Shown here: positions 1 to 64,000 of the stretch, piece after piece
Layout: every line of letters begins with the position of its first letter
How positions within the stretch are numbered: the first letter of the stretch is position 1
Assembly: GCF_964355755.1 (NCBI RefSeq)
Contig: NC_092672.1
Coordinates: forward strand, 22,502,501-22,566,500
DNA: 64,000 nt
Source of the DNA: Antedon mediterranea
Lineage: Eukaryota > Echinodermata > Crinoidea > Comatulida > Antedonidae
Direction: 5' to 3'
The notes under the pieces: model-generated
What the model was told of the DNA's origin: nothing
Databases searched by the model: none
Seen by the model: the letters and a program-made list of their open reading frames with translations, nothing else
Translations under genes and position numbers: made by a program

Positions 1-211
1 CTTAATAATGCAAGCATGAATTGAATGCCAGTAAAATCACAAGTATTATATTGGGGGATTGTTCTTATGTTAACAGATATTAAAATATACACTGTCAGTA
101 ACTTTAAATTTACTTGGTTTATTGCCATTTCTGGAATGATATCAGTGGTAATCACGTTGGAATTGATTTGTTTTTTTGTAATTGCAGACAACAATTGTCA
201 GAACGAAAATC

Positions 212-289
212 ATGAACACAGAATCAGGAAACAGCTCTCCTGCTAGCCCTTCTAAAGATGATGATCCACAACCTAGCATCTGTAAGAAG
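212..289 (+). CDS. DED gene exon 1 (start exon)
   Basis: This exon follows an acceptor at 186-187, with 24 bases before the ATG. It encodes 26 polar residues rich in Ser, Pro and Asp (MNTESGNSSPASPSKDDDPQ...), then donor GTAAAC at 290. It is low-complexity and probably disordered. It could be internal rather than first, because the frame is open upstream. Confidence 0.5.
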
Positions 290-3200
290 GTAAACTATAA
301 GTACCAAATAAACTAAAATACTTATGCTACATTGAATTAGCACAAACTTTGAATTTCATTAGTTTAGGTTGTTACAGAAGTGTGTTGATTTTACAATGTT
401 ATCTATGTCTAGTATAATTTACTTGCTTGATGATATTTGGTCAGTGTAAATTTATAAGCTCAGTGAATCTGGGTTGTTTATTGTGTAGTACAAGTAATTT
501 CTTGATATTATTTAGCATACAGTATCTGTGTATCCGAGTTCAAATAATTTTTTTTTAAATGAATGAACAAGACAAGCCCAGTTTCCAGATTATACATGGT
601 CTATGGATATAAGCTTGTTTATTCTTGTAAAGGCGTGTGTTAGATTTTGGACTATTGATTGTGAGTTCAAATCCAATGCTCGTCGCATTGCTTGTACCAG
701 CTGCATTATGGGAGTATTTTTCCGTACGTGTTTGATCCAAAAATGACCAGGGTAATAATTTATACAGTGCTTAGAGGTTTCACAACATTAGGTGCTTTAT
801 AATTATAAATCCAGGAAGGATAATATTATTATTATTCTCTTTAAGTCATTTTAAATGTAGTAAATGTGACAGGGACAAGCCAGATCAGTAGCCTGTCGCA
901 AATATTTTATTTGGAGATAATATATCATTATGCAGCTAATTTTCTGTTTTATAATGGTAAAAAAATTATTGTAATCCGACTTTTAATTACAAAGTTATGG
1001 GAAATTTATAACATGTATGTGTTGGAACTCTCTGGATTATGTTCGGAGAAATGTGTGTTCAAAGTTTACCGACGCGCTGCTGGACCGTGGTGGCCTTCGC
1101 TGAACAGCGAGGCTGAATGAACGCCCGAACAACAGACAAGAGGACACAGAGAACACGGTTTTATTATTGTTCTAGTTATCAGATGTTAATAAAATTCCGG
1201 AATTATTTTGTTTTTATTTTACTCTTGTAACATGCAAAATCTCAGTAAAGTAATTATACACTGCTCTCGCGTTGTGTCCTGCTTCTTCCTCTCAACCACT
1301 GCACACGTGGGTGGATTTTTTAACATTGTGAGCATGCGCAGTCATGAGCTTTAAAGCCATGTAAGCACAATCACAGCGCCGGCTACGGCAGTCGTCGTTA
1401 AGGAAAATATTTTTGTTTCTATCACTAAAATTGGTTATCATTGGTTAGGATGAAGAACAACTGAAATCATTGTCCAATAGAAATACACCTGTTTAAATTA
1501 GCTTTATATTCATAGTAAACAAACCAGACTTCGCTTAGAAAATGGCGGTATACGAATACGAAGCTTTTGAAAAGACGATTCTACATTCGAAAAGTTTTCG
1601 ACATATTACAAAATCATAGCCTTACAAAATGTGAAAAAATAACAACACAGTATGATTATAGAATACATAAAGGTTAGATTTAATAGATACAATTTTTTTT
1701 TTTTTTTTTTTTTTTTTTTGTCAACATGATTTTGCCTATTCTATAGGCTGTATCTCAGTTTGGGGATTACCCACCAGCGACTGGTTTGACTTGTCTGTGC
1801 CACAAATTCATTTTATTGATATTATTTATAATATTCTATAACAATATTTATTATTCTTATTTTTTCTAGGTCCTTAATTTCCTTGAAGAAGAATTGCAAG
1901 TTTTAAGTCAGAATGGTGCACGTGGTGTTGAAGTAAAGATGTACATCCGTTGTGCATGTTCAAATAGTGAACGTACTCATATGCAGGTTGTTCGCAAATT
2001 TGACCAAGATGTGTTGCCATGTAGAAGCAGAGCAATGGACGTGAAACGTTACCGTAAACTGTTTAGCAAAATAGAAGTAGAACAAGGTATAGGCCTAATA
2101 ATCCATAATAAATACGGCATAAAACAAAACATGCAAACATATTTTTGTTCTTTAACTAATGATACTTGTGACATACAATTTCACAAACTTCAAATTTTCA
2201 GTTGATGCATTTTAACCTTTATCTGTAGTTTTTATGTTATAATATGTTATAAAGAGAAAAATAAACCATCAGAAAATGCTTATAATGCGAGTGGCAGCAA
2301 TGCCAAATCTTCTTTATCAAAAGTTCAAAGAACTTCTGTTAGCATCATCTGATGGATCATGTAGATGTGGAAGGCAACAAACAACTAACATACACCATTT
2401 TAAATCTCTATGTTTTAGTAGCCTCTTTATCTACTCGCACTAGATAATAATAATAATAATTTATTGGAAACTTCACTTTTACAACAGTGGCACACTTTGT
2501 TGACAAATTTGCGTCCAAATAATAACATACAAGAATAAATAAAATTATTAACTTAAAAATAAATCAAAATGAATGAATGAAATACAAAACATAACTTACA
2601 AAAACAAACAAAAATAAATAAATACTTTAAATCAAAATAAATAAACAAAACAAACTTAAGAGGAATAAAAATAACTAAAAATGTTTAGATACACACAAAA
2701 TAAATAACAAAATTAATTTCATGGTATGAATCAAAATAAAGAGTATAATAGTGTGTGTAATACTCAACACTAAGGCATAATAAATAAAATGAAAAGACAA
2801 AGATTACTAAACAGAAATCAAAATGACACACACAAGTTGAAAAGCAATTCAAAACACAACAGCATTGACATTACAAGTTTAAAAGAGCACAACGTTCTTC
2901 CATAAAGATTTAGCCAATGATTTACAAAATTACATGTTAGGAGAAAGTGCATAATGGTTTCTTCTTCATTTCTGTTGCACAATTTACAACAACCATTAGC
3001 ATTAGGGTAATTTGACCAATTAGATGTTTTTCTTTCAAGGGGAAGGGTGTTTGATCGCAGCTTAAATTTTAACGATTCTCCTTCAAAGTCTATTTTATCA
3101 AGTAGATACTGTTCAAGTTTTGGTTCATTTTTTATATACATATAATGTTCAATTGACGTTTTACATTTACCGTCTTCAACCCAATACGAGAGAGCTAGAT

Positions 3201-6200
3201 TTTCATAATTATTTTTGTATTGGAAGCATAGTTGGCATCAAAGTTATCATTACCATTTCGAATATCAGAAAAAATATCATGTGTACCACAATTATCAATG
3301 ATATTTCGAACACACAATGGAATTTTAAATGATATATCATTAAAGTTCTGTCAATTTAACTAGTGTTTTCAGTAATATCCTAGCCAATCTTCCATCTTTA
3401 AAATTCTTTCCATATAATTAATTCTATTTACATTTTGAATATATGAGATTTTTGACCACCCAAAATCCCCATAAAGAGTAGCACAAAGGGTATTCCTAGA
3501 GGCCTTAAGGATAAACCTTGCCATTTGTAATTGTAGTCTTTCAATTCTTTCACAATCACTTTTGCTACCAACCCAAATAGTACTACCATAATTTATTGAT
3601 GGAAGTGCAATTGTTCGCCAGAGGATATCACCATAATATACTCTATTAAAATTGTTTAAATTACCAATTATGGCTTTTATATAACCTATGAGTCGGTTAC
3701 ATTTTTGTATAATATATTCTACATTGCTATGGTCATTTGCACCTCTTGATATCATTACACCTAGATATTTATACGTTTCACACTCAGTTATCGACTGGTC
3801 TCCTAATTTCCATAACTTTTGTTTATCTATTTTCTTACCTACAACAAGTACATTTGATTTAGTTGGGTTAAATTGTATTTTCCAATCAATGGCAAATTTT
3901 GCAGTTAAGCTGTAACATGTGAGTCATTTGTTGCTCATTTTCAGCTAATAGCACAATATCATCTGCCCAGAAAAGAGCTCCTTGCCATACGTTATTAATA
4001 TGAACTCCTATATCATTTAATTTTAGAATTTTTGTGAGCTCATTGATAAATATACAAAACAGAATAGGAGATAGCACACATCCCTGTCTAACTCCTTGTT
4101 CAATTGAAAACTCATTAGTTACAGTAGCCCCACATTTTACTTTCCCTTTGACATTTGCATACATGTTATCAATAATTCTCCACAAACGCCCTCTTATTCC
4201 TATATTCCATATGGCTTTCAGGAGCCCATCTCTCCAAACGGAATCAAATGCCTTTCGGAAGTCCAGGAAAGCTAGATATGTGTTTTTTCTTTCTTTTTTC
4301 TTAAAGCAGTTATACTTTTAATTACAAAAATATGGTCCTCACACCTATGATCTTTCCTGAAACCACCCTGGACTTCCGTCAATTCATTATCACTTTCTAA
4401 ATAGTTTGATACATTCATAGCAATTACTCTATTAAATAATTTTGATACACAAGATGTAAGAGAGATTCCACGATAATTGTTCAAATCTCTCTTATCACCA
4501 TGTTTAAAGATTGGAATAATTAAACTTAAATTCCAGTCTTCTGGTGTTTGTTCAAAAAGGATGATTCTATTAAATAAATCTAACAGAGATTTGACCATAA
4601 TATGACCACCATTTTTTTAAAGTTCATTAGTAATGTTTTCTTTCCCTGGAGATTTACAATTTTTTTGCAAATACTTAATACATATTTTATACTTTCAATA
4701 TCAATAGAAATATCACATAGAGGATCTGTAGCCTCATCCTCATCTCTGAACAAGACTTGTTTCTAATGATTTGTATACAGTTCTCAGTCATGTATACATT
4801 ATTATTGAATGTATTATTTTTAGAATTACTTAACGATTCACAATAGTTTCTTAATGTTTCGGCTTTTTCTTCAACACTAGTAAAAACTTGTTCAGACCCT
4901 GGAACCTTAAAACAATCAGTACAGTATTTTGTTTGTTAAACTTTGACCCTCTAATTGTTTGACAGAATTCCTTACAATTTTACCTCCTTTGTTTGCAATA
5001 ACAATTGATTTATCTACCCTCATTTCTAATATCTTAATATCAAATTCTTAGCAAACAACCGCTTTTGTTGGTAATTCTGCCAAAGGAAGTCACATGTTGC
5101 AGCATCTTTGTCTTTTCTTTTAACATAATTGCCATAAATTTGCATCCCATTTTTTAAAATCCCTTTCTAAATAGGTAGTATAATCACTAAAATCTTCACC
5201 AAACTTAATGTTCCATATATATTTCTTACTACACCTATTATCTTTGTTTTTCGTGTTACTTATATTTAATTTAAGTAGTAACATATTATAATATTTTGTT
5301 GTTTTGTCATACAATACATTTTCATTGTAGATTCTGTCAGATTTACAATTTTTTTTTGTATTAATATAAGGATGAGATATAACACAGGATGACAGTTTTG
5401 ACACTTACCCCAAATTAAACAAGCATTATAAATAATGTATTTGTAAAAATCATCATGTCTCAAGTTCAGCAAATTCTAAATGGAATTTAAACAAAAATCA
5501 TGAAACATGTGTTGGCTAGGTGTGGTAGTTCGAGATCAGTCGGACACAATCATATGAAGGCAGCATTGATTTCCATCAGTATTTCATTTATTCATATTCA
5601 CATTCATATTCACTGGCATTTATCACATAAACTACAATCAGCCATCTCTTGGAAAAAAAACCCCTATAAATACAACAGACAAACATACATAATAATAAGC
5701 CACATATGAAAAATTGCTAACCATTGTTATACTAATTATGTTATCTTTAGTACAGATACACATCACATCAGTATTACATTATTATCAATTATATATAACA
5801 AGTGATAACCACATCTATACCTGGATTAAACTATGTTAATTTTGGAGGTGCATACCCATCTTTACTCAGCCTCCATTCCATTCAGCCCAATCTATTAATA
5901 AACATGTAAAACCAGGTTCTTAACATCATACTATTCACAACTACATATGACCACAGCATTGGTCGCCATATTGGAATCCGAACTTGCACACTTATCGGTG
6001 AGTCATTCTACCATCAATTATAACTACATATATGAGCATAAATAACACATTTAATACAATGCTACTATTCATTATCATGACTAAATACAACAATTGATTA
6101 TCTTAATTTATGATTACAACGTACCTGGAAATGAATAACTGATAATTTAATTAGTATAGCAACTGCCTCTACTCAGCCACAATGGATATGCCCAATCTGT

Positions 6201-9200
6201 ACCCACGTTCGGGGAAATGGAAATATCTGTTTTTAAACAAAACTGTGTGAGCTATTATTTTAGGCCTAAATTGTTATGTTATCTGAGATTAACAAAAACA
6301 TACAAGTATTAACTAACACTGACACACAAGCTAATTTTCCCACAAAAAATATAAACGTCGTAGTGGTGCGTTACATGTACTTTACTATTTCAGTCGACTA
6401 TGACAGTGACAGTTTTAACAAAGTATTAAATCGCAAATGTTCTACTCTATTTAGTGACAGAAATCTCATGACACAAAATACATGAATAAGGTCCAATGTG
6501 AATGGCATAATAAAACAGTGTATCCTAGTGTTAAAAGAATGGTTTATTTAATAAAAACTAACTTTAAAATCTGTATTGCATAAATTGTACGTGATACTGT
6601 TTTTGTTATTATAACTAATATGTTTATTTTGCATAGATACACAGACTGCTACTCCTCTGTCTACAGTCTCATTAGAGACAGGTTAGTGGTTGTCATTAGA
6701 TCATTATGTATCATATGGACAGTTTGTCTGAAAATACATGAATATAATAGCATAACATCTTGGTGTCATTAGCAGAATAGTTGATTTAATACTGGTATTC
6801 TTGATTATGACTAATGTATATGTTTATTTTGCATAGATGCACCTATTGCTGCTCCTTTGGCTGCAAGCTCATTAGGGACAGGTATAGGTGAGTAACATTA
6901 GATCATTAGGGACAGGTATATGTGAGTAACATTAGATCATTAGGGACAGGTATAGGTGAGTAACATTAGATCATTAGGGACAGGTATAGGTGAGTAACAT
7001 TAGATCATTAGGGACTGGTATAGGTGAGTAACATTAGATCATTAGGGACAGGTATAGGTGAGTAACATTATATCATTAGGGACAGGTATAGGTGAGTAAC
7101 ATTTTATCATTAGGGACAGGTATAGGTGAGTAACATTAGATCATTATGGCCAGGTATAGGTGAGTAACATTAGATCATTAGGGACAGGTATAGGTGAGTA
7201 ACATTATATCATTAGGGACAGGTATAGGTGAGTAACATTAGATCATTAGGGACAGGTATAGGTGAGTAACATTAGATCATTAGGGACAGGTATAGGTGAG
7301 TAACATTTTATCATTAGGGACAGGTATAGGTGAGTAACATTAGATCATTATGGCCAGGTATAGGTGAGTAACATTAGATCATTAGGGACAGGTATAGGTG
7401 AGTAACATTATATCATTAGGGACAGGTATAGGTGAGTAACATTAGATCATTAGGGACAGGTATAGGTGAGTAACATTAGATCATTAGGGACAGGTATAGG
7501 TGAGTAACATTAGATCATTAGGGACAGGTATAGGTGAGTAACATTAGATCATTAGGGACAGGTATAGGTGAGTAACATTAGATCATTATGGACAGGTATA
7601 GGTGAGTAACATTAGATCATTAGGGACAGGTATAGGTGAGTAACATTATATCATTAGGGACAGGTATAGGTGAGTAACATTAGATCATTAGGGACAGGTA
7701 TAGGTGAGTAACATTAGATCATTAGGGACAGGTATAGGTGAGTAACATTAGATCATTAGGGACAGGTATAGGTGAGTAACATTAGATCATTAGGGACAGG
7801 TATAGGTGAGTAACATTAGATCATTAGGGACAGGTATAGGTGAGTAACATTAGATCATTAGGGACAGGTATAGGTGAGTAACATTAGATCATTAGGGACA
7901 GGTATAGGTGAGTAACATTAGATCATTAGGGACAGGTATAGGTGAGTAACATTAGATCATTAGGGACAGGTATAGGTGAGTAACATTAGATCATTAGGGA
8001 CAAGTATAGGTGAGTAACATTAGATCATTAGGGACAGGTATAGGTGAGTAACATTAGATCATTAGGGACAGGTATAGGTGAGTAACATTAGATCATTAGG
8101 GACAGGTATAGGTGAGTAACATTAGATCATTATGGACAGGTATAGGTGAGTAACATTAGATCATTAGGGACAGGTATAGGTGAGTAACATTAGATCATTA
8201 GGGACAGGTATAGCTGAGTAACATTAGATCATTAGGGACAGGTATAGGTGAGTAACATTAGGTCATTAGGGCAGTGTTACAACCATTTATGTAGTACCAG
8301 CTATAATAAAACTACTGCTAAGAGAGAAACACTAAAGATATCATATCATTTATTTCATTTGAACAAATACAAACATGAAAACATAACAAATATAAATCAA
8401 TGAGGCAGGATTACCTAAAATACCAGTCGAGAAGCCAAAATAAGACATTCAAACATATTTAAAACATAATTAAAAACACATTTTTTGGAAGAAAGTTAAA
8501 ATTGCTGTATATGAATGACAAGATAGTTTAAATTGTATGAAGTTAAATGTATTACAGCAAAATCCACCACAGGTTAGCTAATTCTTTAAAATAATCAAAG
8601 CCGAACAAATCAGAATGGAATCGTGCTCATGTTTCTTCTAACTTTCAGAAACATCAAATTATCAACATTATTTGCTTTGATATTATTAATTTAAATACTA
8701 TAATAACAATTTTCAAATAGTAGGTAAAATTTTCTACGTAGGAAAGGTGGTCAAAATAATAACCAAAAAATCTTTGAAAACAGATTGTGTGTATTACTTC
8801 TAAAGACTGATCATTTGAAATATATTAAGTCAAACTAAATAATTTATGAATATGATGAAAACACTTTTATTTATTATTAATTTTAATTCAAAAGTTGAGG
8901 CCTTAAAATTATACAAAAAAATATGGAAACCGTCATCATTAATTACTGGTTTTGCTTTAAATTATTTTCCCTATCAAGCCCAACTGTGTTAACATAGAGC
9001 CTGATTTATTCCTTTTCTCAATGCAACTAAACAAAAGGAAACAGGCCTTTGATTAATATGGTGAATTGTAGTCATTAACAATAATTCTTTATTACAGAAA
9101 CAAGTCCAAATTCACTGGAAGACAAGTTAAACAAGTTAAATTATGATCTCAGTGAAGTCTTTATGAAGAATATGAGAAAATTCTTATTTTTGAGATGTTG

Positions 9201-10273
9201 TCTCTTTGATGAAGTAGATTTACAAGTCCTTGGCAATAAAGATTACAAAGCAAATGATTATTTTAATGAACTCGCTGATAAAGGAAAGATCAAACCAACC
9301 GACGTCAACCTTCTGCTTGAAGTGGCAACACTATCAGAAATTGAACATGCTAAAGATCTTGTAAAACAGTATATGAATGACAACAATGTACAAATTAGTA
9401 ATCAACAGAAGCTGTCCCCGTATAGAAAAAGATTGTGCAAGGCATTGAAACAGTTTAACCAAAGTGAGTTGAATAGAGTTACAGCTTGTTATCAATTGGA
9501 ACAACCAACCATTTGGGATGTAACATTTTATTTAGAGAGCAAATCCAAATTGGTAGATGAATCAGAAAGAGAGAAGTTTGCTGAGCTGCTTGGACCAATC
9601 CCAAATAAAATAATGTGTAAGTCAATTTGAGAGATTTCTTACCTTAAATCCACAGATTGTAGGTCACGTAAATATTCTCCCACAATAACTGGCATCAAAC
9701 CAGAATTTTTAGAAAAGGGTAAAAATATATTGAGAATACATTGAGTTGCCCCCTCATAATATAGAATGAATGCTGGACCATTTGATGACGACCGTATGAT
9801 ACCAAGTGATTTGTTGACACAGGTTAAGAACATCAAATAACAGGAATGTATTCACATCCTGACTTTTCTTTGTCACTAAGGTTCTTATACCCTTTACAAC
9901 ATTATAACGCTTTGTCTATACTATCAAACTTTATGTGACAAAACAATGTGATGTGCAATTTTATGGACATGATGATGTCATATCACTTCCATATTTGGGA
10001 ACATCACTACCATAGTTGGGCACATCACTACCATATTTGGACACATCACACATTTTTGTCAAACTAATTTGATATTTGTGTTATTTATTTTTAATTATTT
10101 TATAGTAATGTTATTTATCATCATGTGTCAGGAAACTGTAAAAGGGGATTTTGTGCTAAAACAATTTATGTCATTGTGAGAAAGCTTGTTTAATAATAAC
10201 CTAAAGAAAGTGTATACCTTGTTTTAAACTTTTATTGTGATAATTTTTAGGCAACAAAGAAGATGATCATTGA
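212..10273 (+). CDS. DED-domain protein, six-exon gene model
   Basis: Predicted protein of about 308 residues joined from exons 212-289, 1870-2086, 6637-6681, 6837-6881, 9098-9616 and 10251-10273. All junctions have GT/AG sites and the phases agree (0,1,1,1,1), giving 927 coding bases. Residues about 142-221 resemble a death effector domain, and about 232-295 look like a second, more divergent helical death-fold. DED proteins act as cytosolic adaptors or regulators in apoptosis and innate signalling through homotypic contacts. No caspase domain is visible. Residues 27-98 are not recognised. The ATG at 212 is tentative, because the frame stays open back to the acceptor at 187, so coding could begin left of the window. 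The second intron holds an antisense LINE and the fourth a splice-donor minisatellite. The subfamily (FADD-like, DEDD-like or caspase-8-like prodomain) is not resolved. Confidence 0.72.
290..1869 (+). other. Intron 1 of the DED gene
   Basis: No further coding exon recognised. It is AT-rich and contains a 29-base T run near 1690-1719. Short open frames here have no splice or family support. Confidence 0.5.
1870..2086 (+). CDS. DED gene exon 2
   Basis: Acceptor TTTTTTCTAG precedes 1870 and donor GTATAG follows 2086. It starts in phase 0 and ends in phase 1. The 72 codons form a mixed alpha/beta-looking segment (VLNFLEEELQVLSQNGARG ... YRKLFSKIEVEQ) with Cys residues in CACS. I do not recognise the family. 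Confidence 0.6.
2443..5410 (-). pseudogene. Decayed non-LTR retrotransposon (LINE), antisense
   Basis: Broken reverse-transcriptase reading frames run on the minus strand, with 3' end at an ATT-repeat tail near 2443-2462. Segments in order: 4598-4272 (IIPIFKHGDKRDLNNYRGIS, then GGFRKDHRCEDH), 4185-3886 (GVRQGCVLSPILFCIFINEL, FWADDIVLLAENEQQ, carrying the catalytic ADD box), 3755-3369 (thumb region), and 3141-2818 (a CKLC ... HFLLTC cysteine motif near the C-terminus). Frames change several times and 5' parts (5404-5120) are weak, so the copy is dead. Clade not assigned. It lies antisense within the second intron of the DED gene. Confidence 0.85.
5480..6636 (+). other. Rest of intron 2 of the DED gene
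   Basis: AT-rich intron sequence between the LINE and exon 3. Nothing further recognised. Confidence 0.4.
6637..6681 (+). CDS. DED gene exon 3 (45-nt repeat exon)
   Basis: A 45-nt phase 1-1 exon encoding DTQTATPLSTVSLET plus a split Gly. The acceptor is TTTTGCATAG and the donor GTTAGT. It is a paralogous copy of the next exon, with the same flanking intron sequence, so the pair arose by tandem exon duplication. Ser/Thr/Pro-rich linker. Confidence 0.55.
6837..6881 (+). CDS. DED gene exon 4 (duplicate of exon 3)
   Basis: A 45-nt phase 1-1 exon encoding DAPIAAPLAASSLGT plus a split Gly. Its acceptor is identical to that of exon 3. The donor is GTATAG at 6882 or, six bases later, GTGAGT, which would add two codons. 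Its last bases and donor are the founding unit of the downstream 34-bp array. Confidence 0.55.
6870..8275. repeat. 34-bp minisatellite made of splice donors, about 40 copies
   Basis: The unit TCATTAGGGACAG/GTATAG/GTGAGTAACATTAGA (slashes mark potential exon-intron cuts) recurs every 34 bases with few substitutions. It begins inside the last 12 bases of exon 4 and includes that exon's donor. Each unit carries a CAG/GTATAG site and a near-perfect AG/GTGAGTAA donor. Confidence 0.95.
8280..9097 (+). other. Intron 4, distal part
   Basis: AT-rich. 8341-8420 resembles an antisense 3' end of a LINE (TTTATTTCATTTGAACAAAT, then AT-rich). No exon seen. Confidence 0.35.
9098..9616 (+). CDS. DED gene exon 5, encodes the DED
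   Basis: A 519-nt exon, the longest of the gene, from acceptor TTATTACAG to donor GTAAGT. It encodes a helical segment whose pattern (FLFLRCCLFDEVDLQVL ... NDYFNELADKGKIKPTDVN ... LLLEVATLSEIEHAKDLV) fits the six-helix DED consensus. A second helical segment follows (YRKRLCKALKQFNQ ... VTFYLESKSKLVDESEREKF). It starts and ends in phase 1. The family call comes from the pattern, not from an alignment. Confidence 0.75.
10251..10273 (+). CDS. DED gene exon 6, terminal coding end
   Basis: Acceptor TAATTTTTAG precedes 10251. The exon adds CNKEDDH and stops at TGA 10271-10273. The stop codon lies in the first unit of a CATTGAGG minisatellite, so the reading frame may have been cut short by repeat growth. 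Skipping this exon joins exon 5 in phase to 11008-11099 (see that entry). Confidence 0.5.
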
Positions 10274-10690
10274 GGCAACACTGAATACACCATTGAGGAA
10301 CCATTGAGGCACCACTGAGACACCATTGCAGCAACACTGAAGACACTATTGAAGATGCCATTGAGGAACCTTTGAGGCACCACTGAGACACCATTGAGGC
10401 ACCACTGAGACACTATTGAAGATGCCATTGAGGAACCTTTGAGGCACCACGGAGACACCATTGAAGATGACATTGAGGAACCTTGAGGCACAACTGAGAC
10501 ACCATTGAGCACCACTGAGCCACCATTAAGACACCATTGAGGCACCACTGACACACAATTGGGACATCACTGAGCCACCATTGAAACACCACTGATACAC
10601 CATTGAGGCACCACTGGGACACCACTGACACACTTGAGACATCACTGAGTCACCATTGAAACACCACTGATACACCATTGAGATAGTATT
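10268..10690. repeat. Degenerate CATTGAGGCACCACTGAGAC minisatellite
   Basis: Alternating words CATTGAGG-CAC and CACTGAGA-CAC repeat with insertions over about 420 bases, in the probable 3' UTR of the DED gene. The opposite strand reads as repeated QWCLNGVSVV, which is a repeat artefact rather than a protein. Confidence 0.85.
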
Positions 10691-10825
10691 GTGAAGCCAA
10701 CCAAGTGAAGGTAAGTTATGTGGATAGCGATATAATAGAGTAATATTAAAATTATTGTCATAATGATAAAATGACAAAATATGATAATGTCAAGGAAGTT
10801 GGTGATAAAGATGACATTGACGTTG

Positions 10826-10831
10826 AATAAA
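10826..10831 (+). promoter_or_regulatory. Possible poly(A) signal AATAAA for the DED gene
   Basis: Canonical AATAAA 553 bases after the DED stop codon, beyond the 3' minisatellite. In AT-rich DNA this can occur by chance. Confidence 0.3.
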
Positions 10832-11007
10832 TGTTTACTTTAGGACAGTATATGAATGATGAATTCTTTTTTTCATTAAATGGGAAGAATATTTTCTGCC
10901 TTGTTAAATAGAACATATACCCGGTTCCAGTCCATAAATATTCATTATTTTGTATAATGTTTACTGAATGTAAACTGTAAATTTTAATTCATTCCTTAAT
11001 TTCACAG

Positions 11008-12140
11008 CTTGTTCAAGATCTCTTATTCATCTGTGGATAAGTGGAGAAGACTGGCAGTGTGACTTGGTATTCAATGGGATGTTATCATTAATACCACAGG
11101 TAAAAACAGACATGAATATGACATGTTGGAAGCGGTAGACAATGATCAAAGCAATAACACAATTGGGACGTGTTGATTTAGCTGATAGCTGGCAAGATGC
11201 AGCAGAACATCAACTACCTACAATGGTCAAGGAATTAACACAACAGGGATGTGTTGATATAGCTGATAGCTGGCAAGATGCAGCAGCACATCAACTACCT
11301 ACAATGGTCAAGGCATTAACACAACAGGGACGTGTTGATATAGCTGATAGCTGGCAACATGCAGCAGAACATCAACTACCTACAATGGTCAAGGAATTAA
11401 CACAACAGGGATTGTTCATTTAGCTGATAGCTGGCAGCATAAAGCAGAACATCAACTACCTACAATGGTCAAGGAATTAACACAACAGGGATGTGTTCAT
11501 TTTTATCTGATAGCTGGCAGCATAAAGCAGAACATCAACTACCTACAATGGTCAAGGAATTAACACAACAGGGATGTGTTGATATAGCTGATAGCTGACA
11601 AGATGCAGCAGCACATCAACTACCTACAATGGTCAAGGCATTAACACAACAGGGACGTGTTGATATAGCTGATAGCTGGCAACATGCAGCAGAACATCAA
11701 CTACCTACAATGGTCAAGGAATTAACACAACAGGGATGTGTTCATTTAGCTGATAGCTGGCAGCATAAAGCAGAACATCAACTACCTACAATAGTCAAGG
11801 AATTAACACAACAGGGATGTGTTCATTTAGCTGATAGCTGGCAGCATAAAGCAGCACATCAACTACCTACAATGGTCAAGGCATTAACACAACAGGGACG
11901 TGTTGATATAGCTGATAGCTGGCAACATGCAGCAGAACATCAACTATATACAATGGTCAAGGCATTAACACAACAGGGACGTGTTGATATAGCTGATAGC
12001 TGGCAAGACGCAGCAGCACATCAACTACCTACAATGGTCAAGGCATTAACACAATAGGGACGTGTTGATATAGCTGATAGCTGGCAACATGCAGCAGCAC
12101 ATCAACTACATACAATGGTCAAGGCATTTAAACACAACAG
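11008..12140 (+). pseudogene. Death-domain remnant with amplified last helix (27-residue repeat)
   Basis: A possible exon at 11008-11099 (acceptor TTTCACAG, donor GTAAAA) is open in phase 1, so it could follow DED exon 5. It reads ISGEDWQCDLVFNG ... SLIPQVKTD, reminiscent of death-domain helices 2-3. The same frame reaches TAG at 11136, then continues directly into TMIKAITQLGRVDLADSW, which resembles the last death-domain helix. From 11139 to about 12140 this 81-bp unit repeats about 12 times, mostly in frame (TMVKELTQQGCVDIADSW, then QDAAEHQLP). Breaks: a lost base near 11411, an altered unit near 11500, TGA near 11596 and TAG near 12055. I infer a decayed DD-coding end of a DED-DD gene. Independent non-coding repeats remain possible. 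Confidence 0.4.
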
Positions 12141-12370
12141 GCTTTAAAATAACAGGAACATGTTGATTTAGCTGATAAATCATTGTTTATTTTGATTTCT
12201 TGACACATGAAACTGAGTGCCAATGCTATATAGTGTGCATAACCATCAATATTATGATTATCAATATTATTATTATGATTAAAAGGGGCGCTTGATATAT
12301 AATATAATACAGTAACAATGGGGATTATAAAACCACACTTCTAAAATAATTTTTAATCAAAAGATAATTT

Positions 12371-12650
12371 TAACTATTAACTGGTGCGTGTGAGTTGTGT
12401 ACTCTCTCTTTAACTATTAACTGGTGCGTGTGAGTTGTGTACTCTCTCTTTAACTATTAACTGGTGCGTGTGAGTTGTGTAATCTCTCTTTAACTATTAA
12501 CTGGTGCGTGTGAGTTGTGTACTCTCTCTTTAACTATTAACTGGTGCGTGTGAGTTGTGTACTCTCTCTTTAACTATTAACTGGTGCGTGTGAGTTGTGT
12601 ACTCTCTCTTTAACTATTAACTGGTGCGTGTGAGTTGTGTACTCTCTCTA
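12371..12650. repeat. 40-bp tandem repeat, 7 copies
   Basis: The unit starting TAACTATTAACTGGTGCGTG repeats with an exact 40-bp period and almost no divergence, indicating recent expansion. Confidence 0.95.
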
Positions 12651-12904
12651 TACCAAAAACAAGATCAGCAATGCATCTTGGGGTTTATAGTGGGCTGCTA
12701 AAATTTAATAAATTATCAGAATCGCATTTTAAACTGTTTAAAGATGACAAAGGGTATCTCAATAGGACCGTATAGAATTTATTTTTACATTAAATGTAGT
12801 TTGTGACCTTTGATTAGATCTAAAAACGTAGGGACTGTAGTTGTAGGACTTGCTGTAACTGCAGTTTTTTTGTATATAAGATGAGTCTTAGTAATTTGTG
12901 CTTT

Positions 12905-12990
12905 GGTGGCTATAGCTAGTTTTAGTGGCTATGGCTAGTTTTAGTGGCTATGGCTAGTTTTAGTGGCTATGGCTAGTTTTAGTGGCGTAC
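12905..12990. repeat. 20-bp tandem repeat, 4 copies
   Basis: Unit TAGTTTTAGTGGCTATGGCT, nearly perfect. Confidence 0.9.
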
Positions 12991-15900
12991 ATGGTAAACC
13001 CACTGTGTATTGATTAGCAAAAACATTAACATTCAGAATTAAATTTAAATGTTTCATTGGTATAGCTTTATTCAATATTTTTTATTATTGACCCGACTAA
13101 ACTTTTAAACTTATCTTGTAAAGATAAAGTAAAATTTGGTGTTTTATGTATTAATCACTGCCGATGATTTAGAAAGTTTTAATAAGCTCTCTAAACAAAC
13201 TTGCTAACAGTACATTTACTAAAGCCAAATTAGTAGAGTTAGAGTTACTGCATAAATAAATATTTCATATTCTATTTTAATAAATGATATACAATCTTTT
13301 TTGTATTGTATTTATGTTGTCTATTTTCTTTTAAATCTCAACGCGAGTCACAAGTAAACTCATTATATAATGTTAAGGTAAATTAGTTGGTTTCAACATA
13401 GGCAATTGACTATGGTACCAAAATAATAAATGATGTTTGATATTATTATGGTATCTCTGAATTTAGTAAATGACTTGCCTAATGCAAATGAGATCATTTG
13501 TAGAAATTAGACTTACAGAATTTGATTAATGGCCAATATCACCTTTATATGATTGACAGACTTACTAAACAGGACGAAAGGTATGGAGATGGGATCATTC
13601 AATGTATAACCGCAATTATATAAATCTCTACCATATTTTCGACCCCTGGTGTGTAATTTTTCAATATAAAATTGACTAATGGTTGCCCCTTAAGGTATGG
13701 GACATATTTTTAGTATAGTATCATTATGTCTATAATTATTTTTTGTATTAGAAAACTTTTGGCTAATTTTTATTTTGTTTACTTGCATGTTTGTGGAAAT
13801 ACAATTTTTTTAAAGAATAAAAAACCTGACATAGTTCATATTTTGACACACCACCTGATTATGCAAATTACATTCTCTTTTGGTTGGCATAGCTTAATAG
13901 TGTTTATCCTTAAAATTCAGGAAAGTGTGCGGCCCATCAATAAACATCAGTGTGCCAAATGTGAGCATGTACCGTTCAGTGGTTATGGAGGAGATATGTA
14001 AAATATGCGAACAATTTAGTAGCATTAATATTTAGATTGGTTTATACATTGATACCAAAAATTATAAGCATGGACAACTGCACTTACAGATATTTGTGTC
14101 CCTACCCCAAAATTGTCCAAAACTGTGGAGCTGATTGGAATAATTAGAAATGCGTTAAAATCCCACCTTTTATATTCCGTTATGGTAATTACTTTATTCC
14201 TATATACCATTTACTATTATTTACTAATTTGATTTTAGTTACTTTTTGTTTTTGTTCAGGCACTTTCAACACAAGCTTTTGCTTTTTAGAAATGGTGCCT
14301 CCTTCATAATATTGTTTTATTAATTTTAAAGATGAGACAAAAATTGTATTGTTTTAACTATCTTTCTTCATGAATTTTGTATTATATTATTTATTTTGTA
14401 TATTATGAAGGAATTAAATGTTACTATGAAAAAAATATGTAATGTTAACATTGATTTTTGTGTTCACTGGATATAGATGACAAAATATGTACGTAGTGTA
14501 GACCTCTCATATCCCATGTACTGTATTTTGTTGCTTGTAACCCGTTTTTCCCTTCACTTCTTCAATGCTCAAACTTGTGGCCATGTCAAGAACTTATAAT
14601 CACAAGATGATTCCTGATTCTTGTTAATCTTCCCCTGGCCAACAGAATAGACCATAGACTTTCATTAGTCTAGTGTGTAAGGCTATCAAACAACTTGATA
14701 GCATTGGTCTGTGTCCCTTCTTTGAAGTTGTCTTTTCTATAAATATATTGGGTTGAATGGAACAACTCAGTCACCATGTACTTCATCGGAGTGAAAATCT
14801 AAATTCTTGAACTATGATCTAATCGGATGCTATAAAGGATATTACTTTCATAATTTACAGTCACTTTCTTTTTTATGCAAACAAATTATAATAGAATAAA
14901 AGAATACTAAAATCAAACATTGAAAAGTCATTTTGTAGTCTTCATCAGGTTATTTAAAAAATAATGATTTACCTTATAAAAAATAAAAAACAGTAAATCA
15001 AATAAAAACCCATTGAATTTCAGACAATGGGCTTCCAGTTTACTACTTTTTTTTTTAAATTTTATTAGGTTAAATAATTTTTTGTTTCCATCAATTTTTT
15101 TGTCAAACTAGTGTAACATTATAAAATAAAAAAAAATATGTGGTGATCATTTAAGCATTTGACCTTTAACATTGTATCTACAGAAGAAAGCACAGATAAA
15201 ATGTTATTTTAAAGCTTTAAGGCCACATTTATATTTGTACCTAATACATTCTTATTCAAAATACTCAAGTTTAAGATATAAAATAATTGTATATAGTGTA
15301 TTAATTGACCTTTGACCTAGACTCCAAAGGCAAAATTAAATTAGTTATTCTGAATTTTAAGAATAATGTTTGTATGTGTTTAAAACATTCTTTACAAAAA
15401 CTTAGTGGTTAAAGAGATAATTAGAGAAAACTTAGTGGTTAAAGAGATAATTAGAGAAAAAGTTTTCAAAAATAAGTAGTTAACAGTAGAAATTTTAATT
15501 TTTTTTAGATGGACATACACAGTGGTTCGTACACTCCATGATTCAATCACTTTTATGTTGGTTCGGTGGGGTTTTCTATGTTTTTTTGGAGGTTTCCAGG
15601 GGTTTGCGGGGGTTTAGCAATACCCTGTTTTTCCGGCCAAATTGGACGCCATATTGGATTCTGGCATGATAATTAGGGAAAAGTTTTCAAATGGCAGCCA
15701 TTTTGAATTTATGGAAAACAAGTAATTACTAATACACAACCCAGGGTATAGATACTAATATCTATATAGGCCTATATTAACAGCAACAAAAAACATTTTG
15801 GACTGAAAAAGCTATACAACCTATTTCTATATATTACAAATAACATGAGAAAATGCAAATTTCAACTATTATTTTGAAACACTACACAGAAATTACATGA

Positions 15901-16889
15901 TGCCCCACGATAATTTTAATGGAAATAGCAAGAGCAACATTTCAACCAACCATGCCTGCACCCTGGTTGCTTTTAAAGCGTTACCATTGGAGTTACAGCT
16001 CTTTGAAAAACATACACAAATTCCATGTATGAAATTCCTGAAGAAAAACACCCATAAGAAAAATAATGGTATTTCCTAAATTCAATAATTGATTTACGTA
16101 AATTTTTGTTTTACATTAGAGCAAGATTAGTACAAAAAGATTTCACAAAAACAATTCACAAATTCTGTGCCATATCTAAATAAGGACAAAATTCACATGC
16201 CAAAATCACACCTTTTACCATGGCAACCATTACTTTTTTTTCAAAAATATTTCAGTTTTGTTATATTTACCTAAAGTGTGAATAATTACCAAAGTATGAA
16301 GAAAATTCATTTTTTGGCATTTAGCCACATTATGTTGATATTTGTAGTCAACCGCTCTTACGACTTAGAAGATGTGCTTACATCCTCAAAAATGCACTCT
16401 CGTAGACGTCATTTTAGATTTGACCAACAATTCTCCAATCAAATGACAAGAATTCGAGTAACTGACCTCAACACAAACAATTTCTATTGTTTCGGGACTG
16501 AAAGAAACCGAATGCAACTTTAAATCATGTCACACGTGCAGTAAGGGTGACCACGACCATATAAGCTTACCTTACAGACGGTCAGAATGCACATACAGTC
16601 TTATGACTTATTTCCAATGGAATGGTGTCGGGAACACAAACACAAAGTTTGAATCCCAAATGATCCTAAATGCATGGGACATAAAAATCACAAACTTAAA
16701 TCATATTTCTGAGAATTATTTTTATTTACTAAAATTATATTGTTAGTTTTACATGATTTGTTTATAATAAAATTTAAAATTTGGATTTCATATTCATTGA
16801 CATGAAACTTACTCATGCGTGAAAACCAAATTAAAGCTGAAAGAGCTCCACAAAGACTCTGAATTCTTACAGTGTAATGGATGTTAAGT
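12991..16889. other. Intergenic, no gene recognised
   Basis: AT-rich sequence between the two convergent genes. Small open frames (for example 13726-14001 and 16278-16523) lack splice context or family likeness. A 35-bp direct repeat pair (AAAACTTAGTGGTTAAAGAG...) lies near 15400-15465. 15540-15720 looks like an old dispersed repeat. Confidence 0.4.
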
Positions 16890-16895
16890 TTTATT
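16890..16895 (-). promoter_or_regulatory. Possible poly(A) signal of MYO19
   Basis: TTTATT on the plus strand is AATAAA on the gene strand, about 190 bases past the MYO19 stop codon. The placement is plausible, but the sequence is AT-rich. Confidence 0.35.
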
Positions 16896-17085
16896 GTACA
16901 ACAATTGTATTATTGTTTGTATTGTGAATACAAATTGGTACGACAGCACACGCATGTAAAAATTGAATTGTGTCAATATTCATTTTTCTTTCAACATATA
17001 CAGTAGACAATTTGCGGCATTTGACACAACCTTGATACTGGTGGTAGTTCCTGGATTAACATATTTAATCCTGACATGAACTGTA

Positions 17086-17773
17086 TTATAACCTAACTGG
17101 ACCATGATACAGCAAACCAAGTAACACAATACCAAAAGCTATATCAACTGCAGGAGTTGTTGCAACTTGTACAAACTTGTTAATGATGGTAGTAGTTCCT
17201 TGATTTACAGGTTCCTCTTCAACACGTCTACCATTCTGGTGCTCACTAATTATTGGTTTATGTGTACCACATTGTTCATTTGAGCTCTTCTTTTGAGATA
17301 TTTCATCCCCATCTTTCTTTTGTTCAATGTTAACTATTGTATTTCCTTCACTTCTACCACTATTACAGTTCACGTTACCATTTTCATGAAATTGTATTCT
17401 ATTGTTATTTACATTTTCTGGTTCTTCAATTTCATTGACGCTCTTATCGGAAAACTTATCTCTTTTGTCTTGATCTTCAACTTCTTTGGTATCTTTACTG
17501 GTAAACTTATCTGTCTTGTCTTCAACTTCTTTGCTATCTTTACTGGTAAACTTATCTCTCTTGTCTTGATCTTCAATTCCTTTACTGGTAAACTTATCTC
17601 TTTTGTCTTGATCTTCAACTTCTTTGGTGCCATTGCATTGAACTAATCACTGACAGGTTACTGTCATGAGGTTCATTATCCAATGATACTGCTGACAGTA
17701 TACCTTCTGTTAATATGCTATTGTTTTGTTGCGATTGTTCATCATTGCATTCTTGCACATCAGAATCAGCAAA
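17086..17773 (-). CDS. MYO19: MYO19 tail exon(s) with repeat and hydrophobic C-terminus
   Basis: The acceptor TTTTTACCAG opens a phase-0 frame at 17773. Read straight through, it stops at TGA 17617-17615. If a 61-nt intron at 17703-17643 (GTATAC...TTAG, phase 1) is removed, the frame instead runs to TAA at 17088-17086. The longer tail has four charged repeats of the form [12 protein letters not shown], then an acidic-basic linker, and ends [20 protein letters not shown], a short hydrophobic segment with a basic end like a mitochondrial tail anchor. Its length and sequence are unlike the tail I recall for vertebrate MYO19. The alternative to the mini-intron is a one-base frameshift. Confidence 0.7.
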
Positions 17774-20700
17774 CTGGTAAAAATAAATGTTAAATTGTAT
17801 TAAATTGTATCAAGAAAAAAAAAATTAGATTAAAAATCATAAATTGAATGTTTATGATTTGAATACGGAGAATATTTCATGAAAATTAACTGATTGACCA
17901 TTTAATGAGGCGGAACCAAGCACAGACAATCTCTCAGTAAATGAAATATACTCTATTCAACATTATTAGTTTTATAGCACAGTACATATGATGATGTGTT
18001 ATTTAACATCATTAAAGTACATGTAAATGAGGATGTGCTAGTGATGAAGGAACATACTTCACATTGTAAAGTTTGTTGGTGCAGCGAAGATTGAAAATTG
18101 CGAGTTTTAAGTAAAAGCCTACCTCGTCTGAATTCAATTCATTTAATTGTTCATCTAACTTGCGTTGGTGTAAACGAATTGAATATCCAATCATAGCATA
18201 CTGTATGACACGTGCTGCCTCATGTCGTCTCTTTACATCTTCTCTCACCTTCCAGCCTCTAAAACCTACAACATATCAATTCTAGTTAGTGACAATTAGT
18301 GGCTTGGTTTGGTAACAGCATGATGCCTGCAAGATATTTGTCAAAACACTATTACAATCAATACCTGCTTGAATGATGACCACAGCTGCCTCTTGTTTAC
18401 TTTTGGTTGCCAGGATCTTCCTCCACCATATTTGTATTACACCAGCACTTAAATTGAATTCCTTCAATCTTGCAACTTCAAGTTTATCCAACTAAATAAA
18501 AAATAACGGAATATAATAAATATACAATGATGCAGATTCTTACTTACTTTTTTACAAGCTAAAAGTATTATAATTTGATGCTACAACTTTTTCATAATGT
18601 TATAAGATAGGAATCTTACTGATTTTCAATGATTTACACACATTTAACTGGGTAATAATTTTTAATAAAATGGTATTTTTTAAATTGTGTCAAATTATTT
18701 GTTCTTTTGATTTATATTTATATACTTTTTTAAAAAGAAAAATGCCTCAATTTTACATAATTATTTAGTTAATTTTGGTGAATTTCCTATCTCATTATTA
18801 AGTTATACGACAAAAATATTCCTGTAGCACTACTTTTAAAAATAAAGGTTTATTTCACAACACTCATTCAGCTCTACTGCACAGGTTTATATTATACAGA
18901 TATTGCCTGCTTAGAGGTGAAATTCAACAATCGACATTCCTGAGGGAATGATATTTTTCTCGAAGAACTATATATTACATCTGTTATATTAAAATATGTA
19001 GCAGTGTAAGTAGACTTGGCTGGGTCGGCAAGCCTAGTTCACCTTACCTTGGTGAAAAATGACCGTATAAAGTAAAATATTCACTTAAATTAATTAAAAT
19101 TTAATTTATTCTACTGCAAATATAACATAATTAAATTATTATTAAACTACTTTTAAGTACCTGTCCCTCTCTTAGGAATATCTTTGTTTTTCCAAACAAA
19201 AAGCTTTTCATTTTATTTTCTTTGTCTGCTTCAGCTAAAACCAGATTCGTACTAACAGCACATTTACTTTTTGTATCCAAATCTTTTACATCTTCTGAGT
19301 TTGACCTTATTAATAATTCATACCTCTTAAGAAAATCACTGTACAACATTCTATAAGAAAATTGTCATTATCATTCAGAATCAAGTATAACAAACAACAC
19401 ACAGGCAAGTATGTTAGTAGGTGTTCAACATGTACAGTATGCACAGGGATATATATAGTATATATTATAAACAACACACTGGTAAGTATGTTAGTAGGTG
19501 TTCAACATGTACAGTATGTACAGGGATATATATAGTATATATTATAAACAATACACTGGCAAGTATGTTAGTAGGTGTTCAACATGTACAGTATGTACAG
19601 GGATATATATAGTATATATTATAAACAACACACTGGCAAGTATGTTAGTAGGTGTTCAACATGTACAGTATGTACAGGGATATATATAGTATATATTATA
19701 AACATCACAGGCACAGAATAAATTCTATATCGCCCGGTGATATACTGAAATTCAATTAATTAATTTGAAACGATGAAGATGAGGAAATCTGTGAGAATGA
19801 GAGAAAGTCGCCTCCACCAAGATTCAAACCCGGAACCTTCTGCTTGATGTCCTAACCATTAGACCACGGGGCTTTCATGGTATTGTTCAAACTCGATTGG
19901 ATCGTCGTGGTAAGGCGGTATAGCACTAGTCCCTCAGTTGTACGCACACGCATCAGAGATCAAATTGATACGCCCTCATCTTTCAGTATATATATACATA
20001 TATATATGTATTGTAAGTCCTAGAGCAAGCTGTTTAATTGGGATTGTAATAGTAAAAAATACAGTAAAATACAAATTACAACAAATAAGAAGGTTGTAAC
20101 ATGTTTAGTGCAACCTATAAAACAATACAACACAGCCATTTTAGTTTTTGCTTAATTATTCAATATCGAAAACAAACAGGTGTAAGCTGACCTGGTAGGG
20201 AAGCCTGTTGCACTGATCTCAATTGTTTCAAGTTAACTTAACTAAACAAGGGTATCCACCAGTCATAGATGGGTACATTGTTAGTGCAAAAAGACACAAA
20301 ACAACAGCTGTGAGCTGACCTGGTAGGGAAGCCTGTTGCACTGATCTCAATTGTTTCAAGTTAACTTAACTAAACAAGGGTATCAACCAGTCATAGATGG
20401 GTACATTGTTAGTATAAAAAGAACACAAAACAATAGCTGTAAGCTGACCTGGTAGGGAAGCCTATTGCACTGATCTCAATTGTTTCAAGAACACCGCAAG
20501 CACGTAGTTGATTTATAACATGAACATTATCAAAGCTGTCTGGTTGACACTCAAGACTTGGTTTGATACAGCGGATGTAGTGAGGTGTTGTTTCATGTAA
20601 AGTATCCATAAGACTGTCCAATGAATTCTAAGATATAAGATACAATTGTTAGATTGTTACCCCGAAGATTACATGTAAAAACGAATGTAATGAATGGTAT

Positions 20701-23700
20701 CAACCAAAATAAGTATAAGTAAATACAAAATGAATTGAAGAAATATGTCTGATAATCAAAAAATAAAATATCTTGAATATATTATAAGTTACATTTTCAA
20801 CAGAAGTAAAAAAAAATTGGGAAGCAATAATTTGAGTGATCTTGCAGATGTTTATTTGATTTATTTCAGCATCATAAAAAACAATTTACAGATAAAATAC
20901 AATTAATATAATATACAGGAAACAAAATATGAAACATCAACAATATACAAAAACAGGGATGCTGAGGATAACCCATAAAAGGGTCAAGAAAGCAAAAACA
21001 ACAACAAAGCAAAAAACCTATCTAACTCCTAAAACAAGAGCTCAGTCTTGAAGGTATTTTTTTTAATTGATGTTCCATACTAAATTCATCAAGATTCTAA
21101 ATTAAGTTTTGTATGAGTTCCAATTTTCAGGATTCTGTACCTTAAATGTTGATACCACTGTAGAAGTAGTCTTTTTGCCTTTTGTTTTACTTGGACTCTG
21201 AAAAAAAAAAATCATAAAATTAACCTATTTCAGGTTAAACAGAACTATTGACATAACTGACAAGATGCAAAGGCATTATAAATATCACACATTTATTCGG
21301 CATTGTTCTTTGTTTAAAAGTTTCATGATGTAACATTGATGAAGACAGAACTTAAAAAGCAATGGTATAGTGTTAGTATGGTGTTAGTACATTGTTAGTT
21401 TGATGTTAGTATGGTGTTAGTACATTGTTAGTTTGATGTTAGTATGGTGTTAGTATAGTGTTACTATGGTGTTACTACATTGTTAGTTTGATGTTAGTAT
21501 GGCATTAGTATGGTGTTAGTATGGTGTTACTACATTGTTAGTATGGTGTTAGTATGGTGTTACTACATTGTTAGTTTGATGTTAGTATGGCATTAGTATA
21601 GTGTTACTATGGTGTTTAAAAACAAATGAAAAGATCAATCACCTGTAAACTGGTAACATCAGCATCAACTAGTTGTTGCACAAACTTCTTGCTGCTCATT
21701 CTAAGCAAATCTACAAGTTCTGCTGGAATACCATCCTAAAAACATCAAATGATACACAATAGATTAATTAGTAAATGAACATTCACCTGTGAACACTGCA
21801 CATCAAATCTAATGAGCAAATATAATGTAATAGCAATATAAGGTTTCCATTCAAAGTAAATATTATAGGGATGCTCAGAAAAAAAGCCATGGTAATAGGG
21901 CAGGAGGGCAAGTTGGTAAATTGATTGTTCGTTAACTTGATGAAATTGTAATATTGGAGAGCATATGTGGTTAAATAGGTTGAAACACTCTTGTCGTTTT
22001 CTAAATAGAATTGTGTTAGTGAACCAATTCTTATTTTGATATAAAACCAGAGATATGTAATACTGTATGTAAGCTGAAGGCTGAGCACGTACTCCAGACT
22101 GAAAAAAGATGGCAGCCGTAAATGTGTTCAAAAACATTATTTAACATAACAAATAATAATCTAATATAATACATTCACATATTCTTGTCAAAGAACAGTG
22201 AAGATTTATAAATCGCAATGGAATGAATAAATTCTAGGTAATCTAGCATTTTTGTATTTGAGGATCATATAGAATGCGTTCACGGTTATACGCTTAACAC
22301 GCTGCATTGTGTATTGTTCTCACGCAGATAGGCTCATATAGCACTGTGTACTGCGTAGGGCATATCTGATTGGTCGATTGAAAGCCGCTATTTTGTTGGT
22401 TCCCTCTCCATGGAGAATCACCTTTTGAACTAGCTGCGATAACTTTGTAGTTTGACATCTAGCCTTCGGCTATATAATATCATTGTATATTTGACTGTTG
22501 ACCATTGTTTTTATTAATGACAGGCTAACCTTTAATTTGTTCCTATACACTATGTTGTATTCTAAAGTTGATAGTTAAATTGTCCGGTCCTTCCTCCTTG
22601 ATCTCACAACAAGTTTTGAATAAATGAGCTAAAATAGTTTAGCAAAAGCAAAAGCTTTTCCAACTTAAATTGTGTATCCTCTTCTTACACGGGTGATAGA
22701 GCATTACCTATAGCTACAAACAGCCATTGATACATTTTACTGTGGTATTTATTTTCAGTTATAAGATTATGAGAAATAAGTTTAAACGAAGCAGATGCAC
22801 TATTCCATAATTGTAATGCTTTGAGAAACTATTTATGACCTTCTAACCCCCTTTTTTTTATGTGAATATACTGTAAAACTGGCTTTCAGTTTTAAGTATA
22901 TTACCTCATTCTTTTTAATTAGACCATCCACTTGGTACGTAACTTTCTCTGCATAGTGATGCACAACAAAAGCTGGTGATGTCACTGATATATGTGCACG
23001 AGATAAGTTTGCACTGCTGATAGTGTCATGAAGAAACTCACAAAACGAACTTGGATCTGAATGTCTGTTTAACTTGCATTGCTATAAACAAGATAAACTT
23101 GCAATTAGTTCATAGAAAGTAAATGACATAATAACATGATTGTGATCTTAGATGGACAGTCTAAGCACAACAACTTGTAGTTTGCAACTGGTTGTGGTGC
23201 TACTGTACTTTTGCACCTAACTTGAAATCACTGGGCATAAGGTCACTCACCATCACTGATGTGCAGCAGGTGAATATTTTTAAATTGGGGTTAAGCTTGA
23301 GGTGCAAAAGTACATCAGCACCAGGTTTTCTAGTGTAAACTAGGCTCAAAAGTCCATTGTTTATCTTCTTACAAACGACAGTTTATTTTTATGGAAAGAC
23401 AAACTATGGTTTGTAAGACAAACTATGCCTGAATGGTATAAACCACTGTTTCTCAAAATGTCAAATTCAAAATACAAAAGAGTTATTATTTTACGACGTA
23501 CTGTACTACAATTGAGAAATTCTCAATACATCTTTTTTTACAGCAGTTTATCTTAAATAATAAAAAGACAAACTACAGAATACAGGTCTTTTCCAACCAT
23601 AATTGGCGAAAAACTATGACAAATTATTTTTTGTATTTTGCTGTGGAATAGCAACACTTACTTGATTCATAAGTGCAAATATACTGATGTTGCCTTCAAT

Positions 23701-26700
23701 AACATCAAGACATGTTTTATTGTCAGTAAAGTCTTCAAATTTCCATGGAATTCCCTCAGATTGACAGTCATCCTAAAATAATACAAACATGGCTGTTTAA
23801 TCAGCAGTATGATTATGTTTATAAAGGTTCATCATTATCACTGTTAGAGAAAAAAAGTGAATGATAATTCTCATCAACTTTAATTATTATTGTTATCTTA
23901 ATTATTTTATATTATATTATAATTATACTAGTATTTTGATATTTTTTTTACAAGATTCATTTGATATAAACTAAATGAAGTGCCATAATATTTTTCTTCA
24001 TTTTTTTTTTAAATAAAAGAACTTTTGTTATTATCACTCTAATAAAACACCGTAGCACCAACTGTATATTAGCATACTCTATATATAGAAAATAAGTTTG
24101 TTGGAATACCTGTTCTGCTTTGAGGAAGTTGTGCACAAAATGTTGCTGAAGCTTCTCATTTGCATAATTTATGCATAATTGCTCCAAACTGTTAAATGAA
24201 AAACTTTCAAATCCGTAGACATCCAGTAGACCAATGTAAGACTGCCAACTCCTGGCCATGGTACAGCCATTGATGAATCCAACGAGCCAATCAAAAACTC
24301 TGAAACGTTAAACCATAATTTAGTCACAGTCTTCAAAGCTAGTTTTTTTTTGGTAAAACCAAAGTGGGGTTGAAAAAGTTTGCATGTAAACATTTTCTCC
24401 TGTTACATACTAACTACATGACAAAGAAAGAAATTAGACAGAAAGAAGTCAGGCCATGACAGAAAGAGAGATTAGGCAAGAAAAAAAAATTAATTAAATT
24501 GACTAAGTATTAGAGTTTGCATGTACTCTAGTAGCTAGATCAACTTTCGTATGCACTTTGAGGTCCAGAGAATTTGACTTCAGAAATTGGTTTAGGGTGG
24601 TCAAACAATCAATTTTGGCTTGGTTACACATTTTGAAAATGTGGCGAAAGGTCAAAAGGTCAGGGTGAAAGGTTATAACACCAAACACCAACATGTCCTT
24701 AAATCTCGACAACCACTGGTCACAGCAAGGTAATTTTGGTCTCAAATTGATCAGAAGGTATACATTTATATTCAGTCTAATGGGACATTTTAGTAAAAAA
24801 TGACCGGAAATGCCATTTCTGACCTTTGACCCACAACTCAGGGCATGTATGTATCTCCGTAACTACTGGTCGTAGACACTTGAATTTGGTCTTAAACTGT
24901 TCGAAATATAGATTTTGTTATTTGTTACACATTTTGAAAAATGTTACAAAAGGTCAAAGAGTCAGGGTCAAGGGTTATATGAAGAAATATAAATAGCTAC
25001 TTGTATCTTGGCAACCACTGGTCGCAGCAAGTCAATGTTGGTCTCAAAATGTTCAGAAGGCATGCATTCATATTCAGTCTAATGGGGCATTTTAGTCAAA
25101 AATGATCAGAAATGCCCTTTCTGACCTTTGACCCACATACCAGGGCATCTTCATACCTCTGTAAGTACTGGTCGTAGAAACTTAAATTTGGTATCAAATT
25201 GTTGGAAATATACATATTTACATTCATTCTAACAGAAAATTTGGTGAAAAGATGATCAGAAATACTATTAATTACTAATGTTTCAAACAAAAAACATACC
25301 TCTACACAACTTATTCTGACAGGGCATCTTCATATCTCTGTAAGTACTGGTTGTAGAAACTTAAATTTGGTATCAAATTGTTCGAAATATACATATTTAC
25401 ATTCATTCTAATAGAAAATTTGGTTAAAAGATGACCAGAAATACTATTAATTACTAATGTTATTGTTTCAAACGAATAACATATTAGTAGAGGCTATATA
25501 TAGTTTGACCTTGAAAAAATTCTAATAAAAGGTCTTTTGGTATTTTCTTGTAGCTTTAGGTGTCAATAATTACCAAAAAATTTTTGCAGCCTTCTAGTTG
25601 CTGCGTTAGTGAGATATTGAGGGTCAAAGGTCAGTGACCTTTTTGTGGCATTTGATGGCTCATAATTCCTCAACTCCTGGGTTTAAAAAGACAAATGTGG
25701 TTTCTACATCTATGTTTTAGTGGTCAAACAACAAAATAAAGTTTTTGCCAATTTCAGGTTACTTGTGCCATTGGTCAGATAGTCGGGTCAAAGGTCATTG
25801 ACCTTTATTCATTAATAACTACTGCTAGTGTAGGACCTGAGTAAGATTTGTATGCATTCAATTTAGGAGAAAATATCTCAACTGTTATAGGATAATTTGA
25901 CCCCAAGGAACAATATGGGATATGTGTCAAATTCGTTATCTGGGGCGAAAATGCCCAAAATCGGGGTCAAGGGTTAGAAATGTGTGGTTCTTATATCTCG
26001 ACAACCACTTGTCATACAGATTTGCTTTTGGTGTCAAATTGTTCAGAATATACATATTTATATTCAGTCTAACACAACTTTTACCCAAAAAAATGACCGG
26101 AAATGCTTTTACTGACCTTTGACCAAAAAACACATTTTTGGGTTAAATTATTATTTAAAATGTCAATGGACACACTGTATGGTATCAAATGAAAGCATAT
26201 ACAATATGCTACCCATTGCTACCCAACTTATATTGAACATTTTTTAATTAGGAATCTAATCTTATGGAAAATGTGCCTAATTTGATTACTTTTATACAAA
26301 AAATGAATATTTAGTAGCGTAATTGTTGTGCTTATTTATATAATGTTAAATAATTTTAAATAAGTGTTTGGAAGAACTATTTGGTATCAAATAAAAGCCC
26401 ATACAATATTCTATCCATTGCTATCCAACTTTTAATACAAATCTGTAATTATGATGCTACTTTGGTGAAAAATGTGCATATTTTATTGCTTTTTGACAAA
26501 AATGGGTATACATTACCAGATAATTTATTTTGGTTTATTTATGATATTAAATAATTCAAATGTTTGAAAAGACATATTTGGTATCAAAGGAAAGCACATA
26601 CAATATGCTACCTAACTTGTATATAATTATGTGATGTTATTTTTGGAAAATATGCATATATTTTATTAAATTTAGACAAAAATGAGTATAAATTAATGTA

Positions 26701-29700
26701 AGTTTATTTTGGGTGAAATAATTCTAGCGTTGTAATGAAATTTGGTATAAAAAAGAAAAGAATTAGTTGTAGTTTATTAAGTTCTTTATTTGGTAGACCA
26801 AACAAAATGGCATTGCAGTAGTCTAACCGTGATGTTATTAGTGCATGGACAAGTTTAATAAGCGAGGAGTGGGTTAAGGATTTGCGAATTGATCTTATGT
26901 TACGAAGGTGGTAGGTATCAGATTTACTAATGTTGTTGATATGTCTGGACATAATCATTGCTGAGTCAAATACAACTCCGATATATCTAACCTCCAACGA
27001 TGATGTGATTGATGTTTCTAGCAATGGCCAATTTCTTGAAGTGTTTTGAATGAATAAATAAGATTTCTGTTTTACCAGGGTTAAAAAGAGCATGTTTTTA
27101 GTTAGCCAATCCTGAACATCAACAACACAAGCTTCGATAACCGACTTCGCCTCATTAAACTCTGCTGAATTAAAGCTGATGTATCATCTGCGTACACATG
27201 ATATTGGACACAATGTCTCTTAATGATATCACTCATGGGCGAGGTGTAAACTAAAAACAATACTGGACCCAGTATTGATCCTTGATGAACACCGCATTTC
27301 AGGTCGATAGAGGCGGATTTGACATTACCAATCTGGACCTGCTGCTTCCTAGAAGACAAATATGACTTGAACTAATTTAGAGCAGATCCACGGATACCAA
27401 TAGACGAAAGTCTTGCAATAATAATGGAATAGTCCATGGTATCAGAAGCTGCCGACAGGTCGAGGTACACAGAAAAAAGACAATTACCTTTATCCAGAGC
27501 TAAAATTATATCATTATGCACCTTGAGAATGGCTGACTCTGTACTGTGGCGCTTTTTATATGCTGATTGAAGAGGGTTGAACAGATTATTGTCGTCAAGA
27601 AAATGTATGAGATCTAAAGCAACGCATTTCTCAAGGATCTTAGATAAGAAAGCGACATTAGAAATAGATCGAAAATTTGCCATGCAAGTATGTGAAGGCG
27701 TCTTTAAAATAAGTGTAACTAGACCCAACTTCAAATCATCAGGAAAGGTCGTACCAGTTGATAAAGATAAATTAATAATAATTCTAAATGCTGAAATCAA
27801 TTATGCACATTTTCCATAAAGTTATATTCCTAATTAAAAATGTTTAATACAAGTTGGGTAGCAATGGGTAGCATATTGTATATGCTTTCATTTTATACCA
27901 TACAGTGTGTCCATTGACATTTTATGGAATAATTTAACCCGAAAATGTGTTTTTTTGGTCATTTTTTGGTCAAAGGTCAGTAAAAGAATTTCCGGTCATT
28001 TTTTGGGGTAAAAGTTGTGTTAGACTGAATATAAATATGTATATTCTGAACAATTTGACACCAAAAGCAAATCTGTATGACAAGTGGTTGTCGAGATATA
28101 AGAACCATACATTTCTAACCTTTGACCCCGATTTGGGCATGTTCGCCCCAGATAACGAATTTGGCACATATCCCATGTTGTTCCTTGGGGTCTAATTATC
28201 CTATAACAGTTGAGATATTCTCTCCTAAATTAAATGCATACAAATCTTACCAAGGTCCTAGACTAGCAGTAGTTATTAATGAATAAAGGTCAATGACCTT
28301 TGACCCGACTATCTGACCAATGGCACAAGTAACCCGAAATTTGCAAAAACTTTATTTTGTTGTTTGACCACTAAAACATAGATGTAGGCACAACATTTGT
28401 CTTTTTAAACCCAGGAGTTGAGGAGTTATGAGCCATCAAATGCCACAAAAGGTCACTGACCTTTGACCCTCAATATCTCACTAACGCAGCAACTAGAAGG
28501 CAGCAAAAATTTTTTTGTATTTATTCACACCTAAAGCTACAAGGAAATACCAAAAGACCTTTTATTAGAATTTTTTCAAGGTTACATAGGATAAATGTCA
28601 CATATAGCCTGTACTATATCTCTACACAACTTATCCTTGGACAGTAATGTTTTGCAATAACTTATGCTTTAAATTGTTTCAAACGAATTATACGATTTAA
28701 AACAAATCCTTTACTGTTTGTAATTGTATTTTTGCTTATAATAATGCTAGAAAGTATTTTTGACCCCCGAGGATGATCAAACATTTTGATAGAAACGTTG
28801 AGCCCAACAGAATTCTTTTCAGAATGCTAAAGTAGCTTACCGAATTCATCCTAATAAACGCCCCGGCATTTATTGTTCAGAAGGGATTTTTCGTTTTTTA
28901 TTGGTGTAATATGGTATGTATAATCAAATAAATACTACCTACAGCAGAAAAAAAAAATACAGCACAATTATTATCAAAAAGTGATACAAAATGCTTGGTA
29001 AATTGTAGATTATGGTAGTCATTGAAATGTGTTGTGATACAATTATTAGTCGCATGCAACGCAACTCTACAGCTCACTATGTCGGTCGGTTGGTCGGTAA
29101 ACACTAACAAAAATTTGAGCACGCGACTGCAGCCATGTATATGGCCTTGTTGTGTATATGCTTGTGGGAGTCGAATCGAAGGGAGGGGTGAGCGTTTATT
29201 TAAAATGTTTCTGTCTTTTAGAATAAAAGTGACACTGTCACAGGCTCCATTTAACGAATCCTCTCCAGGTGCCAGTATATAATGATATAAAACAATGACA
29301 TCATTATCCTGAGACGCTATATGAGACACGATTACACAATTTGTCATCTGTTTTGTTTGTAACTACAATTTGTCAACAATCAACACGTCTTTTGCATATA
29401 TGCCAATACATAGTTTCAATATGTCCAGCTTTCCTGATAACACCCTTGTGTACTGTAGTGTATTGTAGTATGATTTTATCATGATTTTAAAATACACTTC
29501 TGATGCTTTTATTGTCAATGCATTTAGTACTTAAAAAATAAAAAAACCTAAGTTTCTAGTGGTATTGATAATAAATCTCCAGAAATATTGTTTTATTATG
29601 TACACTGGGAACAGACGTGTATAAATTATGTATAATTTGTCTGTGACATTCAAAAATATTATACAACAGAATGATGACAATGAATTGGTCTATTATAGTT

Positions 29701-32700
29701 GTCTCCGATACCTTTTCAATATCATGATTGTACTTGCACCCGGATGAAGGAGGTTTCATCCAGGGGGGGGGGGGGGGGGTCAACAATATTTTCTAGCATT
29801 ATTATAAGCAAAAGTAAAATTACAAACAGTAAAGGATTTGTTGTAATTCCTATAATGAAACCATTTAAAGCATCAGTTATTGCATCCTTTTATATAAGAA
29901 TAACTTGTGTAGAGGTATGTAGTAATTAATAGTATTTCTGATCATCTTTTCACCAAATTTTCTGTTAGAATGAATGTAAATATGTATATTTCCAACAATT
30001 TGGTACCAAATTTAAGTTTCTACGACCAGTACTTACAGAGATATTAAGATGCCCTGGTATGTGGGTCAAAGGTCAGAAATGGCATTTCTGATCATTTTTC
30101 ACTAAAATGTCTCATTAGACTGAATATGAATACATGCCTTTTCAACATTTTGAGACTAAAATTGACTTGCTGCGACCAGTGGTTGCCAAGATACAAGTAC
30201 CTATTTGTGTTTGTTCATATAACCTTTGACCCTGACCCTTTGACCTTTTGTAACATTTTTCAAAATGTGCAACAAATAAATAAATGTATATTGCGAACAT
30301 TTTAGGACCTAATTCAAGTGTCTACGACCAGTACTTACGGAGATACATACATGCCCTCTGTAGTGGGTCAAAGGTCAGAAATGGCATTTCCGGTCATTTT
30401 TGACTAAATTGTCCCATTAGACTGAATATAGAATATGTATACCTTCCGATCAATTTGAGACAAAAATTACCTTGCTGTGACCAGTGGTTGTCGAGATTTA
30501 AGGACCTATTGGTGTTTGGTATTATAACCTTTCACCCTGACCTTTTGACCTTTCCCCACATTTTCAAAATGTGTAACCAAGCCAAAAATGATTGTTTGAC
30601 CATCCTAAACAAGTTTCTGAAGTCAAATTCTCTGGACCTCAAAGTGCATACGAAAGTTGATCTAGCTACTAGAGTAATGTATGTATGTTTATTTTATTTT
30701 TGTGAATGTTTAAAGGTGTATGTACGATTTGCTGTGGGCAATCCGCCTCAGTGCAGTCCAGCATGCATATGGGGAAGCAAATAAAAGTTATTGGATTTGT
30801 ACAACATCTTCTGTGGGTTTGTTTTGAATGTATAACAGGTCAGTAAAAAGGCAAATACTGCACAACAAGATCATTTTCAAAAGAGTAAATAGGTTTCTTT
30901 CACTACAAACAAATATAGCTTTAATGTTTGTAAAATACCTGGCATAGAGTAACTTTGCAAGACAATCTCTCCTTGTATGACATTCATCTTTTAAGCAAGG
31001 TTTCATAAAGACACTCTTTCTACGCTTGTGAGATGCAGTGATTTGTCGGAATGCTAGACATCTAGTTAAGGCATCAACATCAAGACCAAGTAACTGTGCA
31101 GCAGCTTTAACAGAGGTGTCAACTCCTGGTGAAGCAACATCAATAGTACAACAATATGATATATTGAATAATTAGTAAATTAGAAAATCTCTCTTTGGCT
31201 GAAATATTTTATCAACATTTTTTGAAGATGGAGAAAAATATTAATAAGATTATTTAAGATTTTAAAATGACATAATTATTAACGATATTTTTGTATATAT
31301 TTTTTGGGCAACCTATCGTAATATTAAGCTATTCCTTATGTCTGTTTTTAGTTATTTTTCATATATTATATTATGGTAGAAATAAAAACAAATTAAAAAA
31401 TACTAAAACGATATATAAACTGTTGATAGAATATTTTGAATCATAAATAAATGCCAATTTACTTTAGAATTAAAATTCTAATAAAATAAAAAAAAAAACC
31501 GTATTATAAATATAAGCTATTAAAACTTTAAGGTTGCAACTACTTTAAGCTAAACTATAAATACTGTATGCAATATTTGTATTGGTATAATAATTAAACA
31601 CCATAACCTTTATATCATTTACCTTGTTTTCCAGAATCAATTTCACATGGTCCAGTGACATCATCACTAATAAACTCTATATTTCCAAGATGAAGTATAC
31701 CACTTAGAACCTACAAATAAACACATTTCAAATACAATTCAATAATTCAAAAAATAGAATTATAACATTACTATTAGATTTATGTATAAAAAACATCAAA
31801 GTCTATTATCACTTATTTATATACTACCATATGGTTTTTCATTAAAGGCAAACCATAAATTTGTAAAAGTTGTTTTGAATCAATATACTATCATGATTGT
31901 AAAAACTAGGTAAAAGTTCACTGATGTTTACTGTCCACATGTGCTGGATTAGTTCAACCAATGCATCTAAACACATTGCTTTGGTTCAGTTAGTTCACTG
32001 ATGTTTACTGTCCACATGTGCTGGATTAGTTCAACCAAGGCATCTAAACACATTGCTTTGGTTCAGTTAGTTCACTGATGTTTACTGTCCACATGTGCTG
32101 GATTAGTTCAACCAAGGCATCTAAACACATTGCTTTGGTTCAGTTAGTTCACTGATGTTTACTGTCCACATGTGCTGAATTAGTTCAACCAAGGCATCTA
32201 AACACATTGCTTTGGTTCAGTTAGTTCACTGATGTTTACTGTCCACATGTGCTGGATTAGTTCAACCAAGGCATCTAAACACATTGCTTTGGTTCAGTTA
32301 GTTCACTGATGTTTACTGTCCACATGTGCTGGATTAGTTCAACCAATGCATCTAAACACATTGCTTTGGTTCAGCAGTTAGTTCACTGATGTTTACTGTC
32401 CACATGTGCTGGATTAGTTCAACCAAGGCATCTAAACACATTGCTTTGGTTCAGTCAGTTCACTGATGTTTACTGTCCACATGTGCTGAATTAGTTCAAC
32501 CAAGCCATCTAAACACATTGCTTTGGTTCAGTTAGTTCACTGATGTTTACTATCCACATGTGCTGAATTAGTTCAACCAAGGCATCTAAACACATTGCTT
32601 TGGTTCAGTTAGTTCACTGATGTTTACTGTCCACATGTGCTGGATTAGTTCAACCAAGGCATCTAAACACATTGCTTTGGTTCAGTTAGTTCACTGATGT

Positions 32701-35700
32701 TTACTGTCCACATGTGCTGGATTAGTTCATCCAAGGCATCTAAACACATTGCTTTGGTTCAGTTAGTTCACTGATGTCTACTGTCCACATGTGCTGGATT
32801 AGTTCAACCAAGGCATCTAAACACATTGCTCTGGTTCAGTTAGTTCACTGATGTTTACTGTCCACATGTGCTGGATTAGTTCAACCAAGGCATCTAAACA
32901 CATTGCTTTTGTTCAGTTAGTTCACTGATGTTTACTGTCCACATGTGTTGGATTAGTTCAACCAAGGCATCTAAACACATTGCTTTGGTTCAGTTAGTTC
33001 ACTGATGTTTACTGTCCACATGTGCTGGATTAGTTCAACCAAGGCATCTAAACACATTGCTTTGGTTCAGTTAGTTCACTGATGTTTACTGTCCACATGT
33101 GCTGGATTAGTTCAACCAAGGCATCTAAACACATTGCTTTGGTTCAGTTAGTTCACTGATGTTTACTGTCCACATGTGCTGGATTAGTTCAACCAATGCA
33201 TCTAAACACATTGCTTTGGTTCAGTTAGTTCACTGATGTTTACTGTCCACATGTGCTGGATTAGTTCAACCAAGGCATCTAAACACATTGCTTTGGTTCA
33301 ATTAGTTCACTGATGTTTACTGTCCACATGTGCTGGATTAGTTCAACCAAGGCATCTAAACACATTGTTTTGGTTCAGTTACTAATAATATCACCACTAA
33401 GTTTAACCAGTTCTAATTAAGTAAAAGTTTCTTACTTTAAATAATTCTTGTTGCTGTGACCTGCTAAAGTCCAACATTAGCCATCGCTTACTAACTAATT
33501 AAGTAAAAGTTTCTTACTTTAAATAATTTTTGTTGCTGTGACCTGCTAAGTCCAACATTACACATTGCTTGCTTTGTAATTATAAAATCTTGTTTATCCT
33601 TTTGATTACATGCATCTTCTGAACGGTTTAGTTTCACATAGTTTAAGTTGTCTGAACTCAATACGTTTGGTAGTAACCAGTTCCTCATTTCCCTTTCATT
33701 TCCGCCAAACAGCATCTATGATAATTTGAAAGAAGAAATGTTAATGATATTATTAAAAAGACTAATAATGAGAATAATATAAACTAATAATATATTTCAT
33801 GCTTTGATAACATTAGTAGAGTGAGTGCTTTCTTGCCCTATATTACAAAATATTACAAAGTGAGTGACAATTTTTTTTCAAGATGTTTAATATCATCAGT
33901 ACCAGAAAGATCCTTTTCACATCTGCCTACATTGATCTCCAGACTTATTAGATCTTTAATATATTGCAGGGTTTTCTCTAACCTGCAGAAAATATGCAAA
34001 TGTATCACAGTTCCAGCAGTTAAGTTAAACAGTTGGTTATCCGGTTTAAAGGTACACAAAAATGAAACATAACTAATACTAACTTGGTAAAAGATGTGAA
34101 AATTCCTGGCACCATCACATTGATAAACAACTCTAGTTTTCTCAAGAAGATATGTCTGAATAGAAGCACCAACAACATGATTTCCACTGAAAACAAAATT
34201 GGAAAGGTAAAATAAGAATTCCTCTTGTGTGTAATTTCATTCTTGCCTGCTATGACACACAAAATGGCATATGTAGAAACTCAAAATGCATGGCCTGTAT
34301 ACAGTATGTTGGTTGAACATTGACAAATAAAAATAATGTATGAAACTTACCGACTGAATTGTAGCTGAATGTACTTTCCAAAGCGGCTACTATTGTGATT
34401 CCTGGTTGTGCTAGCATTGCCTAAAAAATGAAATAATAGTTGTATAACAGAGATGGAGTTGTAGGGAGGTGTAGGGTACTGGGTGGCAAAAGATTAATAT
34501 TACTGTATATATATATACTGGTGCAGGCCATCAAATATTGCCATCAATTGCAATTCTACTAGTCTTAATGATACCAAATCTGCCAAAAATTAAATTTGAG
34601 CATAAAATCTCACCAAATTCATATTTAGAACATACTGTAAGTTCCCCACTGCTGATCAACAGTTTTAGCCTATATAATAGGAGTTTAAAGGATTTTGGCA
34701 CCATGACTGAAGGTTAAAGATATGCTAGAATTACAAAATGTAAAATCAGTACACAAACTGCTTTAAATTATCATTTTAAATTTCATTTTACATAAAGCGT
34801 TAATCAATTTTAGGTTAGGTGTAGCTTTATTTATTTATTTTTAAATCAGTATGATACTTATTGACTTTTATATTTCAGTTTTCTCAGGGAAGAGTTAAAT
34901 TACAATTTAATTTAACTCTTCCCTAGTTTTCTTGTAATTTTAATGGTACACTATCATTATGCTCATTTTTATTTGGTTCTCATCTCTTTATCGACTGTTC
35001 TTATTCTATTTTTTCTTTATCTGTTGATGATAATGATGATGAATATAGAAAATTTGATATATTGATATGATTTGAAAATGCTGATTTTGTATATTTAACA
35101 AAAATAAAGGTCCAACTTCTAGCGACCTTTCTTAGGACCATAACAGTACATAGATGTTTTTACATTTGAGAATGACATGTGTATCTTACTGTACTTTATT
35201 AAAAGATAAACGTAATAATTACCAAATGCTTCAAGAATAGGATTTGAGTCTAATATTCTACCTTCAATGCAATCTGCTGGTGATGGTGTAAAACCACTAA
35301 GAACAAAAAAGACAACAAGTTATAACAAATAAGTAACAAAACAGAGACAAATCTATAATTATGATGAAATAAAAACTGTAATTTTACATACATGAGAGTG
35401 TTTAATGATATTAAATTAAATGTGTTTAATTTTCATACCCAGGGTTACATACTGCCACCGTTGTCAGATATTTTAGTAAACATCTTGCATTCCATGTCTG
35501 TAATAAAACAGTAATAAATAACAGATAACAAAAAATATTGACTAAACTGCCTTTGTGAAAATGGGTTGCCAACATTCCCTCTTTGCACGTCTGGCAAGCA
35601 TTTAGTGACATTCAATAAATGCTGATTTTGTAACAGTGTCCTTTGAAACAGTAAAAACAAATTATAGCACTCTCTATTACTTGTCCATGCTTTTAGCCTC

Positions 35701-38700
35701 TCTATTTTTATTCAATTTTGGGCCTCACTAATATTTCAAAATAAAGAAGTGGTTTTGTAAAAAATTGACTGTGATTACATTGGTGAAAAGAAACGTAATT
35801 AACTGAAATTGTTGAATTACCTTTCCAGAACCACTTTCCCCGCTGACAATTATTGACTGATTAATCTTGTCTAGTCTTCTAGTAAGATTACACAATGCTA
35901 TTTCTGCAACTCTAAATACATGTGGTGGGTTTGCCTGATAAAATATATAATATAAAATAAAGATATATATAATATAAAATAAAGATGTATATTCCCCAAA
36001 AAACATGAAAATGAGGATTAATAAAATCAAGCCATTTTGCTGTTTTAATAAAGTTATTAATTTTAAAGAAATAAAAAACACACAAATATAGTGGTTTACT
36101 TTAAAAAAAGACAAAATGAATGGTTAAATTTAACTAAAAGCCCATTTTCTGACAGAAAATGTGACTGTTAAAAAATTACAGTTTTTCAGGTAAATAATGT
36201 TTTTTTTTTCCAATTTTTGGTCAAAAAGTGAATAACTACAGTATTATGTGACATAAAATGGCATATTCAGCAAAACAATTATCTTTTCAGGGAAGCTCAG
36301 CATATATCTCTAAGTTCTCACTTCTAAGTGCAACTGAGGACATATTAATATTTTTGCCCAATATTGAAGATAAAGTGAAGTCAAGATTTTAATAGTGATG
36401 TCACCAACATATAAATTTTCCTAAAAATCAATAGTATACTAGCGAATCATTGTTTACCTTTTGATCACTATGGTAACGATGAATCATATGAACATCAAAA
36501 TGTCCAGTTTCTTTGAAAGGATTTAAAGTAACAAGGGTGTTGCCAGTCTGAGTGTGGTATCTACCAGCTAAGTAGCGCTCACGTAAACAGTTCAGCACTA
36601 TGAACAGAAAAACTTAGGTTAAGTAACAAGTGTGTTGCCAGTTTGAGTGTGGTATCTACCAGCTAAGTACCGCTCATGTAAACAGTTCAGCACTATGAAC
36701 AGAAAACATTAGAAGTAACAAGTGTGTTGCCAGTCTGAGTGTGGTATCTACCAGCTAAGTACCGCTCATGTAAACAGTTCAGCACTATGAACAGACAACA
36801 TTTTGTTAAGTAACAAGTGTGTTGCCAGTCTGAGTGTGGTATCTACCAGCTAAGTACCGCTCACATAAACAGTTCAGCACTATGAACAGAAAACATTAGA
36901 AGTAACAAGTGTGTTGCCAGTCTAAGTGTGGTATCTACCAGCTAAGTACTGCTCAAGTGTGTTGCCAATATTTTGTCAAATTTTCTTCAAATTATTCGCT
37001 GTTCTACTCTAAAAATGTATTACTGAACTATCAATTTTATTTTAAAGTGAGTATTTAATTTGGAAAAATTTGAAGGAAAATGTTGGATTCATCCAAATTG
37101 TGGTCTTTGATCTCTAATTAGTTAGAGGGAGGCAGCAGCTAATGGTAAAAATAGGTGATCATCTGGCTTTAAATTAGATTGAGCTTTTAATTAAAGGGAT
37201 CTTTAATAGGAGGAAGACCTGTATAGTACTAACAACCATTGAAACATGTGTCTACTATTAATTCACTTACCAGCAGGTTCTGAGAGAGGATTAATCAAAA
37301 CAAGATCATCTGTATTGATCCAATCTGTTTGAGTACACAGCACTGGATAGCCAGCATGACCACGTATCACAACCTCCTAGACAATGAAGTTACAAGCAAT
37401 ATTTAAAATACATTATATAGAATATTTAGTAGCAAGGTTGGGTTGTTGACATAGATGGTATGCTTCCCTCCCCTCCTTACCTCACAATTATATTTTGTGT
37501 CTATAATCTTGCCATCACTAAAACATGAATTAACACACGCTGGAACCCAAACCTCTTACCTGGCCATTAGATTTAGTGACTATAATCTTGCCATCACTAA
37601 AACATGAATTAACACACGCTGGAACCCAAACCTCTTACCTGGCCATTAGATTTAGTGACTATAAACTTGCCATCACTAAAACATGAATTAACACACGCTG
37701 GAAGGAACCCAAACCTCTTACCTGGCCATTAGATTTAGTGACTATAAACTTGCCATCATTAAAACATGAATTAACACACGCTGGAACCCAAACCTCTTAC
37801 CTGGCCATTAGATTTAGTGACTATAATCTTGCCATCACTAAAACATGAATTAACACATACTAGAACCCAAACTTCTTACCTGGCCATTAGATTTAGTGAC
37901 TATAATCTTGCCATCACTAAAACATGAATTAAGACACGCTGGAACCCAAACCTCTTACCTGGCCATTAGATTTAGTGACTATAAACGTGCCATCACTAAA
38001 ACATGAATTAACACACGCTGGAACCCAAACCTCTTACCTGGCCAATAGATTTAGTGACTATAATCTTGCCATCACTAAAACATGAACCAACACACGCTGG
38101 AACCCAAACCTCTTACCTGGCCATTATATTTAGTGACTATAATCTTGCCATCACTAAAACATGAATTAACACACGCTGGAACCCAAACCTCTTTTTCATT
38201 ATGTATCCACACCATTAACCCCTGAAAGTACAGTAAACAGTTCATTATTCAATTCAATCAACTTTTATTATCCACAATCTGATTCTTTTGGTTGTGGCAG
38301 ACTCACAAATGTAAACAAACATTTAAAACAAACATTTAAAATACACATGTATACAAATTATTGCTAAAGAGTAATTTTTGTAAAGTCTAACAGCTTTCAT
38401 AATAAATTATTCATTTGGAGCTTTGAGGACTAAACTATGTATTGAAAAGAGGATGTGTTTCATTTTGAAGGATCTAATAGTAATTATTCTGTATATAAAT
38501 CTTTATGTTAAAACCATTAATGAATACGTACATGTGTGACGTTTCAACTTGTTTTTAACAAGTCAGGGAATGACTATTTGTAATTTGTAATTTAGTCTGT
38601 GATTTTCCGAAGTTCTTTGCCTTTTTAGGGGGCGCTAATCTACAACTAGCAAAGCTACAGTACTCCTAGCAACTACTAACATCTAGTCAGTTGCCAGATG

Positions 38701-39022
38701 AAGACTTATTAAAAACAAGTTGAAACGTTGCACATGTACGTATTATTTTTAAACAATCTACTGACTTAAAGAAGGGCTAGACAGATGGAATTAGTAAATT
38801 AACCAGCCATGTGTGCGCAACCATTTCATTCCATGTTTTAATACCCTAATGAATAACTGTGCCAAGTGTCAGAATGTTCACTTCAGGTCTACTAAAGTAG
38901 GCCTACTACAGTATCATGACAGAGAGAATATCAACAGCATTTTCCTTTACCTTTTTGAAACGACATGCTGGTTTCTTTTTAACTTGTGGTGGAATGCATC
39001 TAGGCCTAGATTTAGTAATAAT
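17086..39022 (-). CDS. MYO19: Unconventional myosin XIX (MYO19)
   Basis: Gene model of about 1,069 residues. Exons in gene order: 39022-38951, 38221-38117, 37376-37271, 36597-36458, 35934-35821, 35497-35439, 35296-35223, 34420-34351, 34186-34084, 33715-33518, 31710-31623, 31125-30939, 24299-24110, 23772-23662, 23081-22905, 21735-21643, 21197-21141, 20627-20449, 19350-19161, 18491-18365, 18265-18123, 17773-17704 and 17642-17086. Phases agree throughout. Motor motifs: P-loop GESGSGKT, switch [10 protein letters not shown], switch [10 protein letters not shown], actin-site [10 protein letters not shown]. The class XIX call rests on stretches such as [16 protein letters not shown] and [22 protein letters not shown]19 is an actin motor on the mitochondrial outer membrane, used in mitochondrial movement and partitioning. 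Three IQ motifs bind light chains. Odd points: an N-terminal SH3-like stretch, a tail unlike the vertebrate mitochondrial-anchor domain, and several tandem copies of splice junctions. The initiator exon is not certain. Confidence 0.93.
18123..18265 (-). CDS. MYO19: MYO19 exon, IQ motifs 2-3
   Basis: 143 nt, phase 1 to 0: [20 protein letters not shown] and [15 protein letters not shown]. It finishes IQ 2 and encodes IQ 3, light-chain binding sites of the lever arm. Confidence 0.9.
18365..18491 (-). CDS. MYO19: MYO19 exon, first IQ motifs
   Basis: 127 nt, phase 0 to 1: [12 protein letters not shown], then [16 protein letters not shown] and VVIIQAG. IQ motif 1 and the start of IQ 2. Confidence 0.9.
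19161..19350 (-). CDS. MYO19: MYO19 exon, converter
   Basis: 190 nt, phase 2 to 0, from [14 protein letters not shown] to [14 protein letters not shown]. It contains the GxTKxFLR motif at the end of the motor. Confidence 0.93.
19400..19705. repeat. 77-bp tandem repeat, 4 copies, in a MYO19 intron
   Basis: The unit beginning ACACTGGCAAGTATGTTAGT repeats every 77 bases with a few substitutions, about 50 bases upstream (gene sense) of the converter exon acceptor. Confidence 0.93.
19735..19885 (-). mobile_element. tRNA-derived SINE
   Basis: The minus strand reads GCCCCGTGGTCTAATGGTTA (A-box-like), then GGTTCCGGGTTTGAATCTTG (B-box-like), 60-70 bases apart as in tRNA genes, followed by a non-tRNA AT-rich tail. 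The acceptor stem does not pair convincingly, so this is a SINE head rather than a functional tRNA. Confidence 0.7.
20160..20495. repeat. 128-bp tandem triplication covering an exon donor
   Basis: Three copies, at 20186, 20314 and 20443, contain the last ~47 bases of the TPHYIRC exon plus its GTCAGC donor. Only the last (20449 boundary) belongs to the full exon. Confidence 0.92.
20449..20627 (-). CDS. MYO19: MYO19 exon, [10 protein letters not shown]
   Basis: 179 nt, phase 0 to 2: [19 protein letters not shown]...[16 protein letters not shown]...GFPTR. The donor is GTCAGC, which is weak. Its 3' end and donor are copied twice downstream. Confidence 0.95.
20850..21010 (-). mobile_element. Probable LINE 3'-end fragment
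   Basis: The minus strand reads GGGTTATCCTCAGCATCCCT, then AT-rich sequence ending ATGCTGAAATAAATCAAATA, which resembles CR1/L2-type 3' tails. No coding part remains. Confidence 0.4.
21141..21197 (-). CDS. MYO19: MYO19 exon, loop 2
   Basis: 19 codons, phase 0-0: [19 protein letters not shown]. Lys-rich, as expected for the actin-binding loop 2, ending in the VxxxFK motif. Confidence 0.88.
21360..21612. repeat. GTTAGTATGGT minisatellite
   Basis: Degenerate 10-14-bp words GTTAGTATGGT, GTTAGTACATT and GTTAGTTTGAT repeat through a MYO19 intron. Confidence 0.9.
21643..21735 (-). CDS. MYO19: MYO19 exon, [11 protein letters not shown]
   Basis: 31 codons, phase 0-0: [20 protein letters not shown]... 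A run of GTTAGTATGGT repeats lies just downstream in the intron. Confidence 0.9.
22905..23081 (-). CDS. MYO19: MYO19 exon, [12 protein letters not shown]
   Basis: 59 codons, phase 0-0, including [20 protein letters not shown] and IKKNE, the usual FxVxHYAGxVxY region. Confidence 0.93.
23175..23325. repeat. Imperfect inverted repeat, MITE-like
   Basis: GTGCTACTGTACTTTTGCAC near 23195-23214 pairs with GTGCAAAAGTACATCAGCAC near 23301-23320. Intronic, with no clear target duplication. Confidence 0.45.
23662..23772 (-). CDS. MYO19: MYO19 exon, WKFEDFTDN
   Basis: 37 codons, phase 0-0: [20 protein letters not shown]...ALMNQ, the post-relay part of the lower 50K domain. Confidence 0.92.
24110..24299 (-). 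CDS. MYO19: MYO19 exon, switch II and relay helix
   Basis: 190 nt, phase 2 to 0: [52 protein letters not shown]. It is separated from the preceding exon by the 6.6-kb intron containing the inverted repeat. Confidence 0.96.
26704..27800 (-). pseudogene. CR1-like LINE reverse-transcriptase fragment
   Basis: Broken minus-strand frames at 27800-27372 ([37 protein letters not shown]), 27359-27102 ([31 protein letters not shown]) and 27093-26704 ([14 protein letters not shown]). The YADD catalytic box is present, but frameshifts separate the parts. Typical of the CR1/Rex1 group. Truncated at both ends and placed at the centre of the inverted repeat. Confidence 0.88.
28690..29860. mobile_element. 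Element nested in the right arm, with inverted ends
   Basis: About 28702-28770 and 29776-29852 are inverted copies (TTTGCTTATAATAATGCTAG with CTAGCATTATTATAAGCAAA). The left arm lacks this block, so it inserted after the big inverted repeat formed. A run of about 18 G lies at 29762-29779. No coding capacity seen. Confidence 0.6.
30939..31125 (-). CDS. MYO19: MYO19 exon with [13 protein letters not shown]
   Basis: 187 nt, phase 1 to 2. It includes [20 protein letters not shown] and [16 protein letters not shown], strongly class XIX-like. The residue 16 before DCLAK, the usual TEDS position, reads as Ser. Confidence 0.95.
31623..31710 (-). CDS. MYO19: MYO19 exon, ILHLGNIEF
   Basis: 88 nt, phase 0 to 1: [19 protein letters not shown]... 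It contains the LHLGN motif typical of myosin heads. Confidence 0.93.
31917..33381. repeat. 77-bp tandem repeat, about 19 copies
   Basis: The unit starting TTCACTGATGTTTACTGTCC repeats with an exact 77-bp period and low divergence in the intron between two MYO19 motor exons. On the gene strand each unit has an acceptor-like CTAATCCAG and a GACA/GTAAAC donor-like word. Confidence 0.96.
33415..33580. repeat. 83-bp duplication of an exon end and donor
   Basis: 33415-33497 repeats 33498-33580 nearly exactly. The second copy is the 3' end of exon 33518-33715 plus its GTAAGA donor, so a decoy donor sits 83 bases downstream in gene sense. Confidence 0.9.
33518..33715 (-). CDS. MYO19: MYO19 exon, upper motor
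   Basis: 66 codons, phase 0-0, from [17 protein letters not shown] to [10 protein letters not shown]. The last bases and donor are duplicated once at 33417-33500. Confidence 0.9.
34084..34186 (-). CDS. MYO19: MYO19 exon, LLEKTRVV region
   Basis: 103 nt, phase 2 to 0: [17 protein letters not shown]...RNFHIFYQ. The donor is the weaker CAA/GTTAGT. Confidence 0.92.
34351..34420 (-). CDS. MYO19: MYO19 exon, switch I
   Basis: 70 nt, phase 1 to 2: [20 protein letters not shown]. It holds the NxNSSRFGK switch I motif that contacts the nucleotide. Confidence 0.93.
34886..34924. repeat. Perfect 16-bp hairpin in a MYO19 intron
   Basis: AGGGAAGAGTTAAATT at 34886-34901 and its exact complement at 34909-34924, with a 7-base loop. 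Confidence 0.9.
35223..35296 (-). CDS. MYO19: MYO19 exon, [12 protein letters not shown]
   Basis: 74 nt, phase 2 to 1. It encodes [15 protein letters not shown], the conserved stretch before switch I. Confidence 0.92.
35439..35497 (-). CDS. MYO19: MYO19 exon after P-loop
   Basis: 59 nt, phase 0 to 2, encoding [19 protein letters not shown]. It supplies the Thr of the P-loop. Confidence 0.9.
35821..35934 (-). CDS. MYO19: MYO19 exon, P-loop
   Basis: 38 codons, phase 0-0: [12 protein letters not shown]...[15 protein letters not shown], with the Thr of GKT in the next exon. The nucleotide-binding loop has Ser where Ala is usual (GESGAGK). Confidence 0.95.
36458..36597 (-). CDS. MYO19: MYO19 exon, motor NPFK region
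   Basis: 140 nt, phase 1 to 0, encoding [20 protein letters not shown]...LVTLNPFKE...HRYHSDQK. Its 5' part and acceptor are tandemly copied upstream (36601-36970). Confidence 0.92.
36591..36970. repeat. ~94-bp repeats of an exon acceptor region
   Basis: About four copies spaced 92-95 bases contain the TTCATAG acceptor and the first ~75 bases of exon 36597-36458. They lie upstream of the true exon and lack its 3' half and donor. Confidence 0.92.
37271..37376 (-). CDS. MYO19: MYO19 exon, start of motor
   Basis: 106 nt ending in phase 1. It encodes [13 protein letters not shown]...[14 protein letters not shown], the DD-L-xx-xNP motif that opens the myosin head. Confidence 0.88.
37497..38200. 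repeat. ~80-bp repeats of an exon 3' part and donor
   Basis: Eight to nine copies of the last ~75 bases of exon 38221-38117 ([20 protein letters not shown]) with its AATGGCCAG/GTAAGA donor, running downstream in gene sense. The period is 79-80 bases, not a multiple of three, so serial inclusion would shift the frame. Confidence 0.94.
38117..38221 (-). CDS. MYO19: MYO19 exon, N-terminal SH3-like segment
   Basis: 105 nt, phase 0-0, encoding [20 protein letters not shown]..., which resembles the small beta-barrel before the motor in many myosins. Its third codon is an ATG that could be the true start. The 3' part and donor are copied about 8 times downstream. Confidence 0.75.
38257..38330 (-). 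mobile_element. Short LINE 3'-tail fragment
   Basis: The minus strand ends ATAATAAAAGTTGATTGAAT with a TTGAAT-type tail, as in many CR1/L2 3' ends. Small and non-coding. Confidence 0.35.
38523..38744. mobile_element. 222-bp MITE-like element
   Basis: Terminal inverted repeats of about 45 bases, starting AATACGTACATGTG and ending CACATGTACGTATT. They include GTTTCAACTTGTTTTTAA and its complement. No clear target duplication. Confidence 0.6.
38951..39022 (-). CDS. MYO19: MYO19 putative 5' coding exon
   Basis: Acceptor TATTTTTTCAG and donor GTAAAGG frame 24 phase 0-0 codons ([20 protein letters not shown]...). It is basic and of unknown family. No Met is visible in frame, so either a first exon lies further upstream or this is 5' UTR and translation starts at the Met of the next exon. 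Confidence 0.4.
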
Positions 39023-39448
39023 CTGAAAAAAATAGCGAAATGCTAAATTTTTACAAACAAATTTTTATGAACATATAACCACTTGTGACCTAGCCTAGGC
39101 CTAGCTAGGAATTTAAATGGTTATTTGGCCCTATATACTACTATTATAGCCTAGCCTAGACAGGCCTGCCTACAGTACTAAGTACTAGGAACAGCTAGGC
39201 TAGGCTTTTGCAGAAAAGTGTAGTCGGTCTGATTTGATTTGAATTGATTAGAAAATCATCATAAAAGATTTTGCAGGATAGCCCAAAAAGCTTAGGCCTA
39301 AATAAACATTCATCCCTTATAGTACCAAACAAATATTGACCACAACCAGCAATCAGCAATGCTCCATACCGAACACCCGATTTTATCGGAACCAAAATAA
39401 AACGTTATCGATTTTACCATATCAAACATAAAACTACCGCATTGGGCC
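39023..39448. other. Upstream region of MYO19
   Basis: 426 bases between the first putative MYO19 exon and the retrotransposon. Contains scattered AGGCCTAG words. This probably holds the MYO19 promoter or a 5' UTR intron, but no TATA box or initiation exon is recognised. Confidence 0.3.
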
Positions 39449-39452
39449 CTGT

Positions 39453-39750
39453 TGTTGTGAACGGCGCCCGCTGGGTAAACAGACCACCCCTCCGACCGAA
39501 CGAGGGCGTCGCCCCGATAGCTTGATTTGCATACAGGGGGTATGCAAATGTTAACGTGGGGCCTTGACGCCGGCCGAACCGAGCTATTCGAAGCAGGAAC
39601 CAAGGAGAAACGGACGCAACCGGAATTGACAAAGATATTTGGATTTACTGCTTTCGGATACTTGTGTGATTTAGGACAAGCGGGACTGTTAAGGTAAGCC
39701 TAGTAGCTTTCATTATCAGGCCATTCCAGCACCGACCTAAAATCACAACA
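39453..39750 (+). repeat. 5' LTR
   Basis: Starts TGTTGTGA and ends TCACAACA. Contains inverted POU octamers ATTTGCAT (39525-39532) and ATGCAAAT (39542-39549). Confidence 0.96.
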
Positions 39751-39768
39751 TTGGCGCTGCGAGCAAAA
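39751..39768 (+). other. Primer-binding site
   Basis: TTGGCGCTGCGAGCAAAA immediately follows the 5' LTR, in the position of the tRNA primer site. The tRNA is not identified. Confidence 0.6.
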
Positions 39769-40575
39769 GCTCGGAAATCTTTTTTTTTGGTGGGGAGGCG
39801 GGTGCCTTGATTGCCAGCTGGCATTCTTAACGTGATCGGGTTGATTGCGAGGTATTTCGTCCTCTGCTGAAATTATTAACTTATTGTACTTACGGTGCAT
39901 TTGTTAGTTTATTGAAGTTGGTATATTTATTGAAGGTATAACATACCGGTAAAGTTAATCACGCAGTATTGTGGCATTTGGATACTTGCTGATTAGCGTA
40001 TCGACGGGGTAGTCGATGCGTACCGGGAGTTGTATTTATTTTGCTATAGTTGAAGGATTAGTGGGCAGTTTACTAGGCCGTATCACCTGGTGGGATACTG
40101 GGCGTGGCCGTTGAACTGAGTGGCACCACTAATTTTAAATTTGATTGTTTTTTATTGATAACATCTTTTTCGTCCGTCAGTCAGGTTTTTCATCTTGAGA
40201 AATTATATTGGCTGTGCGTATTATTGTGTTAACCTCACAGTGGCATTATCGCTCTCCTTTCTTTGCATCGGGGGAAGGTTTAGTGGTAAGTGTTGTTAAA
40301 CTGTATTGACGTCTCTTTGAATAATCTAGTTGTTTCTCATTGCAGGTTTGCTGGTGAAATATTTTATTATATTTGCATCTCCAACAACCATTTTGCAATA
40401 TTGTGTGTGTGTTACTGCATTGACGATATTTTATTCTACTGTTGGGCCTGTAATTTTTATTACGTCTGGCGGTATTTTAATTTGTATCGTACTCTTTGCT
40501 TAATAACATCTGCCATACACTGTAACTAGATTTAGGAGCATAACAACCCAATAGAAGAGAGACGATTTTTAGATC
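39769..40575 (+). other. Retrotransposon leader
   Basis: Untranslated stretch of about 0.8 kb before gag. The 79-codon frame at 40290-40529 is hydrophobic and has no family likeness, so it is not called. Confidence 0.5.
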
Positions 40576-42489
40576 ATGTCGTCTAATAAGGTTCTAGTTA
40601 ACTTTTGCCCAGTGCAAGATCTTCATGGAGTCCCTAATGTAGGGAAGAAACGAGCAACTAGAATAATTAAATGGCGGGCTACCCATGGCAACATTACGCC
40701 CTCTAATATTAATCAGATACACGGAGTAGCTGGTACTGCCAGGTTGGTGGATTACCTGGATTTTCAGCCGAATCCGAGTTTAGGGGGAGGCGTAGGCCAG
40801 ATGATTGATAATGTGTCACCTATAGTGGAGAAGCAAAATAGAGCGGCCAGAAAGGGGTCGCAGGTCTCACAATCTGTAGGTATGGAAGGGGCATATCGGG
40901 GGAAAAATGACGGGGGCCATAGTGGTCGATACCACGTCCTCTCATCGCCCCAGGCTACTCCTTTATTAGACGTACCAGGTACGTATTATACTACAGGACC
41001 TGCTAGTGATCCTCGTTATCTCGAAGGTGGGCTTGGGGCTTATACGCCATCCACCTTCGCTGGGCGTTCTGACCAGGATAGGAGTAAGAATAGGTCAACA
41101 CAACGTAGGAGCTACATCAAAAAGCCATCTCCGATAACCTTAGACTCGTGTTTTAGCTCTAGGGAGGACGAGGAGGAAAGACTCCCCAGGAGACTATCTA
41201 AAACCGCTAGGTCTAAAACTAGGGCTCGCCGGCGATCTCCATCGGCCAGCGATAGTGACCTTAGTGGGGATGGTGCTGATACTGATAGTAGCAGGAGTAG
41301 AGAGTCGGATAGACAGTCGGATAGACATAGTGCAGGGGCTAGGACAGCAGTGGAGTGTCTTAGGGCGACCCCAAGAATCAGGCACTATGAAGGCCGGCAG
41401 GGTTTTTTAGAACGTAGGAGGATGCGTAAAAAAGATATACCTAGGTCTCTAACGTTTAGGGGGAGGGGAGACAACTGGTCCTTTTTTAAGCGGCGGTTGG
41501 CTTCATTTATAGAGGAGCAGGAACTCACAAACCGTGAAAGTAAGGACGTCCTTACTTGGTGTTTAGACGGGGCGGCGGCTGAGTTCTATGTGAATCTGAT
41601 AGAAATGGACGCTGATTTGGGCTTTAGGCAGATCATTAAAGCTTTTAACCGACGTTTTAGTGAGGACGAGCTCCCCGCAGTCCTCCAAGCTAAATTAGAG
41701 ACTGCTACGCAAAATGAGGGAGAGACTATAGAGGAATGGGGAGATAGAGTGCTAACCTTGACTAGAAAGGCGTTTAAGGATTTGCCCAAGGAGTGGATCC
41801 AAGAGCAGGCCGTAGTTAGGTTTTGTATTGGGTGCAGGGATGCAGAAGTAGGTAGGCACGTCATGCACAAGCACTGTTCAACTATTCCCAGAGCTATTAG
41901 GGAGTTTGAAAAATATGATAGTTATAGGGGGCTATATAGTAAACGTAAGAGTAAGGTTAAGGATACCGTGAAACCTCATGTTAGGTCCACGGTCCGTACT
42001 TCTTTTGCACCCCCACTATCTTTTCAGCTACCTTCAGAAGACCAGGACGATACCGAGGGTGAAACTGGCGATGAGGTGTCCATTCAGCAGGTGCGAGGGA
42101 GGCCTATGAGGGGAAACCGTGTAACGTTTCAAAGGCCAGCACCAGCTTGGGTTCCTCCGGAACCCGCACCTACTGACGGCCAGAACCAGCCTCGAACTGT
42201 GACGTCGGTGCCACCCACCAACAATACTCCTACTACAGAAGCCCGTTTGGCTACTGTGGAGGGTAATTTCCAGACGTTGAATACCAATCTGGGACGGGTG
42301 GAGAACACCGTGAACACGGAGATTGCCGCCATGCGGAATCAATTGGATCAGCTCATGCGTTTCCTGAAACCAGGCGAACTGGCTTGTTTTGAATGTAAGG
42401 AGGTGGGACACTTCCGCAGGGAGTGTCCGAGATTAGCGAGCCGTTTGCGTCAGGTTAGTGGCAATGAGCCGGATCCGTTAAACGAGTAA
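40576..42489 (+). CDS. gag: Gag polyprotein with HhH-like N-terminus and zinc knuckle
   Basis: 637 residues, the structural protein of the retrotransposon particle. Residues about 12-60 (VQDLHGVPNVGKKRATRIIK ... NINQIHGV) fit a helix-hairpin-helix DNA-binding pattern, unusual for Gag. A Ser/Arg-rich low-complexity region follows (about 170-260). A helical capsid-like region (FRGRGDNWSFFKRRLASFIE ... VLTWCLDGAAAEFY) spans about 290-450. Near the C-terminus lies a CCHC knuckle, CFECKEVGHFRREC, which binds RNA. It ends at TAA 42487-42489, four codons after a GTTAAAC heptamer that could shift ribosomes into pol. Confidence 0.93.
   Translation: MSSNKVLVNFCPVQDLHGVPNVGKKRATRIIKWRATHGNITPSNINQIHGVAGTARLVDYLDFQPNPSLGGGVGQMIDNVSPIVEKQNRAARKGSQVSQSVGMEGAYRGKNDGGHSGRYHVLSSPQATPLLDVPGTYYTTGPASDPRYLEGGLGAYTPSTFAGRSDQDRSKNRSTQRRSYIKKPSPITLDSCFSSREDEEERLPRRLSKTARSKTRARRRSPSASDSDLSGDGADTDSSRSRESDRQSDRHSAGARTAVECLRATPRIRHYEGRQGFLERRRMRKKDIPRSLTFRGRGDNWSFFKRRLASFIEEQELTNRESKDVLTWCLDGAAAEFYVNLIEMDADLGFRQIIKAFNRRFSEDELPAVLQAKLETATQNEGETIEEWGDRVLTLTRKAFKDLPKEWIQEQAVVRFCIGCRDAEVGRHVMHKHCSTIPRAIREFEKYDSYRGLYSKRKSKVKDTVKPHVRSTVRTSFAPPLSFQLPSEDQDDTEGETGDEVSIQQVRGRPMRGNRVTFQRPAPAWVPPEPAPTDGQNQPRTVTSVPPTNNTPTTEARLATVEGNFQTLNTNLGRVENTVNTEIAAMRNQLDQLMRFLKPGELACFECKEVGHFRRECPRLASRLRQVSGNEPDPLNE
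42477..42483 (+). promoter_or_regulatory. Candidate -1 ribosomal frameshift site
   Basis: The heptamer G-TTA-AAC in the gag frame fits X-XXY-YYZ loosely. GUUAAAC is a known working slippery site. The stop codon is two codons on, and the pol frame is -1 and open from 42468 into the long pol frame. Confidence 0.55.
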
Positions 42490-42578
42490 GGGTTGGGTCA
42501 GAGGGCCGACGACCTAACCCGGTTCCGGAAGCTGGCCAGAAAGAGGATGGTTCGTCGACTATCCCCAAGCTAGGCCCG

Positions 42579-45500
42579 ATGGCCAAGCCTGTAAATACAG
42601 AGGGGGTAGCACCGGATCCTGTGACGATCATTGAGCCGTCTGCAATTAGCTCAGGGCTGATTGAATCATCTACACCGACGACAACCAAAACTGAAGAGAC
42701 TCAAACCCGGATTGTTATCAATAGGGTAAAATCATTGAATGCGTTGCATGCAACTGCTTTTGTCAATGGTACCAAAATTGACGCAGTCGTGGATACTGCA
42801 GCGGATTTTACCATACTATCCGATAAGGTTTATAAAAGTCTAGATCCGGCACCACCTGTGGTGTCCACCCTGTCCTTTACTTTGGCAGGGAGGGGGACAT
42901 CTATGCCAGGGTCGAAGGTGGGGCCGCTACAGTTTACATTGGGAACCAAAGAGTACCATGAATTCTTTTATGTTGCCCCCATCAATGACGATATGCTCTT
43001 GGGTGGTGATTTTCTTCATCCACAGGGAGCCGTTATCGATTGTGGAAATTTGCTTTTGGCAATTGGGGGCAGTACCATATCTCTAAGAGGGGATTCACCG
43101 GTGGAACCTAGGGTTGCCCAGGTAACGGTGGCTAAACGGAGAGTAATTCCTCCTCACTCAGCCGCTCATGTTAAATGTAAACTTGTGACTAACAATGTAT
43201 CTATGCCTGATTTCTTTATAGAGCCAGTTCCAACTACTGACGATGTGGCGATACCGGCAACTTTACATCTACGCACTGATGCGCCATGCATCTGTGTCAT
43301 CAACACATCTGATCATTACCTTACTATGAAAAAGGGTAGACAGATAGGTACGGCCAGGGAAGCTGAAGGGGTGAGTGTGTTCCAGACGGGGGCGACTCCG
43401 TCCGAGGATGCTTTGTCGAATCAAGCGGACGATGACGGTGACCAACCTGAGGGGGTGCCGGCGCACCTAGTGGGCATGTTGGACTCTTCGAGATCTAATC
43501 TCTCAGGTGAAGAGGCTGACGCGCTCACTAAACTATTGGTTGATTACCAGGATGTCTTCGCCGCTCATCAGTTCGACATTGGCACCTTTGGTGATATTGA
43601 ACACAGCATCGACACTGGAGATGCCTCACCGATCAGGCAACGGCTCCGCCATACTCCTCTGCGCTTTGTGGGGGAGGAGGAAAAGGAGATAAAGAAGATG
43701 TTGGAGGCTGGTGTTATTCAACCATCCATGTCTGAATGGGCGTCACCGCCTGTGTTGGTCCGGAAGCGCGATGGTTCTGTGCGCTTTTGCATTGACTATC
43801 GAGCTCTCAACAACATCACGACTAAAGATGCGTATCCATTACCTCTGATTCGTGATTGCCTTGACACACTGTCGGGGAATATCTGGTTTTCTAAACTGGA
43901 CGCGATTTGGGGGTACTGGCAGATTAAGATGAAGGATGAAGACCGTAAGAAGACAGCGTTTATCACCAAGCATGGCCTGTATGAATTCGTGAAGATGCCA
44001 TTTGGTCTTACCAATTGTCCTGCAACCTTCTCCCGTGCCATGGGTTTGGTGCTGCGGGGATTGGCGTGGGATACGGTATTGGCATTTCTCGATGATATTG
44101 TCGTGCTAGGTAAAACGTTTGAAGATCATCTCAGCAACCTCTCTCAGGTTCTGCAGCGATTTCGTGTTAACAACTTTAAACTTAAACCTAAAAAGTGTGT
44201 TTTCTTTCAGAAACAGGTTGAATTTTTAGGGCGAATCGTTGGGGAGGATACGGTGGCAGTGTCCGATTCGGATATAAAGGCTGTTCAAGACTGGCCGGCA
44301 CCTACCCATCTGAGAGAAGTACAGCAGTTCTTGGGGTTGGCTAATTACCATAGAGAGTTCATTGAGAACTTTGCTGGTTTAGCTGCACCTCTATATGAAC
44401 TCACTAAAAAAGAGGTGAAGTTTCACTGGGATGAGGAACAACAACAAGCGTTCACCGACCTGAAAGCTGCTCTCGTTCAACCTCCTCTACTCGCCTTGCC
44501 GAACGGGACTGATGAATTTATTCTGGATGTCGACGCTTCGGATCAAGCGCTAGGAGGCGAGCTGCTCCAGGTGCAGGAAGGTAAGGAGAAGGTAATTGCA
44601 TACGCAAGTGCTCGTCTAACTCATGAACAACGGAACTATTGCACTACACGCAAGGAGTTGCTAGCAATTGTGTTCATGACAAGGCATTTTAGGCACTACC
44701 TTCTAGGCAGACCTTTTAGAGTGCGGACTGATCACAATAGCCTGACCTGGCTCCTCAACTTCAAGCAGCCACAGGGGCAACTTGCTCGGTGGATTGAGGA
44801 GTTGAGCCAGTACCACCTGTTGATTGAACACCGCCGAGGGCAACACCATGGCAACGCCGATGCTCTGTCTCGCCGACCCGAAACTCATGACAGTAGCCAC
44901 GAACGGCCTGCGCTTGAAGGGCTTCCCTGTGGGGGCTGTTCGTACTGTCAACGAGCGGATGCGAGATGGTCAGCGTTCCAGGATGAAGTGGACGACGTTG
45001 TGCCCATCGCGCACGTACACCAGGTAGCCGTGGACCACCTGGAGGGTACTCTGCCAGGGGACGATGTTCCTTGGGACCCCGGTGGACAAGTAAGTATAGA
45101 GGTATCACGGACTGCTACTAACGGTACGATTCAGTTTTCTTTCCTACAGGACGATGATGGTGGACGAGTGGCTGCAGTACAGCTACGGCCGAAGGGAGCC
45201 GAGTGTTGGGGTTACTCACTGGATGAGCTACGGCAACATCAAACGAGTGATCCTGACTTGGCACCTGTTCTGGACTGGTTGCGGAATGGGGAACCCTCCG
45301 AGAATCAGCTGTTTATCTCCAGCGCTGCCACCAAACACTACTGGCTGAACAGGCAACGCTTGCATCTCACGGAAGCAGGTATACTGTTCATCAACCAAGC
45401 AGAGGGTACCGGACGACTACTTGTGTTGCCCAAGGAGCTACATGCCGTAGCTTTTAGGTTACATCATGATTTGCCGTCGGCGGGTCATCAAGGGGTCGCT

Positions 45501-46727
45501 CGGACCAAGTTCCGATTGAAGGAGAAGTTTTTCTGGTACGGTATGGGCGGGGATATACAGAGGTATGTACAGACTTGCAATATTTGTAATAGAAGCAAGA
45601 AGGCTACTCGGCAAGGTCGACATCGGTTGACTGAATTCCAGGCCGGCGTTCCCATGGAACGCGTACATATCGATTTCCTCGGCCCGTTACCAAAAACTGA
45701 ACAGGGGAATATTTACGTTCTTATGATGGTCGACCAATTCACAAAATGGGTTGAGATCAGCCCGCTCCCGTCTCAGGTTGCGGAGGTAACCGCTAGAGCC
45801 CTAGTAAGGGACTTCTTCTCTAGATTCGGTGTACCTTTTCAGTTGCACTCAGACCAGGGGAGAAATTTTGAGAGTGAATTGTTTGCATCTTTGTGTAAAG
45901 TTTTACAGATCCACAAGACCCGGACGACAAGCTACCGACCGTCGGCTAATGGTCAAGTAGAGCGATTTAATCGAACACTTATGGATGCTGTACGATGCTT
46001 CGTTGGGAAGAGACAACGAGACTGGGATGTCTATCTACCGCAGATTGCTGGTGCACTACGCGCCACGGTGAACCGCTCGACTGGTTTTACTCCAAACATG
46101 CTGATGCTGGGCCGAGAGGTAAATTTACCAGCTGATCTCATGTTCGGAGAATGCCGGTCCACTGATGAGCAGGAAGCCGCTATCTACGTTGCAGATTTGG
46201 TGAAAGCGACCCGTGATGCCCATGGCATCGCTAGGGATACGCTAAAGCAGACTCAGAAGAGGATGAAACGGGACTATGATCTTCGAGTGCTGGAACGTCC
46301 ATACCAATGTGGGGACAAAGTCTACGTTCTGGACAACGCTACCCCTCGGGGGAAGTGCAAGAAATTGTGTCCCCCCTGGAAGGGGCCTGGTATTATCACT
46401 AAGGTTATTAGTTCTTGTTTATTTCAGGTGCAGCTGAGAAACAAGACAGTGGTTTTAAATCATGACAAGCTGAAGCCTTGTCGGGATCGACAGCTTCCTA
46501 AATGGCTGGTTGATTTTAACTTACTTCCTCTCTCTTCACCTACAGATCCGGATGCAGGAGGACCGTTGTATTGTCTATGTCGCCAGCCCTGGGCCGGCTC
46601 ATTTATGATACAATGTGACTATTGCGAGGTGTGGTACCATGGTGCATGTGTGAATATTGCACCGTCTGAGGCCTTGGACATCGACTTATATCGATGTGCG
46701 GACTGCAAGTCCTCGGTTAACAATTAG
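42579..46727 (+). CDS. pol: Pol polyprotein: protease, RT, RNase H, integrase, PHD finger
   Basis: 1,382 residues from the first Met. The frame is open back to 42468, so expression as a Gag-Pol fusion is likely. Domains: aspartic protease with VVDTAADFTILSD near residue 72 (DTAA in place of the usual DTGA); RT with KLDAIWGYWQI and FLDD near 503; RNase H with FILDVDASDQALGG, ELLAIVF and VRTDHNSL; integrase zinc site HHDLPSAGH...CNICNRS near 960-1000; integrase core with D, D and E in HIDFLGPLP, LHSDQGRNF and NGQVERFNRTL (about 1029, 1090, 1127). Residues about 1329-1377 form a C4HC3 PHD finger (YCLCRQPWAG ... MIQCDYCEVWYHGACV ... DIDLYRCADC) just before the end. No premature stop. Confidence 0.96.
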   Translation: MAKPVNTEGVAPDPVTIIEPSAISSGLIESSTPTTTKTEETQTRIVINRVKSLNALHATAFVNGTKIDAVVDTAADFTILSDKVYKSLDPAPPVVSTLSFTLAGRGTSMPGSKVGPLQFTLGTKEYHEFFYVAPINDDMLLGGDFLHPQGAVIDCGNLLLAIGGSTISLRGDSPVEPRVAQVTVAKRRVIPPHSAAHVKCKLVTNNVSMPDFFIEPVPTTDDVAIPATLHLRTDAPCICVINTSDHYLTMKKGRQIGTAREAEGVSVFQTGATPSEDALSNQADDDGDQPEGVPAHLVGMLDSSRSNLSGEEADALTKLLVDYQDVFAAHQFDIGTFGDIEHSIDTGDASPIRQRLRHTPLRFVGEEEKEIKKMLEAGVIQPSMSEWASPPVLVRKRDGSVRFCIDYRALNNITTKDAYPLPLIRDCLDTLSGNIWFSKLDAIWGYWQIKMKDEDRKKTAFITKHGLYEFVKMPFGLTNCPATFSRAMGLVLRGLAWDTVLAFLDDIVVLGKTFEDHLSNLSQVLQRFRVNNFKLKPKKCVFFQKQVEFLGRIVGEDTVAVSDSDIKAVQDWPAPTHLREVQQFLGLANYHREFIENFAGLAAPLYELTKKEVKFHWDEEQQQAFTDLKAALVQPPLLALPNGTDEFILDVDASDQALGGELLQVQEGKEKVIAYASARLTHEQRNYCTTRKELLAIVFMTRHFRHYLLGRPFRVRTDHNSLTWLLNFKQPQGQLARWIEELSQYHLLIEHRRGQHHGNADALSRRPETHDSSHERPALEGLPCGGCSYCQRADARWSAFQDEVDDVVPIAHVHQVAVDHLEGTLPGDDVPWDPGGQVSIEVSRTATNGTIQFSFLQDDDGGRVAAVQLRPKGAECWGYSLDELRQHQTSDPDLAPVLDWLRNGEPSENQLFISSAATKHYWLNRQRLHLTEAGILFINQAEGTGRLLVLPKELHAVAFRLHHDLPSAGHQGVARTKFRLKEKFFWYGMGGDIQRYVQTCNICNRSKKATRQGRHRLTEFQAGVPMERVHIDFLGPLPKTEQGNIYVLMMVDQFTKWVEISPLPSQVAEVTARALVRDFFSRFGVPFQLHSDQGRNFESELFASLCKVLQIHKTRTTSYRPSANGQVERFNRTLMDAVRCFVGKRQRDWDVYLPQIAGALRATVNRSTGFTPNMLMLGREVNLPADLMFGECRSTDEQEAAIYVADLVKATRDAHGIARDTLKQTQKRMKRDYDLRVLERPYQCGDKVYVLDNATPRGKCKKLCPPWKGPGIITKVISSCLFQVQLRNKTVVLNHDKLKPCRDRQLPKWLVDFNLLPLSSPTDPDAGGPLYCLCRQPWAGSFMIQCDYCEVWYHGACVNIAPSEALDIDLYRCADCKSSVNN
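46562..46712 (+). other. PHD-finger coding segment at the end of pol
   Basis: Spacing is C-x1-C-x11-C-x2-C-x4-H-x2-C-x15-C-x2-C. The Tyr before the first Cys, the Met-Ile before the third and the Trp-Tyr before His match H3K4me3-binding PHD fingers, notably the PHF2/PHF8 family, which also end in an IDLY-type motif before the last Cys pair. Confidence 0.88.
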
Positions 46728-46948
46728 GTACTCGCGTTTATTTTCTCTTCTCTCTCAGACAGGGACCAGGTGCCGTTTGCTGACGGAAGCGGGGGACGGT
46801 GCTACTGGCATGTCCCACGGCCATTGACTATCTGAAGAGATCGTTGGGAGCAGTCTACATAGCTACGGGTATCGGGTATTTTTTCACGTACGAAAATCAC
46901 CTGGTTTACCCCCGAGGTGGACCCAGGACGGGGTGCCCGCTTTTCAAA

Positions 46949-46959
46949 CACGGGAGGAG
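46949..46959 (+). other. Polypurine tract
   Basis: ACGGGAGGAG directly before the 3' LTR, the usual plus-strand primer position. Confidence 0.65.
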
Positions 46960-47257
46960 TGTTGTGAACGGCGCCCGCTGGGTAAACAGACCACCCCTCC
47001 GACCGAACGAGGGCGTCGCCCCGATAGCTTGATTTGCATACAGGGGGTATGCAAATGTTAACGTGGGGCCTTGACGCCGGCCGAACCGAGCTATTCGAAG
47101 CAGGAACCAAGGAGAAACGGACGCAACCGGAATTGACAAAGATATTTGGATTTACTGCTTTCGGATACTTGTGTGATTTAGGACAAGCGGGACTGTTAAG
47201 GTAAGCCTAGTAGCTTTCATTATCAGGCCATTCCAGCACCGACCTAAAATCACAACA
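46960..47257 (+). repeat. 3' LTR
   Basis: 298 bases, apparently identical to the 5' LTR, followed by CTGT. Octamers at 47032-47039 and 47049-47056. Confidence 0.96.
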
Positions 47258-47267
47258 CTGTGCTAAT

Positions 47268-47410
47268 ACGATCGGGCCCAGCAAATGAGACGATAGAAAC
47301 CAAACTGGTTCCTAACACATGAGACGATCGGGCCAACGCATGAGACGATCGGGCCAACGCATGAGACGATCGGGACCACATTTTCTGGGCCCAAGACGAT
47401 CGGGCAGCAA
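47268..47410. repeat. GAGACGATCGGGCC short tandem repeats
   Basis: Four to five degenerate copies of CATGAGACGATCGGGCCAACG (two fragments, about 21 bp) just outside the 3' LTR. GC-rich relative to its surroundings. Confidence 0.85.
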
Positions 47411-47496
47411 ATAAAAACATTTTACTGTGATAACCGGCCTAGACTTAGGTTAGGCCTAATATCCCATATAGTAATACTGTAATACGATTTCGATCC

Positions 47497-47713
47497 AAGT
47501 CGGCCCTAAACCGTCTCGGCCAAAGTCAAGTCGGCCCCAAGTAAACCCCAAGTCAAGTCGGCCCCCCGTCAAGTCGGCCTCAAGTCAACTCGGTCTCAAG
47601 TCAACTCGGCCTCACGTCAACTCAGCCAAAAAATAATCAGGTATAGTATGTAGTTGTTTTTTGATAACAGAGAACTATCACTTATGCCATCCTCGTATAT
47701 AATTAATTTCGTA
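47497..47713. repeat. Left inverted end with GTCAAGTCGGCC subrepeats
   Basis: Six to eight copies of a 12-15-bp word of the form AAGTCAACTCGGCC, then GATAACAGAGAACTATCA. Pairs with the right end in the opposite orientation. Confidence 0.85.
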
Positions 47714-47859
47714 CGGAAAATACATTTAATTGATTTTATCATTAGATAGAGTATCATTCTTAGAATTAATTGTCAGTAATATATATAATTTTTTAAATGT
47801 TAGGGATATATTTTAAAATAACTATAAATAGATATATAATTACAGAAACTCAAGATGTT

Positions 47860-48720
47860 CTTTTCTGCCTGAAACCTAGGCCGAGGAGGAGGCCTCCTCC
47901 TCCTCAGCTCTCTGCTCTCACTTCGTTCGTTTCGCTACCTGATCCGTGCAGGCCTAGGCCTAGGCTAGACTGGATATTATGATTGCAAGCCAAAAAGGTA
48001 GATTTAGAAGCATATTTTATTGATTACCCATCATCAGTGTCACCCTTAAACAGATAGTTAAGCTATATTTGTAGGTCATAGCTTATTTCAGACAATATTT
48101 TAGCCTCCAAAAAGGGCAGATTAGGCCTAGTAGGGTAGTGGAGGGCAGGCCTATAGCCTATAGGCTAGCCTAGTCTAGGCCTAGCTAGCTAGCTAGGGCC
48201 TAGGCCTAGTTAGGCTAGCATCTCTCTACTCTAGCTAATAGTTTAGGCCTAAAAACTAGGTAGGCCTAGTACTACTAGGCCTACTATGGCTAGCCTTGTC
48301 TAGCTAGGCCTAGGCCTACTAGAAATAGAAAGATCTAGCCTAGCTAGAGTAGTAGGCTAGGCTAGTAGGCCCACCTGGTTAGGCCCTACTAGGGAACTGG
48401 TAGGCTAGCTAGCTAGGCCTACTTACTAGCTAATAAGTAGCTAGGCCTAGGCTGCCTAACTAGCTAGCTCTATGTATTCTAGTTAGGGCCTAGACTAGTT
48501 TATTAGGCCTTAGTTTAGGCTGATTAGGCCTGCCTAGTCCTAGTTAAATAAATAGGCATATAACCAGGCTCAGTCTAAACACTCTAGCTAGGCCTATCTA
48601 TATGAGACCTGTGCTATTAATTATAGGACTAGGCCTAGGGCCTTGCTAGCTAGCCAGCAGAATGGTCTAGAGAGGCATAGGCCTAGCTAGGGATAGGCTG
48701 GGGGGTCATAGACAGCCTAT
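47860..48720. repeat. AGGCCTA/TAGCTAGG low-complexity tract
   Basis: Dense, overlapping, self-complementary words AGGCCTAGGCCTA and CTAGCTAGCTAGG. No gene. Shorter tracts of the same type occur near 39090-39200 and 61800-61890. Confidence 0.85.
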
Positions 48721-49109
48721 CTATATAAAATATTAGATAGGTAGGTAGGAGTATTAAGATTCATCAGTGTGTAAGTTGATTTCATTGCTAATGCCAAGGT
48801 ATTAGGCCTGTTTATTTTCAGGTTGAAAGCAATGGATAAACAGAGATTCAATTCTACAACAAAAGAGACAAAAGTCAAACTCAAACTGATAATTAACAAT
48901 GTTTCCAGTTAAATTAATGTTAATTATTTTAATAGATTGTAGTGACCCTAACTACCTTACTGTTTGTGTATGGCTGTAATATTATATTAAATGTCATCAC
49001 AATTAGTAAGGTTGTGAGGCTTCACAATTTCAAACAACTCTTCTTGTGTCTCTTCTTCATGTGGATGGATTAAAAAATACTGTGAGTATTGTACACTCTT
49101 TATATGAAT
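48721..49109. other. Unique spacer in the left arm
   Basis: AT-rich, no coding frame with support. It has no visible counterpart on the right side. Confidence 0.4.
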
Positions 49110-51665
49110 ATATCATCAATCACAATATCAAATATGATCCGTGTAGTAACAATTTGATAACTTAGCATGCATCTTATAATATCTACATCATCAATAATTA
49201 ATATTAATATAAATCTACAGTACATCACAATGTTGGATATGATCTTTGTAGTCAAAATTTGATAACTGAGCACACATCTTTTAATAACTACCTTATCAAT
49301 AACTATTAATAATGTCCTATATCACAATGTAGGATATGATCAGTGTTAGTCATAATTTGATAACTGAGCACGCATCTTTTAATATCTACCTCATCAATAA
49401 TTAATATTAATATCATAATATATCACATTGTTCGATATGATCAGTGTAGTCAGAATTTGATAACTGAGCACGCATCTTTTAATATATACCTTATCAATGA
49501 CTATTAATAATATCCTATATCACAATGTTGGATATGATTAGTGTAGTCATAATTTGATAACTGAGCACACATCTTTCAATATCTATTTCCTTCATCAATA
49601 ATTATTATTAATAATTTATATCACATTGTTGGATATGATCATTGTAGTCATAATTTGATAACTGAGCACGCATCTTTTAATATCTACCTCATCAATAATT
49701 AATATTAATAATCAATATCACATTGTTCGATATGATCAGTGTAGTCATAATTTAATAACAGCACGCATCTTTTAATATACCTTATCAATAACTATTAATA
49801 ATATCCTATATCACAATGTTGGATATGATCAGTGTAGTCATAATTTTATAACTGAGCACCCATCTTTCAATATCTATTTCATCAATAATTATTATTAATA
49901 ATCTATATCACATTGTTGGTTATGATCAGTGTAGTCATAATTTGATAACTGAGCAATAATCTTTTAATATCTACATCATCATTAATTAATATTAATAACC
50001 TATATCACATTGTTGGATATGATCTGTTTAGTTTTTTAATATATACCTTATCAATAACTATTAATAATATATTATATCACGTTGGATATGATCAGTGTAG
50101 TCAGAATTTGATAACTGAGCACGCATCTTTTAATATCTACCTCATCAATAATTATTATTAATATCTTATATCACATTGTTCGATAATGATCAGTGTAGTC
50201 AGAATTTGATAACTGAGCACGCATCTTTTAATATCTACCTCATCAATAATTAATATTAATAATCTATATCACATTGTTCGATATGATCAGTGTAGTCATA
50301 ATTTGATAACTGAGCACGCATCTTTTAATATCTACCTTTCAATAATTATTATTAATAATCTATATCACATTGTTGGATATGATCAGTGTAGTCAGAATTT
50401 GATAACTGAGCATGCATCTTTTAATATCTACCTCATCAATAATTAATATTAATAATCTATATTGCATTGTTCAATATGATCAGTGTAGTCATAATATAAC
50501 TGAGCACGCATCTTTTAATATCTACCTTATCAATGACTATTAATAATATCCTATATCACAATGTTGGATATGATCAGTGTAGTCATAATTTGATAACTGA
50601 GCACGCATCTTTCAATATCTATTTCATCAATAATTATTATTAATAATTTATATCACATTGTTGGATATGATCATTGTAGTCATAATTTGATAACTGAGCA
50701 TACATCTTTAGAATTACTTTTATTTAAGTATATAAAAGAATAATCTATAATTTAAAATGTTTTATATATTGTGAATTCATCAGATATTATCTATTGAACT
50801 GATATGGTTTTGTTTATTACAGCATAGTACATACAGCACTTTATGTTATGTTATTTATTTATTATTCAACATTTTTTGTTTGGTTTTTGACGTTATCAAA
50901 TTTTTATTTTCTTTTAAGTTCTGTTATTCATTTGTTAATTTCGTAGCTTAAGTTAGTTTAAGATAAAAGGTACCAAGCTTGATTAGCTTCGGCTATACCT
51001 TGGCTACCTTTTGTATTGAAATTGTTTTTGTTTGATACAATAAAGAAGAAGAATATCTACCTCACTAATAATTAATATTAATAATCTATATTACACTGTT
51101 GGATATGATCTGTTTGGTTTTTTAATATCTACCTTATCAATAACTATTAATAATATCCTATATCACAATGTTGGATATGATCAGTGTAGTCATAGTTTGA
51201 TAACTGAGCATGCATCTTTTAATATCTACCTCATCAATAATTATTATTAATAATCTATATCACAATGTTGGATATGATTAGTGTAGTCATAATTTGATAA
51301 CTGAGCATGCATCTTTCAATATCTATTTCATCAATAATTATTATTAATAATCTATATCACATAGTTGGATATGATCAGTGTAGTCATAAATTGATAACTG
51401 AGCAAAAATCTTTTAATATCTGCATCATCATTAATTAATATTAATAATCTATATCAAACTGTTGGATATGATCTGTTTAGTTTTTTAATATCTATCTTTT
51501 CCATAACTATTAATAATATTCTATATCACAATTTTGGATATGATCAGTGTAATCATAGTTTGAACTACCTCAACAATAATTAATATTAATTGTCTATATA
51601 CCAATATCAAATATGATCAGTGTAGGCCTAGTCATTTGATAACTGAGCATGCATCATTTTATATC
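49110..51665. repeat. ~97-bp satellite array, left (about 23 units)
   Basis: The unit reads TTGATAACTGAGCACGCATC, then TTTTAATATCTACCTCATCA, then ATAATTAATATTAATA and GATATGATCAGTGTAGTCAT. More divergent than the right array and interrupted at about 50715-51055. Confidence 0.93.
50715..51055 (+). mobile_element. Retroposed 3'-end fragment within the satellite
   Basis: Non-satellite sequence ending GCTTCGGCTATACCTTGGCT ... ACAATAAAGAAGAAGAA, like a 5'-truncated LINE 3' end with an A-rich tail. It splits the left array. Confidence 0.5.
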
Positions 51666-51689
51666 TGCTTCAAATATTAATATTGTCTT

Positions 51690-54470
51690 AATATAATAAG
51701 TGGTTTGAAGGATGATTGCAGATGGCCTTTTTTACATTGTAAAGTTCAATTTATCCAAAAGGTCAAACTTTGACCTATTTCAATAAAATCATTTCATAAG
51801 TTGTCTTCTTTTATAGTTTTAGTGATAATCAATATTAAGTGGTTTTTTACCCCAAAAATGTCAAACCTAGAGCTATTTAATAATAAAATGATTTTATAAA
51901 TTGTCTTCTTTTATATTTCTAGTAATGGTATAATCAGTATTCAATTGTTTGAATGATGTTTGTGAGGTATTTTTTAATTAAGTTTACGCAGTTTAGATGG
52001 TAAAATCTGTCAATTATCCAAAATTGACATTTTTCACTCCTAAAAAAATCTTAGAGCCATTTCAATAAAATTATTTCATAAATTGTCCTCTTTTTATGGT
52101 TCTAATAATGATATAATCAAAGTGGTTTGGATGATGTTTGTGGGGTGTTTTTTAAAAGTTTGCACAGTTTACATGGTAAAATGTGTCAATTTATTCCTAG
52201 AGCTATTTCAATAAAATTATTTCATAATCACCCCAAAAATGTCAAACCTAGAACTATTTTAATAAAATGATTTCATAAATTGTCTTCTTTTATAGTTCTA
52301 GTAGTGGTATAATCAGTATTCAATTGTTTGAATGATGTTTGTGGGGTATTTTTTAATTAAGTTTACGCAGTTTACATGGTAAAATCTGTCAATTATCCAA
52401 AATTGACATTTTTCACTCCTAAAAAAATAGAGCCATTTCAATAAAATTATTTCATAAATTGTCCTCTTTTATAGTTCTAATAATGATATAATCAATATTA
52501 AGTGGTTTGGATGATGTTTGTGGGGTGTTTTTTAAAAGTTTGCACAGTTGACATGGTAAAATGTGTCAATTTATACCTAGAACTATTTTAATAAAATGAT
52601 TTCATAAATTGTCCTCTTTTATAGTTCTAGTAGTGGTATAATCAATATTAAGTTGTTTGGATGATGTTTGTGGGGTGTTTTTTTTAAAGTTTGCACAGTT
52701 TACATGGTAAAATCTGTCAATTTATCCAAAATTGACATTTTTCACCCTAAAAAGTCAAACTTCAGAGCTATTTCAATAAATTGATTTCAAAAATTCTCTT
52801 TTTTTACAGTTCTAGTAGTGATATAATCAATATTAAGTTGTTTGAATGATGTTTGTGGGGTGTTTTTGTTAAGTTAGCATTAAGTTTACGCAGTTTACAT
52901 GGCAAAATCTGTAAATTTATCCAAAATTGACATTTTTTACCCTAAAAATTCAAACCAGAGCTATTTCAATAAAGTTATTTCATAAATTGTCCTCTTTTAT
53001 AGTTCTAGTAGTGGTATAATCAATATTAAGTTGTTTGGATGATGTTTGTAGGTGTTTTTTAAAAGTTTGCATTAAGTTTACGCAGTTTACATGGTAAAAT
53101 CTGTAAATTTATCCAAAATTGACATTTTTTACCCTAAAAATTCAAACCTAGAGCTATTTCAATAAAATTATTTCATAAATTGTCCTCTTTTATAGTTCTA
53201 GTAGTGGTATACTCAATATTAAGTGGTTTGGATGATGTTTGTGGGGTGTTTTTTTAAAGTTTGCACAGTTTACATGGCAAAATCTGTAAATTTATCCAAA
53301 ATTGACATCTTTTACCCTAAAAATTCAAACCTAGAGCTATTTCAATAAAATTATTTCATAAATTGTCCTCTTTTATAGTTCTTGTAGTGGTATAATCAAT
53401 ATTAAGTGGTTTGGATGATGTTTGTGGGTGTTTTTTTAAAGTTTGCATTAAGTTTACGCTGTTTAAATGGTAAAATCTGTAAATTTATCCAAAATTGACA
53501 TTTTTCACCCTAAAAAGTCAAACTTAGAGCTATTTCAATAAATTGATTTCATAAATTGTCCTCTTTTATAGTTCTAGTAGTGGTATAATCAATATTAAGT
53601 TGTTTGGATGATGTTTGTGGGGTGTTTTTGTTAAGTTAGCATTAAGTTTACGCAGTTTACATGGTAAAATCTGTAAATTTATCCAAAATTGACATTTTTC
53701 ACCCTAAAAAGTCAAACTTAGAGCTATTTCAATAAATTGATTTCAAAAATTCTCTTCTTTTACAGTTCTAGTAGTGATATAATCAATATTAAGTTGTTTG
53801 AATGATGTTTGTGGGGTGTTTTTGTTAAGTTAGCATTAAGTTTACGCAGTTTACATGGCAAAATCTGTAAATTTATCCAAAATTGACATTTTTTACCCTA
53901 AAAATTCAAACCAGAACTATTTCAATAAAATTATTTCATAAATTGTCCTCTTTTATAGTTCTAGTAGTGGTATAATCAATATTAAGTTGTTTGGATGATG
54001 TTTGTGGGTTTTTTTTTAAAGTTTGCATTAAGTTTACGCAGTTTACATGGTAAAATCTGTAAATTTATCCAAAATTGACATTTTTTACCCTAAAAATTCA
54101 AACCTAGAGCTATTTCAATAAAATTATTTCATAAATTGTCCTCTTTTATAGTTCTAGTAGTGGTATACTCAATATTAAGTGGTTTGGATGATGTTTGTGG
54201 GGTGTTTTTTTAAAGTTTGCACAGTTTACATGGCAAAATCTGTAAATTTATCCAAAATTGACATCTTTTACCCTAAAAATTCAAACCTAGAGCTATTTCA
54301 ATGAAATTATTTCATAAATTGTCCTCTTTTATAGTTCTTGTAGTGGTATAATCAATATTAAGTTGTTTGGATGATGTTTGTGGGTGTTTTTTTAAAGTTA
54401 GCATTAAGTTTACGCAGTTTAAATAGTAAAATCTGTAAATTTATCCAAAATTGACATTTTAAAACACAAA
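51690..54470. repeat. ~193-bp satellite core, about 14 units
   Basis: The unit carries TTGGATGATGTTTGTGGGGT, GTTTACATGGTAAAATCTGT, ATCCAAAATTGACATTTTT and TTCATAAATTGTCCTCTTTT. Spacing between units is mostly 181-196 bases, close to nucleosome length. Some units are shortened. Confidence 0.93.
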
Positions 54471-55149
54471 CTAGGTTGTAAAAAGTGAAGGAAATCATTA
54501 CATTTTAATATTGTTTGGTAATAAAGATGCTTATCATAGTCAAATGGCAATAACTGATTAGCCGAGACCAATGACATTTAAAACAACTCCTACTTAAAAT
54601 TCCCTACTTATACAGTACAGCAGCTTTTTGATTGGCTGCAAGTTTAGTTTTCTGTTCGTTCATCAGAAATGGTATAAATAATTATTAATCAATAAGATTA
54701 CTGGATTTCTTTAGTATTTCTGACACATTTCAAATCTTAATTGAATTATTAATGTAATGGAAATTTGTCATAGGCCTATTATAGCAACATATCATTTCTG
54801 GAAGAGCATTACGGTCTGAATAGATCGATGTTAAAACACACGTCCTCATTTATCAAATTATTCATTCACTGCACATTTATTCTGTTAAGAAGAACTGGGA
54901 CCCTCAATAGAAGCCAAAGCATGTCTCATGATGGCCCCTACAATACATATCAAACATAAAAAGATATGGAATATTTTTATTTTTACAACGGCACACGTTC
55001 ATCATAAACGATGCGTTCTTAAAAGTATAAATTTAAACAGCAAACGGATACAAATCAATAGGGTAATTAGGAACAAAAGAATAACACATTTTCAAAATCC
55101 ATCGACTCGATCTCTTGTATACAGTAAATCTAACAAAATCACACTGATC
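54471..55149. other. Unique spacer between satellite core and right array
   Basis: Single-copy-looking AT-rich sequence. A frame at 54928-55170 has no family likeness and runs into the satellite. Confidence 0.4.
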
Positions 55150-58100
55150 ATATCCAACATTAAGTATTAATAATTATTATTGATTAGGTAGATATTAAAA
55201 GATGCGTTATAACAAATTATGAATATACAGATCATATCCAACAATGTGACATAGATTATTAATAATAATTATTGATGAGGTAGATATTTAAAGATGCGTG
55301 CTCAGTTATCAAATTATGACTACACTGATTATATCCAACAGTGTGATGTAGAGTATTAATAATATTATTGATGAAATAGATATTAAAAGATGCGTGCTCA
55401 GTTATCAAATTCTGACTACACTGATCATATCCAACAATGTGATATAAGATATTAATAACAATTATTGATGAGGTAGATATTGAAAGATGCGTGCTCAGTT
55501 ATCAAATTCTGACTACACTGATCATATCCAACAATGTGATATAAGATATTAATAATAATTATTGATGAGGTAGATATTAAAAGATGCGTGCTCAGTTATC
55601 AAATTATGACTACACTGATCATATCCCACAATGTGATATAGATTATTATTAATAATTATTGATGATGTAGATATTTAAAGATGCGTGCTCAGTTATCAAA
55701 TTCTGACTACACTAATCGTATCCAACATTGTGATATAAGATCTTAATAATAATTATTGATGAGGTAGATATTTAAAGATGCGTGCTCAGTTATCAAATTA
55801 AGACTACACTGATCATATCCCACAATGTGATATAGATTATTATTAATAATTATTGATGATGTAGATATTTAAAGATGCGTGCTCAGTTATCAAATTATGA
55901 CTACACTGATCATATCAAACAATGTGATATAAGATATTAATAATAATTATTGATGATGTAGATATTGAAAGATGCGTGCTCAGTTATCAAATTATGACTA
56001 CACTAATCATATCCCAAAATGTGATATAGATTATTATTAATAATTATTGATGATGTAGATATTTAAAGATGCGTGCTCAGTTATCAAATTATGACTACAC
56101 TGATTATATCCAACAATGTGATATAGATTATTAATAATAATTATTGATGAGGTAGATATTTAAAGATGCGTGCTCAGTTATCAAATTATGACTACACTGA
56201 TCATATCCAACAATGTGATTTAGATTATTAACATTAATTATTGATGAGGTATATATTAAAAGATGCGTGCTCAGTTATCAAATTATGACTACACTGATCA
56301 TATCAAACAATGTGCTATAGATTATTAATAATAATTATTGATGAGGTAGATATTAAAAGATGCGTGCTCAGTTATCAAATTCTGACTACACTGATCATAT
56401 CCAACAATGTGATATAAGATATTAATAATAATTATTGATGAGGTAGATATTAAAAGATGCGTGCTCAGTTATCAAATTCTGACTACACTGATCATATCAA
56501 ACAATGTGATATAAGATATTAATAATAATTATTGATGATGTAGATATTGAAAGATGCGTGCTCAGTTATCAAATTATGACTACACTAATCATATCCCAAA
56601 ATGTGATATAGATTATTATTAATAATTATTGATGATGTAGATATTTAAAGATGCGTGCTCAGTTATCAAATTATGACTACACTGATTATATCCAACAATG
56701 TGATATAGATTATTAATAATAATTATTGATGAGGTAGATATTTAAAGATGCGTGCTCAGTTATCAAATTATGACTACACTGATCATATCCAACAATGTGA
56801 TTTAGATTATTAACATTAATTATTGATGAGGTAGATATTAAAAGATGCGTGCTCAGTTATCAAATTATGACTACACTGATCATATCAAACAATGTGCTAT
56901 AGATTATTAATAATAATTATTGATGAGGTAGATATTAAAAGATGCGTGCTCAGTTATCAAATTCTGACTACACTGATCATATCAAACAATGTGCTATAGA
57001 TTATTAATAATAATTATTGATGAGGTAGATATTTAAAGATGCGTGCTCAGTTATCAAATTATGACTACACTGATCATATCAAACAATGTGCTATAGATTA
57101 TTAATAATAATTATTGATGAGGTAGATATTAAAAGATGCGTGCTCAGTTATCAAATTCTGACTACACTGATCATATCCAACAATGTGATATAAGATATTA
57201 ATAATAATTATTGATGAGGTAGATATTAAAAGATGCGTGCTCAGTTATCAAATTCTGACTACACTGATCATATCGAACAATGTGATATATGATATTATTA
57301 ATAATTATTGATTAGGTGGATATTTAAAGATGCGTGCTCAGTTATCAAATTATGACTACACTGATCATATCCAAAAATGTGATATAGATTATTATTAATA
57401 ATTATTGATGATGTAGATATTTAAAGATGCGTGCTCAGTTATCAAATTATGACTACACTGATCATATCAAACAATGTGCTATAGATTATTAATAATAATT
57501 ATTGATGAGGTAGATATTAAAAGATGCGTGCTCAGTTATCAAATTATGACTACACTGATTATATCCAACAATGTGATATAGATTATTAATAATAATTATT
57601 GATGAGGTAAGATATTTAAAGATGCGTGCTCAGTTATCAAATTCTGACTACACTGATCATATCCAACAATGTGATATAAGATATTAATAATAATTATTGA
57701 TGAGGTAGATATTAAAAGATGCGTGCTCAGTTATCAAATTATGACTACACTGATCATATCCCAAAATGTGATATAGATTATTATTAATAATTATTGATGA
57801 TGTAGATATTTAAAGATGCGTGCTCAGTTATCAAATTATGACTACACTGATCATATCCAACAATGTGATATAAGATATTAATAATAATTATTGATGAGGT
57901 AGATATTAAACGATGCGTGCTCAGTAATCAAATTATGACTACACTGATCATATCAAACAATGTGATTTAGATTATTAACATTAATTATTGATGAGGTAGA
58001 TATTAAAAGGTGCGTGCTCAGTTATCAAATTATGACTACAATGATCATATCAAACAATGTGCTATAGATTATTAATAATAATTATTGATGAGGTAGATAT

Positions 58101-60570
58101 TAAAAGATGCGTGCTCAGTTATCAAATTCTGACTACACTGATCATATCCAACAATGTGATATAAGATATTAATAATAATTATTGATGAGGTAGATATTAA
58201 AAGATGCGTGCTCAGTTATCAAATTCTGACTACACTGATCATATCAAACAATGTGATATAAGATATTAATAATAATTATTGATGATGTAGATATTGAAAG
58301 ATGCGTGCTCAGTTATCAAATTATGACTACACTAATCATATCCCAAAATGTGATATAGATTATTATTAATAATTATTGATGATGTAGATATTTAAAGATG
58401 CGTGCTCAGTTATCAAATTATGACTACACTGATTATATCCAACAATGTGATATAGATTATTAATAATAATTATTGATGAGGTAGATATTTAAAGATGCGT
58501 GCTCAGTTATCAAATTATGACTACACTGATCATATCCAACAATGTGATTTAGATTATTAACATTAATTATTGATGAGGTAGATATTAAAAGATGCGTGCT
58601 CAGTTATCAAATTATGACTACACTGATCATATCAAACAATGTGCTATAGATTATTAATAATAATTATTGATGAGGTAGATATTAAAAGATGCGTGCTCAG
58701 TTATCAAATTCTGACTACACTGATCATATCAAACAATGTGCTATAGATTATTAATAATAATTATTGATGAGGTAGATATTTAAAGATGCGTGCTCAGTTA
58801 TCAAATTATGACTACACTGATCATATCAAACAATGTGCTATAGATTATTAATAATAATTATTGATGAGGTAGATATTAAAAGATGCGTGCTCAGTTATCA
58901 AATTCTGACTACACTGATCATATCCAACAATGTGATATAAGATATTAATAATAATTATTGATGAGGTAGATATTAAAAGATGCGTGCTCAGTTATCAAAT
59001 TCTGACTACACTGATCATATCGAACAATGTGATATATGATATTATTAATAATTATTGATTAGGTGGATATTTAAAGATGCGTGCTCAGTTATCAAATTAT
59101 GACTACACTGATCATATCCAAAAATGTGATATAGATTATTATTAATAATTATTGATGATGTAGATATTTAAAGATGCGTGCTCAGTTATCAAATTATGAC
59201 TACACTGATCATATCAAACAATGTGCTATAGATTATTAATAATAATTATTGATGAGGTAGATATTAAAAGATGCGTGCTCAGTTATCAAATTATGACTAC
59301 ACTGATTATATCCAACAATGTGATATAGATTATTAATAATAATTATTGATGAGGTAAGATATTTAAAGATGCGTGCTCAGTTATCAAATTCTGACTACAC
59401 TGATCATATCCAACAATGTGATATAAGATATTAATAATAATTATTGATGAGGTAGATATTAAAAGATGCGTGCTCAGTTATCAAATTATGACTACACTGA
59501 TCATATCCCAAAATGTGATATAGATTATTATTAATAATTATTGATGATGTAGATATTTAAAGATGCGTGCTCAGTTATCAAATTATGACTACACTGATCA
59601 TATCCAACAATGTGATATAAGATATTAATAATAATTATTGATGAGGTAGATATTAAAAGATGCGTGCTCAGTAATCAAATTATTACTACACTGATCATAT
59701 CCAACAATGTGATTTAGATTATTAACATTAATTATTGATGAGGTAGATATTAAAAGGTGCGTGCTCAGTTATCAAATTATGACTACAATGATCATATCAA
59801 ACAATGTGCTATAGATTATTAATAATAATTATTGATGAGGTAAACATTTAAAGATGCGTGCTCAGTTATCAAATTATGACTACACTGATCATATCCAACA
59901 ATGTGATATAAGATATTAATAATAATTATTGATGAGGTAGATATTAAAAGATGCGTGCTCAGTTATCAAATTCTGACTACACTGATCATATCGCACAATG
60001 TGATATATTAGTAATAATTATTGATGAGGTAGATATTAAAAGATGCGTGCTCAGTTATCAAATTTTGACTACACTGATTATATCGAACAATGTGATATAG
60101 ATTATTAATAATAATTATTGATGAGGTAGATATTAAAAGATGCGTGCTCAGTTATCAAATTCTGACTACACTGATCATATCGCACAATGTGATATAGATT
60201 ATTAGTAATAATTATTGATGAGGTAGATATTAAAAGATGCGTGCTCAGTTATCAAATTTTGACTACACTGATTATATCGAACAATGTGATATAGATTATT
60301 AATAATAATTATTGATGAGGTAGATATTAAAAGATGCGTGCTCAGTTATCAAATTATGACTACACTGATCATATCCAACAATCTGATATATGATATCAAT
60401 GCTAATTATTGATGAGGTAGATATTAAAAGATGCGTGCTCAGTTATCAAATTGTAACTACACTGATCATATCCAACAATCTGATATATGATATCAATGCT
60501 AATTATTGATGAGGTAGATATTAAAAGATGCGTGCTCAGTTATCAAATTGTAACTACACTGATCATAATA
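55150..60570. repeat. ~97-bp satellite array, right (about 56 units, inverted)
   Basis: The unit reads AAGATGCGTGCTCAGTTATC, AAATTATGACTACACTGATC, ATATCCAACAATGTGATATA, then TTAATAATAATTATTGATGA and GGTAGATATT. Units are highly similar. A block of 18 units (1,747 bp) starting near 56461 recurs at 58208 with nearly the same variant order. Confidence 0.96.
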
Positions 60571-60847
60571 CTGTACATAGTCCTTTATGCATTAGACATT
60601 GATTTAGTAGTACTACATATCATTTGTTATATTAAGAATGTTGTTTTAGTGTTATTAAAATACTTATCGAATTTTTTTGAAAATAAAAATATTAGTATTG
60701 GTACCTATTAATTTATATACTATAATAACATGCTAGATGTTATAATAATGTGATCTTTATTACAACTAAGAAACAGTTATGTACGAGGATGATACACACT
60801 GATAGTTCTCAGTTATCAAAAAACGACTACACAATATAGCTCAAATA

Positions 60848-61667
60848 ATCGGTCAACTCGGCCCCATTAAAGTATGGAACGCAAAAAGTGCAAATGAAGG
60901 GGATTGATAAAATAATATTTCTTCACAATTTTTTAACTATGAATAATTCTGACTTTTAATGAATATTAATATTTAGAGAATAATATATTTAGCAAAAAAA
61001 ATAGGAATGATTTCACCAACTTTCCTTTATTTACGTTTAATAAAATTTCAAATTGCACAATTGAAAACAATTCGTAGCTGCGCCTCCCTGTGCGTTTGGC
61101 AGCTTTTTCGATATCTACAACTGCTATGTGTTTTCGCTGACCGGGGGTCGGGGGATTCCCCTTTTTTAAAAACGCAAAGCATGGACAAAAACGATGTACG
61201 ATCATTTTTTCTATGGCCAAATGTGATGGAACGTAGGCCTCCGTCTTCGATTTACTAAATCATAAATGCAATAGGCCTACCTGCACATGTTTTTGTAACA
61301 CGCGGGTACTTCTATTCATATCGGCAATGAGTTCACAGGGAAAAATTTCATTTGAAAATTTTGTTTAGCAAAATTGCTAATCAAACTGATTTTTTAGTCA
61401 AGAAAGATAGTTTTGTATTGTATTTTTTGCTAGGCCTACACAATTGTAGAAATGTGTAGCAAAAAGGTTGTTTTGTATAGCTTTTTGCTATGCTACACTG
61501 GCGAAATTATTCCCTGGTTCATTTTTTTATATGATATTATTATATTATATTTTTTATTTCTTCATTTTTTAGAGTGGATAGGCCTAGGCCTAGTAATAAT
61601 CATAATAACATTAAGTACTTTTTGCGTTCCATACTTTAATATTGTGGCCGAGTTGCAGTTGACCGAT
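60848..61667. mobile_element. 820-bp TA-flanked element nested in the right inverted end
   Basis: Ends are inverted: ATCGGTCAACTCGGCC ... TTAAAGTATGGAACGCAAAA at the left, and the complement at 61613-61667. TA lies at 60846-60847 and 61668-61669. The left inverted end of the host structure has no such block, so this is an insertion. TA duplication fits the Tc1/mariner superfamily, non-autonomous. No transposase. Confidence 0.65.
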
Positions 61668-61778
61668 TAGTTTTTGGCCGAGTTGATGTGAGGCCGAGTT
61701 GACTTGAGGCCGAGTTGACTTGGGGCCGACTTGACGTGGGGCCGACTTGACTTTGGCCGAGACGGTTGGGGCCGACTT

Positions 61779-62613
61779 GACCTGCACCCAATAATACCCT
61801 ACCCAGGCCTACCTACCTAGCCTAGGCTACTAGCTAGGCTATATAGCCTACTAGGCTAGGAGTATAGAGGCTAGGCCTACTAGGCTAGCCTGGATAAACA
61901 ATGCAAGCAAGCCTGACGTTCCATACTAAATACATGCGGCCGAACTCGTTGGCGGCCGAACACGACGGTATTCCTACATGGTGGTGGCACAAAAAAGTTT
62001 TCAGGAATCATGACTGTTACTTAGTGTTGACATATTTTGAACTTTAGTTCCCGGTAATATTTTACATATTTTATGGTAAAGTTAAGCTATCAGTGACTTT
62101 TGTAAAGGATAACAATAGGCCATTCCAACAATACAGGTGCCTAAGCCTACTAATAATTATTAAGCTAATAAGACAAGAATGATTTTAGCCTTAGGCTACT
62201 ATAGTAAGCTGTGTAGTAAGTACTGTATGTAGGCTAAAGTTAAGCCCCCGATCCGGCCTCACTATGGCCTAGCTAGCTGAGATTTAGGTACCTGTCTTTC
62301 TGTAACAGCAGTCTATCACAGCTTTTCCGACTGGCGAGGTATGCAAGACTTGATAATTTTAAGATTGAATGCCTACAACTTAAGCAATAAATCTGTTTAA
62401 TATCTTGGTAGCAAAAATGATACATTAGTTACTATACAGTGTGTGCCGCAATATTTTGGTATGACCCACTATACGACAAGATTACATGGTTTTGTATATA
62501 TTTTGTTCTCTAATTTTTTTAATTCCACAATTTTTCCAGTCATCATCTTAATTTTGTAAAGCTCGGTTTAATACCTTTAGCAGAGGCATCATTTTTTACA
62601 TTTGTTTCTTGAA
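61779..62613. other. Intergenic between two foldback structures
   Basis: Contains an AGGCCTA tract (61800-61890) and a CGGCCGAAC pair near 61938-61965. No gene recognised. Confidence 0.4.
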
Positions 62614-62623
62614 GGTATTTGTA

Positions 62624-63709
62624 GGGTGTCACGAAAGCTCAGACCACGAAAGCTCAGACCCCCTAAGACCTAAGATCACGAAAGCTAAGACCCAACACCT
62701 AAGATTACAAATACTAAGATATACTACAGCTTAAAAACAATGCTTGTTTATCCATACATAATTTTAAACACAGTAGGTTTCATTTATTACCATAAATATA
62801 ATTTAATACTACCGCAAAACATAGATAAACTCACATTATTTTCGCCCGTTGAGTAAATGTATATTTTTTCTTTACAACAAACAAACTTGACGGGTTGTTT
62901 GTTGGTATATATTTACTCCATTGTGTTGGTTCAGAGGATGTTTTTCTTACGCACCTGCCTTTCTTGTATTTTGACTCCAAATTTGTTGACTAACTTTATC
63001 CTGAACACCACACTTTAAAATTAGGACTTATAAGTACTTTCAGAAGGAGAAACACATAATAACAAATAAATAAATCCTTTAAATTGATGATTTTACAGAT
63101 GTGTTTCTTTGTATACTGTAATGACAATGTAACTCCTCGAGCTCCCCATGCTCAATGTTTTTTGTTTCTATGGAGCGCCAAAAGAGCAACAATAATAGTA
63201 CAAGTATAAAAACAGAAAGAAAACGAAACAAAAAACATATCATGATTTTTAAATTAAAATTTATTTGCCAGTATTTATTTCTTCGTACTTGCATGATTAT
63301 ACTATTATCATTACAATTTTAATTTTACATTGTTCCATCCACACTGTAGATGGACTCCACAGAGTTTTCAGCCCTCTATATAATTTTTGCTCTTTTGACG
63401 TTCCATAGAAACAAAAACATTGAACATGGCCCATGGGGTAGGCCTACTGTACTGTAGGCTAGTCATTTTGTGTGCGAGAAAAACGTCTGTAAAATCATCA
63501 ATTTAAAAATGTATTTGTTACTTTTTATGTGATTCTTTTTCATGAAAGTGCCAATTCTAAGGTGTGGTATTCAGAATAAATGTTGGGAGTTAAAATACAA
63601 GGCAGGTGCGAAAGATAAATATTTGTAATCTTAGGTGTTGGGTCTTAGCTTTCGTGATCTTAGGTCTTAGGGGGTCTGGGCTTTCGTGGTCTGAGCTTTC
63701 GTGACACCC
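62624..63709. mobile_element. 1,086-bp foldback/MULE-like DNA transposon
   Basis: Complete element between 10-bp target duplications GGTATTTGTA (62614-62623 and 63710-63719). The outer ~90 bases at each end (GGGTGTCACGAAAGCTCAGA...) are inverted copies with about one mismatch and are built from repeats of CACGAAAGCTCAGACC. The interior is also largely an imperfect palindrome centred near 63290, for example GCTCTTTTGACGTTCCATAG against its partner near 63165. No protein. Target length and GGG ends fit Mutator-like or Foldback elements, non-autonomous. Confidence 0.88.
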
Positions 63710-63719
63710 GGTATTTGTA

Positions 63720-64000
63720 TCATGAACACATTCTCTACGTTACCAAACTGTTCCAAGCCAAACACACACCATTTAACAAACGACTGACACAAAAAATCTA
63801 TGAGCGTAGTCAGCCTAGACGAGTACTAAGTCTTACCATTTGCCTCTTTTTTCATTTAAGGTAAAGATTAATAAGATAATAAATTAGTAACTTCTATCAT
63901 AATTAATTATGGAAAACTACAGGGATATTGTAAATTAGAAATGTGAAGTATGAATATATTCACTGTGATGTAACACATACACATCTATCAGGCACACACT
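63720..64000. other. Right edge of window
   Basis: AT-rich sequence, no feature recognised. Confidence 0.4.

Follow-up and report, generated by a model that had tools for sequence, protein, structure and literature searches.

A recently active Ty3/gypsy-type retrotransposon of Antedon mediterranea with a KDM7-like PHD finger behind its integrase, a possible tether to H3K4me3-marked chromatin

The window analyzed here is a stretch of 64,000 nucleotides of the crinoid Antedon mediterranea (assembly GCF_964355755.1, contig NC_092672.1, positions 22,502,501 to 22,566,500 of the forward strand). It holds a Ty3/gypsy-type retrotransposon at 39453-47257 and exons of a host myosin gene. The features are as follows, in window positions; families A to D are the element families described below, and loci outside the window carry L numbers.

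18171..36613, minus strand: host myosin gene with a MYO19-like head, exons located by tblastn with a human MYO19 sequence
39449..39452, no strand: target site duplication CTGT, left copy (flank letters)
39453..39750, plus strand: 5' LTR, 298 bp, TGTTGT...ACAACA, identical to the 3' LTR
40576..42486, plus strand: Gag frame with Retrotrans_gag, a CCHC knuckle and a weak N-terminal helix-hairpin-helix match
42471..46724 (open frame 42468-46727), plus strand: Pol frame with protease, RT, RNase H, integrase H2C2, rve and PHD
45462..46475, plus strand: integrase, with H2C2, DDE core and a C-terminal region with WKGPGII
46476..46565, plus strand: linker between integrase and PHD, 30 residues, fast-evolving (dN 0.44 between families A and B)
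46566..46706, plus strand: PHD finger, C4HC3, cage Y32/W39/M44/W53
46960..47257, plus strand: 3' LTR, identical to the 5' LTR
47258..47261, no strand: target site duplication CTGT, right copy (flank letters)

The window element is intact in outline. As in other Ty3/gypsy elements, its LTRs run from TG to CA and are flanked by a short target duplication, and the Pfam scan gave the domain order protease, RT, RNase H and integrase. The Gag and Pol frames overlap in different reading frames. In Gag, Retrotrans_gag (24.4 bits, cut-off 24.1) and zf-CCHC (23.4, cut-off 20.8) were recognized, and a weak HHH_3 match at the N-terminus (40582-40698) remained below its cut-off (22.2 bits against 27). Pol is a single intact frame of 1,419 codons, in which Pfam detected RT, two RNase H models, Integrase_H2C2, rve and, as the last domain, PHD, together with two protease models close to their cut-offs (27.4 against 28.2 and 26.5 against 24.3). 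At the integrase C-terminus, where a GPY/F module would be expected, the window reads WKGPGII. Of the Pfam models for this region, SH3_Tf2-1 was matched in family C and Integrase_p58_C in both C and D, in each case below cut-off. The same Pfam scan of Pol returned no Chromo match at E values up to 0.1 and no JmjC match.

An earlier sequence-only reading had claimed that a full C4HC3 PHD finger closes an intact Pol frame, and this was borne out by Pfam, by the eight ligands and by the open frame. PF00628 scored above its cut-off of 24 both in the whole Pol (32.6 bits, E 7.9e-8) and in the last 83 residues alone (39.5 bits, E 5.9e-10), and the zinc ligands are C33, C35, C47, C50, H55, C58, C74 and C77. 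When the PHD core was written as a degenerate DNA pattern, it occurred once in the 64-kb window and had no match in 100 shuffles. At E values up to 0.001, matches were found to 47 distinct PDB sequences, of which the best were PHF8 (1wep, E 3.9e-17) and PHF2 (3kqi, 6.8e-16), followed by PHF2 (7m10, 1e-15) and KDM7A (3kv5, 9e-15). The PHD finger of KDM7B is described as reading H3K4me3 through a cage of Y7, Y14, M20 and W29 (PMC10321576). In the alignment, all four cage positions are occupied in the element, by Y32, W39, M44 and W53, so that the aromatic and methionine positions of H3K4me3 readers noted earlier are indeed present; the second position is W in the element versus Y in KDM7, and the element loop is one residue shorter. 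The DID end is common to both. An IDLY-type end had been likened to that of PHF2 and PHF8; the ending itself was found, as DIDLY, and it is the same as in KDM7A, whereas PHF8 and PHF2 end in DIDIY. An AlphaFold prediction of the PHD finger was too shallow (mean pLDDT 40) and was set aside. These comparisons support a KDM7-like assignment of the element PHD finger, in which no position of the methyl-lysine cage is left empty.

A search of the host genome (354 Mb, 18 contigs) with the 83-residue PHD query gave 52 matches, 28 of which were near-complete element PHD fingers: 19 of family A, which comprises the window element and its derivatives, three of family B, and six of families C and D. The remaining 24 represented fragments or exons of the host; reading by eye covered 13 of them (L036-L039 and L042-L050), and the names of the host exons (KDM7, BPTF, KDM5 and so on) were likewise assigned by eye. 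Long frames with a PHD finger measured 1,418-1,419 aa in family A (four places), 1,463 aa in B and 1,311 aa in C (two places). Pfam placed the PHD finger above cut-off in the three further families (one copy each of B, C and D) and confirmed it in one derivative copy. The fingers of the four families are 64-85% identical to one another. Because the PHD matches of families B, C and D each included one stop codon, readthrough was considered; it was rejected, as translation showed that in the copies read the frame ends naturally at this stop.

Alignment A1 had nine rows, eight from elements and one from L001 (described below). In it, W39, M44, W53 and six of the eight ligands were invariant, and Y32, C33 and C35 were present in all eight element rows, failing only in L001, where the start of the frame differs. 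Between families A and B, dN was 0.134 in the PHD finger, 0.175 in the integrase and 0.44 in the linker, with dS saturated. The 18 other family A copies showed 27.5 nonsynonymous and 55.5 synonymous changes relative to the window, a per-site ratio of 0.12, which is approximate, since these copies include degraded and non-autonomous ones and the comparisons share branches. When the rows were read, neither a ligand nor a cage residue was missing in 14 of these 18 copies, and the losses were confined to one ligand each in L015, L025 and L026 and to W39 in L020. The data indicate that the PHD finger is conserved and kept by selection while the linker drifts. They bear on the reading of the domain as a passenger, that is, a host exon caught by chance and unused: the domain is short and PHD fingers occur in several repeated frames of the host genome, but its presence in four families with saturated synonymous change, low dN and preserved cage and ligands disfavors that reading through this signal of selection, and we consider it very improbable.

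We then compared the integrase with that of other gypsy elements in the same genome. The search yielded at least 119 matches, with 116 of 1,104 candidates scored. Among the matches listed, all 17 that were at least 56% identical and reached the last query residue had a PHD match directly behind (two of the 17 partial; ten shorter fragments of at least 56% identity were not judged), and two matches below 56% (42% and 44%) reached the last residue without a PHD match; the closest relatives lacking a PHD finger were, among the matches listed, at most 44% identical in the integrase. For L069-L074, six relatives at 34-44% identity, Pfam detected no PHD in the integrase tail; in L071 and L073 the frame extends past the stretch analyzed, so that a domain further on is possible there. 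The integrase p58 C-terminal model scored above cut-off in five of the six, two had C2H2-like sequence further on, below cut-off, and L069-L072 had a basic tail by eye. In L073 (2-799), an integrase tail is followed in one frame by sequence that is RT-like by eye, i.e., the integrase precedes RT. L075 proved to be a broken copy belonging to the PHD lineage. A tree of the integrase tails, built on 11 short rows, set the PHD lineage apart from the six others with 98% support. Because the matches of at least 56% identity that reach the last query residue carry the PHD finger and it was not found in the relatives at 34-44%, the domain marks a single gypsy lineage.

As for its origin, the family A finger was 51-55% identical to human KDM7 PHD fingers, 50% identical over a 26-residue overlap to a host KDM7-like exon (L047), and also 50% identical over 36-residue overlaps to two host BPTF-like exons; the family C finger was 56% identical to one host BPTF-like exon. 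The suggestion that a host reader had been captured is supported as to the KDM7-like type; capture from the host's own KDM7 is conjectural, its exon being, at 50%, as similar to family A as the BPTF-like exons. On the basis of the DID end and the PDB ranking, a KDM7-like ancestor is the better guess, not a proven one, and a recent catch from the A. mediterranea host appears unlikely. A PHD phylogeny including host rows consisted of short rows as well; some of its groupings were clear artefacts, such as a host row joining family C on a very long branch, and no origin was read from this tree. On a contig labelled Nitrospinota (a MAG), L001 (559-699) holds a KDM7-like PHD frame beside a TatD-like frame, and its finger is 69% identical to family A over 39 residues. 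This contig is probably a eukaryotic contaminant, perhaps mobile; the subtype therefore also occurs on a contig other than those of the element. In the viral collection, no relative of the element was found by protein or by pattern, and the one hit with a PHD alignment (L054) was rejected, being a tailed-phage contig by eye in which the frame is stop-ridden. PHD fingers also lie in other repeated host frames: a search that scored 150 of 416 candidates and gave at least 130 matches included L076, L077, L078 and L079. When these were read by eye, L077 resembled an ORF1, L078 contained an OTU-like stretch, and L076 and L079 resembled LINEs, with a region of endonuclease type; the full cage is absent, again by eye, from the two LINE-like frames.

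The lineage has been recently active. In five of the seven copies with two LTRs (the window element, L010-L013, L015 and L016) the LTR pairs are identical, the exceptions being L010 with two substitutions and L015 with one; 4-bp duplications flank five of the seven, with none in L011 and L015. The landing sites of these seven insertions were compared with random loci over 700 bases on each side; for the controls, 24 places were drawn from 10 of the 18 contigs, and the first 14 were used. The GC content was 0.379 at the insertions (n=7) versus 0.318 at the random loci (n=14; p 3e-4), each insertion flank lying above each control, whereas the CpG ratio did not differ (0.75 versus 0.73, p 0.69). 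In 16 one-sided flanks, a set that leaves aside L017, L018 and L027 (5' end unclear) and L028 and L029 (without a family A LTR), GC was 0.356 versus 0.317 in 28 control halves (p 0.001), and the CpG ratio again showed no difference (p 0.46). A preference for CpG-island-like targets, significant against the window background alone, vanished with the 14 random loci and was discarded. The flanks of 15 loci held 34 frames of at least 90 aa; Pfam was run on three of them and identified reverse transcriptase in two (L014 and L025), and the L026 flank carries gypsy-like frames by eye, so that the GC excess may reflect neighboring repeats. The higher GC, a proxy from composition and not from start sites, fits landing near genes and also landing in GC-rich repeats. 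On this weak proxy, the outcome for the earlier idea of promoter targeting is mixed, being favored by GC and not by the CpG ratio.

Targeting linked to Pol III was rejected, as no tRNA gene was found in the window or in 19 of 20 copy loci. At L025 (46-909), a degraded family A copy is accompanied by a tandem array of four tRNA-Val genes. In the window, the myosin gene, whose exon with the P-loop gave matches to PDB myosins (best E 1.3e-4), has its 5' side towards the element. The two are divergently oriented, and the element is 2.8 kb upstream of 36467-36613, the 5'-most exon that is supported; this is an anecdote. A further N-terminal exon, placed by eye at about 38.1-38.2 kb, found no support, and we propose no start site. 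Two minisatellites also lie 5' in this gene: one at 36515-36958, with units of 92/95 bp, in which part of a coding myosin exon is repeated, and one at 37384-38256, with 79-bp units, in which the repeated frame resembles a myosin N-terminal exon by eye, without database support.

Six copies (L021-L024, L026 and L027) form a non-autonomous derivative. In blastn against the window element, they aligned over all or part of the LTR, over the leader to 40534 and over the piece 46403-46789, which includes the PHD finger, with some 3' sequence also aligning in L023; nothing of the remaining pol aligned in any of the six. Their PHD frames are free and 100-109 aa long. L020 is laid out similarly, although its linker is fuller. 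L022, the sole derivative read further between the leader and the PHD piece, has an 818-aa frame there without a Pfam match, the start of which matches the window Gag (34% over 76 aa, E 1e-7) in the region of the weak HHH_3 hit. The retention of the PHD finger with loss of the rest of pol is notable, and descent alone could explain it. This retention apart from any integrase core is what speaks for a role at another step, such as integrase stability or multimerization, nuclear import, anti-silencing, or host transcription through the free 100-aa frame; as complete elements have the finger as the end of Pol behind the integrase, and conservation covers cage residues besides zinc ligands, we regard such a role as quite unlikely.

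Chromoviruses are Ty3/gypsy elements with a histone-reading chromodomain at the C-terminus, behind the integrase C-terminal region. By analogy, the PHD finger would most likely be a chromatin-reader module at the place of this chromodomain, serving as a tether to H3K4me3. In the proposed mechanism, the finger in the pre-integration complex would most likely dock through its Y-W-M-W cage on H3 tails trimethylated at lysine 4 and bring the integrase core to active, promoter-near chromatin, thus doing the job of the chromodomain with the opposite kind of mark. From the residues and comparisons above we infer H3K4me3 binding, tethering and a promoter bias, and we give about an even chance to the view that this recently active Ty3/gypsy-type element uses its KDM7-type integrase PHD finger as a tether to promoter-near chromatin marked by H3K4me3. 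The wider proposition, namely a lineage with a natural H3K4me3 reader on its integrase as an address label for active promoters, kept in at least four diverged families and even in a derivative that lacks the enzyme genes, is a tentative one that we place somewhat below even.

PHD fingers vary in their ligand, KDM5B PHD1 being one example, and the finger could be a tether whose target is unmodified H3 or some other state of the tail, which would confer a general affinity for euchromatin or nucleosomes with no choice of promoters. The W in place of the KDM7 Y, the shorter loop and the GC bias without a CpG bias would agree with this; the unchanged CpG ratio, these two cage and loop differences and the equal similarity of the BPTF exons also count against an H3K4me3 tether. 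In contrast, the nearest sequence relatives are KDM7 PHD fingers, all four cage positions are preserved across the element families, and the KDM7B finger is described as having no affinity for unmethylated H3K4 (PMC10321576). We therefore hold a tether of this other kind to be possible but unlikely. For the preferred H3K4me3 tether, a precedent is available: a fusion of the ING2 PHD finger to the integrase-binding domain of LEDGF is reported to have shifted HIV-1 integration to start sites and active genes, so that a PHD finger can act as an integrase tether (PMC8149907).

Among the papers listed by searches of an open-licence full-text library, with Repbase reports and subscription papers outside this scope, we found none on a PHD finger behind a gypsy integrase. 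The closest published case found, as far as the text available from that source goes, is the Ginger1-9_HM transposase, a gypsy-integrase-like enzyme with a PHD finger near its C-terminus; the domain is given for one of the 16 families of the paper's Table 1, together with Ulp1, and that text makes no mention of a K4me3-type cage (PMC2836005). Ginger1 is a DNA transposon with terminal inverted repeats (PMC2836005), whereas the present element has direct LTRs and RT. CR1/L2 LINEs are likewise retrotransposons whose proteins can carry a PHD finger, described as lying mostly in ORF1, and so not on an integrase, with a general targeting role suggested by the authors (PMC4120745). The engineered ING2-PHD/LEDGF fusion also tethers a retroviral integrase through a PHD finger, but it is man-made and bound through LEDGF (PMC8149907), whereas the element PHD finger is natural and part of the same polypeptide. 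With the KDM7 demethylases (PHF8, PHF2 and KDM7A) the element shares the Y/Y(W)/M/W cage and the DID end; it differs in that Pol has no JmjC match and its PHD finger is C-terminal. Integration guided by histone marks concerns repressive marks in chromoviruses, and for active chromatin it is known chiefly from host adaptors or engineered fusions. An integrase that naturally ends in such a reader would offer a direct, testable system for targeting an active mark. If true, it could explain the spread of a young family into gene-near DNA, and reader domains would be exchangeable address labels. The element and the chromoviruses are alike in having a Ty3/gypsy Pol with a domain of histone-reading type behind the integrase C-terminal region, and differ in that the element has a KDM7-like PHD finger and no chromodomain match, which, if the proposed tether is correct, would make its choice of landing sites the opposite of that of relatives homing to silent chromatin.
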